Notes under the pieces: model-generated
The model's database searches: none
The model's input: the letters and a program-made list of their open reading frames with translations, nothing else
Told to the model about the DNA's origin: nothing
Translations under genes and position numbers: made by a program
Assembly (NCBI GenBank): GCA_949295505.1
Contig: CASFLH010000084.1
Span: 1-54,530, forward strand
DNA length: 54,530 nucleotides
Reading direction: 5' to 3'
Source: an uncultured Spirochaetales bacterium
GTDB taxonomy: Bacteria > Spirochaetota > Spirochaetia > Sphaerochaetales > Sphaerochaetaceae
In this document: one piece after another, positions 1-54,530 of the stretch
Position numbering within the stretch: position 1 is the first letter of the stretch
Layout of the letters: each line of letters begins with the position of its first letter

Positions 1-2
1 CA

Positions 3-134
3 GGAGAGATGACGGCAGAAGAAGGCACAGCGACTGTTCAGGCTGCATTCGAGCGCATTCAGAAGGAAACAGGCTATCAGTATGACTGGTGGACGAGCTG
101 GACAGAGAGCGACTGGGAAAGAGTAGCGCCATAA
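3..134 (+). CDS. C-terminal fragment, probable ABC sugar-binding protein (partial)
   Basis: An open frame enters from the left edge and stops with TAA at 132-134, giving 43 visible residues. They begin GEMTAEEGTATVQAAFERIQ and then contain several tryptophans. A G-x-(M/I)-T-A-E-E-x-stretch followed by an amphipathic helix near the C-terminus is typical of extracellular solute-binding proteins of sugar ABC transporters. That identification rests on this short motif and on the sugar-catabolic genes that follow. The next gene starts 36 bases downstream with its own ribosome-binding site, so both are probably in one operon. Start and most of the gene lie outside the window. Confidence 0.5.
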   Translation, partial: GEMTAEEGTATVQAAFERIQKETGYQYDWWTSWTESDWERVAP

Positions 135-170
135 AAAAGTGATTTTAAGTGTCAATCAAGGAGGTACTAA

Positions 171-1004
171 ATGAAGATTGCATACACAGTCTGGACATGG
201 CAGATGGATCCTTTCAATAAATTCGCGAGAAGCAATGACAAGGAAGTGCAGAAGATCGAGTTCGAGAAAGCTGCAAGGGAGATATCATTCCTTGGATACA
301 AGGGCATCGAGAACTTCAACATCATAGCAGATACGTTCGGTGATGATATTGATTCGCTTAAGGCGATTCTCAATAAGTATAATCTCGATCTCACGGCTGT
401 CTACACATATATAAAGACGGATTTCGATGCGGATGTTAAGATGGCCGAACGCTGTATAAAGCTGCTTAATGATATCGGCTGCGATATCCTCAATCTTCAG
501 GGGCCGAAGCATGGGCCGGATGGTACTACCGAGAAAGACATTCTGGATACTGTAGAGAAGGCTACTATAATCGGCAAGATGGCACATGACCATGGTGTGA
601 AGTGCTGTTTCCATCCTCACTGGGGAAGCACGGTTGAGAAGGAGCATGAGATAGCGCTGTTTGCAGAGAAGACAGATCCTGAACTGGTGCACTTCTGCAT
701 TGATACGGCTCACACGCAGCTGATGGACATGGACCCGATCAAAATCGTGGAGCAGTACAAGGATCGCATTGCGTACATGCATTTCAAGGATGTCGATCCA
801 GATGTGACCATCACACCGGAGAGGCCGATGAACAGGTTCAGGGCTGTCGGGCAGGGCACTGTTGATTTCAAAGGTGTCTACAAGAAGCTCAAGGAAGTCG
901 GTTACGATGGCACGATCTGCGTCGAGCTTGATTACCCGATTATCTGCAACTATCAGTCCGCTCAGACTTCAAGACAGTATATCCATGATGTTCTTGGCGA
1001 ATAA
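171..1004 (+). CDS. Sugar phosphate isomerase/epimerase (AP-endonuclease-2-like TIM barrel)
   Basis: 277 residues. The protein has the pattern of the xylose-isomerase-like TIM-barrel superfamily: a glutamate in GIENFN (about residue 47), HPHWGS (about 147), CIDTAHTQ (about 175), HFKDVD (about 204) and VELDYP near the C-terminus. These acidic and histidine residues on the strand ends bind the divalent metal used for keto/aldo or epimerase chemistry on small sugars. The cytosolic product probably interconverts a sugar imported by the upstream transporter; the exact substrate cannot be read from the sequence, and inosose dehydratase/IolE-like activity is an alternative. The start is supported by AAGGAGGT at about 158-165. 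It is followed by a hairpin and then by a nucleoside hydrolase in the same direction. Confidence 0.85.
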   Translation: MKIAYTVWTWQMDPFNKFARSNDKEVQKIEFEKAAREISFLGYKGIENFNIIADTFGDDIDSLKAILNKYNLDLTAVYTYIKTDFDADVKMAERCIKLLNDIGCDILNLQGPKHGPDGTTEKDILDTVEKATIIGKMAHDHGVKCCFHPHWGSTVEKEHEIALFAEKTDPELVHFCIDTAHTQLMDMDPIKIVEQYKDRIAYMHFKDVDPDVTITPERPMNRFRAVGQGTVDFKGVYKKLKEVGYDGTICVELDYPIICNYQSAQTSRQYIHDVLGE

Positions 1005-1015
1005 GCCGAGAAGCG

Positions 1016-1042
1016 GGAACCGTGTGTTACCAGCACGGTTCC
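1016..1042 (+). terminator. Intergenic hairpin, weak terminator or mRNA-processing site
   Basis: A perfect 9-bp stem, GGAACCGTG at 1016-1024 and CACGGTTCC at 1034-1042, has a 9-base loop. It lies between the isomerase and the nucleoside hydrolase. No U-run follows (TCTGAGC), so it is more likely a partial terminator or a stem that sets relative expression of the two genes than a full stop. Confidence 0.45.
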
Positions 1043-1062
1043 TCTGAGCTAAGGGAGGAAAA

Positions 1063-1968
1063 ATGGACAGGACAAGGATAATCATAGATACGGATATCGG
1101 AGACGATGTGGATGATGCGCTCTCTCTTGCCCTCGCATTGGTTTCCCCAGAGATTGAGCTCTGCGGGATCACCACCGTGTATAAGAATGTCGGTATGCGC
1201 TCTGCCCTTGCCTGTGCCATTCTCAAGGTATTCGGCAGTTACGGGAAAATTCCCGTGCTGCCTGGTTATTCCCAGCCTATCCGCTATCATGTGGATGACA
1301 GCATAGTCCCGCATCAATGCAGGAACCTGCCTGAGGACGCCTGTGTGTCTGGAAAGCCGAGGGAGGCGGTGGATTTCATAATCCAGTCGGTGGCGGATGA
1401 TCCTGATACGGTCATTGTCGCGATAGGACCCATGACGAATATCGGCATGGCGGTAAAGCTTGCCCCTGATATCATGAGGAAGGCGAGGATTGTCGCAATG
1501 GGCGGTGCTTTCACTGCAGTGTATCCTGAGTACAATATCATGTGCGACCCGGAAGCGGCTGACATCATGATAAACTCCGGTGCTGATATCTCGATGATTG
1601 GCCTTGATGTCACGACAAAGTGTGTCCTGACCAAGGAAGATGAGGCCCTGATTGCGCAGCAGAAATCGGAAGAAGGACGTTATCTTGCCGGTCTTTCCTC
1701 TATATGGCTTGAGACCAGCAAATCAAAGAAGATCACGCTTCATGATCCTCTGACTGTTGCGTATCTTATAAAGCCGGGGCTCCTGTCGATGCGTAGGGAA
1801 CCGCTGAGGATAGAACTTGAGGGTACATTCACTAGGGGACTTACCGCTGTGTGCCGGACACCATTCAGACAGAGAGAGCCATATCCTGACAGTGTCGTGA
1901 ACATCGCGGATGATGTCGATTCCAGCGGAATGAGGGACCTTCTTTTCTCCAGAGTGTTCGGAATCTGA
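1063..1968 (+). CDS. Nucleoside hydrolase (inosine-uridine-preferring family)
   Basis: 301 residues, the normal size of this family. The N-terminus carries the family signature IIIDTDIGDDVDDAL (residues about 6-20); its aspartates bind the catalytic calcium and the ribose. The C-terminal HDPLTVAYL (about 227-235) supplies the last metal-binding aspartate and the conserved histidine. The enzyme cleaves ribonucleosides to free base plus ribose in the cytosol. No signal peptide is seen. AGGGAGG at about 1051-1057 supports the ATG. In this cluster of isomerase, aldolase and transketolase it would feed a released pentose into the pentose phosphate pathway. The base specificity is not readable. Confidence 0.9.
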   Translation: MDRTRIIIDTDIGDDVDDALSLALALVSPEIELCGITTVYKNVGMRSALACAILKVFGSYGKIPVLPGYSQPIRYHVDDSIVPHQCRNLPEDACVSGKPREAVDFIIQSVADDPDTVIVAIGPMTNIGMAVKLAPDIMRKARIVAMGGAFTAVYPEYNIMCDPEAADIMINSGADISMIGLDVTTKCVLTKEDEALIAQQKSEEGRYLAGLSSIWLETSKSKKITLHDPLTVAYLIKPGLLSMRREPLRIELEGTFTRGLTAVCRTPFRQREPYPDSVVNIADDVDSSGMRDLLFSRVFGI

Positions 1969-2005
1969 GAAAACCTCTTTCCTGAAAGCTGATTCATGAA
2001 TATCC

Positions 2006-2030
2006 TGTTTTCATTGAATAAAGGAAAACA
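2006..2030. promoter_or_regulatory. Inverted repeat upstream of the LacI gene, possible operator
   Basis: TGTTTTC at 2006-2012 and GAAAACA at 2024-2030 form a 7-bp inverted repeat separated by 11 bases, just upstream of the predicted lacI-type promoter. LacI-family proteins bind palindromes, often in their own promoter region, but this one lacks the central CG typical of the family, so the assignment is weak. Confidence 0.3.
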
Positions 2031-2034
2031 TCTG

Positions 2035-2064
2035 TTGTTTATTCCTTGCCGGATAAACTAAAAT
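2035..2064 (+). promoter_or_regulatory. Promoter of the LacI-family regulator gene
   Basis: TTGTTT (2035-2040) and TAAAAT (2059-2064) are separated by 18 bases and lie 22 bases before the ATG at 2087, with a GGGAG ribosome-binding site between. This indicates a separate transcription start for the regulator inside the cluster. Confidence 0.5.
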
Positions 2065-2086
2065 CTTATTGAAAGGGAGTGTTTGC

Positions 2087-3109
2087 ATGGCGTGTACTCT
2101 GAAAGATGTCGCAATGGCTGCAGGAGTTTCTCCGGCAACTGTATCGCTTGTGCTGAACAACCGCTCCGGAATCAGCCAGGAGACAAGGGAGTCTGTCCTT
2201 TCTGCAGCAATGCGGCTTAACTATCCGATGCGGTCCTCGAATAACAAGGTGAACGCGTCAAGGCCGGTCTGCTTCATCAAGATCGCTTCGCATGGAGAGG
2301 TTGTCAATGATGATCATAAGGCATTCATCTCCGATTATATCGATGGAATAGAGAACAGAGCACGACGTTATGGCTATCCGCTTGAGATCAGATCCTACAG
2401 CGGATTTGATGTCCAGCAGATTCTCTCGGATATCTACAAGCAGGATTACAGCGGTATCATCATCCTTGCAACAGAGCTTCTGGAGAAGGATGTGCTCAAG
2501 TTCAAGGAATTGTCGATTCCCAAGGTGTTCATTGATGTGAACTACCCGCTCTTCTCCTTTGATTTCGTCAACATGGACAACGAAAGCGCTGTCTATACGG
2601 TCGTGAAGAGATTCAGGGACAGGGGACTGACGAAGATAGGACTTGTAAAATCGAAGACCTATACATGCAATTTCTTTCTCCGCAGCAAATATTTCTATGA
2701 AGTCCTGCATTATTTCGGGATGGAGATAAACAGGGACTGGATATTCGAAGTCGGCGCCTCCTTTGATAAAGCCTACGATGACATGCTTGAGAATCTATCA
2801 TCATGCAGCAATCTGCCTGAAGGTCTGTTCTGCGTAAGCGATGTGATAGGGATAGGGGTCATGAAGGCTCTTAAAGAGAAGGGGATAAAGATACCGGAAG
2901 AAGTCTCTGTCATCGGATTCGATGATTCCCCGAAGTGCCGTATGACGGATCCTGAGCTTAGTTCAGTGAAGGTTCCTGCCTCTCTTATCGGCAAGAGGGC
3001 GTTTGAGTACCTGAGGAAACTGATGACCAAGGAACAGCGTATTGCCTCGGAGAAGATACTGATAGGATGTGATGTCATTCTCCGTGACAGCGTCCGCAAA
3101 CCGGAATGA
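2087..3109 (+). CDS. LacI-family transcriptional regulator
   Basis: 340 residues from the ATG at 2087; an in-frame TTG at 2069 is less likely because GAAAGGGAG lies directly upstream of the ATG. The N-terminal helix-turn-helix is clear (TLKDVAMAAGVSPATVSLVL, residues 4-23), followed by the hinge and a periplasmic-binding-protein-like effector domain. The segment VIGFDDSPKCRMTDPELSSV is the standard LacI C-terminal subdomain signature. The protein probably represses the surrounding sugar/nucleoside genes and is released by a sugar or sugar phosphate. It has its own promoter and a nearby inverted repeat. The downstream aldolase gene starts 28 bases after its stop with an apparent promoter inside the lacI tail. 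Confidence 0.92.
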   Translation: MACTLKDVAMAAGVSPATVSLVLNNRSGISQETRESVLSAAMRLNYPMRSSNNKVNASRPVCFIKIASHGEVVNDDHKAFISDYIDGIENRARRYGYPLEIRSYSGFDVQQILSDIYKQDYSGIIILATELLEKDVLKFKELSIPKVFIDVNYPLFSFDFVNMDNESAVYTVVKRFRDRGLTKIGLVKSKTYTCNFFLRSKYFYEVLHYFGMEINRDWIFEVGASFDKAYDDMLENLSSCSNLPEGLFCVSDVIGIGVMKALKEKGIKIPEEVSVIGFDDSPKCRMTDPELSSVKVPASLIGKRAFEYLRKLMTKEQRIASEKILIGCDVILRDSVRKPE

Positions 3110-3124
3110 TCTGCGTCCTTGTGA

Positions 3125-3130
3125 TAGAAT
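3125..3130 (+). promoter_or_regulatory. -10 element of a leaderless-type promoter (aldolase)
   Basis: TAGAAT lies 7 bases before the ATG at 3138, so transcription would begin at or next to the start codon. No Shine-Dalgarno sequence is present and the -35 region is poor (CGGAAT at 3102-3107). Confidence 0.4.
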
Positions 3131-3137
3131 CATGATT

Positions 3138-3758
3138 ATGGATAAGGAAGAACTGAGACAGCAGGTAGCTCTGTTCATGGCCAGATGCTATGCAAGAGGC
3201 CTGACAACCGCGACTGGCGGGAATATCAGCGTGCGCTGCGGTGAAATCATGCTGATAACCCCTTCCGGGAAGGATAAGGCTTCGCTTTCCCCTGAGGATA
3301 TCGCCGAAGTGAGGATCGCTGATGGGAAGAATCTCACACCTGACAAGAAGCTCAGCATCGAGAGCGGGATGCATCGCCTGATCTACCTCAGAAGGTCAGA
3401 TGCGTGGGCTGTCGTGCACTGTCATCCTCTCTTTGCATCGCTTTTTTCCGCCTCGGAGGAAGCAATAGATACTTCTCTGATTGCTGAAAGCTGGTTTTTG
3501 CTGGATAACGTTGAGAAGGTATCGTATGCTTTAATGGGAACGGAGAGGCTTGCAGAGGAAGTTTCCCGTTCTGCCATGCATGCCAATGCTCTTCTTCTGG
3601 AGAATCATGGTGCGCTTGCTATAGGAAAGGACCTGCTTTCTGCCTTTGACAGGATGGAATGCCTGGAACAGGCAGCTAAGCTGACTTATCTTTCAAAGGC
3701 AGTGCGTGTGCGTGGCCTGAACAGTGAAGAACGGGCTGAGATAGCCTGTATGAGATAG
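3138..3758 (+). CDS. Class II aldolase (fuculose/ribulose-phosphate aldolase family)
   Basis: 206 residues from ATG 3138; ATG 3132 is two codons earlier in frame, and 3138 is preferred because of its distance from the TAGAAT element. Family features are GGNISVR, the catalytic glutamate in IESGMHRLIY (about residue 74), the zinc-binding HCHPLF (about 94-99) and a third zinc histidine in ENHGALAIG (about 155). These enzymes cleave a ketose 1-phosphate into glycolaldehyde or lactaldehyde plus dihydroxyacetone phosphate, or epimerise ribulose 5-phosphate. Its position between a LacI regulator and transketolase subunits points to pentose or deoxysugar breakdown. The substrate is unassigned. Confidence 0.88.
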   Translation: MDKEELRQQVALFMARCYARGLTTATGGNISVRCGEIMLITPSGKDKASLSPEDIAEVRIADGKNLTPDKKLSIESGMHRLIYLRRSDAWAVVHCHPLFASLFSASEEAIDTSLIAESWFLLDNVEKVSYALMGTERLAEEVSRSAMHANALLLENHGALAIGKDLLSAFDRMECLEQAAKLTYLSKAVRVRGLNSEERAEIACMR

Positions 3759-3768
3759 GAGATTTGTT

Positions 3769-4605
3769 ATGGATAAAGCTACTCTTGGGGCTCTGAAAGA
3801 CAGGGCATTCGAGGTAAGGTGCAGCACGATCCGGGAGATATCATCATTCGGGTCCGGGCATATCGGCGGAAGCATGTCGATAGTGGAGATCCTTACGTAT
3901 CTGTACTACAAGGAGATGAAGACAGATCCTGCAGATCCGAAGAAGAAAGACAGGGACAGGCTTGTTGTTTCCAAAGGTCACGCCGGCCCTGCTGTCTATG
4001 CGACTCTTGCCTCGAAGGGTTTCTTCCCGGCAGATTGGCTGAAGACTCTCAATCAGGGAGGAACAAAGCTTCCATCCCATTGCGATATGACAAAAACCCC
4101 TGGAGTTGATTTCACAGGAGGATCCCTTGGTCAGGGCTTCTCTGCTGCTGTGGGAATCGCTCTTGGACAGAAGGTCCAGAAGATAGACGCCAGGACGTTC
4201 ACCATCATCGGGGATGGCGAATCCCAGGAAGGACAGATCTGGGAGGCTGCAGAGTCAGCAGGAGCTTGGAAGCTGGGCAATCTCTTCGCTTTCCTTGACC
4301 TGAACGGACAGCAGCTTGATGGTTATACAAAGGATATCATCCCGCAGGAGCACATTCCGGAGAGATGGGCATCTTTCGGATGGGACGTTCATGTCGTGAA
4401 TGGCCATGATTTCGAGGAAATCGAAAAGGCGATCGAGGAGGCAAAGCGCACTCCTGATATGCCGCATATGATAGTCATGAATACAATCAAGAGCTATGGT
4501 TATATCCCGGGAGAGGGCATCAAGAACAATCATTCAATGCCGATTACCCCGGAGAATGCGGAAGAAGCCATCAAGGCACTGAAGGAAAGGGAGGGAAGAG
4601 TATGA
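3769..4605 (+). CDS. Transketolase, N-terminal (thiamine diphosphate) subunit
   Basis: 278 residues, the size of the separate N-terminal half of a two-gene transketolase. It contains SFGSGHIGGSMS near residue 27, VSKGHAGPAVYA, and the thiamine diphosphate motif GDGESQEGQIWEA (about 148-160) with a downstream N for magnesium. The C-terminal half is encoded by the next gene with a 4-base overlap, so the two chains are made together and form the active enzyme. Ribosome-binding site AGGAG at about 3756-3760. Split transketolases are common in carbohydrate clusters and often act on a specialised sugar phosphate rather than as the housekeeping enzyme. Confidence 0.93.
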   Translation: MDKATLGALKDRAFEVRCSTIREISSFGSGHIGGSMSIVEILTYLYYKEMKTDPADPKKKDRDRLVVSKGHAGPAVYATLASKGFFPADWLKTLNQGGTKLPSHCDMTKTPGVDFTGGSLGQGFSAAVGIALGQKVQKIDARTFTIIGDGESQEGQIWEAAESAGAWKLGNLFAFLDLNGQQLDGYTKDIIPQEHIPERWASFGWDVHVVNGHDFEEIEKAIEEAKRTPDMPHMIVMNTIKSYGYIPGEGIKNNHSMPITPENAEEAIKALKEREGRV

Positions 4606-5549
4606 AGGATGCACATGTGTTTTCCCATTACAAGGAAGCTGTCATAGGAGCAGTTGTTGATCTTGCCGCAGAGCATCCTGAGGTTGTCTTCCTCGATGCC
4701 GATCTCTCGTCATGCATTGGTTCAACCACATTCCAGAAGGCATATCCTGACCGTTTCTTCAACTGTGGAATCGCGGAGGCGAACATGGCGGGTGTTGCTG
4801 CAGGACTCGCCTCGACTGGTCTTGTTCCTTTCATCCATTCGTTCGGCTGCTTCGCTTCCCGCCGTGATTACGATCAGCTCTTCATTTCCGTTGGATATAC
4901 CCATCAGACTGTTCATGTCATCGGGTCCGATCCCGGCATCACCGCACAGTACAATGGCGGAACGCACATGCCGTTTGAGGATATTGCCCTGATGAGGCAG
5001 ATTCCTGGCATGGTGATTGTCGAACCGTCAGATGCCCAGTCTCTTTATGAGCTGACGCTGCAGGTATATGAGAATGGACATTCCTCATATATCAGAACGC
5101 CGAGAAAAGGCATATGCTTCAGGTATTCCCCGGAAGACAAGATTGAGCTTGGGAAGGGCATTGAGCTTGCAGATGGCGGGGACGTTGCCATCATAGCGAC
5201 AGGAGCTCTGATGGTTGATGCCGCTGTCGAGGCGGAGAAGCTTCTTGCCGCAGAGGGCATTAAGGCTACAGTCGTGGACCTTCATACGATCAGACCTCTT
5301 GATACAGAGCTCATCGAGAAAGTGGCTGCGCGTACAGGTCATGTCCTTGTATGTGAGAACGGACGTTATGCTGGCGGTGTCGGAGAGATGATTGCTGGTC
5401 ACCTTGCAGCTGTGAACCCTGTGAGAATGGGATTCGTGAATGTTGGCGAGCGATTCGGCGAAGTCGGAAACCTCAAGTATCTTTCCGCCGCATTCGGATT
5501 CACAGGTGAGAATGTGGCTGCGAAAGCAAAGGAGCTTCTTGCAAAGTGA
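4602..5549 (+). CDS. Transketolase, C-terminal subunit
   Basis: 315 residues, matching the pyrimidine-binding and C-terminal domains of transketolase. Recognisable parts are FNCGIAEANMAGVAAGLA (the glutamate that activates thiamine), the HSFGCFASRRDYDQL region, and the C-terminal domain with VVDLHTIRPLDTELI. It starts in ATGA overlap with the N-terminal subunit, giving translational coupling. Together the chains transfer a two-carbon ketol unit between sugar phosphates. The last base of its final codon and its stop overlap the GTG start of the DUF6062 gene. Confidence 0.93.
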   Translation: MKDAHVFSHYKEAVIGAVVDLAAEHPEVVFLDADLSSCIGSTTFQKAYPDRFFNCGIAEANMAGVAAGLASTGLVPFIHSFGCFASRRDYDQLFISVGYTHQTVHVIGSDPGITAQYNGGTHMPFEDIALMRQIPGMVIVEPSDAQSLYELTLQVYENGHSSYIRTPRKGICFRYSPEDKIELGKGIELADGGDVAIIATGALMVDAAVEAEKLLAAEGIKATVVDLHTIRPLDTELIEKVAARTGHVLVCENGRYAGGVGEMIAGHLAAVNPVRMGFVNVGERFGEVGNLKYLSAAFGFTGENVAAKAKELLAK

Positions 5550-6286
5550 GACTGCAGCTCCAGCTGGAAACGATTCCTGTATGGGATGGGGTGAAGGAAG
5601 GAAGTGAGTGCTTCCTCTGTTCCCTCATGAAGAAAGCGGAAGAGGATGGCGTGAGATACTATCTCTCTTCCGCCGTCATGACTCCTGAGGTCCGTGTCGA
5701 GATGAATAAGCACGGTTTCTGCCCACATCATTCTGCAATGCTCGCAGAGAGCGGTAAGCCGCAATCCCTGGCACTGGCCATGGACACTTATTATGATGAG
5801 AATAAGAAAGTCTTCCAGCCGCATATCAGCCGTATACTTGAGGCGGGCAATGCCAGAAAGGCTATGAAGGCGGCGGAAGGGCTTTTCGAGGCGGCACATG
5901 AAAGGGAGAAGGGCTGTCTGATATGTTCGCGCATGGATGAGCGCCTGTTGCGTTACTGCTATACGGTTGCCTCTCTCTGGAGCACTGATCAGGATTTCAG
6001 GACAGCTCTTGAGAGCTCAAAGGGTTTCTGTCTCCATCATACAGAAGCTCTTATCCATACAGCCGCCGAAGCGCTTTCCGGAGATGATCTCATGGGCTTC
6101 TGCAAGTCGATGGCTGAGCTTCTGCAGAAGAATCTTGACAGAGTCCAGCATGATGACTGGTGGATGACCCAGAAGTATAAGAGCGAGAACAAGGACAAAC
6201 CCTGGAATGGCGCAGAGGATGCGCAGAAAAGGGCTGTCTATAAGCTTATCGGAGAGGGAAGGGTAATCGATCCTGTCAGGAAGTGA
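5546..6286 (+). CDS. DUF6062 family cysteine/histidine-rich protein
   Basis: 246 residues from a GTG that overlaps the transketolase stop (GTGA). The N-terminal half matches the pattern I know for DUF6062: TIPVWDGVKEGSECFLCSL, then MTPEVRVEMNKHGFCPHH (about residues 49-66). A second, similar module follows (CLICSRMDERLLRY at about 125 and GFCLHH at about 160). The paired C-x-x-C and C-x-H-H motifs look like a duplicated metal site. No signal peptide or membrane segment is seen. No function is established; such proteins recur beside carbohydrate genes in gut Firmicutes and spirochaetes. Coupled translation suggests a link with this sugar operon. Its last 11 bases overlap the convergent next gene. 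Confidence 0.7.
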   Translation: MRLQLQLETIPVWDGVKEGSECFLCSLMKKAEEDGVRYYLSSAVMTPEVRVEMNKHGFCPHHSAMLAESGKPQSLALAMDTYYDENKKVFQPHISRILEAGNARKAMKAAEGLFEAAHEREKGCLICSRMDERLLRYCYTVASLWSTDQDFRTALESSKGFCLHHTEALIHTAAEALSGDDLMGFCKSMAELLQKNLDRVQHDDWWMTQKYKSENKDKPWNGAEDAQKRAVYKLIGEGRVIDPVRK

Positions 6287-6788
6287 CACGCTTCCGGGGT
6301 TGCCTGAGAGGCAGCAGAAGCTGATCACGGTCGCGTTTTCCCTCATCTATCGTGCACCTTCTCAGCACATCTTCTGAGAAGGTGTTCTTGTCTATGTGCA
6401 GATACTCAATGAATCCGTTCTCAATCCTGTAGACCAGGAAGCGTTCCTTATCCGGGAAAAGCGAGAAGGCGAGTGTAAGCGGAGCCTTGCCGGCCTCATG
6501 GAATGCTATTGCCTTCATTTTCCGTTCCTTTGCAAGGTAGGACGAGGACCAGAAAAGGGCAAGGAGAGGCCCATTATCATCCCAGATGAGGATATCCGCG
6601 CCCATGAGATCCGCATCCACTGCCACCTGCCGCGGAAAGAATGGCCGCAGAGACATCACCAGCCGCGCTGATACCGTGCTGCGCTTCGGATGCAGCGGGC
6701 GTGGTATTTCCGGAAGCATGAAGAAGGCCTCCATTCCCTTGCGGAATGATTCAAAGATATCGAGAACCGCTGCTTCAGACATACTCAA
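6276..6788 (-). CDS. Hypothetical protein, possibly a degenerate PD-(D/E)XK-like fold
   Basis: 170 residues, not recognised with confidence. A central stretch, VDADLMGADILIWDDNGPLLALFW, has the hydrophobic pattern of the D...(E)xK core of restriction-like nucleases (aDilI-dxxGpllalfW), but the expected E-x-K is replaced by FWS, so nuclease activity is unlikely. The C-terminus is rich in arginine. The start lies within the 3' end of the OsmC gene (14-base overlap), so the two are probably co-transcribed. ATG 6782 is an alternative start. It overlaps the convergent DUF6062 gene by 11 bases. Confidence 0.6.
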   Translation of the reverse strand: MSMSEAAVLDIFESFRKGMEAFFMLPEIPRPLHPKRSTVSARLVMSLRPFFPRQVAVDADLMGADILIWDDNGPLLALFWSSSYLAKERKMKAIAFHEAGKAPLTLAFSLFPDKERFLVYRIENGFIEYLHIDKNTFSEDVLRRCTIDEGKRDRDQLLLPLRQPRKRVTS

Positions 6789-7155
6789 TCCTGGTTTCCA
6801 TCTGGCTGACAGCGGAAATCGTATTGTAGATAGAGCATTCTGCTGCGGCTTTTGCAGCCAGTTCTTCGAATTCCGTCTTGTCCGTAACGCCTGCGGCTTT
6901 TATAGCCAGTATTGTTTTCTCCAGGGTTGTCGGAACCGTCTCGCGTTTCTCTCCTGTCACTGTGATTTCCACGCTCTCCCATCTCACGCTGTGCTTGATG
7001 GACAGCATGGTGAGGTAGAAGCAGCCTGACAGGGCTCCAAGGAGATACTCGTATGGTCCTGTAGACTGTGTGAAATCAAATTCCTTTCCGATTGAGTTCT
7101 CGAAAAAACGTCTGCTGTTATCAAAATGTGCTGTTATGACTCTTGTCTGTCCCAT
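6775..7155 (-). CDS. OsmC family protein
   Basis: 126 residues. The segment TGPYEYLLGALSGCFYLTM and the later AAKAAAECSIYNTIS match the two conserved blocks of OsmC/Ohr-type proteins, including the two cysteines that form the peroxide-reducing pair in catalytic members. The likely role is reduction of organic hydroperoxides in the cytosol, although many OsmC-like proteins remain uncharacterised. A TACAAT element lies 6 bases before the ATG, inside the end of the upstream flavoprotein gene, and there is no Shine-Dalgarno site. Confidence 0.82.
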   Translation of the reverse strand: MGQTRVITAHFDNSRRFFENSIGKEFDFTQSTGPYEYLLGALSGCFYLTMLSIKHSVRWESVEITVTGEKRETVPTTLEKTILAIKAAGVTDKTEFEELAAKAAAECSIYNTISAVSQMETRIEYV

Positions 7156-7161
7156 ATGATG

Positions 7162-7167
7162 ATTGTA
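7162..7167 (-). promoter_or_regulatory. -10 element of a leaderless-type promoter (OsmC gene)
   Basis: On the minus strand TACAAT stands 6 bases before the ATG at 7155, with no ribosome-binding site. It begins just after, and overlaps by one base, the flavoprotein stop region, so the gene could also be read through from aspS. Confidence 0.4.
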
Positions 7168-8286
7168 TCACATCGCAGACAGGGCGAGAGAAGCTGTATA
7201 TGCAGTCGCGAATGCCCATGTGAGGCTGTAGCCACCGCAATCAGCATCAACGTTGATGATATCCCCGGCGAAGAAGAGTCCTGGCACGAGCCTTGACTCC
7301 ATCGTTGCGGCATTGATCTCGGAGGTGTCCACGCCTCCTGCTGTTGACATGGCGCTCTGCGCAATGGGGGATGCAAGGTACCTTCCAGCTGAGAGTTTCC
7401 CGAGTATTTCTCTTTCCTCTTTCGCAGAGATGCTTGCCACTTTCTTCTCGGCTGTGTCACCAAGAATCGCAATGGAAAGTCTCGGGGGAAGCTTAAGTGC
7501 GTTTTTCAGCAGCATCGCGCCTTTGCTCGCCCTCATCTCCTTCATATCCATCTGGCAGAAAGATATCGTGATCTCTTCCTGACCGCTCAGGAGGTATGAG
7601 AAGTTCTCTGCCGCAGGTCCAGAGATTCCTCTTGCCGTGATTACTGCCGTATCGCTTACGCTTTTCTTCCCCTTCCTGAGTGTGATTCCTGTGGTGATTC
7701 CCTCGGCTTTGCGCAGGGAGGGAGAGAGCGCGAGGGCGGCAAGGGCAGGGCGCGCCGGTATTACCGTATGACATAGTGAGGAAGCTAGGATGAAACCTGA
7801 ACCATCGGAGCCGGTCTGCGGATAGGCAGAGCCTCCTGCTGCAAGAAGAACCTTCTTTGCCAGAAGTGTCTCGCCATGGTCTGTCTTAATCTGGAAACTG
7901 CCGTCTTCCTTCTTTATCGAGATAGCCTTGCTTTCTATGATTTCCGGATTATGCGATGTAAGGGCGTGGAGGATGTCATGCGCATCTCCACGCTGCGGGA
8001 AGATCTTTCCGTTTTCATCTTCTGGCTCGATGCCGAGCTTCCTGAAACGGCTGATGATATCATCCGGGGTATGGGAATAAAGAACCTTCCTGATGAAAGG
8101 AAGGCTCCCATGATAGTGCGGCAGCAGTGATGTGACATCACCATTATGGGTGTAGTTGCAGCGTCCTCCTCCTGTAAGCAGGAGTTTCCTGCCGCAGCTG
8201 CCGCGCTCAAGTATCACTGAGCGGGGGAGAAGCGATGAGGCATAAAGGCCTGCGGCTCCTCCTCCTATGATCAGTGTATCTATCAC
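7168..8286 (-). CDS. BaiN/HI0933-family FAD-dependent oxidoreductase
   Basis: 372 residues. It opens with a dinucleotide-binding fold (TLIIGGGAAGLYASSLL) and has the family landmarks CGRKLLLTGGGRCNYT (about residues 31-46), AAGGSAYPQTGSDGSG (about 149-164) and, at the C-terminus, PGLFFAGDIINVDADCGGYSLTWAFATAY. This matches the HI0933-like/BaiN flavoprotein family, slightly shorter than the roughly 400 residues usual for it. Some members reduce bile-acid intermediates but most have no known substrate, so no reaction is assigned. The ATG overlaps the aspS stop by 4 bases, giving an aspS-linked operon. Confidence 0.9.
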   Translation of the reverse strand: MIDTLIIGGGAAGLYASSLLPRSVILERGSCGRKLLLTGGGRCNYTHNGDVTSLLPHYHGSLPFIRKVLYSHTPDDIISRFRKLGIEPEDENGKIFPQRGDAHDILHALTSHNPEIIESKAISIKKEDGSFQIKTDHGETLLAKKVLLAAGGSAYPQTGSDGSGFILASSLCHTVIPARPALAALALSPSLRKAEGITTGITLRKGKKSVSDTAVITARGISGPAAENFSYLLSGQEEITISFCQMDMKEMRASKGAMLLKNALKLPPRLSIAILGDTAEKKVASISAKEEREILGKLSAGRYLASPIAQSAMSTAGGVDTSEINAATMESRLVPGLFFAGDIINVDADCGGYSLTWAFATAYTASLALSAM

Positions 8287-10067
8287 TTCTCGTCCTGAAC
8301 CACTGAAAGGTGCAGTTCTTCCAGCTGCTTCTCTTCTACATATGACGGGCTGTCATCCATCGGAGAGAGTGCCGCCGTATTCTTCGGGAATGCTATGACT
8401 TCCTTGATTGACTGCTCATTTGCGATAATCATGCAGAGCCTGTCGATTCCCGGAGCGATTCCTCCGTGCGGTGGCGGGCTGAAGCGGAATGCGTCAAGCA
8501 GGAAGCCGAAGCGCTCCTTTGATACATCATCTGGTATGTTGCAGATTCTGAAGATTCTCTTCTGCAGCTCGACATCATGGATTCTTATCGATCCGGAAGC
8601 CAGCTCATAACCGTTGAGAACGAGGTCATAAAGGTCTCCCTTGACGGAGCCTGGATCCGACTCAAGGGTATCCAGATACTCAACCTGCGGCATTGAGAAC
8701 ATGTGATGCGCGGCTTCCCAGTGTCCTTCATCCTCATTGTATTCGAAGAGAGGGAAGTCAATGATCCAGCAGAATTCGAAGCCGGGTCTTATGAGGCCGA
8801 GATCCGCGCCGAGGCGTGAACGGACAGCACCCATTGACGTGCAGCATTTCTTCCAGTCCTTCTCTGCGACAAGCAGGATGACATCGCCGTCTTTCGCGCC
8901 GGTCTCCGCAAGGACTTCGTTTTCCATGCCCTGGAAGAATTTTGATACTCCGCCTGCTATCGTGCCATTCTCGCACTTCATCCACGCAAGACCATGAGCA
9001 CCGTAAATCTTAGCAGCGCTCTCAAGTTCCGAGAGGTATTTCCTTGTGTATTCATGTCCTTCTGTCTTAGGTGCTACGACATATTTGACGAATCCGCCTT
9101 CTGCCAGAGTGTCAGTGAATGCCTTGAATGATGATTTTGCGGCAAAAGATGATGCATCTTTGATCTCAACGCCGAATCTCAGATCCGGTTTGTCGCATCC
9201 ATAGGTGTTCATCGCATCGTGATAGGCGAGGCGGCGGAAGTGTACAGGGAGCTCCACGCCAAGCACCTTCCTGAACACGCTTCCGAAGAGATCCTCCATG
9301 AGCTCAAGCACATCATCGCGCTTCACATAGCTCATCTCGATGTCCAGCTGTGTGAATTCGAGCTGTCTGTCTCCCCTTGGATCCTCATCCCTGTAGCAGC
9401 GGGCGATCTGGAAATACTTGTCGAATCCGGAAACCATCAGAAGCTGTTTGTAGAGCTGTGGTGACTGCGGGAGCGCAAAGAATTTTCCGGGATATATTCT
9501 AGAAGGCACAAGGAAGTCCCTTGCTCCCTCCGGAGTGCTCCTTATGAGCGTAGGAGTCTCAATCTCAAGGAAATCAGTATTGTAGAAATACTCCCTGATC
9601 GCCTTTACGATCTCGTGGCGCATCTTGATTCTTTTCTGCATGCCGAAGCACCTGAGGTCGAGATATCTGTATTTGAGTCTGAGATCCTCTCTCGAGTTGT
9701 TTTCCTCATCAATCATGAAGGGAAGCGTATCGCACTTCGAGAGCACCTCGATTCTCTCTGCCTTCACTTCAATCTCTCCGGTCGCCATATCCGCGTTGAT
9801 CATCTCGTCTGGACGGCGGCGGACAACACCGCGTACCGCGATGCAGTATTCAAGCTTCAGCTCGTTTGCGCTTTCCTGCAGCTCCTCGCTCGCATCATCA
9901 TCTACGACGACCTGTGTTATGCCATAGCGGTCGCGGAGATTGATGAAATGGAGAGCTCCGTGATTCCTGTTTCTGTGCACCCATCCGTTGAGTACTACCG
10001 TTTTCCCTTCATCTGCAGCTCTGAGACTGCCGCATGTGGCCGTGCGCTGCATGAATGCTTCTTCCAT
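8283..10067 (-). CDS. aspS: Aspartyl-tRNA synthetase
   Basis: 594 residues, full length for the bacterial type. It has the N-terminal OB-fold anticodon domain (VVLNGWVHRNRNHG), class II motif 2 (RCYRDEDPRGDRQLEF, about residue 215), the bacterial GAD insertion domain, and motif 3 (GGIAPGIDRLCMI, near 535). It charges tRNA-Asp in the cytosol. TCCGGAGGAA at 10071-10080 is a strong ribosome-binding site for the ATG at 10067. Upstream lies a long stem-loop that resembles a terminator and may act in the leader. The BaiN-like gene follows with a 4-base overlap. Confidence 0.97.
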   Translation of the reverse strand: MEEAFMQRTATCGSLRAADEGKTVVLNGWVHRNRNHGALHFINLRDRYGITQVVVDDDASEELQESANELKLEYCIAVRGVVRRRPDEMINADMATGEIEVKAERIEVLSKCDTLPFMIDEENNSREDLRLKYRYLDLRCFGMQKRIKMRHEIVKAIREYFYNTDFLEIETPTLIRSTPEGARDFLVPSRIYPGKFFALPQSPQLYKQLLMVSGFDKYFQIARCYRDEDPRGDRQLEFTQLDIEMSYVKRDDVLELMEDLFGSVFRKVLGVELPVHFRRLAYHDAMNTYGCDKPDLRFGVEIKDASSFAAKSSFKAFTDTLAEGGFVKYVVAPKTEGHEYTRKYLSELESAAKIYGAHGLAWMKCENGTIAGGVSKFFQGMENEVLAETGAKDGDVILLVAEKDWKKCCTSMGAVRSRLGADLGLIRPGFEFCWIIDFPLFEYNEDEGHWEAAHHMFSMPQVEYLDTLESDPGSVKGDLYDLVLNGYELASGSIRIHDVELQKRIFRICNIPDDVSKERFGFLLDAFRFSPPPHGGIAPGIDRLCMIIANEQSIKEVIAFPKNTAALSPMDDSPSYVEEKQLEELHLSVVQDEK

Positions 10068-10116
10068 AGATTCCTCCGGATATCGAGGATATTACCATCT
10101 CAGGAGACAAAAGAAA

Positions 10117-10175
10117 AGCGAGCATGAGCTGTTTGTCCGTGGGGGGATCTGAGGTTTTCTGCGTTCATGCTCGCT
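10117..10175 (-). promoter_or_regulatory. aspS leader stem-loop with terminator-like U-run and an internal short ORF
   Basis: AGCGAGCATGA (10117-10127) and TCATGCTCGCT (10165-10175) are perfect 11-base inverted repeats 37 bases apart. On the minus strand the stem is followed by TTTTCTTTTG, as in an intrinsic terminator, about 50 bases before the aspS start. An ATG inside the left arm opens a 22-codon frame that runs across the whole stem and ends at a TGA just after the U-run. It may be an attenuator. No T-box motif is present. Confidence 0.45.
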
Positions 10176-10453
10176 GACTGTAATATCGCATTTTTATAAG
10201 GTTTTGAAAATGAAGAAATCGTGAAGATTTCACTTGTTTTATGAGATGAGATCTGAATTTATCCATCCTGTTGATACAGAACTCTTCCCTCCTGTTATGA
10301 AAAACAGCATCAAACAAGATGATTTTGTTTGGTTTGCGAACAATTGAACCAAATTTATCGATTTTTCAATATTGCTTTCCGAATGTAAAGTACTAAACCA
10401 TTGTTTAGCAGGTCAGACTATCTCAGCCGGCTGATTTTACCCAGCGTAAAACA

Positions 10454-10475
10454 GGCTCCACCTTCCGATGGAGCC
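10454..10475 (-). terminator. Intrinsic terminator of carAB
   Basis: A perfect stem GGCTCCA (10454-10460) / TGGAGCC (10469-10475) with an 8-base loop is followed on the minus strand by TGTTTTA. It stands 6 bases past the carB stop codon. Confidence 0.75.
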
Positions 10476-10481
10476 TTCCCG

Positions 10482-13400
10482 TCACCTGTTTCCTTTAGGC
10501 AGTTCACGTACAATGAAGCGGTTTTCCTGCAGGTAGCGGATTGCCTCCACCGCAGCCCTTGCAGCGCTTGTTGTAGTGGTATATGGGATATGTGCCCTCA
10601 CAGCTTCTGTTCTTATATCATCATCGCTCTGTCTGGAGCGGAAACCCATCGGTGTGTTTATTATCAGGTCGGCTTTTCTTTCCCTGATGTAATCCACGAT
10701 ATTCGGATGTCCGTCCTGGGTTTTGAGGACAACGTCCGCAAGGATCCCTTCAGCATAAAGATCCCTTGCGGTTCCCTTTGTTGCCAGGATATGGAATCCC
10801 ATTTCCTCAAGGGCCTTGGCAATGGGGACAATTGTCTTCCTGTCCTTGCTGTTGACGCTGATGATGACCCGTCCTGAGACAGGAAGCTTGTTGAATGCTG
10901 CGGCCTGGCTCTTCGCATACGCCTCGCCGAATGTGCGTCCGTAGCCGACGACCTCTCCAGTACTTCTCATCTCAGGCCCGAGGGCAGGGTCCACGTGCGG
11001 GAATCGATCGAACGAGAACACGGCTTCCTTGATTGCCCAGCCTGTTATGCAGCGTCCTTCCGCATAGCTTCCTTCTTCCTTCACAAGTCCCTGTGAAACC
11101 AGATCCTCTCCCTGCCATACGCGTACGGCGGCATCGACAAGATCCACACCGCTGGATTTGGAGATGAATGGAACCGTGCGGCTTGCTCTTGGATTGACCT
11201 CGATGATGTACAGCTTCCCGTCTTTTTCCGCAAACTGGATATTCATCAAGCCCTGCACGTTGAGGTACTGCGCGAGGCGCAGTGTCCATTCCTTCATCTC
11301 CTGCAGTATCTCAGGTTTGCTTTTATAAGGAGGGAACACAGCTGCGCTGTCGCCAGAGTGTATTCCAGCGGCTTCGATATGCTGCAGAATGCCTCCGATG
11401 TACACGGACTTGCCATCTGAGACCGCGTCGAGGTCATATTCAAAGGCGTCCTCGAGGAATTGGTCGACAAGTACAGGGGAGTCTGCTGAGACGGTGACTT
11501 CCGGCTTCCTCATGAACTCCTCAAGCCCTTCGTCATCATAGGCGATGAACATCGCCCTTCCTCCAAGCACGAAGGATGGTCTCAGAAGCACGGGGAATCC
11601 TATCTCATGTGCTTTCTCCTTGATTTCACCAACAGATGCTGCGCTTCTGTTCTCCGGCTGTCTGAGCTTAAGCTTCTTCACGACGCTGGAGAAAAGGCCT
11701 CTGTCCTCTGTCTCGTCGATGCTGCGCAGCGAAGTGCCGATTATATGGGCCCCGTTCCTTTCCAGCTCAGCTGCCATGTTGAGCGGTGTCTGACCACCAA
11801 GCTGAACCACGACATCCTTTGTCCCTTCTTTTTCCATGATTGCAAGGACATCTTCAGCAGTAAGGGGGGAGATATAGAGCCTGTCGGAGGTGTTGTAGTC
11901 AGTCGAGACTGTCTCCGGGTTGCTGTTGATCATCACAGTTTTCCTTCCTAGCCGCCGGAAGGCTTTGGATGAAAGAGTGCAGCAGGTGTCGAACTCAAGG
12001 CCCTGTCCGATCCTGTTCGGTCCTGATGCGACGATTATCACGGCATCTTTCCCGAGGCCTGTACCTTCGTCTTCCTCACCATATGATGTGTAGCAATAAG
12101 GGGTGAGCGCTTCGAACTCTCCTGCGCATGTGTCGACATAATGGCGCGCGCATACAGTCTTCCACGAAGGCTTACAGCCGGAAAGTTTCTCAATGTACTT
12201 GTCGGAAAGGCCTGCTTTCTTTGCTTTTAGGTAGAGCTCTTCCGAGAGATTTCCTTTCTCAAGCTCATCTTCCAGGGCTTTCTGCTCCATCAGCAGATCA
12301 AGGAAGTAGATATCGAAACCTGTGATAGCGGAGAGCTTTGCAAGGTCCGTCTCACCTTTCTTTATCGCTGTATAGGCTGCGAGGTATCTCAGCGGATGGG
12401 CTGAGCGCAGCAGGAGGTCGGCATCATAGCGGGTCTCGTCAAGCGGCATGATTCCTTCGAGTTTCTGCTCTGAGGACCGGAATGCCTTGTTCATTGCCTC
12501 AAGTGCCGTGCGGCCAAGCGCCAGCGTCTCGCCGACAGATCTCATCTGTGTGCCCAGCGCAGATGCCTCCAGCGGGAATTTCTCCAGCTCGAAGCGTGGA
12601 ACTTTGACAGCAACATAGTCAAGGGCCGGCTCGAAGCAAGAGACGGATTCTCCCGTGATCTCATTCTGCACTTCGTCAAGGCTGTAACCGACTGCGAGTT
12701 TCGCTGATATCCTGGCGATGGGGAAGCCTGTGGCCTTGCTTGCCAGCGCGGAGGATCTGGAGACACGCGGGTTCATCTCTATGACAATCATCCTCGAGTG
12801 GTCAGGAGAGAGGGCGAACTGCACATTGGAGCCGCCGCAGTCCACTCCGACCGCTCTCAGTATCTCGATGGAAGCTGTCCTCATCTTCTGGTATTCCCTG
12901 TCGTTCAGTGTCTGGATTGGTGCGATAGTGATACTGTCTCCTGTATGCACTCCCATCGGATCCACATTCTCGATTGAACAGACGATGATGGCATTGTCCT
13001 TGTGGTCTCTCATGACCTCCATCTCGAACTCCCTCCACCCGATGAGGGATTCCTCGATGAGGATCTCATGAACGGGACTGATGGAAAGCGCATGCTCGCA
13101 GAGAGGAATGAAGTCCTCTTCCTTCTCCGCGATTGAGCCACCCATTCCTCCCAGCGTGAAAGAAGGCCTGATGATGAGCGGCAGGGGGATTTCCTTCTTG
13201 ATTGCCAGCGCTTCTTCTATTGTATGGGCTATGCCGCTTCTGGCGCTTTCATAACCGAGGCTGTCTATGATTTCCTTGAAGCGTCCGCGGTCCTCCGCTT
13301 TCTCGATCGCATCCGCGGAGGCTCCGATTACCTTCACGCCGTATTTGTCGAGAATACCTTCCTTCTGCAGCTCCATTGTCAGGTTGAGCGCTGTCTGGCC

Positions 13401-13670
13401 TCCCATCGTGGAGAGAATCGCATCCGGTCCGACCTGGTCGAATATCCTTTCGATGTATTCCTTCTTCAGAGGTTCGAGGAAGATATGGTCTGCCAGCCCC
13501 GGTGTGGTCATCACTGTTGCGGGATTCGGGTTTATAAGGGAGACCTCATATCCTTCCTCCTTCAGCGCTCTCACTGCCTGATTGCCGGAGTAGTCGAATT
13601 CACATGCCTGTCCGATGACAATCGGGCCTGACCCGATCACGAGTATATGGTGGATATCATCTCTTCTCAT
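10482..13670 (-). CDS. carB: Carbamoyl-phosphate synthase, large subunit
   Basis: 1062 residues, full length. Two homologous halves each carry ATP-grasp domains: the first begins HILVIGSGPIVIGQACEFDYSG, the second VIIVASGPNRIGQGLEFD (about residue 550). The last ~130 residues form the MGS-like allosteric domain. The enzyme makes carbamoyl phosphate from bicarbonate, ATP and glutamine-derived ammonia, for pyrimidines and arginine. The start overlaps the carA stop by 4 bases. A terminator lies just downstream. Confidence 0.98.
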   Translation of the reverse strand: MRRDDIHHILVIGSGPIVIGQACEFDYSGNQAVRALKEEGYEVSLINPNPATVMTTPGLADHIFLEPLKKEYIERIFDQVGPDAILSTMGGQTALNLTMELQKEGILDKYGVKVIGASADAIEKAEDRGRFKEIIDSLGYESARSGIAHTIEEALAIKKEIPLPLIIRPSFTLGGMGGSIAEKEEDFIPLCEHALSISPVHEILIEESLIGWREFEMEVMRDHKDNAIIVCSIENVDPMGVHTGDSITIAPIQTLNDREYQKMRTASIEILRAVGVDCGGSNVQFALSPDHSRMIVIEMNPRVSRSSALASKATGFPIARISAKLAVGYSLDEVQNEITGESVSCFEPALDYVAVKVPRFELEKFPLEASALGTQMRSVGETLALGRTALEAMNKAFRSSEQKLEGIMPLDETRYDADLLLRSAHPLRYLAAYTAIKKGETDLAKLSAITGFDIYFLDLLMEQKALEDELEKGNLSEELYLKAKKAGLSDKYIEKLSGCKPSWKTVCARHYVDTCAGEFEALTPYCYTSYGEEDEGTGLGKDAVIIVASGPNRIGQGLEFDTCCTLSSKAFRRLGRKTVMINSNPETVSTDYNTSDRLYISPLTAEDVLAIMEKEGTKDVVVQLGGQTPLNMAAELERNGAHIIGTSLRSIDETEDRGLFSSVVKKLKLRQPENRSAASVGEIKEKAHEIGFPVLLRPSFVLGGRAMFIAYDDEGLEEFMRKPEVTVSADSPVLVDQFLEDAFEYDLDAVSDGKSVYIGGILQHIEAAGIHSGDSAAVFPPYKSKPEILQEMKEWTLRLAQYLNVQGLMNIQFAEKDGKLYIIEVNPRASRTVPFISKSSGVDLVDAAVRVWQGEDLVSQGLVKEEGSYAEGRCITGWAIKEAVFSFDRFPHVDPALGPEMRSTGEVVGYGRTFGEAYAKSQAAAFNKLPVSGRVIISVNSKDRKTIVPIAKALEEMGFHILATKGTARDLYAEGILADVVLKTQDGHPNIVDYIRERKADLIINTPMGFRSRQSDDDIRTEAVRAHIPYTTTTSAARAAVEAIRYLQENRFIVRELPKGNR

Positions 13671-14767
13671 CTTGCTTTCTCCATGAAGACATCGAAAATA
13701 GCCTCAGCTTCTTCCGGTCCCGGGGAGGCTTCCGGATGGAACTGCACGCTGCGTACGCGGAGCGTGTCATCATAAAGACCCTCAACTGTTCCATCATTTG
13801 CATTCTCGAACCATATTGAAGCGGTTGGGGAAAGGGAAGAGCGGACAGTCATGAACCCATGATTCTGGGCAGTCACGAAAGTACGTCCAGTGATAGTGTC
13901 GCGTACAGGCTGGTTCGAACCATGGTGACCGAACTTCATCTTCTCCGTTCTGCCGCCTATTGCGATCGTGATGATCTGATGGCCGAGGCAGATTCCTTCG
14001 ATTGGCATCTTGCCAAGGAGATTTCTCACGAGAGATACAGCATCTGTAAGGAGAGCGGGGTCTCCCGGTCCGTTTGACAGGAAGAGCGCATCCGGGTGCA
14101 CTGCAAGTACATCCTCCGCTGTCGCTGTATGAGGAAGAAGTGTTACAGCAGCACCTCTTTTATACAGGCAGCTTATAATAGACTTCTTGATGCCGTAATC
14201 AATGACAGCGAAGTGGACAGCCGGATTGGCCGGGGCTTCTTCGAAACCTTCTCCGAGAGAGGGGTTCGCAATTGTGGTACGGACTGAAACGCCATCGATG
14301 AGGTCCCTTTCGGTGATGAGAGGGAATGATTCAAGCCTTTCTTCTGCTTCCTTGCGTTTCTCCGGCGTGAAGATGACTGCGTTCTGTGATCCATGGTCCC
14401 TGAGATGAAGTGTCAGTGAACGGGTATCCACGCCTTCGATTCCCATTATCCCATGGTTCTTCATGAATTCATCCAGCGTGATACGGCCAGCCATCACAGG
14501 ACCGCGATAAAGCTTCCTGATTATAAGCGCAGAGGCTTTGATGCCATTGCTCTCATTATCTTCGGCGGTGATTCCATAATTCCCGATCATAGGACTCGTC
14601 ATCGTGACGATCTGTCCTTCATATGAAGGATCGGTGAGGATTTCCTGGTATCCGGGGATTCCTGTATTGAATACAGCTTCTCCGATGCTGATGCCGCAGT
14701 CTGCTCCGAATGCGGTTCCCGTGTATTCCTTACCGTCCCTGAGTCTTAGTATTGCCTGTCTTTCCAT
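13667..14767 (-). CDS. carA: Carbamoyl-phosphate synthase, small (glutaminase) subunit
   Basis: 366 residues from ATG 14767 (MERQAILRLRDGKEYTGTAF). A 26-residue upstream extension is possible but does not resemble CarA and would lie above the predicted promoter. The N-terminal CarA-specific domain (IGEAVFNTGIPGYQEILTDPSY) is followed by a class I glutamine amidotransferase domain with the nucleophile in GICLGHQ and the catalytic histidine/glutamate in QFHPEASPGP. It delivers ammonia to CarB. The ribosome-binding site is weak (GGAAAAAAAG). Confidence 0.97.
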   Translation of the reverse strand: MERQAILRLRDGKEYTGTAFGADCGISIGEAVFNTGIPGYQEILTDPSYEGQIVTMTSPMIGNYGITAEDNESNGIKASALIIRKLYRGPVMAGRITLDEFMKNHGIMGIEGVDTRSLTLHLRDHGSQNAVIFTPEKRKEAEERLESFPLITERDLIDGVSVRTTIANPSLGEGFEEAPANPAVHFAVIDYGIKKSIISCLYKRGAAVTLLPHTATAEDVLAVHPDALFLSNGPGDPALLTDAVSLVRNLLGKMPIEGICLGHQIITIAIGGRTEKMKFGHHGSNQPVRDTITGRTFVTAQNHGFMTVRSSLSPTASIWFENANDGTVEGLYDDTLRVRSVQFHPEASPGPEEAEAIFDVFMEKAR

Positions 14768-14782
14768 CTTTTTTTCCAAGGA

Positions 14783-14812
14783 ATAGTACAGTGAATCGGA
14801 AGAGGTTATCAA
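14783..14812 (-). promoter_or_regulatory. carA promoter
   Basis: On the minus strand TTGATA (14807-14812) and TACTAT (14783-14788) are 18 bases apart. Transcription would start only about 9 bases before the carA ATG, so the leader is very short and leaves no room for attenuation. Confidence 0.6.
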
Positions 14813-14855
14813 CGGATTCGAAACAAAAACAACACTGTGCAACAAAGCTGCAACA

Positions 14856-15635
14856 TTATTTCGAGATAGTTATGCTGCCTTTTTCTGAAATGGCTTTCAC
14901 AGCCGCATCTTCCGCGCCACCTGCAGGCGCGGTTTTCTCTCCGTATATCGTGGCGTTCCCTGATGTGTTCCATCCGATGCTGCGCTCTCCGGCGATGATG
15001 CTTATAGCGCCGGATACGGATTCGGCTGCAAGGGTGCTCTCACCGATAGGGACGATGTAGATACTGCCGTTTTCAGTTGTTGCTTCAACGTCTCCCAGAA
15101 TCCCGATCGCGCGTATGAAACCTGATTCATTCTGCATTGAGGTTGTCTCGGAGAATGTGTCAGTAAGTATCATATTGCCTGAGCGGCTATCAGTTCTGAT
15201 TGTGTCTGATGATACGCCGGTAAGCATCATGCTGCCGCTTTCTGTGCTTATCGAGAGATCCTTGGACATGAAGCTCTCCATTGCGATATCGCCAGAAGAG
15301 GTATTTACCTTGATGGATGCGAGGCGCTGCCATGATGGAAGAGACAGCTGGAGGATGCCGCGTCCGCCTGTCCTGATGGTTATCATGCTGCCGTCTTGCT
15401 CAATATGGAGATTTCTTGCCGGATGGCGTTCGATCAACAGGTCGGAACGGCCTTCCGCTGATATGAATACAGAGGTGTTCTCCGCTTCGATGATCAATTC
15501 CGTCAGATTGGAAACAGGTATCATTGTCTGAGGATCTGTATCAGCTATAAGGAGGCTGATGACGAGAATAGCGGCTATTATCACAGCCGCGGCGATGCAG
15601 ATCGGTAATCTCAGACGGGTTATCTTTTTCATCAC
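14856..15635 (-). CDS. Membrane-anchored DUF4097-type beta-repeat protein
   Basis: 259 residues. A short cytoplasmic tail (MMKKITRLRL) precedes one membrane helix at about residues 11-31. The rest is a chain of short repeats of the type VNTSSGDIAMES, STESGSMMLTG, TDSRSGNMILTD, NESGFIRAIG, TTENGSIYIV, typical of the DUF4097 adhesin-like beta-helix domain. In many bacteria such proteins sit beside PspC-domain genes and act in envelope-stress systems, so the location fits. The domain lies outside the cytoplasmic membrane. It overlaps the pspC stop by 4 bases. No enzymatic residues are seen. Confidence 0.8.
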   Translation of the reverse strand: MMKKITRLRLPICIAAAVIIAAILVISLLIADTDPQTMIPVSNLTELIIEAENTSVFISAEGRSDLLIERHPARNLHIEQDGSMITIRTGGRGILQLSLPSWQRLASIKVNTSSGDIAMESFMSKDLSISTESGSMMLTGVSSDTIRTDSRSGNMILTDTFSETTSMQNESGFIRAIGILGDVEATTENGSIYIVPIGESTLAAESVSGAISIIAGERSIGWNTSGNATIYGEKTAPAGGAEDAAVKAISEKGSITISK

Positions 15636-15979
15636 TCGCCTTTGCGGAACCGCTCGTCCCAGTCCTTCTCCTTGTCGTAGTCTCTGCGGAGGTCCTCATC
15701 CTCCTGCCATTTCCCATCATTTCCCGCTTCTTCGAAACTGACGTCTATTGTCTCGCCTTTGTGATGGGTCTCTCTGATTATATCATCTTCTGTCTGCATG
15801 GGAAGAATCAAGGCAAGCATCAGGTATATCGCTATGCCGGGGAATACTCCTGTGAAAAGCACTATCAGGAACACAATCAGCCTTGTCATTTCCGGATTGA
15901 GTTCCCTCCATTCCGCAAGCCCTGTCACGACTCCGAATATCTTTCCGCGCGGTGAGCGCGTCCATCGTCTCGTTTTCAT
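15632..15979 (-). CDS. pspC: PspC-domain membrane protein (first copy)
   Basis: 115 residues. The PspC domain is at the N-terminus: RSPRGKIFGVVTGLAEW followed by a hydrophobic stretch with FPGIAIYLMLALILP. The C-terminal ~50 residues are charged (many D, E, K, R), suggesting a cytoplasmic tail that contacts PspA. PspC is the membrane sensor of phage-shock responses and relieves PspA's hold on PspF. It lies 9 bases after pspA and is coupled to the DUF4097 gene. Confidence 0.85.
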   Translation of the reverse strand: MKTRRWTRSPRGKIFGVVTGLAEWRELNPEMTRLIVFLIVLFTGVFPGIAIYLMLALILPMQTEDDIIRETHHKGETIDVSFEEAGNDGKWQEDEDLRRDYDKEKDWDERFRKGE

Positions 15980-15988
15980 TCCGCCCCC

Positions 15989-16609
15989 TCAGACTCCTGC
16001 CTTCTTCCGCAGTTCTGCCAGCTCTTTTTCTATTTCGTCGGATTTCTCCATTTCGGAAAAGCCTTTCTCAATCGTATTCTCTGCGTTCATCATGTCAAGT
16101 TTCTCCTCCATTTCACGGAAGCGGGCCTCTGTGTCGTGGCGCATGGTTTCCCTTGCTTTCTTCTCATTGCGCGCACGTTCCTGCTTTTCCCTGAGGATCC
16201 TGAAGCGCGCTTTTGATTCCGACAGTTTGTCTTCCAGCTCAGCGATGTCCTTGCGGGCTTCCTTGACTGTGTTTCTGTTCTCTTCCATCATCCTGCGGAG
16301 TCTCTCAGAGTCCTTTTTTGCCTGTATCTTCTCGGAAAGAGCTTCACGGGCAAGATCATCCATGCCTTTCGAGACGGCAAGCATCGCCCGTTTCTCCCAG
16401 CGCTCCGCTGCTTCTTCCGCTTCTTTCATGTCCCGGTCGATCTTGGCGCCTTCTGCCATGGAAGAGGCACACGAGCTTTTGAGCTCAATAAGCGTGTCCT
16501 CCATCTCCTGGATCATCATCCTGAGCATCTTCTCCGGATCTTCCGCCTTGTCCAGCATGGCATTCATGTTTGCGTTAATGATGTCAATGAATCGTGAGAA
16601 TATATTCAT
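15989..16609 (-). CDS. pspA: PspA/IM30-family membrane-stress protein (first copy)
   Basis: 206 residues from ATG 16609. The start MNIFSRFIDIINANMNAMLD matches the PspA N-terminal amphipathic helix, followed by KAEDPEKMLRMMIQEMEDTL and long coiled coil to the end. PspA binds stressed inner membrane and inhibits the activator PspF. TGAGGATGAG precedes the ATG and could be a ribosome-binding site, but the sigma-54 promoter would start transcription at about 16610, after that site. First gene of pspA-pspC-DUF4097. Confidence 0.9.
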   Translation of the reverse strand: MNIFSRFIDIINANMNAMLDKAEDPEKMLRMMIQEMEDTLIELKSSCASSMAEGAKIDRDMKEAEEAAERWEKRAMLAVSKGMDDLAREALSEKIQAKKDSERLRRMMEENRNTVKEARKDIAELEDKLSESKARFRILREKQERARNEKKARETMRHDTEARFREMEEKLDMMNAENTIEKGFSEMEKSDEIEKELAELRKKAGV

Positions 16610-16620
16610 ACTCATCCTCA

Positions 16621-16637
16621 TGCATAGATTATGCCAA
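16621..16637 (-). promoter_or_regulatory. Sigma-54 promoter of the first pspA operon
   Basis: On the minus strand the site reads TTGGCATAATCTATGCA: the essential GG and GC are 10 bases apart and 12 of 16 informative positions fit TTGGCACGNNNNTTGCA-like consensus. A PspF-type activator is encoded next door. The predicted start is about 16610, directly before the ATG. Confidence 0.75.
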
Positions 16638-16671
16638 AAGCCCATGAATCTGTATATTGCTCTTAATGAAT

Positions 16672-16704
16672 GGTTAACTGAGCCTGGAAATGGTATAATC
16701 CGCC
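16672..16704. promoter_or_regulatory. Paired candidate PspF-binding sites, first operon
   Basis: GGTTAACTGAGCC (16672-16684) and GGTATAATCCGCC (16692-16704) share the frame GGTnnnnTnnnCC and start exactly 20 bases apart. They lie 37 bases from the sigma-54 GG element. A matching pair with the same spacing and nearly the same distance stands upstream of the second pspA. The outer site covers the pspF -10 element, implying autoregulation. Confidence 0.55.
16691..16699 (+). promoter_or_regulatory. pspF promoter, extended -10
   Basis: TGGTATAAT is a perfect -10 hexamer with an upstream TG (extended -10). It lies 7 bases before the ATG at 16707, so the message would be leaderless. The -35 is weak (TGGTTA at 16671-16676, spacer 17). 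Confidence 0.6.
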
Positions 16705-16706
16705 AT

Positions 16707-17714
16707 ATGGGAAGAGAGAATATCCGGGAAGGTATTGGCGAAAGCGAGGTCTACCTTGACTTCATAGAATCTGTGTCCCGCGCCGCGAAGGTTGATCGCC
16801 CTGTGATACTCGTGGGGGAGAGAGGCAGCGGCAAGGAGCTTGCTGCCAGAAGGCTTCATTTCCTTTCAAGGCGCTGGCAGGGACCTCTTGTGACTGTTAA
16901 TCTTGCCTCCCTTCCGGAGTCCCTGATCGAGACTGAGCTTTTCGGATATGAAAGCGGGGCGTTCACTGGGGCGCGCGGTACAAGAAAGGGGCGTTTTGAG
17001 GAAGCTGAAGGAGGTACGCTCTTCCTGGATGAGATAGGTCTTGTTCCTCTCTCCGTGCAGGAGAAGATACTGCGTACGGTCGAATATGGTACATACGAAC
17101 GTGTCGGCTCTTCGGAGACGAGGCATGCCGATGTGCGGATTGTCTCCGCCACGAATGCGGATCTTCCTCTCCTCGCGAAGCAGGGGAAATTCAAGGAAGA
17201 CCTGCTGGACAGGCTTTCGTTTGAAGTGCTTTTTGTCCCTCCGCTACGTGGGCGTGGCAGGGATATCATGCTGCTTGCCAACCATTTCGCGGCAAGGATG
17301 GCGACGGAGTGCCATCTTCCAGATGTCCCGTATTTTTCCCCGGAAGGGGAGCGGAAACTGATGGAATACAGCTGGCCCGGGAATATAAGGGAACTGAAGA
17401 ACACAGTTGAGCGAGCCGTCTACAGGAGCCGGAGCCAGGTGATAGATGAGATTGAGTTCAATCCATTCAGCAGTCCTTTCAGGAAGCTGCCGCAGACGGA
17501 GGATGAGGATGCGGATATTCTTTCCACCTGGGATCTTGCCGACTATCCCCATGTGCATGGTGATATCGATGCCGCTTTCTTCAGGAGGGCTCTGGATCGG
17601 AGCGGTGGCAATCAGCGGCGTGCGGCGGAGAGCCTTGGTATTACCTATGATCAGTTCCGCGGTATCTACAGGAAGCTGAAGGACCGGATCAGGCCGGTCC
17701 CACAGGAAGAATGA
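16707..17714 (+). CDS. pspF: PspF-type sigma-54 activator
   Basis: 335 residues from ATG 16707; the frame is open far upstream, but that part is antisense to pspA. There is no receiver or GAF domain: the AAA+ domain begins at once, as in PspF. Landmarks are Walker A GERGSGKE (about residue 37), ELFGYESGAFTGA (the sigma-54-contacting loop, about 82), Walker B GGTLFLDEIG, and the arginine-finger region RLSFEVLFVPPLRGR. A Fis-type helix-turn-helix closes the protein (GGNQRRAAESLGITYDQFRG). It activates sigma-54 polymerase and is normally restrained by PspA. Divergent from pspA; its end overlaps the second pspC by 26 bases tail-to-tail. Confidence 0.93.
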   Translation: MGRENIREGIGESEVYLDFIESVSRAAKVDRPVILVGERGSGKELAARRLHFLSRRWQGPLVTVNLASLPESLIETELFGYESGAFTGARGTRKGRFEEAEGGTLFLDEIGLVPLSVQEKILRTVEYGTYERVGSSETRHADVRIVSATNADLPLLAKQGKFKEDLLDRLSFEVLFVPPLRGRGRDIMLLANHFAARMATECHLPDVPYFSPEGERKLMEYSWPGNIRELKNTVERAVYRSRSQVIDEIEFNPFSSPFRKLPQTEDEDADILSTWDLADYPHVHGDIDAAFFRRALDRSGGNQRRAAESLGITYDQFRGIYRKLKDRIRPVPQEE

Positions 17715-17895
17715 GCGCGAGAAGCAGGTAAACCACAGCCACGGGCAGAAGTCCTGTCGTGATTGCCGCCAGAATCCATAGAGCCCGTACCACCCATACA
17801 GGTATCCGCAGATAGCGGGCAATTCCTTCCGCTACGCAGAAGATGATTCCGTTCGGGACCCGCTGGAGCTTTCTTCTGTATTCGCTTTCACGCAT
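17689..17895 (-). CDS. Minimal PspC-domain membrane protein (second copy)
   Basis: 68 residues, made of little but a PspC domain: KLQRVPNGIIFCVAEGIARYL, then two hydrophobic stretches ending VVYLLLALILPV. It lacks the long charged tail of the first copy. It overlaps the end of the second pspA by 8 bases and so is translated with it. Its last 26 bases overlap the end of pspF on the opposite strand, a possible antisense contact between the two messages. Confidence 0.85.
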   Translation of the reverse strand: MRESEYRRKLQRVPNGIIFCVAEGIARYLRIPVWVVRALWILAAITTGLLPVAVVYLLLALILPVGPA

Positions 17896-18547
17896 TTTCC
17901 TTCATTTTCTCCTTGATTCTCCTCAGTTCATTCTCGATAGCCTCTTCTTTTTCGATTGATTCAAAGCATGGCCTGATTCCGCTTGAAGGTGCTGTTATAT
18001 CGGCTTCAGCCTCCCATTTCTCTATGCGCGAGGAAAGCTCTTCGAGCCGTGCTTCCCACTCTGCTCCCGTGTTCTTTTCCATGATCTCATTGGCCCTGAT
18101 CCTTTTCCTTGCGTTCTGTGCTCTCGCTTTCAGCTCCCCGGATCTGCTTTTCATTTCCGCAAGCCTCTCATCGATTTCCCCGAGTGTTTCGCATAGTGAT
18201 GAGATAACCGATGAAAGGGAGGAGAGGAGTTCTTCGTCACGCTCGGCTTTCCTTGCGATTTCCAGCTTTGCTTCCGCCGCTTCACGCGCCATTTCATCGA
18301 GGCCGCGGATAATCGCAAGCTGCGCTCTCTCTTCCCATCGCTTTTCCGCTTTCCTCTCTTCCGAAAGTCTTCTCTTCACGCCATTTTTCTCGGTTTCCTT
18401 CCCGGCAATCGTCTTCCTGATATCCGTTCTCGCATCTTCCAGTTTCCTTATTGAGAGATTGATCATTTTTTCCGGATCCTCTGCTCTGTCCAGTGCGGAG
18501 CTTATGTTCGCGGAGATTATGTCTCCTATTCTCTTGAGTGTGTTCAT
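17888..18547 (-). CDS. PspA/IM30-family protein (second copy)
   Basis: 219 residues from ATG 18547, supported by AAGGAGA at 18556-18562. The N-terminus MNTLKRIGDIISANISSALDRAEDPEKM is a clear, if divergent, PspA start, followed by coiled coil through the protein. It diverges strongly from the first copy, so it is an old duplication or a separately acquired paralogue. With the following mini-PspC it forms a two-gene operon with a near-perfect sigma-54 promoter. Confidence 0.88.
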   Translation of the reverse strand: MNTLKRIGDIISANISSALDRAEDPEKMINLSIRKLEDARTDIRKTIAGKETEKNGVKRRLSEERKAEKRWEERAQLAIIRGLDEMAREAAEAKLEIARKAERDEELLSSLSSVISSLCETLGEIDERLAEMKSRSGELKARAQNARKRIRANEIMEKNTGAEWEARLEELSSRIEKWEAEADITAPSSGIRPCFESIEKEEAIENELRRIKEKMKENA

Positions 18548-18571
18548 GTCTGTTTTCTCCTTATTTGGCAT

Positions 18572-18589
18572 ATGCAATGAATGTGCCAA
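18572..18589 (-). promoter_or_regulatory. Sigma-54 promoter of the second pspA operon
   Basis: The minus strand reads TTGGCACATTCATTGCAT, essentially the sigma-54 consensus (GG and GC 10 bases apart). Predicted start is about 18562, which leaves a 15-base leader holding the AAGGAGA ribosome-binding site. Confidence 0.9.
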
Positions 18590-18622
18590 TTCCTTATTCT
18601 TGCCGATATTTGCAAAAATACA

Positions 18623-18655
18623 GGTCTAATTAACCTGTATATGGTTGAATTAACC
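18623..18655. promoter_or_regulatory. Paired candidate PspF-binding sites, second operon
   Basis: GGTCTAATTAACC (18623-18635) and GGTTGAATTAACC (18643-18655) are near-identical, start exactly 20 bases apart, and are each partly palindromic (ACAGGT/ACCTGT surrounds the first). They lie 36 bases from the sigma-54 GG, centred near -67 and -87: the classic place for enhancer sites. Confidence 0.65.
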
Positions 18656-18679
18656 TTATTCTCTCGCGGATGATTGCGG

Positions 18680-18708
18680 TTGAATACTGTTTTCACGTCA
18701 GTTAGAAT
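18680..18708 (+). promoter_or_regulatory. rsmI promoter, leaderless type
   Basis: TTGAAT (18680-18685) and TAGAAT (18703-18708) are 17 bases apart. The ATG of rsmI begins 6 bases after the -10, so transcription should start at the start codon. No ribosome-binding site is present. Confidence 0.65.
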
Positions 18709-18714
18709 CGCTGT

Positions 18715-19428
18715 ATGGACCTATATATGGTTGCTACCCCGATAGGGAACCTTGAGGATATTACATATAGAGCAGTCAGAATCCTTGGCTCTGTTGATGT
18801 TATCGCATGCGAGGATACGAGGCATACAATGCAGCTTCTTTCCCATTATGGCATCAGAAAGCGTCTAATAGCCTGTCATGCCCATAATGAGAACGAGAGC
18901 GCGAAGGGGATTATAGATCTCCTGGATAGCGGCATGAGCGTCGCTTACTGCTCCGATGCCGGCACCCCCGGAGTTTCTGATCCAGGCGCACGCCTTGCGG
19001 AGGCTGTGAGGGAAACCAGGAGACATCGGGTTGTCCCCATTCCAGGCGCATCTGCTGTGGTGACGCTTGTTTCTGCTGCGGGGAATATCGGGAAGATCTT
19101 CACTTTCGAGGGATTCCTTTCCCCGAAGAAGGGAAGAAGGAAATCCCGTCTTGAAGCTCTCCGTGCCCAGGGCAATGCCTTTGTGATTTACGAGTCTCCA
19201 TTCCGAATCCTCAAAACGCTTGAGGATGTGAGGGAGGTCATTCCTTCCTGTCGTGTTATTGCGGGACGGGAACTTACGAAAGCATATGAGGAGATCATTT
19301 CCGGACATGTGGATGAGGTGATCGAGTCTCTCAGGAGCAAGGACAGGGTAAAGGGGGAGTTTGCCGTCATAGTGGTCCCGGAGGTCAATGATGATAACGC
19401 TGAAGAAGATACGGAGCCTGAAGCCTAG
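18715..19428 (+). CDS. rsmI: 16S rRNA 2'-O-ribose methyltransferase RsmI (C1402)
   Basis: 237 residues. The tetrapyrrole-methylase-like fold is plain: VATPIGNLEDITYRAVR at the start, ACEDTRHT (about residue 34), AYCSDAGTPGVSDPGARL (about 77-94) and PIPGASAVVTL (about 105). These are RsmI hallmarks; the enzyme methylates the ribose of C1402 in 16S rRNA using S-adenosylmethionine. It lacks the short C-terminal extension of some homologues. It overlaps the next methyltransferase gene by 41 bases. Confidence 0.95.
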   Translation: MDLYMVATPIGNLEDITYRAVRILGSVDVIACEDTRHTMQLLSHYGIRKRLIACHAHNENESAKGIIDLLDSGMSVAYCSDAGTPGVSDPGARLAEAVRETRRHRVVPIPGASAVVTLVSAAGNIGKIFTFEGFLSPKKGRRKSRLEALRAQGNAFVIYESPFRILKTLEDVREVIPSCRVIAGRELTKAYEEIISGHVDEVIESLRSKDRVKGEFAVIVVPEVNDDNAEEDTEPEA

Positions 19429-20143
19429 AGTGCAGCTGAGGAAGGCGGCTGATGTCTTCCATGAAGCGAATATGGAAGAGACTGAGGACGGATATCTTGA
19501 ATCCGTCCTTGATATAATCCTTTCCTCTGATCTTGTCAGTGAGGCTGACGGGGATAAGCTCCGCTCATATTTCAGCAAGGGACGGGGTGTCGGCTATGAG
19601 GATATTTACTACAATGTCCTGGCGATTCTCGGCGATTCCCCTTCCGACTGGGATAAGCGCAACGAGGAAGGGGATGTGGACTGGTCTATGCGGCACACGC
19701 TTGAGCATGCGCTTTTCCTTGATCATCTGCGCTCTCCCTACAACGTCGGTGCGATTTTCCGCAATGCTGAGGCTTTCTGTGTCAATGAGATCATCCTCGC
19801 TCCCGGGACAGCGTCTCCTATGCATCCCAGGGCTGAGCGGACATCAAGGGGTACGGTAGAGGCAATTCCATGGAGGGAAGGGGAGATAAGCAGCCTCCGG
19901 AGTGACGTGGTTGTCTTTGCGCTTGAGACAGGTGGCACGGATATAAGGGAATTCCGCTTCCCTGAAAAAGGTGTGTGCATCATAGGCTCAGAAGAAACGG
20001 GCATCACGAAAGAAGCCCGGGAACGGGCAGAGAACGACGGGGGAATTGTCACAATCCCGCAGTTCGGCGCAAAGGGTTCGATAAATGTCGCCTCAGCGGC
20101 AGCGATTCTTCTTTACAAATGGATTGAGGACAGCAGCTTCTGA
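19388..20143 (+). CDS. TrmH/SpoU-family RNA 2'-O-methyltransferase
   Basis: 251 residues. The C-terminal half carries the three SPOUT motifs: LRSPYNVGAIFRNAE (about residues 112-126), CIIGSEETGI (about 197), and FGAKGSINVASAAAILLY (about 225-242), which build the trefoil-knot S-adenosylmethionine site. The N-terminal ~100 residues are acidic, of no known domain, and probably select the RNA. Target RNA is unknown. The start is inside the end of rsmI, preceded by CGGAGG. The convergent Lon-like gene ends 25 bases downstream. Confidence 0.88.
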   Translation: MMITLKKIRSLKPRVQLRKAADVFHEANMEETEDGYLESVLDIILSSDLVSEADGDKLRSYFSKGRGVGYEDIYYNVLAILGDSPSDWDKRNEEGDVDWSMRHTLEHALFLDHLRSPYNVGAIFRNAEAFCVNEIILAPGTASPMHPRAERTSRGTVEAIPWREGEISSLRSDVVVFALETGGTDIREFRFPEKGVCIIGSEETGITKEARERAENDGGIVTIPQFGAKGSINVASAAAILLYKWIEDSSF

Positions 20144-20168
20144 GGTTTTTTTCAGAAAATGCCTGCAC

Positions 20169-22055
20169 TCAGCCTTTGTCCTGACTGTAACGGCAGAGAT
20201 TCCTCAGGCCGTCTTCCACTCGCCTGTTGAATGAGGATGGCGGAAACAGTCCTTTCTTGTCACGCTGGCCGCTCTTCATGCCTGTCAGCAGCTCGATTCC
20301 TTCATCTACATCGGATATGGCCCAGATATGGAAAAGCCCTTTGTCCATTGCCTCTTCAATCTGGCGTGGCAGTATAAGAGATGAGGTATTCTGCCTGGGG
20401 AGCATGACACCCTGTGTGCCGGTGAGACCGGATACAGAACATGCGTTGAAGAATCCCTGGATTTTTTCGTTGATGCCGCCGACAACCTGCAGCGCACCCA
20501 TCTGGCTTACCGATCCTGTCACCGCAACATCCTGCCTGATCGGGATTTCCGATATCGCGGAAAGAAGCGCGTAGAGTTCTCCAAGTGACGCGCTGTCACC
20601 ATCGACTTCAGCATAGCTCTGCTCAAAGCAGATGCCTGCATAAAGAGACAGGGGGAATGTCTGCGCGTAGCGATGCCTGAGATATCCTTCAAGAATCAGA
20701 AGGCCTTTGTCATGGATGCCTCCGGAAAGTCCCGCTTCGTGCTCTATGTTTACGATGCCCTCGTTGCCGGGAGAGACCGTCGCTGATATGACCGCGGGTG
20801 TTCCGAAAGATGATACGCCCCTGTCCATCACCGCGAGGCCATTGACGATACCGACTTTCGATCCGGAGAGGGCGATTACCATATTGCCGCATCGTATCTC
20901 TTCGTTGATGTTCTCCTCGGAAAGTGAGGCATGCCAGTCCCTCTTGTACAGGACTTCTTCCACATCCCTGCCGGTAATCGTCTTCTTCCCGCTGTGCATC
21001 GCATGGAGATTTGCCTCTTCGAGGATATCTCCGAGAAGCGAGAGCTCTGTCGTAAGCTTTCCCCTGTCTTCTGAAAGCCAGGAGGAGTATCTGAGAAGTT
21101 CCGCATAAGCACTGTCATCAGCAGGCAGGAAATCCTTTCCGGCTGCTTTCAGGTAGCGTACTGTCCCTTCCATGTTCTTCTCCGTGCGCGGCATGGTGTA
21201 GTCGAACTCAGGAGCGATGCGGAAATAGCGGGTGAATTTCTCATCTTTCTCTATCAGGCGGTTGTATGTCTCTTCTGTTCCGATGAGGATGATCTTCGTG
21301 AGAACGGGTATCGGGGCAGGGCGGATTGTTCCCAGCATTTCTCCTGGAACCAGCCCAGAAGATAGGGATCGCTGTGTCATCTCAAGATAGCGCCTGAGTG
21401 TTTTCCATAACGCTTCATCCCCTGTTATCTCTTCTGCATTCATTATAAGAAAGCCCCCTGCTGCTCTCTGATAGGATCCTATCTCGATGGAAAGGTGGGG
21501 CGGCAGATCCCTTCTTGCTAGTCCGAACAGGGATTCATGCGAAGGATGCGTTTCGATGACAGCCGTGCGTTTAGAGCCGGGAATCCTGTCCAGAATGATG
21601 TTGAGGGTATATGCTTCCGGACAGTCTGTGTAAGGTGGAAGGGAGGATATGAACGGACTGATTGACTGATCTGCCCATCTGTTCTCAATCTCTTCCCGGC
21701 TCATGTTTCCATTTCCGTAAGCGATGAGGTCTTTCTGGAATATCCTGGCTTTCCCTGCAGGGAACATCAGCAGCCTTATATTCTGCTCCTCTCCAGACCA
21801 TGCATAGGCTGCATCGAAGACCATGCTGTCCTTTTCAGGCAGCTTGCTGATCTCCTCCATTACGGCAGTAAGCCGCCCCGAGCCATCTTCTCCCGAGAGG
21901 AATATGTTGTATCCGACGCGGTCTATGGAGAGCCCGAGCCTGAGGAGGCTGATTGCCTTCTCCTGTCCTGTGATTGCTGTACCGGGCTCGATCCGGTCGA
22001 AAGATGTCTCTGGCGTACTGAGCCGCAATTCGTCTGTAGTCAGTTCCCTGGTCAT
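20169..22055 (-). CDS. Lon-like protease with AAA domain (S16 family, AAA_32 type)
   Basis: 628 residues from ATG 22055; an in-frame TTG two codons earlier is less likely. The N-terminal part has an ATP-binding loop GEDGSGRLTAV in which R replaces the usual Walker lysine, as I recall for this Lon-like subfamily, and AAGGFLIMNAEEI. The C-terminal Lon proteolytic domain has the catalytic serine in EVDGDSASLGELYALLSAIS and the catalytic lysine in GGINEKIQGFF. A cytosolic quality-control role is inferred; substrates are unknown. Divergent from nif3 with facing leaderless-type promoters. Confidence 0.88.
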   Translation of the reverse strand: MTRELTTDELRLSTPETSFDRIEPGTAITGQEKAISLLRLGLSIDRVGYNIFLSGEDGSGRLTAVMEEISKLPEKDSMVFDAAYAWSGEEQNIRLLMFPAGKARIFQKDLIAYGNGNMSREEIENRWADQSISPFISSLPPYTDCPEAYTLNIILDRIPGSKRTAVIETHPSHESLFGLARRDLPPHLSIEIGSYQRAAGGFLIMNAEEITGDEALWKTLRRYLEMTQRSLSSGLVPGEMLGTIRPAPIPVLTKIILIGTEETYNRLIEKDEKFTRYFRIAPEFDYTMPRTEKNMEGTVRYLKAAGKDFLPADDSAYAELLRYSSWLSEDRGKLTTELSLLGDILEEANLHAMHSGKKTITGRDVEEVLYKRDWHASLSEENINEEIRCGNMVIALSGSKVGIVNGLAVMDRGVSSFGTPAVISATVSPGNEGIVNIEHEAGLSGGIHDKGLLILEGYLRHRYAQTFPLSLYAGICFEQSYAEVDGDSASLGELYALLSAISEIPIRQDVAVTGSVSQMGALQVVGGINEKIQGFFNACSVSGLTGTQGVMLPRQNTSSLILPRQIEEAMDKGLFHIWAISDVDEGIELLTGMKSGQRDKKGLFPPSSFNRRVEDGLRNLCRYSQDKG

Positions 22056-22063
22056 TGACAAGC

Positions 22064-22069
22064 ATTATA
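22064..22069 (-). promoter_or_regulatory. -10 element of the Lon-like gene
   Basis: A perfect TATAAT on the minus strand, 8 bases before the ATG at 22055, leaves a leader of one or two bases at most. No ribosome-binding site is seen. Confidence 0.5.
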
Positions 22070-22136
22070 GCAGACATCGCGGAGAGTGTATCCGCATACA
22101 TCTGCCTTCCTGTGGATTCTTTGGCTTCAAACGGAT

Positions 22137-22142
22137 TATACT
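22137..22142 (+). promoter_or_regulatory. -10 element of a leaderless-type promoter (nif3 operon)
   Basis: TATACT is 6 bases before the ATG at 22149, with no ribosome-binding site. It faces the Lon-like promoter across about 70 bases. Confidence 0.5.
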
Positions 22143-22148
22143 TTCCAT

Positions 22149-22907
22149 ATGCGCGTTAAGGAATACACGGATGATCTTTACAAGAGACTGATGATAGATT
22201 CGTTCCCTTTCGACTATTCTCTCAATGGTGTGCAGATCGGGGCGCCTGACAGGGAGCTTAAGAAGGCAGCATTCGCAGTCGATGCATCTTTTGACACCAT
22301 CGACAGGGCTGCGGCAGGCGGAGCTGACGTGCTTGTCGTGCATCATGGGCTTTTCTGGGGCAGTCCGCTTGCCATCACAGGACCTCATTACAGGAGGGTC
22401 AAGAGGGCGCTGGACAGCGGTCTTACGCTTTTTGCCGTGCATCTTCCCCTCGATGCTCATCCGATGTATGGCAACAATGCGCAGATGGCTCTGACGCTGG
22501 GCATGACGGAATTCGATCCTTTCGGTGATTACAAAGGGGTGAAAATCGGCTTCAAGGGACATCTTCCCTTCCCGATGACCATTCCTGAGATCGCAAGACT
22601 TCTGGGGTTCTCTTCCGATACAGGCATGCAGGTCGTTAAATTCGGCCGTGACATGATTGACACCGTGGGAATCATTTCCGGAGGGGCGGGGGATGATGTT
22701 GATCAGGCAATACGGGACGGACTTGATCTCTTCATAACAGGCACGGCTCCTCATGAGATATTCCACACTGTCAAGGAAAATGGCACAAACCTGCTTGCGG
22801 GAGGTCATTACAGGAGCGAGGTCTTCGGGGTGAAGGCGCTGATGAGACTTACGGAGAGGGAGATGGGTATCGAATCCTTCTTCATTGATGCGGAGACCGG
22901 GCTTTGA
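22149..22907 (+). CDS. Nif3-like dinuclear metal-centre protein (YbgI/YqfO family)
   Basis: 252 residues from ATG 22149 (MRVKEYTDDLYKRLM); a longer frame begins at 22086 but would run over the promoter. Family features are SLNGVQIGAP, VVHHGLFWG (the paired histidines bind metal, about residues 64-72), FAVHLPLDAHP, and the C-terminal FITGTAPHE and AGGHYRSEVFGV. It is a conserved cytosolic protein; some members act as GTP cyclohydrolase I type 2 or NMN-linked hydrolases, but the role is unsettled. Its stop overlaps the lspA start (TTGA). Confidence 0.9.
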   Translation: MRVKEYTDDLYKRLMIDSFPFDYSLNGVQIGAPDRELKKAAFAVDASFDTIDRAAAGGADVLVVHHGLFWGSPLAITGPHYRRVKRALDSGLTLFAVHLPLDAHPMYGNNAQMALTLGMTEFDPFGDYKGVKIGFKGHLPFPMTIPEIARLLGFSSDTGMQVVKFGRDMIDTVGIISGGAGDDVDQAIRDGLDLFITGTAPHEIFHTVKENGTNLLAGGHYRSEVFGVKALMRLTEREMGIESFFIDAETGL

Positions 22908-23434
22908 GAGGCAAGAGATTTCTTCCATTCCTGCTGTCGGCTTTCATCATCGTGGCAGACCAGATCTCAAAGGCCCTGGTTGTTCATTTCATTCCTGAGG
23001 GTACGGTCGCGGCTAGGTTCTTCGGTGACTTCCTGTGGATCTGCCATGTACGCAACGATGCGGTGGCTTTCTCCATGGGATCAGGGCTTCCTGTGTTCGT
23101 GAAATACGTGCTCTTCATCGCGTTCCCGGCTCTGCTGATGGTCCTGCTTTCATTCGGCATAGCCTCAAAGCGCTTTGACGCAGAGCTTACAAGTGCCGAG
23201 AGATGGTGCATGGCCGGAATCGTGGGCGGCGGAATCGGGAATATAATCGACCGCGTTTTCCGCTCGCTGAGAGTCGTTGACTGGATTTCGACCAATAATT
23301 ATGGATGGTTCGGCATGGAGCGGTTCCCTACGTACAATATCGCAGATGCATCTGTCGTTGTTTCTGTGATAATCCTTGTTATAGCCGTACTTGCTGATGA
23401 TAGAAGGAGAAAACATCTTGAACAAGAAAGGTAA
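22904..23434 (+). CDS. lspA: Lipoprotein signal peptidase (signal peptidase II)
   Basis: 176 residues from a TTG that overlaps the nif3 stop; no better start exists. There are four membrane helices. The two catalytic aspartates are in GNIIDRVFRSLRVVDWI and YNIADASVVVSV, and the N-terminal helix has VADQISKALVV, all diagnostic of LspA. It removes signal peptides from prolipoproteins in the inner membrane. A longer loop between the aspartate motifs (STNNYGWFGMERFPT) fits spirochaete and other divergent LspA proteins. Confidence 0.95.
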   Translation: MRGKRFLPFLLSAFIIVADQISKALVVHFIPEGTVAARFFGDFLWICHVRNDAVAFSMGSGLPVFVKYVLFIAFPALLMVLLSFGIASKRFDAELTSAERWCMAGIVGGGIGNIIDRVFRSLRVVDWISTNNYGWFGMERFPTYNIADASVVVSVIILVIAVLADDRRRKHLEQER

Positions 23435-23726
23435 AACAGTTGTCTTCATGATTATTGCAACACTGCTGAATCTCGTGCTGCTTGCAGTGTTCTTCCTGCT
23501 GCTTTTCGCATTTCTTTTCGGCTTGCTGCCGACACTGGTTCCTGCCGTGATGGAAATCCCGGCTATGAGCTTTGTCCTACCTCTTCTGTGGTTTGGCGGT
23601 GCGATATTCCTTTCATTCCTGGTCTATTCCAGGCTTATCAGATGGGCAACGGTGAAATTCGATCTTGAAAACAAGCTTGATCCTATCTTCACGCCGAAGA
23701 AGAACAGAAGGGAAAGGGGAGAATGA
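23418..23726 (+). CDS. Small two-helix membrane protein downstream of lspA
   Basis: 102 residues from TTG 23418, preceded by GAAGGAGA at 23403-23410; the frame is open further upstream inside lspA. Two strongly hydrophobic segments (about residues 8-35 and 45-68) are followed by a basic, cytoplasmic C-terminus ending KKNRRERGE. I do not recognise a domain. The 17-base overlap with lspA suggests a coupled role in lipoprotein processing or the envelope, but this rests on position only. Confidence 0.7.
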   Translation: MNKKGKTVVFMIIATLLNLVLLAVFFLLLFAFLFGLLPTLVPAVMEIPAMSFVLPLLWFGGAIFLSFLVYSRLIRWATVKFDLENKLDPIFTPKKNRRERGE

Positions 23727-23729
23727 GCC

Positions 23730-24698
23730 TTGCGCTTTGTTCCGGTTCATTCGCTAGATGACATCTACTGGTACTCTTTCAATGATGAGCCGATAGCCAC
23801 AGGTAGCCCATATATAACGCCAAGGCTGTCGGATCCTGCTTTCCTGCTGCCTGATGAATCCCCGGATGCGCTCTGGCATCTTTTCGTGCATACATGGCGG
23901 GGTATCGAACATTACACATCCACATCCGGCCTTGAATGGAAGCATGAGCATCTGGTGTTCCTGAGAGCCAGTTCACCATTCATCTACAAGGAAGGCAGTG
24001 TCTATTACATGCTTTTCGAGACACACTCACGTTTGTCACGCTCCAAGGGGGAATCGTCTGATTCCTCCCGCATCATGCTCTCAAGCTCATCTGACTTGGC
24101 CCTGTGGTCCCAGCCGAGAAAGATTCTCGACAGCGCGGATGTACCTCACTCTTCATGGCGTGGAGGACGGCAGATGGTGTCAAGGCCGCAGCTTATACAG
24201 TGGGAGGGGCGTTATCGGCTTTATTTCGGAGCAGGAGAAGCTGTGATGTATGATAGCCGCGAGCGGACAGCTGCTTCTCTCATGGTGGCTGAGTCATATT
24301 ACATCGAAGGTCCGTATGATATAGCGGTTGCCCCTGTGATGAGCCCTGATCCCGATGGGAAATACATGAATCTTGCTGCCGGGTCCGTGCGTATCATTCC
24401 ATGCTCTGACGCCATAGCCGCTGTCTGCTGCACAAGGTTCTATGATGCGGTGGCGAGGAGATCCCGGTCAGTGATGCTTCTGTCACACAGTGCCGATGGC
24501 TTTTCCTTTGATGAGCCTGAGATAATGCAGACAACGCCTGATACAGGCTGGGCGTCCGGATACATCACTTCATGCGATCTGCGGTACAAGGAGAATGAGG
24601 AGACGTGGTACTGCTATTATTCAGCAGATGGTTATCCTGATTCACGTCTGCCGATCAGAAGAGAGTCACTTGGGCTTCTTTTAGGGAGGAAGAGATGA
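23730..24698 (+). CDS. Five-bladed beta-propeller glycosidase-like protein (GH32/43/68 fold)
   Basis: 322 residues from a TTG at 23730, the only sensible start. Repeated blocks such as DALWHLFVHTWRG, GSVYYMLFETHS, SRPQLIQWEGRYRLYFGAG and ETWYCYYSADG are the blade pattern of five-bladed propeller glycoside hydrolases, with a proline-rich SPFIYKEG segment. The protein has no signal peptide, so it would act on a sugar inside the cell. Substrate and exact family cannot be told from sequence alone. It overlaps the dipeptidase start (ATGA). Confidence 0.72.
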   Translation: MRFVPVHSLDDIYWYSFNDEPIATGSPYITPRLSDPAFLLPDESPDALWHLFVHTWRGIEHYTSTSGLEWKHEHLVFLRASSPFIYKEGSVYYMLFETHSRLSRSKGESSDSSRIMLSSSSDLALWSQPRKILDSADVPHSSWRGGRQMVSRPQLIQWEGRYRLYFGAGEAVMYDSRERTAASLMVAESYYIEGPYDIAVAPVMSPDPDGKYMNLAAGSVRIIPCSDAIAAVCCTRFYDAVARRSRSVMLLSHSADGFSFDEPEIMQTTPDTGWASGYITSCDLRYKENEETWYCYYSADGYPDSRLPIRRESLGLLLGRKR

Positions 24699-25657
24699 TA
24701 GATCTTCATTGCGATACAATCTGCTCTATCTGGAAATCCGATGGGGAGAAGAATCTTGTAGAGAACAACTTCAGCATCGACAGCAGGAAGCTGAGGGACG
24801 GCTCCGTCAGGGGACAGTGTTTCGCGCTTTTTACCCCGATGTATAACTATGTTCCGGAAAAACACAGGGATAAGACACCATGGGATATCATCTGCGATAT
24901 GCATCGGACATTCCTTAGCGAGATCAGCAGGGCCGGAATTCCTCAGATGCTGAAGGTTTCGGATCTGGCAGACGGCAATGTCCATGCAATCCTCACAACT
25001 GAGGAAGGGGCGTGTATCGAAGGGAATATTTCCAGGCTGTCCGTTCTCAGGGAATGGGGCGTTAAGATTTTCGGACTGACATGGAACTGGGAGAATGAGC
25101 TGGGGTATCCAAATTCAAAGGATCCGGAGCTCATGTCAAAAGGCCTTAAGGAAAAAGGTATCGAGGCGGTAGAGGAGTGCAGCAGGCTTGGTATTATCGT
25201 TGATGTGTCCCACCTGAGCGATAGAGGGTTCTGGGATGTCGCGGCTCACTCAAAGCTGCCATTCGTAGCGACTCATTCAAACTCCAGAAGCGTAACCGGC
25301 GTCACGCGCAATCTCACCGATGAGATGCTCTGCTGTATTGCGGACCATGGCGGTGTCGCCGGCCTCAATCTATGCCCCGCCTTCCTTCATGATGAGACTG
25401 CAGAGAGGGAAGAGGATTCAGAGAGCCGGATCGAGGATATGGTCAGACATGTTCTTCACGCGTACAGGACAGCAGGAGAGGATGTACTTGCCATCGGCAC
25501 TGATTTTGATGGGATAAAAGGAAAACTGGAGATTCCTTCGCCGGACAGATTCCATCTTCTTCATGATGCGCTTGAGAAAAATGGCATGAAGTCATCCGTT
25601 CTTGATAAAATGTGGTATAAGAATGCAGAGAGGGTTTTCCTCTCAGCGGAGGTTTGA
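24695..25657 (+). CDS. Membrane dipeptidase (peptidase family M19)
   Basis: 320 residues. Zinc-binding motifs of renal-dipeptidase-like M19 enzymes are all visible: DLHCDT at residues 3-8, TTEEGAC with the bridging glutamate (about 105), VDVSHLSDRGFWDV, ATHSNSRSV and, near the end, IGTDFDG. The enzyme hydrolyses dipeptides, including those with a D-residue. Despite the family name, no signal peptide or membrane helix is present, so it is probably cytosolic. It overlaps the previous gene by 4 bases and sits 1 base from the outer-membrane protein gene. Confidence 0.93.
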   Translation: MIDLHCDTICSIWKSDGEKNLVENNFSIDSRKLRDGSVRGQCFALFTPMYNYVPEKHRDKTPWDIICDMHRTFLSEISRAGIPQMLKVSDLADGNVHAILTTEEGACIEGNISRLSVLREWGVKIFGLTWNWENELGYPNSKDPELMSKGLKEKGIEAVEECSRLGIIVDVSHLSDRGFWDVAAHSKLPFVATHSNSRSVTGVTRNLTDEMLCCIADHGGVAGLNLCPAFLHDETAEREEDSESRIEDMVRHVLHAYRTAGEDVLAIGTDFDGIKGKLEIPSPDRFHLLHDALEKNGMKSSVLDKMWYKNAERVFLSAEV

Positions 25658-25658
25658 T

Positions 25659-26147
25659 ATGAAACGTATTCTTGCTTTGCTTCTTGTTGCTGTGGTCGCA
25701 GCTGGTGCTGTTTTCGCGAGCGTTGATCTGAAACTGGCTCTTGGAGGACAGTCCAACGGCAATATCGAGATATCGGACAGGAGCACTCAGTTCGATTTCA
25801 CGGTCGATGCCGAACTGGATATGGATTTCAATCGCGGACATGGAATGCTTGTTGGCCTTGTGCTGACAAAGAGCGATATTGCCATGAGTGTCGGATATGC
25901 CTATCAGACAGACATCAGCTCATCCTGTGATTTCATCCTCGGAGCCGGCGCAACTGTCGTGATAAAAGATCCTGTTGAGCTGAACTATTTCGTGACAGCT
26001 GACTTTGACTTCCATGTCACCCAGGATATGTTTGTCAGACTTGGAACCGGTATGCTGCTGAATCTTGGCGCTCTCAATGATAACTATGGAAAGAACTGGG
26101 CTATCACGATTCCTCTTCCATCACTGGCTATCGGCTGGCATTTCTAA
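25659..26147 (+). CDS. Small outer-membrane beta-barrel protein
   Basis: 162 residues from ATG 25659, preceded by GCGGAGG. A standard signal peptide (MKRILALLLVAVVAAGAVFA) leads to a mature part of alternating hydrophobic beta-strands (FDFTVDAELDMDF, AMSVGYAYQT, YFVTADFDFHV) that ends in IGWHF. A terminal phenylalanine after alternating hydrophobics is the outer-membrane insertion signal of beta-barrels. I expect an eight-strand barrel. The function is unknown. It is last in the nif3-lspA operon. Confidence 0.8.
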   Translation: MKRILALLLVAVVAAGAVFASVDLKLALGGQSNGNIEISDRSTQFDFTVDAELDMDFNRGHGMLVGLVLTKSDIAMSVGYAYQTDISSSCDFILGAGATVVIKDPVELNYFVTADFDFHVTQDMFVRLGTGMLLNLGALNDNYGKNWAITIPLPSLAIGWHF

Positions 26148-26152
26148 TACAA

Positions 26153-26205
26153 GCATCGGAATATCTTAATTGCATTAATTTCCCAATGCTGGTATATTCC
26201 GATGC
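26153..26205. repeat. Perfect 12-bp inverted repeat around the tRNA-Ala(CGC) promoter
   Basis: GCATCGGAATAT (26153-26164) and ATATTCCGATGC (26194-26205) are perfect inverted repeats 29 bases apart. The right arm covers the -10 element and start site of the tRNA promoter, and the left arm lies between the outer-membrane-protein stop and the -35. No U-run follows, so it is an unlikely terminator. Confidence 0.6.
26170..26198 (+). promoter_or_regulatory. tRNA-Ala(CGC) promoter
   Basis: TTGCAT (26170-26175) and TATATT (26193-26198) are 17 bases apart and end 13 bases before the tRNA. Confidence 0.65.
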
Positions 26206-26211
26206 AGCAAT

Positions 26212-26284
26212 GGGGCCGTAGCTCATCTGGTAGAGCGTCAGGTTCGCAATCTGAAAGTGGCGAGTTCGAGTCTCGTCGGCTCCA
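26212..26284 (+). tRNA. tRNA-Ala (anticodon CGC)
   Basis: 73 bases fold into a full cloverleaf: acceptor GGGGCCG/CGGCTCC with discriminator A, D-stem GCTC/GAGC, anticodon stem TCAGG/TCTGA around the loop TTCGCAA, and T-arm GCGAG-TTCGAGT-CTCGT. The anticodon CGC reads GCG. The acceptor stem has the G3-U70 pair that defines alanine tRNAs. CCA is not encoded. Confidence 0.95.
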
Positions 26285-26733
26285 AATGATTTAATGTTTG
26301 TGGTGTTGAGCGACAACTCTTCTCGTTACAATCGAAGGTTTTGAGGACGGGAAGAGTTTATTTTGACTCTGAAATCGACAACTTTCTCGTTATCATTGCG
26401 TTTGATATACAACTTTCTCGTTATCATTTCTCGATTCCCGTCTGTATGTTGAGGATTAACGATGGATTGCAGGATGATACCTAAGGACTGAAGTGAAGGT
26501 TTGGGGCTATAGGAGTGTAAAATGGAAGGGTTTCTTCCTTGTTTATGTTGGTTTTGCAAATTAAACATTACAGGATGAAACCCTTTCTTGTCTCTATATG
26601 TTATTGTCTGTGCTTACCTCTCTCCCCACATATTTCTGTATAGAGCCATTGAATCGGAAGTGGCCGCAAAATATCAGACGATATCAGGATTACTAACGCG
26701 AATTGCTGATGGGATTTTGCCTTGTAAATGAAA
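26285..26733. other. Accessory intergenic region between two tRNA-Ala genes
   Basis: About 450 AT-rich bases with no convincing full gene. It has three direct repeats resembling IS ends (26313-26428), a small open frame with a ribosome-binding site (26522-26578) covered by an inverted repeat AAGGGTTTC/GAAACCCTT (26526-26585), and nothing recognisable from 26590 to 26730. An 80-codon minus-strand frame (26326-26568) spans the repeats but has no coding character. The whole looks like a decayed insertion. Confidence 0.5.
26313..26428. repeat. Three direct repeats, possible remnant of an IS21-type end
   Basis: ACAACTTTCTCGTTATCATT occurs twice exactly (26378-26397 and 26409-26428, period 31), and a third, imperfect copy (ACAACTCTTCTCGTTACAAT) is at 26313-26332. 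Several tandem ~20-base repeats near a terminus are typical of IS21-family elements, where the transposase binds. No transposase gene remains, and the family is a guess from layout. Confidence 0.45.
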
Positions 26734-26758
26734 CAACTCCCTGTTTGTTAGGGAGTTG
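26734..26758 (-). terminator. Terminator of tRNA-Ala(GGC)
   Basis: A perfect 9-bp stem CAACTCCCT/AGGGAGTTG with a 7-base loop is followed on the minus strand by TTTCATTT, 8 bases past the tRNA end. Confidence 0.8.
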
Positions 26759-26765
26759 CGAGTAG

Positions 26766-26839
26766 TGGAGATGATCGGAATCGAACCGACTACCTATTGA
26801 ATGCCATTCAATCGCTCTAGCCAAGTGAGCTACATCCCC
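26766..26839 (-). tRNA. tRNA-Ala (anticodon GGC)
   Basis: 74 bases on the minus strand form a full cloverleaf: acceptor GGGGATG/CATCTCC with discriminator A, D-stem GCTC/GAGC, anticodon stem ATTGA/TCAAT around ATGGCAT, T-arm GTCGG-TTCGATT-CCGAT. The anticodon GGC reads GCC and GCU. The alanine-specific G3-U70 pair is present. No CCA is encoded. Confidence 0.95.
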
Positions 26840-26853
26840 GAAAACTGAAAGAG

Positions 26854-26882
26854 ACTATATCAAGAAGAAAGAATAATTTCAA
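26854..26882 (-). promoter_or_regulatory. tRNA-Ala(GGC) promoter
   Basis: On the minus strand TTGAAA (26877-26882) and TATAGT (26854-26859) are 17 bases apart and end 14 bases before the tRNA. Confidence 0.7.
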
Positions 26883-26960
26883 CTCTGGCTTTCTTATGTA
26901 TTGCAACAGGGGGATTTCACCGGTATTCTTCTCTCAATATTTCAGAAATAAGGCAGGGCA

Positions 26961-27983
26961 ATGATGGATAAGAAGATCAAGGTTGCTGTCATCGGGGCTA
27001 CGGGAGCTGTAGGACAGGTATTCATGTGGATGCTTTCCGATCATCCGTGGTTCGAGCTTAGTTATGTTACTGCGTCGGCGGCGAGGGTAGGCCAGAAATA
27101 TGGCGCTACAGCTCACTGGGTCATGCCTTTTGAGATGCCCGAATCCATTAAGGATATCGAGGTGAAGGAATTCAATCTTCCTGAAATGACAAAGGCTGGT
27201 GTCCGCATCGTGTTCTCCGCTCTTCCTGCTGCTGTCGCAAGAGAAGCAGAACCTCAGCTCAGGGCAGAAGGCTTCTATGTTTTCTCCAATGCAGCTGCCA
27301 TGCGCTATGATTCGGATGTTCCTATTCTTATTCCGGAGACGAATCTTGAGCAGCTTGATCTCATCAGGGAGCAGGGATACCCGCAGACAGGTTTCTGTGT
27401 GACCAATGCCAATTGTGTGACCACAGGTCTTGCAATGGCGCTTGCCCCGCTCAGGAAATATGGCATCAAGACGATTACGATAAACAGCTATCAGAGTGTT
27501 TCCGGTGCAGGTTATCCAGGTCTTTCCTCATTTGATATCACAGATAACTGCATTCCGTACATCGGAGGCGAGGAAGAGAAAATCGAGAAGGAAGTGAAGA
27601 AAATCCTCTCAATCGATCCTGATGTCTATGCATATACGGTACGTGTACCAGTCATGTTCGGGCATCTTGAGACAGTCTGGCTGGATCTCGAGAAAGATGT
27701 GGAGCCAGAGGACATCATCAGGGACTGGGCTGAGTTCAGGGAAGCTTCTGATCTCCCGTCGTCTCCAGAGCAGCCGGTCGTCTATTCCGATGCTCCGACT
27801 TTCCCCCAGCCGAAGTACGCCTTCTGGGGTAATCCGAAGGGAATGGTTGTTTACACAGGGCGCCTTAAGAAGAAGAACGGCAAGATCGGATTCGTGCTTC
27901 TTGTGAATAACATCGTAAAGGGAGCTGCCGGCGGTTCAATCCAGAACGCAGAGGCTTTTGTTTCCCGCTATGGAATCAGGTAA
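26961..27983 (+). CDS. asd: Aspartate-semialdehyde dehydrogenase
   Basis: 340 residues from ATG 26961; ATG 26964 is equally possible. AAGGCAGGG lies upstream. The NADP-binding start KVAVIGATGAVGQVFMWML is followed by SNAAAMRYDSDVPILIPETN and the catalytic cysteine in TNANCVTTGLAMALAPL (about residue 150). These blocks resemble the archaeal/fungal branch of the family rather than the enterobacterial one. It reduces aspartyl phosphate to aspartate semialdehyde, the entry to lysine (and diaminopimelate), threonine and methionine. It is a single-gene unit with a terminator. Confidence 0.94.
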   Translation: MMDKKIKVAVIGATGAVGQVFMWMLSDHPWFELSYVTASAARVGQKYGATAHWVMPFEMPESIKDIEVKEFNLPEMTKAGVRIVFSALPAAVAREAEPQLRAEGFYVFSNAAAMRYDSDVPILIPETNLEQLDLIREQGYPQTGFCVTNANCVTTGLAMALAPLRKYGIKTITINSYQSVSGAGYPGLSSFDITDNCIPYIGGEEEKIEKEVKKILSIDPDVYAYTVRVPVMFGHLETVWLDLEKDVEPEDIIRDWAEFREASDLPSSPEQPVVYSDAPTFPQPKYAFWGNPKGMVVYTGRLKKKNGKIGFVLLVNNIVKGAAGGSIQNAEAFVSRYGIR

Positions 27984-28001
27984 GATTCCAGATAAACGCA
28001 G

Positions 28002-28026
28002 AGCCCGCGCCGAGAGTGCGGGCTTT
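28002..28026 (+). terminator. Terminator of asd, shared with the convergent gene
   Basis: AGCCCGC (28002-28008) / GCGGGCT (28018-28024) form a GC-rich stem followed by TTTG on the + strand. On the other strand it lies just past the U32 peptidase stop and could serve it too, though with fewer U residues. Confidence 0.65.
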
Positions 28027-28029
28027 GTA

Positions 28030-30087
28030 TCAAGTGGCTGTCCACCTTCTGGGCATTCTCCCTTCTTCTCTTACAATCGTCATGCAGTTGTCAGCATAGA
28101 CAGCATATCTCCTTCCATTCTGTTCCGCGTGGAAGGTATTATGCCTTGTACAGCTTTCGCATGAGAGCCCGAGTCCGTCATGCCGATAACATGCACGCGA
28201 TATGAAAATCGGCGGCTGGTAATCACTGGCGACAGTTGGTCTGAATGGCCATGGCTCTGTAAAGCTTTCCCTCTCAATCCACAGATATCCTCCGATAAGT
28301 GATGGGACCATTTCCTTGAGCAGCTTGGCCGCTTCCCTGTTGGGAAGATAGAGATATATATCGGCAAAATACCTGTATTCAGGGTGCTTTTCAGCAAAGA
28401 TGATGTCTCCGATATTATTAAGTCCTATGACAGGATTATGAAGAGTCCTGAGTTTTTCCTCCATCCTGCAGAACACCATTTCCTCATCATAGCGCACGGC
28501 TGGGAAGGATATATATGTGCATCCGTCTATCTCAATGCCTTCCATGTTCCATGGCGTTCTCTCGCCATCAAGGCGGCTTCGCTTCGGAAGCATGATGGAT
28601 TCAGCGCTGTCAGCATGGGCAGTGTAATGCCTCTCATCCGCCGCCGCAGCAGAAAGCTTCTCAAGGAAATCTCTTCTCGCCTTCTTCAGCATGGAAGGGT
28701 TTATGTAGCATTGGCCTATACTGTTGATGATATCAATAGGGGAAAGCGCGACAGGAGAAGATCCTGACTGGGAGAAAATGGTCCTGATAGCCTCGTCGGG
28801 ACTGTTTTCCGAATCCTCTGCCTGGATGCTGTATTCCTCCCTTATTCCGCCGGCTTCTGCTGTGATGGCCTCTCTGGTCACCGTAATCGCTGCCCTGAAG
28901 TTTTTCTTCATCAGCGGCAGTTCTGATGAGGAAATTGACTTCATGTTCAGGGCGCTGTCCGAAATCATGTAAAGCGGTGTTCCCGCAGGGATTCTCTCCT
29001 CATCAGGAAGAACCAGGATTGACCTGTTGCCGAGTGTTTCCCCGACTTTGGCTGAGAACCTGTATGGTTCAAGAAGCCCCTTGTCCGGCAGCAGCACCAA
29101 AAGGCCGTCATATGCCTTGATCTTCCGTTCTGATTCGACAAGAATCTTCCTCCCTCTCTGGTCAAGGACACGTCCGATTCTCTCTCCCCGATGTCCAGGG
29201 AACGGGCCTGTCGTCATTGTTTCATGTCCTCTCTGGAGAGGCTGCAGGAACCCAGGGCCTGCCTTGCGCTGGAATGACACTGCAACGGCATGTCTGTATG
29301 GTTCGGGATCCTTTCCATCAATGATGGCCCTATAATAACGTGTCACCGCATCGACATATTCCGGTCCTTTCAGCCTTCCTTCCACCTTCAGGCTGTCAAT
29401 CCCGATTTCCATCAGCTTCCTGACAAGCATGCCGGCATCGAGATCCTCAAGAGAGAAGGGATAGTACCTTTTTCCTGTTTCCTCGTCGCGGAACCAGGAC
29501 CGGCAGATCTGGGCACAGCTTCCTTCATTTGCAGAGCGCCCAGTGATGCAGTGCGAGGCCATGCAGAGGCCGGAAAAACCATAGCAGAGGGCACCATGGA
29601 TGAAAACCTTCAGCTCCACATCTGGACAGGCCTTCCTGATACGTGCGATTTCCTCGAGATTCAGCTCCCTTGATAACACAACCCTCTCGAACCCAAGCTT
29701 CTGCAGGGCCTTAACCCCTGATACCGTGTGCACGGCAAGCTGCGTGGAGCCATGGAGAGGAATGGACGGGAAATCATTCCTGACGATTCTGGCAACGCCC
29801 ATATCCTGGACTATGAGCCCGTCGCAGCCATAGCGGTCAATGATCTTCAGCGTTTCATAAAGTCTTTCCAGATCATTGTCGTCTATCAGGGTGTTGACTG
29901 TTATGTATATGCGTTTCTCATTCTCAAGGGAGTATCTGCGTATGCGGGAGAGATCCTCTTCAGAGAAGTTCCCGGCACCTTTGCGTGCGGAAAAGTCCTT
30001 CATTCCGAAATATACGGCATCGGCTCCTGCCCGGAAAGCGGCGATTGCTTCCTTGATTGTTCCTGCAGGAAGAGCTAGTTCTATCAT
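28030..30087 (-). CDS. U32-family peptidase-like protein (RlhA/TrhP type)
   Basis: 685 residues from ATG 30087 (MIELALPAGTIKEAIAAFRAGADAVYFGM). A frame extends 37 residues upstream, but the family start and the -10 element favour 30087. Signature: DVELKVFIHGALCYGFSGLCMASHCITGRSANEGSCAQICR (shown here in its parts HGALCY, GRSANEG and CAQICR), with cysteines that in this family hold an iron-sulphur cluster. Relatives hydroxylate tRNA uridine or 23S rRNA C2501. The C-terminal half ends in a cysteine cluster, CRHDGLGLSCESCTRH. Confidence 0.88.
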   Translation of the reverse strand: MIELALPAGTIKEAIAAFRAGADAVYFGMKDFSARKGAGNFSEEDLSRIRRYSLENEKRIYITVNTLIDDNDLERLYETLKIIDRYGCDGLIVQDMGVARIVRNDFPSIPLHGSTQLAVHTVSGVKALQKLGFERVVLSRELNLEEIARIRKACPDVELKVFIHGALCYGFSGLCMASHCITGRSANEGSCAQICRSWFRDEETGKRYYPFSLEDLDAGMLVRKLMEIGIDSLKVEGRLKGPEYVDAVTRYYRAIIDGKDPEPYRHAVAVSFQRKAGPGFLQPLQRGHETMTTGPFPGHRGERIGRVLDQRGRKILVESERKIKAYDGLLVLLPDKGLLEPYRFSAKVGETLGNRSILVLPDEERIPAGTPLYMISDSALNMKSISSSELPLMKKNFRAAITVTREAITAEAGGIREEYSIQAEDSENSPDEAIRTIFSQSGSSPVALSPIDIINSIGQCYINPSMLKKARRDFLEKLSAAAADERHYTAHADSAESIMLPKRSRLDGERTPWNMEGIEIDGCTYISFPAVRYDEEMVFCRMEEKLRTLHNPVIGLNNIGDIIFAEKHPEYRYFADIYLYLPNREAAKLLKEMVPSLIGGYLWIERESFTEPWPFRPTVASDYQPPIFISRACYRHDGLGLSCESCTRHNTFHAEQNGRRYAVYADNCMTIVREEGRMPRRWTAT

Positions 30088-30093
30088 GCTCTG

Positions 30094-30099
30094 AGTGTA
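30094..30099 (-). promoter_or_regulatory. -10 element of a leaderless-type promoter (U32 gene)
   Basis: On the minus strand TACACT lies 6 bases before the ATG at 30087. No ribosome-binding site is seen; a weak -35, TGGAAG, is 17 bases further up. Confidence 0.45.
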
Positions 30100-30192
30100 C
30101 CTGTATGGCGTGAAGTCTTCCAGCCCCATCATCTTGAGATTCCTCCGTGCAGTATCTGGATGATTGAGACCATGCTGATTGCAATTGCTTGC

Positions 30193-30221
30193 TTGCAAAA
30201 CACCCTGATAGTAATTATTCT
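30193..30221 (+). promoter_or_regulatory. pckG promoter
   Basis: TTGCAA (30193-30198) and TATTCT (30216-30221) are 17 bases apart, giving a leader of about 50 bases with a strong AAGGAG site. The palindrome GCAATTGC sits just upstream of the -35 and could be an operator. Confidence 0.5.
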
Positions 30222-30278
30222 TTCAGATAGCATATAACTGCCTTACCGCAGATATGAAATAAGGATAAGGAGAAACCT

Positions 30279-32108
30279 ATGACAGTTAATGATCTCAAGC
30301 ATTCCAAGCTTGTCCAGTGGGTCAATGAGGTGGCTGCTCTCACAACACCTGACAACATCGTTGTATGCGATGGTTCAAAGGAACAGTATGACCAGCTTAT
30401 TGAACTTCAGGTAGAGCAGAAGCTCTGTGTTCGTCTCAACCCAGAGAAGAAGCCAGGCTGCGTGCTTTTCCACTCGGATCCTTCCGATGTAGCACGTGTT
30501 GAGAAGAGAACCTTCATCGCAGCAGAGAAGGAGGAGGACGCTGGCCCTACAAACAACTGGATCGATCCGAAGGAGCTCAAGAAGACAATGACGGATCTCT
30601 ATCGCGGATGTATGAAGGGAAGGACCATGTATGTCATTCCGTTCTCTATGGGTCCGCTCGGATCTCCGATGTCAAAGCTTGGTGTTGAGCTTACAGATAG
30701 CGCATATGTTGTCTGCAACATGATGATTATGACAAGAGTCGGAAAGAAGGTTCTTGAAGAGCTCGGAACAGACGGATACTACGTACCATGTCTCCATTCC
30801 GTAGGCAAGCCGCTTCAGGCTGGTGAGTCCGACAATGGCCAGTGGCCATGCGCTCCGATGGAGCACAAGTATATTTCCCAGTTCCCAGAGACAAGAGAAA
30901 TCTGGTCCTATGGCTCTGGATACGGCGGAAACGCTCTTCTTGGAAAGAAGTGCTTCGCTCTCCGCATTGCTTCTGTCCTCGCACGTGATGAGGGCTGGCT
31001 CGCAGAGCATATGCTCATCCTCAAGGTTACAAACCCGGAGGGCAAGGTACGCTATGTGACAGGCGCATTCCCGTCAGCATGCGGCAAGACAAACCTCGCT
31101 ATGCTTATCCCGACCATCCCAGGCTGGAAGGTTGAGACAATCGGCGATGATATCGCATGGATGAAGCCAGGCAAGGATGGCAGGCTCTATGCTATCAACC
31201 CGGAGGCAGGTTTCTTCGGTGTTGCTCCTGGAACATCCGCAAAGTCCAACTACAATGCTCTCATGGCAGCATCCAAGAACACCATCTTCACCAACGTCGC
31301 TCTTACAGAGGACAAGGACGTATGGTGGGAGGGAATCGGATACGATGCTCCTGGCAAGCTTGTTGACTGGCACGGAAACGAGTGGGTACAGAACAAGGAA
31401 GATAAGTCCCAGGCTCCTGCTGCTCACCCGAATTCAAGATTCACAGCACCTGCAGCACAGTGCCCATGCATTGCACCAGAGTGGGAAGATCCTGCTGGAG
31501 TACCTATCTCCGCAATCCTCTTCGGTGGAAGAAGACCTTCTACTATTCCTCTCGTGCACATGTCACGCAACTGGAATCATGGTGTGTTCCTTGGATCCAT
31601 CGTTGGTTCCGAGGTTACAGCAGCTACACTCGACGTCAAGGCTGGAACAATCAGAAGAGACCCGTTCGCTATGCTTCCGTTCTGCGGATACAACATGGGT
31701 GACTACTTCCAGCACTGGATTGATGTGGGCGCAGCCGCACCTAGCCAGGATGTCCTTCCGAAGATCTTCTACGTCAACTGGTTCCGCAAGGACGCAGAAG
31801 GCCACTTCATCTGGCCGGGCTATGGTGACAACAGCCGTGTCCTCAAGTGGATCTTCGAGTGCTGTGATGGAACAGCAAAGACAGTCGACACTCCGATTGG
31901 AATCATGCCGACAGTCGATGCAATCGACAGGCCGGAAGGTGTTTCCGAGGCTGATATGGCTGAGCTCCTCAAGGTTGATACAGAGGGCTGGCTGAGAGAG
32001 GTCGAGGACATCAGGACAAATCATTATCCGAAGTTCGGCAAGCACCTCCCGAAGGAGCTTTCCGACATGCTCGATACGCTTGAGGCAAACCTCAAGGCAG
32101 CAAAGTGA
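30279..32108 (+). CDS. pckG: Phosphoenolpyruvate carboxykinase (GTP)
   Basis: 609 residues, full length for the GTP-dependent family, which is unrelated in detail to the ATP enzyme. Visible are the P-loop with the reactive cysteine [13 protein letters not shown] (about residues 267-279), the metal site around [21 protein letters not shown], and [17 protein letters not shown]. It interconverts oxaloacetate and phosphoenolpyruvate with GTP/GDP; in fermentative gut bacteria it often runs in the carboxylating direction towards succinate. AAGGAG precedes the ATG. A strong terminator follows, so it is transcribed alone. Confidence 0.97.
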
Positions 32109-32132
32109 GCTGAATAGAGAGACATTCTCTGT

Positions 32133-32160
32133 AGCCCTGGATCAGTCCAGGGCTTTCTTT
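32133..32160 (+). terminator. pckG terminator
   Basis: AGCCCTGG (32133-32140) / CCAGGGCT (32147-32154) is a perfect 8-bp stem with a 6-base loop, followed by TTCTTTATT. Confidence 0.9.
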
Positions 32161-32173
32161 ATTGCCTTTGTGC

Positions 32174-32179
32174 TAAGAT
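32174..32179 (+). promoter_or_regulatory. -10 element of a leaderless-type promoter (WYL regulator)
   Basis: TAAGAT is 6 bases before the ATG at 32186, with no ribosome-binding site. No clear -35 is seen, as that area is the pckG terminator. Confidence 0.45.
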
Positions 32180-32185
32180 AATCCC

Positions 32186-33148
32186 ATGAGCCAGACAGAA
32201 CGTGTCCTTGATATCCTTTATCAGCTTTCCCGCGATGATGGGAGTATAAGGCTATCAGATATCGCTGAGCGCTATGAAGTCTCCTTGCGGCAGGCAGGCC
32301 GGGATATCGAATATGTGCGTTACAGGATCATGCCATCTCCCGAGATGCTTGTTTATGATAGGCAGAAACATGCATATCGCCTCTGTGATGGCGCTGATGT
32401 GCTCTCAGGCTGGAGGGAGAACATGCTTATATCATTCGCCGTGATGAGTGATATGGCGGGAAGCGCGCTTGGCAGGACTGAGATAGACAATGCGCTTCCT
32501 CTTTCGATGCGGAAAATACTTTCCCATATCGACTACAGGACTCCAGTCAGAAGCTATGGCGATGATGAACGGCATCTCGCAGCCGTCTTTGAGGCTTTCG
32601 AAAAAGGCAGGGGCCTTATAATCCGCTATAGGAAAACACCTGATTCCGAGACAGAGAACCGAGATGTCGATCCTCTGAAGCTGATAAACTACCAGGGGTT
32701 CTGGTATCTTCTGGGGTATGATTTCAGCCGCAAGGGTATCAGGACATTCCGTCTGTCCAGAGCCGAGAGTGTAATAGTTTCCCTCCGCAACGCGTCTGTA
32801 TATGACGGGAATGAAGTCGATGATATCCTTGATTCCTCATATGGCATGTTCATTGGAGAGAATCCTAAGGGCGCGCTATGGTATACAATGCGCTTTTCAT
32901 CTTCAGCTGCAGTCAGGGTCTCTTCAGAAATCTGGCACAGTGGTCAGAAAGGACGCTGGGACGGGAATGAATATGAGCTCTCGATTCCGGCATCAAGCCC
33001 TGTGGAAGTCATCTCCAGGCTTCTATCCTATGGAAGCGATGCCTATCCGGTCTCCCCTGACAGCTTTGTGGAAGCATACGGCGAAATCGTGCGTGAAATG
33101 GCGGAAAAATGCAGCGCAAAGTTAAAAAATCCCGATTCATCGCATTAA
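32186..33148 (+). CDS. WYL-domain transcriptional regulator
   Basis: 320 residues. An N-terminal HTH_11-type winged helix (VLDILYQLSRDDGSIRLSDI, then EVSLRQAGRDIEYVR) is followed by a WYL domain with the segment LKLINYQGFWYLLGYDFSRK (about residues 170-189) and FRLSRAESV. WYL domains bind small ligands or nucleic acid fragments, and WYL regulators often control accessory or defence-like loci. It stands directly upstream of the chaperone-usher locus, about 25 bases from its promoter, and may control it; that is inference from position. Confidence 0.9.
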   Translation: MSQTERVLDILYQLSRDDGSIRLSDIAERYEVSLRQAGRDIEYVRYRIMPSPEMLVYDRQKHAYRLCDGADVLSGWRENMLISFAVMSDMAGSALGRTEIDNALPLSMRKILSHIDYRTPVRSYGDDERHLAAVFEAFEKGRGLIIRYRKTPDSETENRDVDPLKLINYQGFWYLLGYDFSRKGIRTFRLSRAESVIVSLRNASVYDGNEVDDILDSSYGMFIGENPKGALWYTMRFSSSAAVRVSSEIWHSGQKGRWDGNEYELSIPASSPVEVISRLLSYGSDAYPVSPDSFVEAYGEIVREMAEKCSAKLKNPDSSH

Positions 33149-33171
33149 ATGTATGTTTCAGCGAAAAAACC

Positions 33172-33200
33172 TTTACAACATGATTTTCTTATGATATATA
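33172..33200 (+). promoter_or_regulatory. Promoter of the chaperone-usher operon
   Basis: TTTACA (33172-33177) and TATATA (33195-33200) are 17 bases apart. The predicted start, about 33207, leaves a leader of about 250 bases before the chaperone ATG. Confidence 0.6.
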
Positions 33201-33457
33201 GCAAGCCATTAGGTAAAAGCCGAAGATAGGAAGGGGTGTCCTGTATTATGGCTAGAAGGTAAGCGCTGTTAAGTATAGCATGTTTTCCTTCTCTCCCAGT
33301 GGCTCTGTCCCGCGGGTGGTGGTTCGCTCATGAAATAGGGGTTCATGAGTGCGTAAAATCCGACGGGGGGGGGGGTGACTAATTATAGGAAAACAGCGTT
33401 TAGAGATACGATCATGTCTTTGAAGCGTTTCGGCGCTTCGTAAGGGAGAGACGTGCC
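33201..33457 (+). ncRNA. Long structured 5' leader of the chaperone-usher operon
   Basis: Non-coding but full of potential pairing: AGCCAT (33204-33209) / ATGGCT (33248-33253); a long-range helix GTTTTCCT (33282-33289) / AGGAAAAC (33387-33394) that can be flanked by CGCT/AGCG; a 10-bp hairpin around CTCATGAA (33327-33334) / TTCATGAG (33342-33349); and GAAGCG/CGCTTC (33422-33439) just before the AAGGGAGAG ribosome-binding site. An 11-G run lies inside the long-range helix. Several tiny frames occur (ATG 33248, 33280), none convincing. No known riboswitch motif was recognised. Confidence 0.5.
33365..33375 (+). repeat. Homopolymeric G tract (11 G) in the leader
   Basis: Eleven consecutive G between CGAC and TGACTAATTATAGG, 82 bases before the chaperone start and about 160 after the predicted transcription start. 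No other G run of this length is in the window. Such tracts change length by slipped-strand mispairing and commonly phase-switch surface-structure genes. Confidence 0.85.
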
Positions 33458-34195
33458 ATGTTCGCTAAACGTATTGTGACAGTCTCAGCACTGTTGCTCT
33501 TCTGTGCATTCTCTTTGATGGCTTATCAGCTGTCACCGCTGAATGTAACGTATGACCCGACAGGTGCAGGCAGCGCCAAGGTCTACACTATCGTCAATGA
33601 TTCAAGCTCACCTGTTGCAATTGAGCTGAAGGCGATGCGCCGTTATATCGATATCAATGGCGAAGAATACACCGAGGAAGCTCCTCAGTTTTTCTCCATA
33701 CAGCCTGCAAAGATGATTATCATGCCGGATTCCACGCAGCTTGTCCGTGTACAGTATCGCGGACCATCGACTGTGACAGAGGAAATGGCATTCAGGATCA
33801 TCTCTGAGCAGATTCCGATGCCGCGTGGTGCTCAGGATGAGAATAGCGGCCAGATGATATCATTCCTTTTCGTATATTCCACCAGTGCATATGTACGCCC
33901 TTCAAGAGTGGTTGAGAATGTTGTTGCTACAGCAGAGAAAACCGAGGATGGAAAAATCGAGATTATTCTTGAGAATACAGGATCTGTTCATCAGATGCTT
34001 AATAGTCTTTCCATCGTACTCACGGGAAATAATGGAACAACATATACGTTGACGGAATCTGAGACCGAATCGTTATCGGGAAAGAACCTTCTTGTAGATT
34101 CAAAACTCAGGACAGTCATCGAAATCCCAGAAGTTCTGACAGGCTCTGATGTTTTCACCGCGTCAGTTTCCTACGACTACGAGTATTCAGCCTAA
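33458..34195 (+). CDS. PapD-like periplasmic fimbrial chaperone
   Basis: 245 residues with a signal peptide (MFAKRIVTVSALLLFCAFSLMA). The mature part has the two-immunoglobulin-domain layout of pilus chaperones: an N-domain rich in short strands with AKVYTIVNDSSSPVAIEL, then FFSIQPAKMIIMPDSTQLVRVQY and MAFRIISEQIPMP, the latter matching the strand-F/G region that donates a strand to subunits, then a C-domain (IEIILENTGSVHQML). It would fold and escort the subunits encoded downstream to the usher. Similarity is structural in pattern and divergent in residues, so the assignment comes from pattern plus context. Ribosome-binding site AAGGGAGAG. Confidence 0.75.
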   Translation: MFAKRIVTVSALLLFCAFSLMAYQLSPLNVTYDPTGAGSAKVYTIVNDSSSPVAIELKAMRRYIDINGEEYTEEAPQFFSIQPAKMIIMPDSTQLVRVQYRGPSTVTEEMAFRIISEQIPMPRGAQDENSGQMISFLFVYSTSAYVRPSRVVENVVATAEKTEDGKIEIILENTGSVHQMLNSLSIVLTGNNGTTYTLTESETESLSGKNLLVDSKLRTVIEIPEVLTGSDVFTASVSYDYEYSA

Positions 34196-34222
34196 GAGAG
34201 AACAGAGAAGGAAGACAGGTGT

Positions 34223-37200
34223 ATGGCAATGAATGATAGACGGGGTGGTTCCCGGCGCATCTTCATCATCATCTTATCTGCCCTGACAGCTGTTACGACA
34301 GCTTGTCTGGCCCTGCTTCGGAACAGCATAGGGCAGAGTCTTTCTGTGCTTCTTGGTTATGTCATTCTCTTTATGTCATCCGTTCTGATGAATCTCTGCA
34401 TCGCAGGCAGTACGGATGAGACAAAGAGAACGGCTCTTCTTGTCTTCTCGCTTGGAATCCTCGTCTTCTTCCTTGGCGGGATGATTCACATTCTCTTCTC
34501 AGATGATGAGACGGAGTACACTGCAACACCTTCGATAGCTGAAGCGCACATCACCGAACACCCAGCTGAAGTTATCGGCACAGCAGATGACGAAACAGGC
34601 ATTCAGGTTGCTGATGAGAAAGATGAGGCTTATATCACCCCCATTATCACTGAGCCCCATGAAACGTCTGGCAGCACTGAAGAGACAGAAGAGCCGCTCT
34701 CGCATTCCTTAGATGAAGACTATCACAATGATGAAGGGCCTCTCCAGAGTACTGACCCCTTCGTTGCAGCAGATAGTGAGGAAAAAGCATCTACTCCTGC
34801 TGCTCCTGAGATGTATTTCACCATCACGGATATTACCGAAGATGAACCTGTGGCAGAGGAGATCATCTTTGAACCACCTCCTGTACCAGAAGAAACAACA
34901 GTAGCGGAAATGGAGAAAGAAAGTGCATCTCCACAGCTTGCGGCTGCTGAGACAGTGGAGGCAATCGAGGCCGAGACGGAATCGGAAATTGCAGAGGCTG
35001 AGATTGTCACCGGTATAAGCGATGAAAATGAAGGATTCGCGAAAACGGAAACAGCTGTTGAAAAGACATCGGAAGAATCATCTGCAGATAGTTTCGATTA
35101 TGATTCCTATTATGCCGACTTCTTTTCGGATTTTTATATCCAGGGGCGCGATGACATGCTCCTTGAAGATGGCATCTATTACATGGATCTCTCAATCAAT
35201 GGAAACAATGTCGGTTCGATTGAGACAGAGGTTGTCGATGGTGAAGCTGCTATAAGCAAAGCGGAATTCGATTCCTACATCTATGGTTCTGTTGAAGATG
35301 TGCTTGTTGACAATATCATGGATTACGAAGGCCGTTATCTTCCTCTCGATTATATTGCGTCTTTTGGTGTTGGAGCATCTTTTGATCCGAACACATTTGC
35401 CATAGATATTGTTTTCAGCGCTTCTGATATGCCTCTTCAGATTCTGAGCATCGGTGGCGGAAGCTCAAGGAGAAATTCCTTCAGGCCAATATCCGATGGT
35501 ATTTCTCTCGATCCTGCTGTATTTGTCCTTAGAACAAGATGGGATTTTTCTGGTAGTATCGGATCTTTCATCGATAGTCCTTATGATACTCTGAGATTCA
35601 CTCTTTCTTCTGATAACACAGGCAGAATCAATGATGTATATTTTGATTTCAATTATTCTCTTGATTTCGCACCTGATGATTTCAATTTCAGAATGGGATC
35701 ATATCGGTTCTATAAGGATTTTGAAGATTCGATGATACGCCTCTCCTGGGGTAATGTATCTTCGGATGTTCTAAGCCCTTCTGGCCGTACCTTTGGCGTT
35801 AGATTTGATAGAAGCTATGCTTATGGTGGCCCGAATGCCCAGCGCAGAAGCCATCTTGAAAGGATGCTCCTTATTGATAAGACGTCAGAAGTCATTGTCT
35901 ATAACGAAGGAAGGGAGATCTACAGACGCACTCTTGATCCTGGCAATTACAGGCTTCGTGACTTCACGCTCTATACCGGAGCAAATACCATAACCATCAG
36001 GGTTGTTCCTCTTGATGGTTCTGCTTCGTCTGAACAGACAATCGACATCATGTACTCAAGCTCTCTTCTTGCGCCGGGTGAAGTGTATTACGGAGCAGCC
36101 CTTGTATCCGGGAGAAATGTTTCAAGAACGAAGAGCAGCAGGCCTGGAGTGCTTTCAATTCCGCTTGGGAGAGAGTATCTGGAATATGATTGGCGCAATG
36201 TCGTGCTCTCAGGATACATCGAGGCAGGCCTGACTGATTCACTTACGATTCATTCAACACTTGCCCTGCAGAATTATCCTGAAGGCCGGCGAAGCTGGAA
36301 TCCTAGAGTCAGGCTTAATACGGAGCTCACCCATGCCAATATTCTTGGAACAACCAGATACAACTTCAATATTGGTGAGTACATGGGCAATGATGGCTTT
36401 ATGGAACTTCCTCGCTTGTATGCGCGTGTCAGCCATCAGGTATCGACTGGGTGGACCCCGATTTCATCGCTGAATCTCAGCTTCGCATATTCTAATCCTG
36501 AGGAAAACAGACTCGCTGGTCGCCATAGGTTCTCATTCTCCGGTGGTCTTTCGGGTCGTCTTGGATTTATGAATTGGAGTACAAGTGCCTCTGCATCTCT
36601 CAATTCAGATGCCTTGGATGCATTCTCATGGAGTACTGCAGGCACGCTTAGTTTCTCCCTGTCGAGATATTTCTGGATATCGGCATCTGCATCTCTCAGT
36701 GGTACAGGATTTGAGTCTCCAAGAGCTTTCGGCCGTGTCTATGCGACTGTGCGGTTCGGCAAGGGTTCTGTTTCTGCCTCATCTAATTTCAGCAGTATTG
36801 CAGTTTCTGCTAATGCTTATACCGACAACCATTCATTCTCTGCTGGAATCGAGGCCTCAGATCCATTGAATTTCAATTCATATAGAGGGTCTGCTGATTA
36901 TTCGTACACAGGCAAGTGGGTGGGCGTTTCAATTGGTGCGAACGCTGATAATGGATTCCGCGATGGAAGCGCAGATTTCTCGCTTTCAACCAGCACTGTT
37001 TTCGCTGACGGGATGTTCGCTGCAGGTGAATATATACCCCAGAATTTCCTTCTTGTAAGACAGTATGGCGCTCTGAGAGGCAATGAGCTTTCCGCGGGAT
37101 CCGCGGGAGACTCCAGAACAGAGATTCTGAATCAGATCTTTGGCACTGCGGTTTATACGGGGCTTTCAACAGGTAGAGGAACAGCTTTCAGCCTTTACAG

Positions 37201-37699
37201 CACATCTGATGATTCTTTCAGCGGGCCTTCGATATTCAACATAAATGTTCCGCCAAGCAGTGAGTATGGATACATTCTCCGTCTTAGTGCAGAGGATTTG
37301 TATTCTGTGTCTGGAATCGTCGAACTCCCCGATGGAAGTGTGTGGAGGAATGGAGCTTCTCCTCTCTATGCATATTCGGAAGAAGCTGGTGAAATCAAGC
37401 TTGAACAGACAGACAATTACGTATTTACAGATGGGACAGGGCGATTTACTGTTTCAGACCTGGCGGCTGGCATGTATGCATTTGATGTCAGCTATGGTGA
37501 TACCTGGCTTCTTGCTATATTCGAAGCTTCTTCCGTTGACGAGGGTAAATCAGGAATGCAGATAGTCTCTCCTGCAGCCGAAGAAGATAGTGTGGAGCTT
37601 CCTGATCCTTATAGCGGAGTGATTATCTTCACCCTTGATGATGTTTTATTCAGCAATGAGTTCTGGGCAATGCTTTATCCAGAGGAGGGTGCGGCATGA
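34223..37699 (+). CDS. Usher-like outer-membrane protein with an N-terminal inner-membrane domain
   Basis: 1158 residues in one unbroken frame. Residues 13-32, 40-61 and 71-92 are three membrane helices, with RRGGSRR before the first, so the chain should leave the inner membrane into the periplasm. Residues ~93-287 are an acidic, proline/threonine/glutamate-rich linker. From ~300 the protein looks like an usher: an N-terminal domain (GIYYMDLSINGNNVGSIETE), a long run of beta-strands, a plug-like insert near 545-600 (VIVYNEGREIYRRTLDPGNY), and a C-terminal domain near 1030-1096 (VSGIVELPDGSVWR ... GRFTVSDLAAGMYAFDV). Typical ushers are ~800 residues with a plain signal peptide. Start ATG 34223 follows AGGAAG; ATG 34229 is possible. 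It ends in ATGA overlap with the first subunit gene. Confidence 0.75.
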   Translation: MAMNDRRGGSRRIFIIILSALTAVTTACLALLRNSIGQSLSVLLGYVILFMSSVLMNLCIAGSTDETKRTALLVFSLGILVFFLGGMIHILFSDDETEYTATPSIAEAHITEHPAEVIGTADDETGIQVADEKDEAYITPIITEPHETSGSTEETEEPLSHSLDEDYHNDEGPLQSTDPFVAADSEEKASTPAAPEMYFTITDITEDEPVAEEIIFEPPPVPEETTVAEMEKESASPQLAAAETVEAIEAETESEIAEAEIVTGISDENEGFAKTETAVEKTSEESSADSFDYDSYYADFFSDFYIQGRDDMLLEDGIYYMDLSINGNNVGSIETEVVDGEAAISKAEFDSYIYGSVEDVLVDNIMDYEGRYLPLDYIASFGVGASFDPNTFAIDIVFSASDMPLQILSIGGGSSRRNSFRPISDGISLDPAVFVLRTRWDFSGSIGSFIDSPYDTLRFTLSSDNTGRINDVYFDFNYSLDFAPDDFNFRMGSYRFYKDFEDSMIRLSWGNVSSDVLSPSGRTFGVRFDRSYAYGGPNAQRRSHLERMLLIDKTSEVIVYNEGREIYRRTLDPGNYRLRDFTLYTGANTITIRVVPLDGSASSEQTIDIMYSSSLLAPGEVYYGAALVSGRNVSRTKSSRPGVLSIPLGREYLEYDWRNVVLSGYIEAGLTDSLTIHSTLALQNYPEGRRSWNPRVRLNTELTHANILGTTRYNFNIGEYMGNDGFMELPRLYARVSHQVSTGWTPISSLNLSFAYSNPEENRLAGRHRFSFSGGLSGRLGFMNWSTSASASLNSDALDAFSWSTAGTLSFSLSRYFWISASASLSGTGFESPRAFGRVYATVRFGKGSVSASSNFSSIAVSANAYTDNHSFSAGIEASDPLNFNSYRGSADYSYTGKWVGVSIGANADNGFRDGSADFSLSTSTVFADGMFAAGEYIPQNFLLVRQYGALRGNELSAGSAGDSRTEILNQIFGTAVYTGLSTGRGTAFSLYSTSDDSFSGPSIFNINVPPSSEYGYILRLSAEDLYSVSGIVELPDGSVWRNGASPLYAYSEEAGEIKLEQTDNYVFTDGTGRFTVSDLAAGMYAFDVSYGDTWLLAIFEASSVDEGKSGMQIVSPAAEEDSVELPDPYSGVIIFTLDDVLFSNEFWAMLYPEEGAA

Positions 37700-38412
37700 A
37701 ACGTTTTATGCTGATTGTTTCAATATTTCTTATTGCAGCCTCCGTGCTTGTTGCCAAGGCAGGTGATACAGATATTGCTGACTTCACCATCAAAGCATTC
37801 AAAGCAGGGCAGGGAATCAAATTGCTTATCAATAATAGAGTCGATCTGAATGACATATTGGAAATCGCGGATGGCTCGACAACAGACAAGAAAGGAACTG
37901 ATATAAAGCTCAATAGCGTCATCGACCAGGTTCTAGGCTCTTCTGCCGGTCTTCAGCAGACTGGCCTCTCAAGCTTCATAATCTTCTCTTATAGGCTGGA
38001 AGGGGGGCTGAGCGGAAGGTATACCATCTCATTTGATGTGAGCCCTCTGAAAAGGGATGGCAGTGACCATGTTATCAGGAGCGTATATCAGATAGGTAAT
38101 TTCAATACTGTGTTTGTCGGATCTGCGGCAGATACAGGACAGACGAACACGCGTGATGGCTGGCGTATTGAGCAAACAGATACGGCTGTTAAGACTGAGG
38201 AGCCTGATTCCTCCGGTAATCCTGAGTTCTCAGAGACCATTACGATTTCTGATGCGAATGGATCCGTGCCATCAGAGCCACAGGCAACACCGAACTGGGC
38301 CGCGAGAGGGGCTGTAGGAATCGTTGTGAGTTACAGCGATTATATCGATAACGAAATAGCGCCATATGGTATGTATTACGCACCTGTGACAGTAAGGGTC
38401 ACGGCAGACTGA
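37696..38412 (+). CDS. Exported putative fibre subunit 1 (238 residues)
   Basis: Signal peptide MKRFMLIVSIFLIAASVLVAKA, then a beta-rich mature protein with no recognised domain. The end, APYGMYYAPVTVRVTAD, has the tyrosine/valine alternation seen at the end of every protein in this operon and typical of the last strand of pilins. It overlaps the usher by 4 bases, so it is probably the partner made first, a candidate adaptor or base subunit. A stretch around residues 148-190 is rich in T, D, E and S and may be flexible. No Y-x-Y-W motif is present. Confidence 0.68.
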   Translation: MKRFMLIVSIFLIAASVLVAKAGDTDIADFTIKAFKAGQGIKLLINNRVDLNDILEIADGSTTDKKGTDIKLNSVIDQVLGSSAGLQQTGLSSFIIFSYRLEGGLSGRYTISFDVSPLKRDGSDHVIRSVYQIGNFNTVFVGSAADTGQTNTRDGWRIEQTDTAVKTEEPDSSGNPEFSETITISDANGSVPSEPQATPNWAARGAVGIVVSYSDYIDNEIAPYGMYYAPVTVRVTAD

Positions 38413-38425
38413 AGGGAGGATGAGC

Positions 38426-39037
38426 ATGAGAAAGGCTATAATGATTGCAGTAATATCAGTTCTTCTTTCAGCTGTGCTCTGTGCTGAACCCGCTCCCGAT
38501 GTTTCGAGAACGATATATCTTCAGGGCGCTTATGATAATGTGCTTTCAATAGGTGTCACTCCCATTGCCTCTCAAACGGGCTTATACAGATATGGCATGC
38601 CCTTTGATATACAGGATGCAAGTGTTCAATACGCAATGTACAGAGGGCGTCCTATCGCAAACTGGACATGTCTTGCGAACACCCCGTTCAGAATTAAAGT
38701 CGAAGCTGAAAAACTTGCTTCTGTCATTGATACGGGATTCACATTGGATTACATCCTCACATTCTCCTATAACATCGCCTACAACGTAAAAGGCGAGACC
38801 AAGGAGGAACAGGGAGCTTTTGAATATAGTACTCTCCAGGCAGCGTCTGGCGGGGATAGTTATGGCTATTATGAGTTCTCCGTACTTGATAACGCTGACA
38901 AGCTTTCATTCATGGGAAGCGTCGACGGCTCGATATTCTTCAGGTTTGAGGACGGACTGATATCAAGGATTGACAACGATGCACCAGCAGGGAATTACAC
39001 GGCTGATGTGACACTGATTCTGGAGGCGCTGGAATGA
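38426..39037 (+). CDS. Exported putative fibre subunit 2 (203 residues)
   Basis: Start ATG 38426, set by GGGAGG six bases upstream; ATG 38420 lies too close to that site. Signal peptide MRKAIMIAVISVLLSAVLCA. The mature protein contains VLSIGVTPIASQ and, mid-protein, PIANWTCLANTPFRIKVEAEKL, which resembles the Y-x-Y-W ... F-x-I-x-L block of the later subunits with the aromatic core changed to A-N-W. It ends APAGNYTADVTLILEALE, the pilin-like last strand. It overlaps the next gene by 4 bases. Confidence 0.7.
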   Translation: MRKAIMIAVISVLLSAVLCAEPAPDVSRTIYLQGAYDNVLSIGVTPIASQTGLYRYGMPFDIQDASVQYAMYRGRPIANWTCLANTPFRIKVEAEKLASVIDTGFTLDYILTFSYNIAYNVKGETKEEQGAFEYSTLQAASGGDSYGYYEFSVLDNADKLSFMGSVDGSIFFRFEDGLISRIDNDAPAGNYTADVTLILEALE

Positions 39038-40425
39038 GAAAAGCTGCATTTTTGATCCTGCTGATTCTGAGTTTCCATTCACCAGTTTTCGCGCTTGAAG
39101 ATCTTTACCTGGGACCATATGGTGGTTCTATTAATGTAAATCTCAATAATACGAATGCTAAATGGAACAAAGGCGCATGGGGAGGGCAGGATCAAAAAGG
39201 CGCGCCATTTGAAGATGGCCAAATAGTTGCAGTGGGTGCGTTGTATAGACTTGAGTATAGAGCGTTTAGAGGACACGAAGCCCGTGACTATGGTCTTAGA
39301 GTGACTTTTTTCAGTAACAGTAATGAAAATGGATATTTCTGGTTCACTTCACAAAGCAATCCGGATTCGCGCCGTCCATTTTATCTGAATGTCGCGGGAC
39401 AGGTTAGAAAACATATTTTGGGGGACAACCATAATAATGAATTTGAAAATTGGGGATTGTATCCTAAGGAAAGTACTGCTAGCATCGCTGACAGCATCGA
39501 AATATATGCCGATGTAGGTGGGTGGGCTCTAGACATAAGCATAATACCGGATATCGCTATTGTCCTGCCAGGAGAAATTGTCAATGGTGTCCTTACTATT
39601 CCATCTGATCAGTCAGTTTCCGGAAGGGAAGAGAAGTATTCGATAGTCTCCGCTTCTGATTATAGCTGCGATATTACTGTACGTTATGAAATAATAGACA
39701 AGTCTGGAAATGTTGTCACACACATAGATGGTTATAATGGACCATATTCCCAGGAAATCACCATTCCATTCTCAGGTTTCTATGATCCTCTTATTGCTCC
39801 AACAGAGGAAGATAATAGCATCCCTCCGGAATTAAGCAGCGCTTTATCGGTGCACACATACCCGGCCGCTGCAAACATTGACCTTAGGAATGACCAAGGA
39901 ACAAGCATGCATATCGCGGACATAAGCTATGCTGTTTACAATGTCAAGGAAAGGACTGATTCGAATTATTATGATGATTCAATCTACATTTTCCTTTCTG
40001 CAAGCCCCAATCCTTATTCCCAGGATATCAACGGCTTCCGCTTCGTTCATGAGGATGTAGCTCCTGGTGTTAATCCAAGCGCGAGACAGTCGCTTGGTTA
40101 TACAGTTACCGTCAATGGTGATCAGGATACAGTAGCTCATGGCGGGACGGATGAAGCGTCATTCAACGGGGATGAATATCTGTCAGTTGAGGGGAGTGTC
40201 GGCAAGGTTGCTCCGGACAATGACGCGAAGATTATAACAGGATGTTACACGGAAGATGTGTCGCATACTGCCGCAGAAAACATTCATCGTCATTGGCATT
40301 CTTTCAACGGGGAAATCTGGCTGAATCTTGATGTGAACAGGGAGGCTCCAGTTATGGAGGCGGGCTATTACCATAGCAATGTCTATGTGCATGCGATTGT
40401 GGATGAGGCAGCAGCAGTGCTATGA
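39034..40425 (+). CDS. Large exported protein of the fibre operon, candidate tip adhesin (463 residues)
   Basis: Signal peptide MRKAAFLILLILSFHSPVFA. At more than twice the length of its neighbours it fits the usual plan in which one long two-domain adhesin caps a fibre. It has no recognised domain. Segments include VNLNNTNAKWNKGAWGG near the start, IVLPGEIVNGVLTIPSDQ mid-protein, and a C-terminal HRHWHSFNGEIWLNLDV followed by MEAGYYHSNVYVHAIVDE, again a pilin-like end. The adhesin role is inferred from size and place. About 110 non-coding bases separate it from the following subunits. Confidence 0.65.
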   Translation: MRKAAFLILLILSFHSPVFALEDLYLGPYGGSINVNLNNTNAKWNKGAWGGQDQKGAPFEDGQIVAVGALYRLEYRAFRGHEARDYGLRVTFFSNSNENGYFWFTSQSNPDSRRPFYLNVAGQVRKHILGDNHNNEFENWGLYPKESTASIADSIEIYADVGGWALDISIIPDIAIVLPGEIVNGVLTIPSDQSVSGREEKYSIVSASDYSCDITVRYEIIDKSGNVVTHIDGYNGPYSQEITIPFSGFYDPLIAPTEEDNSIPPELSSALSVHTYPAAANIDLRNDQGTSMHIADISYAVYNVKERTDSNYYDDSIYIFLSASPNPYSQDINGFRFVHEDVAPGVNPSARQSLGYTVTVNGDQDTVAHGGTDEASFNGDEYLSVEGSVGKVAPDNDAKIITGCYTEDVSHTAAENIHRHWHSFNGEIWLNLDVNREAPVMEAGYYHSNVYVHAIVDEAAAVL

Positions 40426-40534
40426 GGTGGTCTATGGGATGGTATGAAATGAATAAATGCTGCGTATGCAGTTTATATAGGGTCTGGGGGAGAAGAAATT
40501 CTTTCGTAGAAAATAAACACACATGGAGGAGTGT

Positions 40535-41134
40535 ATGAAGAAGGCACTTTGTGTATTGGCGGTATTCCTGATGACAGGAATGGTTTTTGCGGCGTGGACC
40601 GGTGGAAGTGATGGAATCGGAAATGGGGGATCTCAAGCTGTTAAGGCCACACTTAACCTCAAAACAGGAGGAGAGAACATCACGAAGTCTATTGTAGTTG
40701 GCTTCGCATCAGCTCCGGTTACGACTTTTGATGATGTGACAGGTGATATAACAACCGACCAGGGACTGACTATTAACGATGATGATGAAACAGCTTCCCT
40801 TGAAGATGTTTATGTCTATTGGCAGATCAAGTCTCCGGATGCTCTTCAGATAAGTCTGAAGTGGGATGAAAAACTTACGGGTACAGGAGGCAAGGAACTT
40901 GCATGGACAGTTTCCACAACACCGGGGTCTGGCTCCGATAACGGTACGGCATCGACAGGGTCCGGAAGCCTAATACTTGATAGAAGCACAGCAAAAATTG
41001 AGGCCGACGAATTTAACTATGCGACGGTTGGAAGCCAGAAGGTGAATATCTCTGTTAAAGATGTCTATAGCAATGGCATTGTAGATTACAGTGGCACTCT
41101 GACACTTACGATTTCTGGTGAGCAGCAGGGTTGA
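40535..41134 (+). CDS. Exported fibre subunit paralogue 3 (Y-x-Y-W family)
   Basis: 199 residues from ATG 40535, preceded by GGAGGAG; an earlier in-frame ATG at 40523 overlaps that site. Signal peptide MKKALCVLAVFLMTGMVFA. It shows the family blocks: SIVVGFASAPV (about residue 50), VYVYWQIKSPDALQISLKW (Y-x-Y-W near 92-95), and the end VDYSGTLTLTISGEQQG. The glycine- and asparagine-rich N-terminus (WTGGSDGIGNGGSQ) matches that of the next paralogue, so these two are the closest pair. First of seven consecutive related genes, likely polymerising subunits. Confidence 0.72.
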   Translation: MKKALCVLAVFLMTGMVFAAWTGGSDGIGNGGSQAVKATLNLKTGGENITKSIVVGFASAPVTTFDDVTGDITTDQGLTINDDDETASLEDVYVYWQIKSPDALQISLKWDEKLTGTGGKELAWTVSTTPGSGSDNGTASTGSGSLILDRSTAKIEADEFNYATVGSQKVNISVKDVYSNGIVDYSGTLTLTISGEQQG

Positions 41135-41160
41135 TCACAAATAAGTTAAAAGGAATGAAT

Positions 41161-41796
41161 ATGAAAAGATTGACAGTTTTAATTCTTGTAGCAGTTGTTG
41201 CTCTGTCCGGTGTATTCGCAGCTGCATACAATTCGGGAACTGGAAATGATAGCTCAAGCTGGGGTAATGGTGGACATCCGACAGTGCCTTTGAAGTTTAC
41301 TATTGGCACTAACACAGCTTCATACAAAATCGGATTTGATTCGAACCCTGGTGTTCCTGCGACTCCAAGTTTTTCTGGAGATGTTGTGCTCGATTTCAAA
41401 GATGGCGATCCTACGACAATCGTGAATGTCAGCGATATTTATGTGTATTGGGATATCACAACAGCTCAGAATTTCGCCCTCTCTCTTGAAGCAGATGGTG
41501 CTCTTACCACAGGAGACGGAGGAGAAGAGAAGCTTATCAACTTCAAGGTTACTGGTGATAAGTCAAAGCAGGGAGATGTAGCGAATTCAGAATCTACAGA
41601 AGTTTCGATTAAAACCTCGACAGATACAACAGCAGCTAGTGCTTCTCCTATTGTTTCAGAGTCATCTGCAACTGCTCTGAAGTCATTCAAGGGCTATCAG
41701 AAGCTTACTATTGAGTCGCTTCCTGGCGAGCTCGATGGTAAGGCGACAGGAGAATATACGGCAAATCTGACTCTTAAGGTAACGGACGGGAATTAA
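41161..41796 (+). CDS. Exported fibre subunit paralogue 4 (Y-x-Y-W family)
   Basis: 211 residues from ATG 41161, six bases after AAAAGGA; the in-frame ATG 41155 is too close. Signal peptide MKRLTVLILVAVVALSGVFA, then SGTGNDSSSWGNGGHPTVPL, close to the same region of paralogue 3. Family blocks: YKIGFDSNPGVPATP, IYVYWDITTAQNFALSLEAD (Y-x-Y-W at 94-97) and GEYTANLTLKVTDGN at the end. Serine/threonine-rich mid-section (TSTDTTAASASPIV). Probably a fibre subunit exported through the usher. Confidence 0.72.
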   Translation: MKRLTVLILVAVVALSGVFAAAYNSGTGNDSSSWGNGGHPTVPLKFTIGTNTASYKIGFDSNPGVPATPSFSGDVVLDFKDGDPTTIVNVSDIYVYWDITTAQNFALSLEADGALTTGDGGEEKLINFKVTGDKSKQGDVANSESTEVSIKTSTDTTAASASPIVSESSATALKSFKGYQKLTIESLPGELDGKATGEYTANLTLKVTDGN

Positions 41797-41799
41797 TAA

Positions 41800-42300
41800 A
41801 TGAGAAGAGGGATGACAGCCATTCTGATTGTGGTTTTCATAGCAGTCTCTGGACTGTCATTCCTCTATGCGTCAACAATCCAAGAAAACCCCGTCAAAGT
41901 TTCCTTTGGTTTCGCTGAAGGGAAGGGGTCATATGAGATTGGATTTTCGGATTCGGCGGATAACCCTTCCGCGAATCAGATAGAAGCGATACCGCTAGGC
42001 CTCGATTCGGATGGATTCGGAGTGCCTTTGAATGATGTATATGTTTACTGGGCTATTACATCAACAATACCATTCAGACTTAGTCTTTCCGAGGCTGAGA
42101 GCGGTACGCTTCCTTTGACTGTTTCCTGGGATGATAAGGAAAGCAATGACATCATTTTTGAGTCCCGAGCAGGGGTGTACAGCAATACGGATGCTGTCAA
42201 GCTTTCTATCAAGACGGTTAACAATATCAGCGAATTGAGCATCAAGGATTATAGTACGACCTTGGTTCTGAGCATCATGCCAGCCGGGGATGGCGATTAG
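41800..42300 (+). CDS. Exported fibre subunit paralogue 5 (Y-x-Y-W family)
   Basis: 166 residues, shortest of the set. Start ATG 41800, three bases after the previous stop. Hydrophobic export signal in MTAILIVVFIAVSGLSFLYA after a basic MRRG. Blocks: SYEIGFSDSADNP, VYVYWAITSTIPFRLSLSEA (Y-x-Y-W at 81-84), and the end DYSTTLVLSIMPAGDGD. Lacks the long N-terminal glycine-rich stretch of paralogues 3 and 4. Confidence 0.7.
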   Translation: MRRGMTAILIVVFIAVSGLSFLYASTIQENPVKVSFGFAEGKGSYEIGFSDSADNPSANQIEAIPLGLDSDGFGVPLNDVYVYWAITSTIPFRLSLSEAESGTLPLTVSWDDKESNDIIFESRAGVYSNTDAVKLSIKTVNNISELSIKDYSTTLVLSIMPAGDGD

Positions 42301-42309
42301 GAGGGGAAT

Positions 42310-42876
42310 GTGAGGAAAATTTTGAGTATCTTCATTGTCGCTCTCTTCTGTATTGGCTTCCTTTTCTCAGCTGAGCATGTGGTTTATGATTCTGATGAGC
42401 CAGGAGAGAATGCGTATAAGAATATTGCAATGAATCCTGCTAACCGCAGTTATTTTGAGATAGGATTCTCTTCTGGAGCTTATGATTTCAAAGGAGTTCC
42501 GTCTGTGTCATTTGATGAGAATGGCCTGATGCCTCTCGTTTATGATGAAGCAACGTATATAGCAGAAGGAGATATCAATATTTACTGGCTGTATGGAACA
42601 ACCTCATCATTTGATATCGTACTATCATGTACAGCACTTGTTTCTCAGAGCGACAACAGTGTGACAATTCCTCTTTATGCTGATTATGGTGACCTTACTG
42701 CAGAGAGCGGGAGTGATCCGATTGATATTCTCAATATAAAGAGCTCTGGGGAGTATCAGATCAGCAATTCCCTAGAAAGCGATACAGCAATCCATCTTCG
42801 TTCGGGAATATTGCTGGATAAACCAGCAGGTGAGTATAGAGGATCGGTTATATTGGAGGTCAGATCAGCCACATGA
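42310..42876 (+). CDS. Exported fibre subunit paralogue 6 (Y-x-Y-W family)
   Basis: 188 residues from GTG 42310, preceded by a strong AGGAGGGG at about 42300. Signal peptide MRKILSIFIVALFCIGFLFS. Blocks: YFEIGFSSGAYDF, INIYWLYGTTSSFDIVLSC (N-I-Y-W at 90-93, first tyrosine lost), and PAGEYRGSVILEVRSAT at the end. It overlaps the next gene by 4 bases. Confidence 0.7.
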   Translation: MRKILSIFIVALFCIGFLFSAEHVVYDSDEPGENAYKNIAMNPANRSYFEIGFSSGAYDFKGVPSVSFDENGLMPLVYDEATYIAEGDINIYWLYGTTSSFDIVLSCTALVSQSDNSVTIPLYADYGDLTAESGSDPIDILNIKSSGEYQISNSLESDTAIHLRSGILLDKPAGEYRGSVILEVRSAT

Positions 42877-43424
42877 GAAGAGGAATCATATTTATTGTCT
42901 TATCTATAATGATGGTCTTCTCTATTTATGGGGAAAGTCTGGACACTGCCGATATTGAGGTTGTATGGCCCCCTGAGAATTCTACATTCATAAGATTCGG
43001 GTTTTCTTCATCTCCTGTCTCAAGTATGGGAGAGGATCCTTCTTCTGGCGGTCAGTCTGATTCATATATTGCATTCAACACCACTTCCAGATCTGGAACG
43101 GATATTGTCTCAAGTTATACAGGAAGCCTTTATGCTTATTGGCAGATGTATAGCAATGACGTGTTCTATATTTATATCGGAGCCAAGAGCCTGACGAAAG
43201 AAGGAGCCGCTTCAATACCTTTTACGGTGAGCTGGGAGGGCGGTAACAGCATAACAAGCACTGATACTGCAGAAAATAGCGCGGAAATCCTCCATATGTA
43301 TGATACGAGTATCACAGCGGACGCGGATTCCGAGGAACTTACTATTCAGACGACGATGCCGGAAGGCGCTGTGGGTGATTGGTATGAAGGCTATATTTAT
43401 CTTGAATTGAGGAGAGCGGAATGA
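42873..43424 (+). CDS. Exported fibre subunit paralogue 7 (Y-x-Y-W family)
   Basis: 183 residues, starting in ATGA overlap. Signal peptide MRRGIIFIVLSIMMVFSIYG. Blocks: FIRFGFSSSPVSSMG, LYAYWQMYSNDVFYIYIG (Y-x-Y-W at 87-90) and the end WYEGYIYLELRRAE. Overlaps the next gene by 4 bases, so paralogues 6, 7 and 8 are translationally coupled. Confidence 0.7.
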   Translation: MRRGIIFIVLSIMMVFSIYGESLDTADIEVVWPPENSTFIRFGFSSSPVSSMGEDPSSGGQSDSYIAFNTTSRSGTDIVSSYTGSLYAYWQMYSNDVFYIYIGAKSLTKEGAASIPFTVSWEGGNSITSTDTAENSAEILHMYDTSITADADSEELTIQTTMPEGAVGDWYEGYIYLELRRAE

Positions 43425-44008
43425 AACGGACAATATTGGCTATTCTGATTATTGTTTTATCTCTTCAATTCGCCGCAGCGGTTTCTGGCGAACCTGACAG
43501 GTTCAGGGTTGTTCAGTTTACGCCTGACGCGTTTGCACGTGCTGGATTTTCTAATAATCCTGTTGTAAGTACTGTTGAACCTGACGGAAATGCTTCCACG
43601 CCTATTTCGCTCGCGTTGAGTGGGAATATCATCACTTCAGAAAAGGCAGCGTATGCATATTGCCAGATTTTCACAAAGCTTCCTGTCCAGATACGGGTTT
43701 CGGGCACAGCTCTGGAACTCAGGAATTCCAGCAATGTTGTGACCAATTCATATAGCTGGAAAGCTGAGTTCAAAGGTTATGATGGATTGATAAAGAACGA
43801 ATCAGTAACTTTATCGTCTGGATCGGAGGCAACAATCCTCAATGAGACCCAATATTCAGCTGATATAGATTTCGGATATCCCAGACATTATTGCTGGTCG
43901 GTCATGGTTACTTTGGATAATGATTCTAATGGAGAAGCCAAGAAACAGCCTGCAGGAAATACGACCCCGATAACTGGAAAGATAACTCTAGAGATCATAA
44001 CGGAGTAG
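43421..44008 (+). CDS. Exported fibre subunit paralogue 8 (Y-x-Y-C variant)
   Basis: 195 residues. Signal peptide MKRTILAILIIVLSLQFAAA. Blocks: FARAGFSNNPVVSTV, AYAYCQIFTKLPVQIRVSG and TPITGKITLEIITE at the end. The tryptophan of the signature is a cysteine here (Y-A-Y-C, 78-81), and a second cysteine occurs later in HYCWSVMV, so this member could form a disulphide that its relatives cannot. Confidence 0.7.
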   Translation: MKRTILAILIIVLSLQFAAAVSGEPDRFRVVQFTPDAFARAGFSNNPVVSTVEPDGNASTPISLALSGNIITSEKAAYAYCQIFTKLPVQIRVSGTALELRNSSNVVTNSYSWKAEFKGYDGLIKNESVTLSSGSEATILNETQYSADIDFGYPRHYCWSVMVTLDNDSNGEAKKQPAGNTTPITGKITLEIITE

Positions 44009-44019
44009 GAGGCGGAAAT

Positions 44020-44658
44020 ATGATGAGAAAGATTACTCTGATTGCATTGTTCATTTTTTCTGCTGTATTCCTTTTCTCGGCAGGTGATGTTAATATCGGC
44101 GGTAATTTCAATGTTGTTCTTCAGAAGACAGGCACTGATAGTTATGGTTTTTGCACATATGAGACAGCTTCCAGCAATACTCATGATTCATTGAGTTCGA
44201 TTGACTTTGAACTTATTGCTTCAAGGGATCAGACAAGAACGACAACGAAATTTGGAGTGTATTGGGATTTGTACACGGAAAACCAAGCTGAGAATATTGA
44301 GCTGATTCTTGCTTTCTCGGCTACCAATGACAATCTTAGCCCTTATATGCTTATCGCAGATGACGGCAATGTCCACTCATATCTGAATTATGATGTGGCA
44401 GTTGATGAGTATGAGGGCGACTCGGAAAAGCCGTCTTCATTAACTGTGGTGCCGGCTGAGAGAGATTCCTCGATGAGCACTTCAAGGGAAATCAGACTGC
44501 TTGATCTTGAGAATCTGGCTCCGTACTCAGGAACAAATGGTTATGCAGCAATTACGCTTACTCTGAATTCACCTGTCGATTCCGAGACCCTTGCTAATGA
44601 GCCATTCCATGAGGGGAAATACACAGGCTATGTACTGCTGTACTGTATTTCCGGGTAA
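44020..44658 (+). CDS. Exported fibre subunit paralogue 9, last of the operon
   Basis: 212 residues from ATG 44020 or 44023, preceded by AGGAGGCGG. Signal peptide MMRKITLIALFIFSAVFLFS. The signature is FGVYWDLYTENQAENIELIL (V-Y-W at 80-82); the G-F-S-x-x-P block is missing, and the N-terminus (GDVNIGGNFNVVLQKT) differs, so this is the most divergent member. It ends HEGKYTGYVLLYCISG. In chaperone-usher operons the last gene is often a terminator or anchor subunit. No clear terminator follows in the 100 bases before the convergent gene. Confidence 0.66.
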   Translation: MMRKITLIALFIFSAVFLFSAGDVNIGGNFNVVLQKTGTDSYGFCTYETASSNTHDSLSSIDFELIASRDQTRTTTKFGVYWDLYTENQAENIELILAFSATNDNLSPYMLIADDGNVHSYLNYDVAVDEYEGDSEKPSSLTVVPAERDSSMSTSREIRLLDLENLAPYSGTNGYAAITLTLNSPVDSETLANEPFHEGKYTGYVLLYCISG

Positions 44659-44759
44659 GACTGAATCCTTGGGTATGATCATCATTCTTGAAAAGTAAAC
44701 TGTCCTGGAAAATCTGGCATAGTCATTCATTAGTGTTCTGCTGTAAATTTGCTTCCTTC

Positions 44760-46382
44760 TCATAGAAGTATGTAAAGCGCATTTGATGCCGCGAAGAACC
44801 AAGAGAAGAGCAGTGTGTTGAGTACAGCAGGAAATATGATGCTTCCGCTTCTTTTCTGCCCGCAGCAGTCAATAAACGCAAAGAGCGGGGTAAATGGAAG
44901 CATATAGATAATGGGTATCAGGGCGAATCTGTGATCATAGAACATCAGTTCTCCCTTGATCGGGAACCCGAGCAGGAATAGTGCTATCATCACCACCGGT
45001 CCTGTTATGTAGAAAAGAAGATAGTCAACTAGCTTCCTTTCTGTGTGTACTGATGTGAAGAGGCTGAATCCTGTGAATCCCGCAAGGAAGAGCGGCAGGT
45101 AAATCAGCCATGCAAGCGCTTTGCGGGTCGTGAATGGTGAGAGGCTGGTGAAGAGGATGAATATGTTGTTCTCTGTAAGCCAGATGATGGCAAGGACAGC
45201 TGCATAGAGGATGCCGAATATCGCGAAAGCTTTCAGGATATCCTTTTTCATTTCCTTTGATGTAATCGCCTTGCTGGCCTTCCTTTTCAGGAAGGATACT
45301 GCCATGAGTATGAAGCCTGTGAACACAGCCCATATCACAAGGCCATTCGTGTCTGTCTCCGGAAAGATTGCGTTTGGCATCAGAAGTTTCTTTCCGATCA
45401 TGTATAAAGGCGGAAGCACGGCATAGACCGCGATAGAAGACAGAGCAGGGATGAAAAGTCTTTTAAAAGAGCGAGGACCCTTTTCCTGTATCTCCTCTGG
45501 ATTGGGATAGAAAGCTGTGCAGAGAAGTACGGCTGTTAACGCAAAGAGTATGAGCACGGTAATGGAGCGGAGCTGGAAGAGGGCGTTGACGCCATTTGCG
45601 CTCTGCGGCAGGCCGCAAAGGTATCGGCTGAAGAAAGAGACAGCAACGTCCATGGCTTCCCCATATGCAGGGAGCAAGCTTGTGTTGATGTTCTCCACGA
45701 TAAGCGTTGCTTCATTGTCCCCGTTTTCATACAGGATTCCCTTCCCCTGTATTTCACTGCCGTTTCCATAGAGCTGCGAGAAAAGATTCCTTGTTGCTTC
45801 AAGACTGCCTTTCCTCTGATGCTCATCGAACCTGGCAAGTATGAAGCCAAGGTTATCCACATGCTCCCGAAGCCTTTCCAGAGAGCCTGAGATATCAACA
45901 TAGTCAATGTTCAGCACAGCTTTCAGCGGTATTCCTGTCTCTTCCGCCGCTATGGAAAGATAATATCCTCCCATCGTGTGTCCGATAGCCCCAATCCGGT
46001 CTTTATCGACAAAACTGAGTGAATAAAGATATTCCAGGGCATCGGATGTACCCATCGATGGCGTCTCCGCGATATCTGACTGGCCATGGTTATATGGATT
46101 GAAGAGCAACACTGCATATCCTGCTGCTGCCAGCTTGGTGGCGTAAGCCTCCATGGCGCTGTATTCGTTGTTTGCTCCGTGTGAGATGAGAATCGCAGGA
46201 TATTGGCTTTTGTCTATTTCCGGAATGTAGAGCTTTCCTGTAAGAATTCTCGCTTCCTGCGTGGGGATATCAACACGGAAACTTCTGAAAGAATATATGT
46301 TCTCAATAGCGATTGTCATGAAAAGCGCTGCTGACAGAAGCAGCAGAAGCGTAATCAATGGCCATTTCCAGGTTTTTTTCAT
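44760..46382 (-). CDS. Membrane alpha/beta-hydrolase-like protein with Ser-to-Thr nucleophile change
   Basis: 540 residues. An N-terminal membrane helix (residues 7-26) is followed by an alpha/beta hydrolase domain with PAILISHGANNEYSA (oxyanion region), LLFNPYNHGQS, and the nucleophile elbow IGAIGHTMGGYYLS (about residue 152), where threonine replaces the usual serine. From about residue 270 to the end are about eight hydrophobic helices. The same architecture, with an intact GHSMGG, is found in the gene at 47811. Catalysis is therefore doubtful, though threonine can serve as a nucleophile. It overlaps the AraC-type regulator gene by 4 bases. Confidence 0.75.
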   Translation of the reverse strand: MKKTWKWPLITLLLLLSAALFMTIAIENIYSFRSFRVDIPTQEARILTGKLYIPEIDKSQYPAILISHGANNEYSAMEAYATKLAAAGYAVLLFNPYNHGQSDIAETPSMGTSDALEYLYSLSFVDKDRIGAIGHTMGGYYLSIAAEETGIPLKAVLNIDYVDISGSLERLREHVDNLGFILARFDEHQRKGSLEATRNLFSQLYGNGSEIQGKGILYENGDNEATLIVENINTSLLPAYGEAMDVAVSFFSRYLCGLPQSANGVNALFQLRSITVLILFALTAVLLCTAFYPNPEEIQEKGPRSFKRLFIPALSSIAVYAVLPPLYMIGKKLLMPNAIFPETDTNGLVIWAVFTGFILMAVSFLKRKASKAITSKEMKKDILKAFAIFGILYAAVLAIIWLTENNIFILFTSLSPFTTRKALAWLIYLPLFLAGFTGFSLFTSVHTERKLVDYLLFYITGPVVMIALFLLGFPIKGELMFYDHRFALIPIIYMLPFTPLFAFIDCCGQKRSGSIIFPAVLNTLLFSWFFAASNALYILL

Positions 46383-47635
46383 CTTCCGTTCTCCTTCATT
46401 CTCTGCCTGTATTCACCGGGTGAGATGAGATGCTTTTTCCTGAACACCCTGTGGAAATAGCTGCTTGATGAGTACCCAGTCTCCATGCATATCTCCGTGA
46501 TGGTCTTGTCAGTATCAGATAGGAGCTCTTCTGCCTTGCGTAGCCTGAGTTCCGTTATCGCATCGATGATGTTCCGTCCTGTCTTCTCTTTGTATATCCT
46601 GCTGAGATAAGCAGGGGAGAGATCAAGGTCCTCGGCTATCTGCTGCACGCCATATCCGCTATCTGCAAGATGATCCTGGATAAGGCTGTTGATTCTCTCC
46701 GCATATGACTGCTGCCGGTTCTCAGCTCTGGCATCCAGATCCTTCAGATATTCATTCGCCCTCTCGTTCACATACGTTCTCAGAGCGATGAAGGAGGGGA
46801 AGTCCCTCACATCCATCGTTCCTGGCCTCATTGATGGATTCACAGAAAGTCTCTGCTGATCGAGAAGCGACGAGATCATGAAGAATGCAAAACGGCATGC
46901 CATCATATTCCCTGCAGTACTGTCCAGTACATGCAGCAGAGGATCAATGTTGTCTTTCCTGAGGTTCTGCATAGCTTCCTCGATTTCCTGCAGCAGTCTA
47001 GCATATGGGATTGTCCGGTCTTCTTCCTTTTCTGCTTTCGCAATTGAACCAGGCTCGCGGAAGAAAAGATTATCCGCTGTTTTCTCTGTTGTGATGTATG
47101 CCTCATGAAGCAGTGATGTGCTGACAGGTTCCGGGTAGTAAGCAAGGAACCATTTCTGTTCCCCACAGCTTCTTGCCATGCGCTCTGCAATGACAGATGG
47201 ATTTTTGCCATCATCTTCCGTGATGAGAGTGAACAGTCTCCCTCCATGGCATGCGAACAGACAGCCTTTGCTGTCCCTAAGTGTCTCAGCGACCTGATGC
47301 AGGGATGTTCTTGCTGATGGGCGGATCATCAGAAGTATATAGCTGCCATCGTCTTCTCCTTCCTCGTTCCCATAAATACATATCTCTTCCAGCCGCCTGG
47401 TTCTTTCTGTCGATGTTCCCAGCCCGTCATTGCCGTCTGCTGTAATGAAATAATAGATATTGAGTGCCATTCCGGCCGTGAAGCCTATGAGAGACACTGA
47501 GGTGATGTAGCTTATCCTGATGCCGAATTCCCTATCTGTTGCTGTGCTGCTGATACCTGCTGCCATGACGATGATGGTGACAAGCGAGAGCAGAGAGACT
47601 GAAAGTGCCGCATAAAAGAGAATCCGTTTCTTCAT
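46379..47635 (-). CDS. Membrane-anchored AraC-family transcriptional regulator
   Basis: 418 residues from ATG 47635; the open frame extends much further but there runs antisense to the next gene. Two membrane helices (about residues 4-27 and 41-63) with a short outside loop precede a ~230-residue cytoplasmic part of unknown type and a C-terminal AraC domain with two helix-turn-helices (YGVQQIAEDLDLSPAYLSRI and TITEICMETGYSSSSYFHRV). It probably controls the two flanking hydrolase genes in response to a membrane signal. It is coupled to the hydrolase gene below and divergent from the one above. Its ATG has no strong ribosome-binding site. Confidence 0.88.
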   Translation of the reverse strand: MKKRILFYAALSVSLLSLVTIIVMAAGISSTATDREFGIRISYITSVSLIGFTAGMALNIYYFITADGNDGLGTSTERTRRLEEICIYGNEEGEDDGSYILLMIRPSARTSLHQVAETLRDSKGCLFACHGGRLFTLITEDDGKNPSVIAERMARSCGEQKWFLAYYPEPVSTSLLHEAYITTEKTADNLFFREPGSIAKAEKEEDRTIPYARLLQEIEEAMQNLRKDNIDPLLHVLDSTAGNMMACRFAFFMISSLLDQQRLSVNPSMRPGTMDVRDFPSFIALRTYVNERANEYLKDLDARAENRQQSYAERINSLIQDHLADSGYGVQQIAEDLDLSPAYLSRIYKEKTGRNIIDAITELRLRKAEELLSDTDKTITEICMETGYSSSSYFHRVFRKKHLISPGEYRQRMKENGR

Positions 47636-47646
47636 TTTACTGTGAA

Positions 47647-47675
47647 AGTCTACCTCAACAGGATGCTCTGCACAA
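47647..47675 (-). promoter_or_regulatory. Promoter of the AraC-type regulator operon
   Basis: On the minus strand TTGTGC (47670-47675) and TAGACT (47647-47652) are 17 bases apart, ending 11 bases before the ATG at 47635. Confidence 0.5.
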
Positions 47676-47810
47676 TTGCACTTTTCTGCCTTTCTGAGCG
47701 TCCATGTCAGAAAAATCCACTGCGGGAAAGCAGAATATTCCATAGAAGAAAGAAAATGAGAATGGCGGGGCTGGAAATGGCGGCATACGATTTTGGCAAA
47801 AGGAGATAAT

Positions 47811-49589
47811 ATGACAGCACAGAAAAGAACAGCTTTCATTGTCCTGGCTGCTGCGGTTCTGCTGCTGGTTGCCGGAGCGGCGCTCCATATCGCAATCAAC
47901 ACGGATTTCGGCAGGGTCACAGTTGACCGTCTTACAGTCCTTGACGGGGAAGGTAAGGAAGTAAGCCTTCTTGTATATAAACCTGATACAGCAACAGCGG
48001 AAACACCCGCTCCTGCTGTTATAACCAACCATGGCGGCGGTAATTCAATTGAAGCCCAGGGCAGCTATAACGTGGAGCTTGCGAGAAGGGGCTATGTCGT
48101 CGTTTCCTGGGACGCGAGCAATAGCGGCCTTTCGGAAAAGAGCATGGATCCGACCCATGGCGGTGAGGCAGCATATAGCTTCACGGCATCGCTTCCATTC
48201 GTGGATAGCTCGAACATGGCCGCGTCCGGTCATTCCATGGGCGGTATTTATACATTCATGATTGCCCAGAATCATCCAGAGAATATAAAGATCGTAATTC
48301 CTGTCGGTATGAATCCGGGTATGAATGACACAGTGTCACCGTTCCTCACTAATTATGCATGTATTATCGGTAGCACCGATGAGAGCAACCTTGTGCGCAG
48401 CGATGGCGATATCCTCAACATGGCGCATAATGAGCAGTATCATGATTTCTTCGGTCTGGCAGAAGATGAGGTGCTTGAGGTTGACCGGGTCTATGGAAGC
48501 TTCGAGGATGGAACCGGAAGAGCGTTCTACATGCCTGATTCCTCGCATTCTGCTTCTATGATCAATGGTGGTCTTATCGCGCTGTATCTTGATCTCGTGC
48601 AGGATAATGTGCCGGCACCGAATCCGATAGGCAGTACCGATCAGATCTGGGGATGGAGAGATTTCGGAAGTATTCTTGAGTTCTTCGGTCTTATTCTTTT
48701 CTTCTTCGGGATGGCGCTCTGGCTGCTGAGCACGGATTACTTTGCCTCCCTGCATCTCAAGGCTCTGCCAGAGGTCGGCTTCAAGGCAGGAAGTCCTGCA
48801 TGGCTGGTATGCCTTGTCCTTCTGATGCTTATTCCAGTGGTACTGTTCATTCCATCTTCAACGCTTGCTATGAAGATTACGGTACCAGCATTCATGGGTC
48901 TTGACGCTACTGCGAACGGTTTCGCGCTCTGGTCACTTATCACAGGGCTTGTGCTGCTTGTATTCTTCCTTGTTTTCCATTTCGCTTTCGGAGCAAAGAG
49001 GGGAGGAAATGCCCGGACATATGGCCTTGCCACAGCTGAGACCGATGGCTTCCATGTTTCATATGTGCTGAAGTCTTTGCTCTTTGCGCTGCTGGTCACA
49101 GGATCGACATATATTGTCTATATCTTCCTCTTCTATCTTACGAGAGAGGATATGAGAGTCTGGCTTGCAGTCATCAGGCCTATCCCGATGTTCAGGATCA
49201 GATACCTTCTGGCTTATCTTCTTATACAGCTTCCATTCTTCCTTGCAGGCGGACTTGCGGCACGAAGCATCAACATGAACAATGGTGAGAGGACTGGCGG
49301 CCTTAGAATGTTCCGTTCAGTTCTCCTGAGTGCGCTTGTGGGAATGGCCGGTCTTATTGTCATGTTCCTTGTCTATTGGATTACTTTCAAGACAACAGGC
49401 GTTGTGCTCTTCCCGAATGACAGAGGTTATATCTTCGCAGGAGCAATCTACTCGATGCTGCCATCTTTCCTTGTCGGAAACTGCATCAACTGCTATATCA
49501 CCAACAAGACAAACAGCGTTTATGCAGGTGTCCTGTGTGCAGTTCTGTGGGCTACTTGGATTATGGTTGGCGGAAATGCCATTGCATAA
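47811..49589 (+). CDS. Membrane alpha/beta hydrolase
   Basis: 592 residues from ATG 47811, with AAAGGAGAT just upstream. One N-terminal membrane helix (about residues 9-28) leads into a hydrolase domain outside the membrane: APAVITNHGGGNSIEA, YVVVSWDASNSG and the nucleophile elbow MAASGHSMGGIYTF (serine intact). The second half has about eight membrane helices. It is a paralogue of the 44760-46382 gene, and the AraC-like regulator lies between them, transcribed divergently. It may be a cell-envelope esterase or peptidase; the substrate is unknown. Confidence 0.8.
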   Translation: MTAQKRTAFIVLAAAVLLLVAGAALHIAINTDFGRVTVDRLTVLDGEGKEVSLLVYKPDTATAETPAPAVITNHGGGNSIEAQGSYNVELARRGYVVVSWDASNSGLSEKSMDPTHGGEAAYSFTASLPFVDSSNMAASGHSMGGIYTFMIAQNHPENIKIVIPVGMNPGMNDTVSPFLTNYACIIGSTDESNLVRSDGDILNMAHNEQYHDFFGLAEDEVLEVDRVYGSFEDGTGRAFYMPDSSHSASMINGGLIALYLDLVQDNVPAPNPIGSTDQIWGWRDFGSILEFFGLILFFFGMALWLLSTDYFASLHLKALPEVGFKAGSPAWLVCLVLLMLIPVVLFIPSSTLAMKITVPAFMGLDATANGFALWSLITGLVLLVFFLVFHFAFGAKRGGNARTYGLATAETDGFHVSYVLKSLLFALLVTGSTYIVYIFLFYLTREDMRVWLAVIRPIPMFRIRYLLAYLLIQLPFFLAGGLAARSINMNNGERTGGLRMFRSVLLSALVGMAGLIVMFLVYWITFKTTGVVLFPNDRGYIFAGAIYSMLPSFLVGNCINCYITNKTNSVYAGVLCAVLWATWIMVGGNAIA

Positions 49590-49615
49590 ATCGGATAGGA
49601 TTTCTTTTAAATTTC

Positions 49616-49640
49616 TGGCTCCAGTTTTCCGCTGGAGCCA
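49616..49640. terminator. Stem-loop between hydrolase and Rpn genes
   Basis: TGGCTCCAG (49616-49624) / CTGGAGCCA (49632-49640), a perfect 9-bp stem with a 7-base loop, lies between the two convergent genes. It probably ends both, although neither side has a strong U-run. Confidence 0.6.
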
Positions 49641-49659
49641 TATTGAGATTGCACCGGAA

Positions 49660-50514
49660 TCATTTCATCTTGCCGGCAAGTTCTGTAATCTCTTCTTCTG
49701 ACAACTTTGTTGCTGTGGAAATCGCGGAAAAAGATAACCCCATCTTAAGCAGATTCATTGCGATCTCCGCCTTCTCATCATTCCTTCCCTCAGCCTTGCC
49801 CGCTTCTTTTCCTTTTTCGATTCCCTCATCATAGAGCTTCACGCCGAAGTCCCCGAGTATGTTGTATGCCTCCATTCTTCTCTCCTCATTCCCTTTCACT
49901 CTCCACAGAGCCTCCCTCATGTCCGGGCACTCCATCTCCTCTATCTCCCTCTTCGCGAGATCGTCATAGAACGCCCTGAGATCCTCCCTGATTCTACCAC
50001 GGTACGCCATGTTTGCCACATACATCGTGCACCCCGTGCCATCAACAAGCCCGAACCCGTCATCCTCCCTCGTCCTGAACCTGTATACCGCCTTGCCCTT
50101 CCCGAAGATGTCGCTGTCCACGATGAAGATGACTATCCTCTCCCTCATCGATGTGAAGCCCTCTCCCCTGAGAAGCGCCTTCCATGCCAGCACCGAGGAG
50201 TAGTATTCCATCCTCTTCCCGAACTCATTCCGGCTCACGCCGTGCATCTTCTGCATCTCGATGTCTATCAGGGCACCGCTTCTGTCCCTGGCAAGGATGT
50301 CGAAGGTGACGGAGTGCCCATCGACGACGCGCATGCTCACCTGCGCCCTGGCGCTCTCCACCCTGATGTCCTTCCTCTCTGTGATCGTGCTCACCAGGAA
50401 CTGGACGCCTGATACGTTGCCATCGAAGCCGATGGCGAAGGCAGCGTCATCCGAGAGGGTGAGGTTGTCGACGAAGGTCTTGAGCTCTTCCCGCGGGATC
50501 TTCTTTTCCTTCAT
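49660..50514 (-). CDS. Rpn-family recombination-promoting nuclease / PD-(D/E)XK transposase-like protein
   Basis: 284 residues from ATG 50514, with AAAGGAGG upstream. The nuclease core is visible: FDILARDRSGALIDIEMQK (D...E-x-Q-K), followed by RMEYYSSVLAWKALLRGEGF, as in the Rpn/PDDEXK_2 family. Near the end, EGIEKGKEAGKAEGRNDEK is the low-complexity charged helix typical of these proteins. Rpn proteins increase recombination and are spread as multi-copy, often variable genes in gut bacteria; a DNA endonuclease role is known for the family. The GC-rich coding style differs from its neighbours, which suggests transfer. Confidence 0.87.
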   Translation of the reverse strand: MKEKKIPREELKTFVDNLTLSDDAAFAIGFDGNVSGVQFLVSTITERKDIRVESARAQVSMRVVDGHSVTFDILARDRSGALIDIEMQKMHGVSRNEFGKRMEYYSSVLAWKALLRGEGFTSMRERIVIFIVDSDIFGKGKAVYRFRTREDDGFGLVDGTGCTMYVANMAYRGRIREDLRAFYDDLAKREIEEMECPDMREALWRVKGNEERRMEAYNILGDFGVKLYDEGIEKGKEAGKAEGRNDEKAEIAMNLLKMGLSFSAISTATKLSEEEITELAGKMK

Positions 50515-50606
50515 TCTTTCCTCCTTTACCCTCTATACGCAGGAAAGAGTGGTTTTGGTGAAGGATTGGAGGAATCTTATTAAACTTCCATTGTATGCGG
50601 CATGAA

Positions 50607-50639
50607 AAACATAGCCCCGCCATATTACCTGGCAGGGCT
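50607..50639 (-). terminator. Terminator of the lysine-tail protein gene
   Basis: AGCCCTGCCA/TGGCGGGGCT (minus strand, one mismatch) forms a 10-bp stem with a 7-base loop, followed by ATGTTTTTC. Confidence 0.75.
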
Positions 50640-50667
50640 CATCCCCAATTGCTCATGATGTGGTTCC

Positions 50668-51135
50668 TTATTTCTTCTTGGCTGCCGCCTTCTTTGTGCC
50701 CGTTTTCTTCTTGGAAACAGTTTTCTCTTCTTCTGGAGAGACTGATTCTTCTGAAGAAACTTCTTCTGGAACAGCGATTTCTTCTTCAGTTACAGACTCT
50801 GCGGGCTTTTCCTCAAAGAGATCCTGCTGCTCTTCTGCTTCCTTCTGTACTGTTTCTTTTACAGGGGCAGGCGTTGCTTTCTTCGGTTCATCCCACGCGA
50901 GGTTGCCTTCCTTATCGGTGTAAGTGTATGCGATCGCATAGTAGATGATCGGGTCCTTTGTCTTCCATCGCCTGTATGCAGCAGAGACGGCAGAGGCCAT
51001 TCCCCTGTTGTTCACGTAGTCCTTGCCCTTGTCGAGCATGATCGCTCTCAGCGCTCCGAGCGATATCTGGACTTTCTTCGAATAGAGAGCTATCGCGAGC
51101 TCGCCTATGAAATCGTAGATCTCGTCATTTGTCAT
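50668..51135 (-). CDS. Small protein with lysine-rich C-terminal tail, unknown function
   Basis: 155 residues, with AAGGAGG before ATG 51135. Residues 1-90 look like a compact helical domain (MTNDEIYDFIGELAIALYSK...AVSAAYRRWKTKDP) not recognised as a known family. Residues ~90-140 are acidic and disordered (EEEIAVPEEVSSEESVSPEEE), and the last 15 end KKKTGTKKAAAKKK. A lysine/alanine tail of this kind occurs in histone H1-like bacterial proteins and would bind DNA or RNA. The acidic part beside it may mask the tail. It is a single-gene unit with its own terminator. Confidence 0.65.
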   Translation of the reverse strand: MTNDEIYDFIGELAIALYSKKVQISLGALRAIMLDKGKDYVNNRGMASAVSAAYRRWKTKDPIIYYAIAYTYTDKEGNLAWDEPKKATPAPVKETVQKEAEEQQDLFEEKPAESVTEEEIAVPEEVSSEESVSPEEEKTVSKKKTGTKKAAAKKK

Positions 51136-51250
51136 GATCTGCCTCCTTCATGAAATGCTAACTTCTGGAAGGGGTAAAAGAAATCAGATAATGCGAGCTC
51201 ATTAATCCACATTCCGTAGCTCATTCGCATCTGACGGACAGGGAAAAACA

Positions 51251-51898
51251 CTATCTGTTCATGATTGTGCGTACCTTGTCTGCAATTGCGACTGCGAGTT
51301 TTCTGTGTCCATCAGCATCAAGATGGATGTCATCTGCGCCTGGCTCTGCGTACAGGGACGCATCGAGGAAGTGCACGTCAAGCCTCTCAGCTTCCGCTTT
51401 GAATACCGCTGCAAGCTCCTTTGATTTCTCGCTTGATGCATAGTCGAAGAGTATGTCCCCGGAGGAGGCGGCATCCGGCCCGACATGGATGGGGGATATG
51501 AGGAGTACTTCTGGTATGCAGCACCATTGAGGATAGTCATAGCCGAGTATCGTCTCCGCTATTCTTGCCGCACCTTTTGCTATCGCCAGCGGTGTCGCTG
51601 AGTAACAGCTTTTGCAGTCATTTGTCCCCAGCATGATGATGGCGAGCGAAATGGGGTAGTGTGTTTCCAGTATCATCGGGAGAGCCGTAAGACCCCTCCT
51701 TCCCGGATAATATGGATCATCGAATACGGTTGTGCGTCCACCCATTCCTTCCTCGATCACATGGAATTCGCTCCCGAGTTCTTTCTGCAGCACGCCGGGC
51801 CATCTGATGTCAGAAGGCCAGCGTTCTCCACCGTCTGGGTTACAGCCATTCGTATTGGAGTCCCCGAAACAGAGTATTGTCCTCAATTTTTCTTTCAT
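51251..51898 (-). CDS. SGNH/GDSL-type hydrolase
   Basis: 215 residues. All four SGNH blocks are present: the nucleophile in CFGDSNTNGC (about residues 10-19), a conserved glycine in GMGGRTT, LGTNDCK (about 96-102), and the catalytic aspartate/histidine in DDIHLDADGHRKL (near the end). No signal peptide, so the esterase is cytosolic. Members remove acyl or acetyl groups from lipids or sugars. A TACACT element is 6 bases before the ATG, and there is no ribosome-binding site. Divergent from ribonuclease D. Confidence 0.9.
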   Translation of the reverse strand: MKEKLRTILCFGDSNTNGCNPDGGERWPSDIRWPGVLQKELGSEFHVIEEGMGGRTTVFDDPYYPGRRGLTALPMILETHYPISLAIIMLGTNDCKSCYSATPLAIAKGAARIAETILGYDYPQWCCIPEVLLISPIHVGPDAASSGDILFDYASSEKSKELAAVFKAEAERLDVHFLDASLYAEPGADDIHLDADGHRKLAVAIADKVRTIMNR

Positions 51899-51904
51899 AA
51901 GAGC

Positions 51905-51910
51905 AGTGTA
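51905..51910 (-). promoter_or_regulatory. -10 element of a leaderless-type promoter (SGNH gene)
   Basis: On the minus strand TACACT is 6 bases before ATG 51898, with no ribosome-binding site and no clear -35. Confidence 0.4.
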
Positions 51911-51946
51911 GCACAGGGATGCTTTCAGGTAGCCTTGTCTTTGTGT

Positions 51947-51952
51947 TAGATT
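51947..51952 (+). promoter_or_regulatory. -10 element of a leaderless-type promoter (rnd)
   Basis: TAGATT is 6 bases before the ATG at 51959. No ribosome-binding site is seen. The two divergent elements share a 60-base intergenic region. Confidence 0.4.
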
Positions 51953-51958
51953 GTCGCT

Positions 51959-52831
51959 ATGGAATACTCATATCTGGATAGCGATCAGAAGATAATGGAC
52001 GCAGTTGCTGTGTTTTCGGGGAAGGACAGGATTGCCGTGGATTTCGAGGGGGAGTTCAATCTCCATATATATGGCGAGCATCTCTGCCTTATCCAGATAT
52101 TCGATGGCTCTGAATTCTATATTATTGATCCTCGCTCTGCCGGCGTGACTGATAAAGGTCTGTCGGCTTTTTTCTCCACCCCTGTCAAGAAGCTGTGGTT
52201 CGATTGCCAGTCAGACGCATCGCTTGTCTATAAAGCTTATGGTTTGACAATAACAGGCATCTGCGATGTGCGCGTGCTTGCTGAGACACTCGGCTTCCAT
52301 GGCAATCTCAAAGCGCTTGAGAGCGAATACCTTGGCATCGAGAATAATCTCAACAAGAAAAAGAACCAGCAGGCAAACTGGCTGAAGCGCCCGATTCCAG
52401 ACGAGCAGATTGCGTATGCGCTGGAGGACGTCGCGCATCTGATGGAGCTTGAGGATGTGCTTGCATCTCTTGTGCACGAACGGAATCTCGATAAGCAGGC
52501 AGCCTCTGCCATGAAGAGGGCGACAGCTGTAAAGAAGCCTCTTCCGGGATGGACACGTATCGGAGGGTGGAAGAGAATGACCCCTGTGCAGCGTATCTAT
52601 GCCAGACATATCTTCATTGCGCGTGACAGGATCGCGAAACGCTTCAATGTGCCAGCTGCCAGGGTAATGGACAAGCATCTGATTCCTGATCTCTCAACGA
52701 ATGTGCCTTTGTCAAAGGACCGTCTTGTGCCGAGGCTTCAGGGTGTGCCCGACCGTTTCCGCGCATTTGTCATACCAGCAGTATGGGATGCAATCGTGAA
52801 GGGGAATGAAGAGGTCCGAAGCTCACACTGA
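51959..52831 (+). CDS. rnd: Ribonuclease D
   Basis: 290 residues. The DEDDy 3'-5' exonuclease domain has DFEGEF (exo I, about residue 24), WFDCQSDASLVYKA (exo II, about 81), and YALEDVAHLMEL (exo III with the tyrosine, about 155). The C-terminal ~100 residues probably hold an HRDC domain. It trims the 3' ends of tRNA precursors and other stable RNAs. At 290 residues it is shorter than the ~370 of E. coli RNase D, with one HRDC domain at most. Its last 9 bases overlap the convergent peptidase gene. Confidence 0.9.
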   Translation: MEYSYLDSDQKIMDAVAVFSGKDRIAVDFEGEFNLHIYGEHLCLIQIFDGSEFYIIDPRSAGVTDKGLSAFFSTPVKKLWFDCQSDASLVYKAYGLTITGICDVRVLAETLGFHGNLKALESEYLGIENNLNKKKNQQANWLKRPIPDEQIAYALEDVAHLMELEDVLASLVHERNLDKQAASAMKRATAVKKPLPGWTRIGGWKRMTPVQRIYARHIFIARDRIAKRFNVPAARVMDKHLIPDLSTNVPLSKDRLVPRLQGVPDRFRAFVIPAVWDAIVKGNEEVRSSH

Positions 52832-53875
52832 GAGCAGGGCTGACAGGAAGCTCACCAGTGCTTCCATCTCCTTTTTTGCTATCCGCTCATTGACGCTGTG
52901 CGCATTCTCGTATCCGATGCAGAGCGTGATCGCGTCAATGCCCAGCTTCCGGAGATTGTTGGCATCGCTGCCGCCGGATGTGGGTTTTGTCCTTGCATCC
53001 CGTCCGATTGCCTCTGCCGCTTCCGCAGCTTTCATGAGCGCTGGATCCGATTCTTCGATGATGTACGGTGAATAGAGGTCCAGAAGCTCAGTCCTGCATT
53101 CAGCTCCATCCTCTGCCGCGGCTTTTTTCGCAGCCGCGATTATCTCTTCCGATACCCTCTGTCTCTTCTCGTCAGAAAGTGATCTCACTTCATAAACGAC
53201 AGAAGCTTTGTCAGGAACGATGTTCGTGGAGCCTGGCGCCATGAATGATCCGACATTGCATGTCGTTTCCTCATCCAGCCGCCCTGTAGGGCTCATCGCG
53301 ACAGCCTTTGCAGCCGCCTTTATTGCATTGATTCCTTTTTCCGGAGAGAAGCCTGCATGTGCCGTGCGACCAAGCATCGTAATCTCTATCCTGTTCTTTC
53401 CAGGAGCGGAGATTATGGCTGTCCCCACATCACCTGCGGCATCAAGAATGTAAGCCTCATTGACTGAAAAAGGCTCGAAGAAGCTTTTTTCCAATCTGGC
53501 AGATCCTCTCAATCCCAGCTCCTCTGCGCGAGTGAAGAGAAAGAGAGCATCAGGATGCTTTGAAGCAATTGTCATAACAGCGGCGATAGCGGCTTTATCA
53601 TCTGCACCAAGGGCCGTGTGTCCATCTGTGAAGAAGTACCCGTCATCTTCAAGCATGTGGGCCTCTACAGCTCTCTCCACGGTATCCATATGGCAGACAA
53701 TCATGGTCTTGGCGCCTGTCGGGTTATTCCAGAAGAGCAGGTTGCCTGCTGCATCGTCCCGGAAGAAATAGCCATGTTCAGTCATGCGGGAAATGATGTA
53801 AGAGCTGACTCCATCCTCTTTCCATGAGGGAGAAGGTATTGAAACAAGATTCCTGAAATGCTCAAAGACGTTCAT
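52823..53875 (-). CDS. M20-family metallopeptidase (tripeptidase T-like)
   Basis: 350 residues. Zinc-site motifs: TMIVCHMDTVE (about residue 57), TALGADDKAAIAAV (about 90, bridging aspartate), FTRAEELGLRGS (about 116, catalytic glutamates), and a dimerisation domain beginning MLGRTAHAGFSPEKGI. The C-terminal SGGSDANNLRKLG holds another zinc ligand region. It is a cytosolic aminopeptidase acting on short peptides. A TATATT element is 6 bases before the ATG and there is no ribosome-binding site, so it is another leaderless-type gene. Confidence 0.9.
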   Translation of the reverse strand: MNVFEHFRNLVSIPSPSWKEDGVSSYIISRMTEHGYFFRDDAAGNLLFWNNPTGAKTMIVCHMDTVERAVEAHMLEDDGYFFTDGHTALGADDKAAIAAVMTIASKHPDALFLFTRAEELGLRGSARLEKSFFEPFSVNEAYILDAAGDVGTAIISAPGKNRIEITMLGRTAHAGFSPEKGINAIKAAAKAVAMSPTGRLDEETTCNVGSFMAPGSTNIVPDKASVVYEVRSLSDEKRQRVSEEIIAAAKKAAAEDGAECRTELLDLYSPYIIEESDPALMKAAEAAEAIGRDARTKPTSGGSDANNLRKLGIDAITLCIGYENAHSVNERIAKKEMEALVSFLSALLSV

Positions 53876-53881
53876 GAGGCA

Positions 53882-53887
53882 AATATA
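53882..53887 (-). promoter_or_regulatory. -10 element of a leaderless-type promoter (M20 peptidase)
   Basis: On the minus strand TATATT is 6 bases before ATG 53875, with a weak -35 TGGAAC 17 bases further up (53905-53910). Confidence 0.45.
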
Positions 53888-53919
53888 GTCCTCTTCAGTC
53901 GTTTGTTCCAGAACCTGGA

Positions 53920-54530
53920 TTACCGCTTCCTGCTGTATGGCGTCTCTTCAAGAGGCAGTCTGCAGCGTTCCTTGCCATCGACGCGCCTGTATGCGTTTGC
54001 AATGGCAGGTGCTGTCGGAATGGTGCAAAGCTCTCCCACGCCCTTCGCGCCATAGGAGGAGGGAAGCCTGCCTTTAGCTTGCACGAGAATTGTCTCTATC
54101 TCTGGTCGCTCTGTCGCTCTCAGCAGTCCCAGTGTTCCGTATTTCGATTTCACCCGGCCATCTTCAGTGATGAAATTCTCTGTGAGAGCATAGCCCATGC
54201 CCATGAGCACGCCACCTTCGATCTGACCCTCGATTGCTTTCCGGTTGATGACAGTCCCTGCGTCGCAGGCTGCCGTGATTCTCTTCACGCGGCCATCCTC
54301 ATCCAGCTGGGCGACCTGTGCCGAGTATGAGTAGGCAAGGTGCGATACAGGGTTTGGCTTGGTGCTGGTTATGGGGTCTGTAGGGAAGTCGAATTCGGCA
54401 TGGAATTCCTGTCCTTCCAGTTCCTCTATGGTTTTTCCTTTCAGAGCTTCAAGCAGTTTCAGCGAAGCGAGCCGCACCGCTTCTCCTGTGAACGCAGTCT
54501 GGCGTGAGGCGGTGGATGTGCCGCTGTCAG
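53920..54530 (-). CDS. Xanthine dehydrogenase-type molybdopterin-binding subunit, C-terminal part
   Basis: The frame enters from the right edge with DSGTSTASRQTAFTGEAV and ends at 53920, giving 203 residues of the C-terminal domain of a large molybdenum hydroxylase. Other landmarks are ITAACDAGTVINRKAIEGQ, GGVLMGMGYALTENF and SYGAKGVGELCTIPTAPAIANAY, which holds the active-site glutamate (GVGE) of xanthine dehydrogenase. It would oxidise purines or related heterocycles. Gut anaerobes often have selenium-dependent versions, but the sequence here cannot show that. Start and most of the gene are outside the window. Confidence 0.88.
   Translation of the reverse strand, partial: DSGTSTASRQTAFTGEAVRLASLKLLEALKGKTIEELEGQEFHAEFDFPTDPITSTKPNPVSHLAYSYSAQVAQLDEDGRVKRITAACDAGTVINRKAIEGQIEGGVLMGMGYALTENFITEDGRVKSKYGTLGLLRATERPEIETILVQAKGRLPSSYGAKGVGELCTIPTAPAIANAYRRVDGKERCRLPLEETPYSRKR

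Follow-up and report, generated by a model that had tools for sequence, protein, structure and literature searches.

The leader of a presumed fibre operon in an uncultured Spirochaetales bacterium contains a pure run of 11 G, and comparison across the genus gives good support to the view that this run is a hypermutable contingency tract ahead of surface genes. All positions refer to the window, which is the whole stretch of 54,530 nucleotides that was analysed. As for the way in which tract length might act, we favour a mechanism in which the tract lies in a structured leader RNA and its length tunes the capture of an anti-Shine-Dalgarno sequence, a reading that we regard as plausible while stopping short of calling it probable.

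A G-tract ahead of a chaperone/usher-like operon

The run of 11 G noted in the initial annotation was confirmed by direct reading, and it precedes a set of co-directional genes:

33365-33375, + strand: G11 homopolymer tract, read directly from the sequence
33458-34195, + strand: periplasmic chaperone of the PapD type, encoded at the head of the operon (PF00345, E=2.1e-6, above the cut-off)
34223-37699, + strand: divergent usher-like outer-membrane protein of 1158 residues (PF00577, 21 bits, cut-off 27.1)
37696-44658, + strand: short secreted proteins, presumed fibre subunits (co-directional, nearly touching open reading frames with signal-peptide-like N-termini)

Judged on the window alone, the tract is only mildly unusual. 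No other G or C run of at least 8 occurs in the window, and the pattern GGGGGGGG has four overlapping matches there, all within G11, where shuffled sequences gave a mean of 0.82 and a maximum of 4. The genome as a whole (a fragmented assembly of 113 contigs and 1.76 Mb, ~80% complete) holds 15 runs of at least 8; from this tract density we calculated a chance expectation of ~0.001 tracts per 250-nt sense-strand leader. The chaperone gene was present in 40 of 48 same-genus genomes, and loci were read from 39 of the same genus and from one outgroup. A pure tract of G8-G12 was found 50-160 nt before the start codon in 29 of the 39 same-genus loci (82 nt before the ATG in the window), and it is this conservation that places G11 beyond chance. 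Moreover, since the flanks have mostly diverged, blastn aligning only 11 of the 780 possible pairs among 300-nt leaders, the run itself is most likely under selection.

The length of the tract differs between species: five have eight Gs, eleven have nine, seven have ten, five have eleven and one has twelve. Two relatives (G032 and G019) that are 96.7% identical over 2683 bp carry G11 and G8, respectively. Genus-wide retention, the range of lengths, the difference between near-identical relatives and the presence of sister tracts in lipoprotein promoters (see below) together underlie the contingency-tract reading. The initial annotation had proposed a length-variable tract of this kind and suggested counting its length in related strains; the count is not constant over the 29 species, and the genus comparison strongly supports the proposal. 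There was no conserved reading frame across the tract in the same-genus loci compared, and frameshifting of an upstream open reading frame was therefore rejected, in agreement with the earlier statement that the tract lies outside any reading frame and would not act by frameshift.

In 22 species, referred to below as group A, the tract lies 50-90 nt before the start codon, and in seven low-GC species it is retained in the absence of the group-A leader. The leaders of the low-GC species L026, L030, L037, L038, L085, L086 and L087 contain the palindromic motif AACTTATGACATAA, or a close form of it, at variable positions before the operon, possibly a regulator site. A close pair of loci differs in having G8 (L027) or an interrupted run (L028): in L027 the eight Gs are followed by TACT, and L028 has AAAGGGTGGGTACT at the same place, where the tract is seemingly broken and locked. 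Two further loci (L024 and L035) lack a long tract and have a C/U-rich run, with GGGG near the place of the tract. These last two count in favour of the leader mechanism described below, and would also fit the idea that the run is kept merely as the G-rich strand of a leader structure, with no function that depends on its length. We consider this very improbable, because pure runs of 8-12 G are found in 29 species though 4-5 G would pair equally, because length differs between close relatives, and because long pure runs are unstable and would presumably not be kept without selection.

With regard to the genes themselves, PF00345 was also above the cut-off in the chaperones of two relatives, and no solved structure was related to the chaperone by sequence. 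The usher-like protein had, in addition to its sub-threshold PF00577 score, a weak match to NF011760; no usher family match was found in two relatives, and a search against solved structures returned one weak match that is evidently unrelated. Structure prediction for this protein was beta-rich and of low confidence, too poor to use (pLDDT 38-39 with a subunit model). No family match was obtained for six presumed subunits, and the one that was modelled was unusable (pLDDT 38). The label of fibre operon is thus reasonable and only partly proven, given the sub-threshold usher match and the lack of a family for the small subunits tested. Of note, the beta-rich part of the usher-like protein is preceded by three helices predicted at the N-terminus and by a long linker that is acidic and of low complexity, which is unusual for an usher.

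Candidate promoters around the tract and poly-G promoter spacers

Two candidate promoters lie upstream of the tract in the window:

33172-33200, + strand: predicted operon promoter TTTACA-N17-TATATA, its position conserved in most relatives, with a putative transcription start at ~33207
33330-33359, + strand: weak second promoter ATGAAA-N18-TAAAAT, which would start transcription inside the G-tract

The first of these is 164 nt upstream of the tract and scores 9/12, a value reached by 46 of 200 shuffles of the window's own leader and so not significant alone. Most relatives have a stronger site of the form TTGACA/TTTACA-N17-TAnnnn at a similar position, and in most of the 22 group-A species these sites lie ~95-170 nt upstream of the tract. 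The earlier placement of the run between a promoter and the first gene of a surface operon is confirmed as regards the tract and the chaperone gene; the promoter is a predicted one, and the fibre identity is part-proven.

The second site ends 5 nt before the tract, and at this place none of 200 shuffles reached its score. Across the genus the site was not conserved (mean score 6.3 against 5.9 in shuffled sequences). A promoter starting within the tract is conspicuous only in L037 and the window, and was rejected as a general explanation; a weak second promoter in the window's own species is possible.

Elsewhere in the genus, poly-G tracts are found within promoters. Sites of the form TTGACA-N7-12-G8 occurred in 34 of 48 species, while the reversed pattern gave zero. 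We collected 30 examples that were selected for a perfect -35 (TTGACA, 6/6). In these, the six bases after the tract start with TA in 29 of 30 and end with T in all 30, the total spacer measures 16-21, with most at 18-19, and the majority of the readable downstream genes start like those of lipoproteins. The class consensus is TTGACA-N7-10-G8-12-TANNNT, mostly ahead of lipoprotein-like genes, and such tracts are also present in other genera of the same taxonomic class. These promoters probably amount to an extensive repertoire of surface lipoproteins under phase variation. The window's own genome has such sites at L040 (C41), L042 (C46), L043 (C51), L045 (C107), C30:19866 and C67:6955, and those in relatives are L048-L077. 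Furthermore, two lipoprotein-like genes of the window's own genome have C10/G11 tracts within their first codons (L039, C14:1890-1899; L041, C46:38898-38908); in the assembly neither tract is in frame with the long reading frame downstream, as in phase variation of the frameshift type.

These promoters raise the question of whether the fibre tract is itself part of a phase-variable second promoter, either as its spacer or as the first transcribed bases, with length setting transcription as at the other tracts of the genus. This reading draws on the many spacer-type promoters in the genus, on the weak site just before the tract in the window and on a partial -10 after the fibre tract, where TA follows directly in 24 of 29 species and T stands at the sixth place in 15 of 29. 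The best -35 at a spacer of 15-21 from the fibre tract, however, scored a mean of 3.6/6 against 3.2 in shuffled sequences (in the spacer class, selection sets the -35 at 6/6, and the sixth-place T is found in 30/30), the would-be -10 downstream of the tract in the window is TGACTA, and the pre-tract site lacks conservation. With no -35 at the right distance, we rejected the fibre tract as a promoter spacer, and the broader second-promoter reading seems somewhat unlikely.

A different role at the DNA level would be that of a spacing element, in which tract length determines how far an activator site upstream stands from the promoter, most likely in the low-GC species. A TTGACA or TTTAC(A/T) hexamer does occur 28-45 nt after the tract in L026, L027, L030, L037 and L038, but AT-rich flanks make such matches cheap, and the best promoter is found upstream of the tract in the window, as it is in most of the other group-A species. 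We therefore hold this possibility to be quite improbable.

The leader RNA and its proposed competing pairings

The leader of the window contains the following elements:

33260-33270, + strand: 5' half of the conserved helix P1, TAAGCGCTGTT (from leader alignment and pair count)
33283-33297, + strand: C/U-rich stretch UUUUCCUUCUCUCCC, candidate anti-Shine-Dalgarno and G-tract partner (from co-variation and pairing balance)
33327-33349, + strand: hairpin CTCATGAA-loop-TTCATGAG, between the C/U-rich stretch and the tract (from sequence and fold)
33392-33402, + strand: 3' half of P1, AACAGCGTTTA (pairing in 85% of P1 cells, with both partners changed in 3 pairs)
33413-33455, + strand: hairpin P3 (CATGTC...GACGTG), immediately upstream of the start codon, whose internal loop contains the Shine-Dalgarno (from alignment and fold)
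33442-33448, + strand: Shine-Dalgarno AAGGGAG of the chaperone gene (from sequence, conserved in relatives)

The fibre-tract leaders of the 22 group-A species appear to be mostly structured and operon-specific. Helices were evaluated in an alignment of 13 leaders, in which P1 encloses the tract and the outer stem of P3 has 98.9% of its cells paired. P1 and P3 together gave 90.6% standard pairs, a level reached by 2 of 500 shuffles, with slid controls at 35-53%. Changes on both sides of a pair were seen for 3 pairs and 6 cells, numbers that 140 and 28 of 500 shuffles also reached, which makes this signal modest, the more so as kinship was ignored. A covariance model of the leader gave strong matches (E<=1e-18) once per genome, all ahead of the fibre operon, and refound the leader ahead of the operon in two non-training species (E=7e-7 and 6e-5); its remaining matches were weak. 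The window leader is more stable than its shuffles (z -2.66), and P1 is absent from its minimum-energy fold. RNAalifold on a raw alignment of 12 leaders returned a P1-like helix and a short second stem only, and a duplex scan of the left against the right flank was too permissive to inform. A known riboswitch or leader family was rejected, there being no Rfam 15 match at gathering score in the window; in 15 leader loci Rfam 15 gave nothing at E<=1 except tRNAs.

Five loci (L016, L019, L021, L079 and L083) have a different version of the leader, in which GATGAGAC pairs with GTTTCATC or GTCTCATC. The 3' half of this helix overlaps CATCATG, a sequence able to pair with CATGATG of the start-codon region; the two helices would therefore be mutually exclusive.

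A C/U-rich run lies upstream of the tract in each of the 22 group-A leaders, and the pairing energy of G9 with these leaders averaged -14.3 kcal/mol, compared with -10.3 kcal/mol in shuffled leaders. The C/U stretch is also complementary to the Shine-Dalgarno, and the two co-vary: in 11 of 13 species a Shine-Dalgarno of GGGAGA is matched by UCUCCC, or one of GGGAGG by CCUCCC (Fisher p=0.03 for the pairing classes, kinship ignored). When the Shine-Dalgarno was swapped among 18 species, only 32 of 5000 permutations paired equally well, again with kinship ignored. In the window's species the C/U stretch pairs with the Shine-Dalgarno at -14.3, and with the G-run at -11.7 for nine Gs, -14.7 for ten and -17.2 for eleven, meaning that the G-run would outcompete the Shine-Dalgarno pairing only from ten Gs upward and that the balance lies at about G10. 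The crossover length was 6-13 in 16 species, around the natural lengths, and for this reason a rheostat is suggested in which the tract competes for the anti-Shine-Dalgarno. In the whole-leader ensemble of the window, accessibility of the Shine-Dalgarno was ~77% whatever the tract length between 4 and 13, without any length effect, and a clear effect in the full partition-function fold was seen in L010, L017, L018, L078 and L083 only.

A trans-acting, C/U-rich small RNA could also read the G-repeat of the leader, as RepG reads tlpB in Helicobacter pylori, with the leader fold being secondary. The placement and lengths of the tract resemble tlpB, for which 6-16 G were tested (PMC8295292), and such an RNA would also serve the low-GC species that have no C/U stretch in cis. 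Since a C/U-rich run is already in cis in every group-A leader, we regard this as unlikely.

A candidate leader-RNA rheostat and related systems

In the mechanism that we favour, length acting through capture of the anti-Shine-Dalgarno, transcription from the upstream promoter would place the tract inside the leader, on the 3' side of the fold closed by P1 and opposite the C/U-rich stretch. Replication slippage, presumably also in living populations, would alter the number of Gs, which is 8-12 across species. The C/U-rich stretch would have two possible partners, the tract and the chaperone Shine-Dalgarno, and these would compete for it. With more Gs the stretch would be held tighter and the ribosome site freed (ON or higher expression), and with fewer Gs the stretch would mask the ribosome site (OFF or lower expression); the purpose would be to produce variable surface fibres. 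Its narrower form, a phase-variable translational rheostat that works in cis only, with G-tract and anti-Shine-Dalgarno in one mRNA leader and single-G slippage shifting the masking of the ribosome site, is put forward more tentatively. We have kept the mechanism at this level and retained its rivals because a length effect was seen in about five species and not in that of the window, and because P1 is missing from the window's minimum-energy fold. Nor can a leader model be the whole story, since the tract persists in seven low-GC species that lack this leader. The preference for TA after the tract is likewise not accounted for by RNA pairing. The initial annotation had named transcription, leader folding and a second promoter as possible routes; of these, leader folding agrees best with the evidence, a promoter-spacer role is disfavoured at the fibre locus, and a weak second promoter may exist in the window's species.

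Phase-variable fimbrial operons are known elsewhere: Escherichia coli fim and Bordetella fim3 vary by promoter inversion or promoter C-tracts. The operon described here shares with them a surface fibre and a proposed reversible genetic switch, but no invertible element was seen and the tract is outside the promoter. A literature search for chaperone-usher operons with homopolymer switches found no papers.

In H. pylori, the C/U-rich loop of RepG binds the G-run of tlpB, and run length results in graded control (PMC8295292). The fibre tract resembles tlpB-hp0102 in being a variable G-run, here in a predicted leader, before the ribosome site of a surface-related operon, with a candidate C/U-rich partner and the expectation of graded control. 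It differs in having this partner in cis, within one leader, where it resembles an anti-Shine-Dalgarno; the organism and operon are unrelated. We liken the fibre tract to the tlpB type without claiming membership, its transcript start being a predicted one. Also comparable are the poly-G promoters of Treponema pallidum tp0126, tprE/G/J and tprL, where varying length controls expression (PMC7864442): this too is a spirochaete, and its genes for surface proteins are preceded by poly-G runs of much the same length. The lipoprotein spacer tracts of the window's genome have the tp0126-type arrangement (PMC7864442), whereas the fibre tract has no -35/-10 frame and is apparently ~160 nt inside the transcript. 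Similarly, Neisseria meningitidis porA has poly-G between -35 and -10 (PMC7864442); the fibre tract shares with it a homopolymer of G and, as proposed here, control of a surface protein by length, but is not placed between these elements.

Poly-G phase variation is already known in T. pallidum, a spirochaete that is hard to culture and handle. Here, an uncultured spirochaete genus has a genus-wide battery of poly-G tracts, with that of the fibre operon lying in a conserved leader RNA. If the proposed mechanism is true, slippage would have been turned into graded translation of a surface organelle in cis only, and the natural series of 29 species with varied tract lengths would make it testable with simple reporters.

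Follow-up and report, generated by a model that had tools for sequence, protein, structure and literature searches.

In the classical assembly of chaperone-usher pili, no ATP is used at the outer membrane and the process is driven by donor-strand exchange (PMC8410936). Classical ushers (FimD, SfmD, HtrE, ElfC, and PapC) carry a cleaved signal peptide and then an N-domain, a plugged barrel, and a C-terminal domain, and are encoded next to a PapD-type chaperone. The window analysed here, a 54,530-nucleotide stretch of DNA from an uncultured Spirochaetales bacterium of the family Sphaerochaetaceae, encodes a protein (P0001) with the same order of domains and an adjoining PapD-type chaperone; here, however, a predicted inner-membrane anchor and about 200 acidic residues come before the N-domain. 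As far as could be found, this anchor–linker–usher architecture is real, conserved, and present in no other usher, and a search of the literature other than the Sphaerochaeta genome paper returned no description of ushers in Sphaerochaeta. On sequence evidence, we argue that P0001 and its homologues are probably anchored in the inner membrane and span the periplasm through their linker, so as to provide a passive mooring for an outer-membrane assembly platform.

Gene layout and usher homology

P0001 is encoded by a single open frame on the + strand (34,223–37,699), which runs from an ATG at 34,223 to a stop at 37,699, encodes 1158 amino acids, and has homologues in other genomes of the family. 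Hydropathy places three hydrophobic helices at residues 13–31, 42–60, and 72–90, while an AlphaFold model places them at residues 9–31, 38–61, and 64–91, followed by coil to about residue 317 and strands thereafter. This model is based on a two-sequence alignment (the window and L031) and its mean pLDDT of 33 makes it worthless for folds, a limit which also applies to the many strands predicted where the 24-stranded barrel of an usher is expected. Taken together, hydropathy, model helices, and charge bias delineate an anchor of three helices at residues of about 9–91 (34,247–34,495, + strand) with a predicted N-in/C-out orientation, followed by a putatively disordered acidic linker at residues of about 95–295 (34,505–35,107, + strand), which is identified from its composition and its coil state in the model and has no conserved motif. 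An initial sequence-only reading had described an unbroken frame starting with three membrane helices, as the frame, the hydropathy profile, and the model helices all confirm, and an acidic linker rich in proline and threonine. The acidic character stands, with 30% D/E, 2% K/R, and a net charge of -55 over about 202 residues, whereas proline is a weaker feature (7% in P0001, and a higher mean of 14% in its relatives).

The beta-rich part that follows the linker comprises about 860 residues. The usher N-terminal domain (residues 296–400; 35,108–35,422, + strand) opens with a D-F-W-A-D-F-Y motif conserved across the family alignment and aligns with the FimD-family N-domain in hhalign, and the barrel region (residues about 401–1000; 35,423–37,222, + strand) aligns with both E. 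coli K-12 and spirochaete ushers by the same method. Within the barrel, a plug-domain-like segment (residues 554–633; 35,882–36,121, + strand) has a PF00577 match (96–174) and includes VIVYNEGREIYRRTLDPGNYRLRDF, which aligns with the FimD plug, while a weak PF13620 match points to a C-terminal Ig/carboxypeptidase-regulatory-like domain at residues of about 1020–1105 (37,280–37,537, + strand).

On its own, P0001 matches PF00577 at 21 bits, below the Pfam gathering cut-off of 27.1, which is an annotation threshold rather than a biological feature. Pfam and NCBIfam searches with this protein by itself gave signals too weak for an assignment; homology was decided by profile comparison. PF00577 matches at E<=0.01 were obtained for 10 of 59 family members, and a PF00577 search of the window's own genome returned no match. 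Profile searches of the PDB yielded only low-complexity matches and membrane matches in unrelated channels when the full-length alignment was used, and because the body-only alignment gave no direct usher match either, we built a bridge through more distant relatives. An alignment profile of the family usher bodies (A3), searched against 393 genomes of the phylum, recovered relatives in other spirochaete families (hereafter outgroup ushers), of which two lie far above the Pfam Usher cut-off and a third also passes it. In profile comparisons, A3 aligned with these outgroup ushers at E=2.1e-59 over 718 columns, and the outgroup ushers aligned with E. coli K-12 FimD, SfmD, HtrE, and ElfC at E=1.3e-18 and with the FimD and PapC structures at E of about 1e-11; A3 also aligned directly with the K-12 ushers (E=4.8e-8 over 649 columns, hhalign). 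Through this bridge of signal-peptide ushers, homology firmly identifies the body of P0001 as a genuine chaperone-usher usher, and the N-domain, barrel, plug, and C-domain patterns first noticed in the sequence alone are borne out.

Upstream of the usher, on the same strand, lies a gene for a PapD-like periplasmic chaperone of 245 amino acids (33,458–34,195; PF00345 PapD_N, E=2.1e-6, over cut-off), with a canonical signal peptide (SLMA|YQLSPL), and a chaperone homologue was found in all 71 usher loci of the 71 compared. Further upstream, a WYL-domain protein (32,186–33,148, + strand; PF13280, E=4e-18) is a possible regulator of the locus. Downstream of the usher, ten exported proteins are encoded in tight order between 37,696 and 44,658 on the + strand, most of them with a pilin-like last strand. 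The first three (37,696–38,412, 38,420–39,037, and 39,034–40,425) carry signal peptides and a C-terminal G-x-Y-x-x-x-V-x-L/V pattern; six paralogous pilin-like subunit genes follow (40,523–44,008, with starts at 40,523, 41,131, 41,800, 42,310, 42,873, and 43,421), whose products have G-F-S and Y-V-Y-W motifs and a pilin-like last strand in common (alignment A6), and a tenth exported, pilin-like gene lies at 44,020–44,658. Pfam searches gave no match for the first three and no pilin match among the ten.

Distribution and history in the Sphaerochaetaceae

An usher homologue was detected in 105 of 139 genomes of the family, representing 15 of 22 genera, while several reduced genera are without any usher. 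Flagellin was detected in none of 81 family genomes tested, as would fit the non-motile Sphaerochaetaceae. All 79 full-length homologues that were aligned have the same anchor–linker–usher layout, with an acidic or P/E-rich linker of 94–424 residues before the usher N-domain, a range that leaves out the 44 residues computed for L078 owing to a hydrophobic stretch within its linker. The number of anchor helices is mostly one outside the window's genus (g1) and three, five, or seven within it.

This recurrence bears on the possibility that the N-terminal extension is a start-site or assembly artefact, and that translation truly starts near residue 290. The weak direct Pfam match could be taken in this sense, as could the origin of the window, which is a contig from a 113-contig, 80% complete assembly. 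The layout is, however, repeated in complete single-contig genomes (G090, G091, G093, G100, and G113), purifying selection acts on the codons of the anchor (pN/pS of 0.29–0.71 against four relatives), and P0001 has no signal peptide near residue 290, nor do its homologues start there with a signal peptide of their own, as they keep the anchor. We thus consider an artefact vanishingly improbable, and the fusion of anchor, linker, and usher is, judging from these comparisons, no local accident.

In a quick tree with long outgroup branches, all ushers of the family group into a single clade apart from the outgroup and follow the genera. The tree requires 16 changes for 17 groups, which is the least possible, and the usher body has therefore been mostly vertically inherited. 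Within the window's genus, anchor and body have different histories, with breaks inside the linker. The window's anchor is 66–70% identical to those of L006, L010, and L014, whose bodies are about 45–46% identical to its own, whereas its closest body (L031, about 69%) comes with an anchor that is 38% identical. Similarly, L004 and L008 have anchors that are 99% identical and bodies that are 43% identical, and at the DNA level an identity of 96.8% extends over the chaperone, the anchor, and the early linker to about codon 147, beyond which no similarity was found. L007 and L018 diverge at about codon 224 and become similar again some 10 kb further on. The position of these break points in the linker suggests that body and pilin genes move as a cassette while chaperone and anchor stay, and the association of unrelated anchors with similar bodies, and the reverse, favours a generic passive tether over specific signalling. 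For the family as a whole, we propose that a cleavable signal peptide was swapped once, in the family ancestor, for an uncleaved anchor and linker.

The pilin-like genes are distributed differently from the usher. Window-type pilin-like genes were found with strong scores beside ushers of the g1 type, including in two genomes of genus g2 (G008 and G013), apart from one weaker match in G012 on another contig. One of these genomes, G008, carries two ushers, a three-helix one accompanied by pilins and a single-helix one accompanied by a V-type ATPase. In most genera of the family, no pilin genes adjoin the usher, whose function as an usher is only putative there.

Anchor topology and signal-peptide cleavage

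Of the 79 homologues, 75 have an N-terminal tail with a net positive charge and none has one that is net negative, and in 70 of 79 the segment after the last helix is net negative. This charge bias is as expected for, and therefore points to, an anchor with its N-terminus inside and its C-terminus outside. An odd number of helices was counted in 76–77 of the 79 homologues (laxer threshold), L012 being a clear exception with two helices and L016 and L021 depending on the threshold. Odd numbers seem to keep the linker periplasmic and, because they are nearly always kept, helices have apparently been added in pairs. The anchors compared across homologues have no conserved polar residue.

Alternatively, the hydrophobic N-terminus may be an unusual signal that is cut after its last helix, in which case the mature usher would reside in the outer membrane only and bear an acidic periplasmic tail. 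Such a disordered tail does adjoin the N-domain in every member, and a plausible A-x-A type site lies near the helix end in 14 of 52 single-helix ushers, as against 50 of 80 exported controls, although a rule-based count of this kind is only mildly informative. A cysteine near the helix end in several genera could likewise mark lipid modification, but it is usually preceded by T, Q, or D at -1, does not form a standard lipobox, and is missing in many genera, and we rejected a lipobox reading on these grounds. The usher helices also exceed the signal peptides of the adjoining chaperones, with a median hydrophobic core of 21 against 17 (p=4e-13), and most of them end in bulky residues (e.g., WYLF or LWTCF), whereas the chaperone signal peptides, used as a control, have A-x-A type sites in 58 of 60 cases. 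A cleaved signal would, in addition, not evolve to three, five, or seven helices. BamA of the window's genome, the only other barrel compared, starts with a normal signal peptide and is devoid of a linker. We set aside a weight matrix for signal-peptidase sites that had been trained on the chaperones, as it also rejected the outgroup ushers and hence recognised only chaperone homology. Overall, cleavage by signal peptidase is disfavoured, although it may occur in some genera, chiefly among single-helix members, and a cleaved signal across the family is an unlikely alternative to an uncleaved anchor.

Possible role of the tether and comparison with known systems

In 11 genera outside the window's genus, a V-type ATPase operon of the same orientation lies directly downstream of the usher (38 of the 48 informative loci outside g1), with gaps mostly below 100 bp and ATPase subunits confirmed by Pfam, while in genus g10 it lies about 13 kb downstream. 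These chaperone–usher–V-type ATPase loci have no adjoining pilin genes. Together with the TonB-like layout of a helix and a P/E-rich spacer, this adjacency raises the possibility that, through the tether, the assembly or export of fibres draws on energy from the inner membrane, perhaps from the V-type ATPase. However, no match to the AC39 subunit was obtained in genus g21 or genome G024, both of which keep the usher; the V-type ATPase of the window's genome is on another contig (G000:C46), and in g1 it is found elsewhere than at the usher locus; and none lies beside the outgroup ushers in nine informative loci. The adjacency is ancient and conserved but, as the usher persists where the ATPase is undetected, unnecessary for usher persistence, and common expression or an inherited order of genes is a likelier explanation than energy coupling.

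The anchors and linkers bear on the same question. The sequence-only reading had proposed that the fusion couples assembly at the pore to the inner membrane, a view that the family does not uphold: no conserved motif was found in the linkers of the 79 homologues (P-x-x-P occurs in 13 of 79, and an apparently conserved proline was rejected as an alignment artefact), and the anchors, devoid of any conserved polar residue, are freely exchanged: similar bodies occur with anchors that differ in sequence and in helix number, and the converse also holds, as expected of a passive tether. A single polypeptide acting as both inner-membrane protein and outer-membrane usher pore, with its position or assembly activity under active coupling to inner-membrane machinery and with the ancestral chaperone–usher–V-ATPase order as a functional unit instead of an inherited neighbourhood, is very improbable, and a tether that draws on inner-membrane energy for assembly or export hardly credible.

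A further possibility is that the usher has largely given up pilus assembly and serves mainly as a structural strut between the two membranes, in cells that lack periplasmic flagella and have little or no PBP-type cross-linking; the pilin cassette of g1 would then be a secondary reuse. Vertical inheritance across genera and the lack of local pilins in most of them would be consistent with this, as would the lack of SCPU-type subunits over cut-off in the family. The same holds for the absence of flagellin (0 of 81 family genomes tested) and of a PBP transpeptidase match in g1 (0 of 11 genomes) and in the g21 genomes tested; the transpeptidase is single-copy in most other usher-bearing genera. 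On the other hand, a chaperone is kept in every locus, residues of the plug and N-domain are among the most conserved, which suggests a working chaperone-usher function, and the reduced genera mentioned above do without an usher. A strut as the main role thus appears decidedly unlikely.

Under the passive mooring that we favour, the anchor would be inserted by Sec, leaving its N-terminus cytoplasmic. The linker, with 94 residues or more (at least about 34 nm when extended), is long enough for a periplasm and would cross it, and the barrel would be folded into the outer membrane. Chaperone-subunit complexes would be received by the usher N-domain at the end of the linker, and the usher would remain moored facing the inner membrane. 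The tether would thereby position the assembly platform and tie both membranes, without serving as a relay dedicated to signals or energy. For the window, the cargo would be the products of the ten pilin-like genes downstream, and the assembly chemistry would be that of classical pili, i.e., donor-strand exchange, on a platform moored in the inner membrane. Such a mooring may be of greater importance to cells that have few PBPs and lack periplasmic flagella.

Ushers are textbook outer-membrane machines that work without ATP there (PMC8410936). An entire family of bacteria whose ushers appear to be moored in the inner membrane opens three questions: can the machinery that folds barrels act on a substrate that remains held in the opposite membrane, does a covalent tether determine the spacing of the envelope in spirochaetes that lack flagella and are poor in PBPs, and is fibre assembly altered when it takes place close to the site of export? 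The mix-and-match evolution of anchors and bodies, with breaks in the linker, provides a natural domain-swap set.

Among known systems, the ushers of other spirochaete families are closest to the body of P0001 and also have a chaperone in the same locus, and one of them (L123) is accompanied by a Csu/SCPU-like subunit gene, as in archaic systems. These ushers are 786–898 amino acids long, and the ten examined (L122–L131) have an ordinary signal-peptide-like leader and a short lead before the body, with neither the anchor and linker nor the V-ATPase neighbour seen in the family of P0001. TonB, which is not itself an outer-membrane barrel, begins with a helix in the inner membrane and continues with a P/E-rich spacer across the periplasm. 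The likeness of P0001 to TonB is one of architecture only. The anchors lack the conserved polar residues (His/Ser) of the TonB helix, and inspection by eye of the usher neighbourhoods listed revealed no ExbB/ExbD-like genes. TamB-like proteins are held in the inner membrane by a signal anchor, have their C-terminus at an outer-membrane barrel, and thus reach from the inner to the outer membrane, as is proposed for P0001; TamB, however, docks to a separate barrel, whereas that predicted for P0001 is part of the same chain. With its signal peptide replaced by one to seven helices and a linker, the P0001 family hence represents a variant usher rather than an ordinary member.

Cassette exchange and g1-type ushers in g2

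Usher body and pilin genes have been swapped together as a cassette, as seen when related loci were compared in pairs (L143 vs L144, and L145 vs L146). In both comparisons, the DNA break points of the swap fall within the codons of the acidic linker, and the chaperone and the inner-membrane anchor are kept across it. A three-helix usher of the type found in g1, the genus of the window, is also present with pilin-like genes in two genomes of genus g2, G008 and G013 (loci L022 and L017), and was probably gained by transfer. G008 retains a second usher, which is single-helix and ATPase-linked.

V-type ATPase neighbourhood and missing domain matches

Across 11 genera, a V-type ATPase operon lies directly downstream of the chaperone-usher pair (e.g., L047:7312-17403 and L060:7723-17572; also L043, L054, L078, L079, L081, L083, and L086), and no pilin genes adjoin these ATPase-linked pairs in the loci of those genera. 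The PBP transpeptidase domain (PF00905) had no match in the tested genomes of g1 and g21, and one match in most other usher-bearing genera; a V-ATPase AC39 match was also missing from g21.

Interrupted frames and neighbouring genes

Two related genomes carry a broken usher frame, through an in-frame stop (L049:1089-4400) or a split into two overlapping frames (L075:7587-10707), reflecting either decay or assembly error. Within the window, a PD-(D/E)XK nuclease family transposase-like ORF (49660-50514) lies downstream of the usher locus, and a WYL-domain gene just upstream of the chaperone (32186-33148) is a candidate regulator.

Follow-up and report, generated by a model that had tools for sequence, protein, structure and literature searches.

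The window (the whole 54,530-nucleotide stretch of DNA analysed here) was found to carry what is most probably a highly divergent, non-classical chaperone-usher pilus locus, with ten exported proteins as its structural subunits (estimated probability about 0.86). This reading draws on gene order, homology, the identities of the chaperone and usher, co-occurrence among relatives, conserved usher helices, a conserved poly-G tract and one predicted pilin fold, with the fibre itself known here from genes and predicted structures. The core of the first-pass annotation, that this chaperone-usher locus encodes a divergent family of pilins, was supported; it was silent on the usher, which is the most unusual part of the system, its fused inner-membrane anchor being the most surprising feature. 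The gene order is poly-G tract, PapD-type chaperone, usher and ten exported proteins, as follows.

33365..33375, + strand: poly-G tract of 11 G, ending 93 bp before the chaperone gene begins; may act as a phase-variable promoter element (candidate)
33458..34195, + strand: periplasmic pilus chaperone (PapD_N, PF00345), non-classical; profile matches EcpB and CsuC
34223..37699, + strand: outer-membrane usher with N-terminal inner-membrane anchor, 1158 aa (AlphaFold model against FimD)
34238..34498, + strand: usher, three predicted inner-membrane helices (residues 6-34, 38-60, 65-92; hydropathy and AlphaFold helices)
34499..35155, + strand: usher, acidic, probably disordered linker, residues 93-311 (pLDDT, composition)
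35156..37648, + strand: usher proper, with N-terminal domain, barrel with plug and C-terminal domains (AlphaFold, Foldseek, VIA)
37696..38412, + strand: subunit A, 238 aa, probable adaptor; cluster 5, 29 loci, with an orthologue at the equivalent position in almost every relative; last strand APYGMYYAPVTVRV
38420..39037, + strand: subunit B, 205 aa, probable adaptor; cluster 2, 30 loci; profile link to the paralogues
39034..40425, + strand: subunit C, 463 aa, probable two-domain tip protein; cluster 3, 30 loci, 413-565 aa
40535..41134, + strand: pilin paralogue 1; profile E 1.8e-33
41155..41796, + strand: pilin paralogue 2, structure modelled (AlphaFold pLDDT 85.8); profile E 1.2e-26
41800..42300, + strand: pilin paralogue 3; profile E 1.3e-19
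42310..42876, + strand: pilin paralogue 4, GTG start; profile E 1.6e-16
42873..43424, + strand: pilin paralogue 5; profile E 1.3e-26
43421..44008, + strand: pilin paralogue 6; profile E 1.6e-14
44020..44658, + strand: final subunit and distant paralogue, perhaps serving as terminator or base; profile E 0.015

The ten subunit ORFs lie head-to-tail behind the usher gene (37696-44658, + strand), with no gap between them greater than approximately 110 bp and a signal peptide at the start of each; the earlier description of ten consecutive exported proteins was correct, coordinates included. For two ORFs, listed as frames 40523 and 41131, the preferred starts are 40535 and 41155 or 41161, respectively.

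Paralogy was examined with a non-circular profile, made from 79 subunits encoded in other genomes and from no window sequence, which was searched against all 375 stop-to-stop frames of the window of at least 60 aa together with reversed decoys. Six genes (40523, 41131, 41800, 42310, 42873 and 43421) were matched at E-values of 1.8e-33 to 1.6e-14. The gene at 44020 was matched at 0.015 and that at 38420, a non-paralogue, at 0.003, with the best reversed decoy at 0.93. Of the seven paralogues originally proposed, six are clear (E at most 2e-14), but the seventh (44020) is marginal, the other subunits being more distant relatives. The motifs attributed to these seven were found to be real but looser than described, GF being present in 7/7 while GFS and the following P are each present in 4/7; for the Y-x-Y-W signature, YW was found in six, with the strict form in only four. 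The last strand, G-x-Y-x-x-x-V-x-L, occurs in most of the seven but is not confined to them, being present also in 37696, 38420 and 39034. Genus-wide (86 sequences), conservation is at least 90% for G-F and for the last-strand Y, and the consensus reads GFS and Y-x-YW-x-I.

Profile-profile comparison of mature chains linked the paralogue cluster to cluster 7, cluster 9, the last-gene group and subunit B. Subunit B matched the paralogues at 94.6% (E 7e-8, signal peptide excluded) and the last-gene groups matched paralogue cluster 0 at 95% (E 2e-8), with weak links for subunits A, C and D. The C-terminus of subunit C is pilin-like, with an IYxH-type signature. An apparent relation between subunits and chaperone (79%) was rejected, as it was inflated by signal peptides and disappeared when mature chains were compared; a relation of the window subunits to the SCPU-type subunits of other spirochaetes was also unsupported, with a profile link of just 20%. 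None of the tested window subunits was recognised by Pfam (including its pilin families) or NCBIfam, an SCPU match was absent for every window subunit and for 86 subunits of the genus, and a search of PDB sequences with the subunit profile gave zero matches. The proposal of an undescribed subunit family therefore stands against Pfam, NCBIfam and PDB sequences, and the subunits are chaperone-usher pilins too divergent for these searches to detect.

An AlphaFold model was obtained for one subunit only (mature chain 41221-41793, pLDDT 85.8). The model is nearly all beta, with strands from residue 33 to 189; the chain stops with the last of these, strand F, and the final G strand is missing, giving an incomplete Ig fold. 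Residues 1-32 form an unstructured extension, mostly of low confidence, with an alternating hydrophobic stretch. The top Foldseek matches were CfaB and CfaE (probability 0.99-1.00, E about 4e-3), followed lower down by CS17, Caf1, CsuA/B and FimG, while VIA-align scored CfaE at Z 7.1 and CfaB at about 6. Residues 33-191 align to the pilin domains of CfaB, CfaE, CsuA/B and Caf1, beginning just after their donor strand. Rows of the CfaB/EcpA-type fold were on top, yet their Z-scores of 6-7 are little above those of other rows, and this range is also reached by unrelated beta sandwiches, with cannula proteins of Pyrodictium scoring too. A Z-score near 7 alone is weak, and the pilin reading is favoured because the top structural rows agree with the genomic context.

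Across 165 subunits, the segment before the GF motif was found to alternate in hydrophobicity (beta moment 0.640 versus 0.483±0.011 when shuffled, approximately 14 SD), examples in the window being TVPLKFTIG, VKVSFGF and KATLNLK. A Gly-x-aromatic/Leu pattern in the last strand, with the Gly 14-15 residues from the C-terminus, was identified in 154/325 subunits; the Gly of classical pilins stands at this position. The first-pass expectation that the folds would not be complete and self-contained was borne out in the modelled subunit, which lacks its last strand and has a donor-like N-terminal strand to spare. Strand-exchanging subunits are thus supported by an incomplete pilin fold (one model, modest scores) and by the chaperone/usher context, and donor-strand complementation and exchange probably take place among them.

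Co-occurrence was assessed in 47 further genomes of the genus, 36 of which contain the usher and 33 of which gave subunit profile matches. Subunits were found in 32/36 usher-positive genomes versus 1/11 usher-negative genomes (p 2e-6, all within the same genus). Within the genus, 133/139 subunit profile matches were located on the usher's own contig, so that matches accompany chaperone-usher loci, as the first-pass annotation had proposed checking, and do not fall mostly outside them. The order of chaperone, usher, A (~230 aa), B (~215 aa), C (413-565 aa) and 5-13 further subunits was nearly constant among 29 loci read fully or partly, some of which were ended by contig ends, with one locus (L076) rearranged. 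Across the genus, operons encode 8-16 different subunits. One genome (G010) had been read as lacking the system; this was rejected, as a poly-G tract and a chaperone fragment are present.

These data make it very improbable that the ten proteins are complete, non-pilin beta-sandwich surface proteins that neighbour the chaperone-usher pair by chance. Such an origin would suit their very low sequence similarity and the position of some subunit clusters far from the pair in other genera of the family, but is contradicted by the missing last strand of the fold, the donor-like N-terminus, the pilin-type pattern of the last strand, the predominance of chaperone-usher pilins among the top structural matches, and the close co-occurrence within the genus.

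The chaperone was identified through PF00345 (PapD_N, E 2.1e-6, above cut-off). A profile of nine chaperones matched EcpB (0.0013), the best PDB sequence match, and CsuC (0.007), while a phmmer search of PDB sequences with the chaperone of one relative (L082) gave no match. Residues R113, Y140 and S141, nearly invariant in 31 chaperones, align with CsuC R89, Y116 and S117. In CsuC, these residues contribute to the non-classical subunit anchor and to the point at which the shifted donor strand begins (PMC4654587). As judged from the alignment, the classical A1 arginine is absent (A1 being YQLSPLNVTYDPTG) and G1 reads FVYSTSAYV in nearly all members, unlike the classical pattern of Arg in A1 and Lys in G1. 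The chaperone is thereby of non-classical (archaic/alternative) type in its anchor residues. The R/Y/S anchor is partly common to alternative systems and not restricted to archaic ones.

Residues 312-1120 of the usher model align with FimD 26-833 (Foldseek E 3.3e-30, VIA Z 19), PapC is likewise matched at full length, and the usher profile matches ordinary spirochaete ushers at 99.9% (E 5e-34). The window usher scores 21 bits against PF00577, below the 27.1-bit cut-off, and a PF00577 search of the six-frame translation of its own genome at E 0.001 returned nothing despite the usher being present, because the family has diverged too far to be picked up by this model; a search of PDB sequences with the usher profile gave only chance matches to designed or membrane proteins. 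Of the N-terminal extension, the linker (residues 93-311) contains 29% Asp/Glu and 3% Lys/Arg, with a pLDDT of about 25-30 over most of its length. An extension was present in 29/29 orthologues read (median 313 residues; linker 27% acidic, 3% basic), and the three-helix anchor is conserved in 29 relatives. By a crude hydropathy count over 30 ushers, members of the genus possess 3-7 predicted inner-membrane helices, with 3, 5 or 7 in most; provided that the N-terminus, which is positively charged, lies inside, an odd count would make the remainder of the protein periplasmic. Ushers of related genera possess a single long hydrophobic helix and a linker rich in Pro and Glu, TonB-like in make-up, and other spirochaete families have ordinary ushers. 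The possibility that the window usher begins only after the helices, at a signal peptide of its own, was rejected, as nothing sufficiently hydrophobic occurs in residues 96-311. This extra anchor appears to be absent from solved ushers, and no description of ushers so anchored was found in a literature search of limited coverage, making the variant of the machine seemingly undescribed.

The anchor probably remains uncleaved, tethering the usher. We consider it unlikely that the helices represent an unusual cleaved targeting signal, leaving a mature usher that is ordinary and untethered, even though the beta-barrel has to reach the outer membrane, the literature search yielded no precedent for a tether, and the single helix of the related genera could serve as a long signal peptide. 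Three to seven helices, odd in number in most of the 30 ushers, are unlike a signal peptide, and the long acidic linker is retained across the genus; moreover, in the one-helix ushers of related genera the hydrophobic runs are longer and the -3/-1 sites poor, as rated by a crude score under which some groups still overlap.

Pilus assembly may be proposed to start from pilins with an incomplete Ig fold, each without its last strand and with a donor strand at its N-terminus. The G1 strand of the chaperone would complete each subunit fold in the periplasm and hold the subunit C-terminus; the archaic-chaperone anchor residues occur in the window protein. Once at the usher, the chaperone strand would be displaced by the donor strand of the following subunit, with the growing fibre threading through the barrel. 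The usher, as one chain with three inner-membrane helices (3-7 in relatives) and an acidic linker of approximately 200 residues, would be tethered across the periplasm. The 39034 protein would most likely be the tip, 37696 and 38420 the adaptors, and the paralogues would build a shaft of several different subunits. The combined picture, of an usher spanning both membranes by 3-7 helices and an acidic linker and of a fibre of 8-16 subunits under poly-G-controlled expression, is given even odds.

It is possible, and tentatively entertained, that the products are instead separate short adhesins, or a hetero-fibre (polyadhesin) with one of each subunit in fixed order and no repeated rod subunit. 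The 8-16 distinct subunits per operon include no obvious major gene, and several positions keep their own orthologues genus-wide (clusters 5, 2, 3, 6, 7 and the last), both of which point in this direction; however, sequence gives no expression level or copy number, and cluster 0 and tandem duplicates in one locus (L072) resemble a rod-type expansion.

Among known systems, alternative (alpha) pili (CFA/I, CS17, ECP) provide the best fold matches of the subunit (CfaB, CfaE, CS17, EcpA) and, in EcpB, the best PDB sequence match of the chaperone, but there is no sequence match to their pilins and operon content differs. The ushers of these three systems have ordinary signal peptides. With classical type 1 and P pili, the locus shares an usher aligning nearly full-length with FimD and PapC and the incomplete Ig fold, whereas the strand A1 Arg of their chaperones and any fimbrial Pfam match are absent, and their ushers have 311 fewer N-terminal residues. 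TonB/TolA-type proteins also combine an inner-membrane helix with a long Pro/Glu-rich linker, most alike in the ushers of related genera (a likeness in make-up), but their linkers end in a small contact domain, whereas the usher linker ends in a complete outer-membrane barrel. Archaic (sigma) pili (Csu of Acinetobacter, CupE of Pseudomonas) have the non-classical carboxylate anchor in common with this locus (equivalents of CsuC R89/Y116/S117), but possess about four SCPU-type subunits as against ten here, none matching SCPU. The CsuA/B Cys16-Cys62 disulphide is not conserved, with 183/325 mature subunits containing no Cys, and the inner-membrane helices of the usher further set the locus apart. 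In Csu, the rod, two adaptors and long two-domain tip are CsuA/B, CsuA, CsuB and CsuE, respectively (PMC9452303), a set that the putative rod, two adaptors and long tip described here plausibly parallel. An undescribed fibre type is plausible.

The poly-G tract at 33365-33375 is the only G/C run of at least 8 in the 54.5-kb window, and approximately a dozen runs of at least 9 occur in the 1.76 Mb genome. A run of 8-12 G was found in 25/32 loci (23/30 in the genus plus the two presumably transferred loci, L092 and L093), at a distance of 67-178 bp ahead of the chaperone gene and as the sole such run in each stretch examined, with TA or TG next to follow in most cases; several of the other loci carry a shorter or interrupted run. 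Within the range of 8-12, the length differs from one species to another. In Treponema pallidum, promoter poly-G runs vary in length and alter transcription (PMC7864442). A consensus promoter scan gave sites no more numerous than in shuffles, and the placement of the conserved homopolymer ahead of the operon is given relative to the chaperone start. Its conservation suggests phase-variable expression of the operon and, if functional, would make the locus a phase-variable spirochaete surface fibre.

The fused anchor poses the testable question of whether an outer-membrane barrel is tethered to the inner membrane and whether this is used in pilus assembly; if the anchor works, by recruiting subunits at the Sec channel or by coupling to the energised membrane, the textbook view of a self-contained usher would be broken. 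To our knowledge, chaperone-usher pili have been studied almost only in Proteobacteria, and a literature search of similarly limited coverage found no paper combining Sphaerochaeta and usher. Chaperone profile matches in 117/394 sampled genomes of the class indicate a large, little-annotated branch of the pathway. The habitat of the organism is probably the gut of a host. The expanded operon is also present in two genomes from a neighbouring genus; their chaperones nest inside this genus, which suggests a transfer from one genus to another. In the remaining genera of the family, the chaperone and usher genes mostly stand by themselves, usually ahead of a V-type ATPase operon, with subunits elsewhere as singles or cassettes (a ~180-aa pilin, two proteins of ~190-235 aa and one of ~430-450 aa), and the A-B-C cassette occurs apart from the pair. 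Other spirochaete families possess small, ordinary archaic-like loci of subunit, chaperone, usher (mostly ~800 aa) and a ~310-aa adhesin, some of them with SCPU domains.

A poly-G tract of 8-12 G was found to be conserved upstream of the chaperone gene in the window and in loci of its genus (among L052-L080) and of a neighbouring genus (L092, L093), and about a dozen other runs of at least 9 G were identified elsewhere in the genome. These other runs may mark a phase-variable gene set.

Window, 33365-33375: poly-G tract 5' of the chaperone gene, ahead of the operon
Window, 34223-35155: three predicted inner-membrane helices and an acidic linker, part of the usher gene
Window, 44760-49589: two alpha/beta-hydrolase-like membrane proteins with an AraC-type regulator between them, just 3' of the subunit genes

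Ushers of relatives were predicted to carry three to seven helices, and those of other genera of the family a single helix and a Pro/Glu-rich linker.

The operon of L076, a locus of the same genus, is rearranged, with two additional chaperone genes, one encoding the genus's most divergent chaperone (41% identity to that of the window); the first chaperone of L076 was read as a 116-aa frame. Tandem subunits of L072, also of this genus, are a recent local expansion.

L072, 6398-9334, minus strand: five subunits in tandem that group as a separate cluster
L131, 9196-12212: subunit cassette apart from the chaperone-usher pair
L134, 5740-12311: two such cassettes in tandem, likewise apart

Cassettes of these last two spirochaete loci consist of a pilin, two adaptors and a long tip-like protein. 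Chaperone-usher pairs with no adjacent subunit genes were identified in L094-L100, L108 and L109, most being directly followed 3' by a V-type ATPase operon (in L099, other genes occupy that position). Archaic-like chaperone-usher loci are spread over many other spirochaete families (L081, L082, L083, L102-L107, L111), with the L082 adhesin matching SCPU, the archaic subunit domain, at 5.7e-10.
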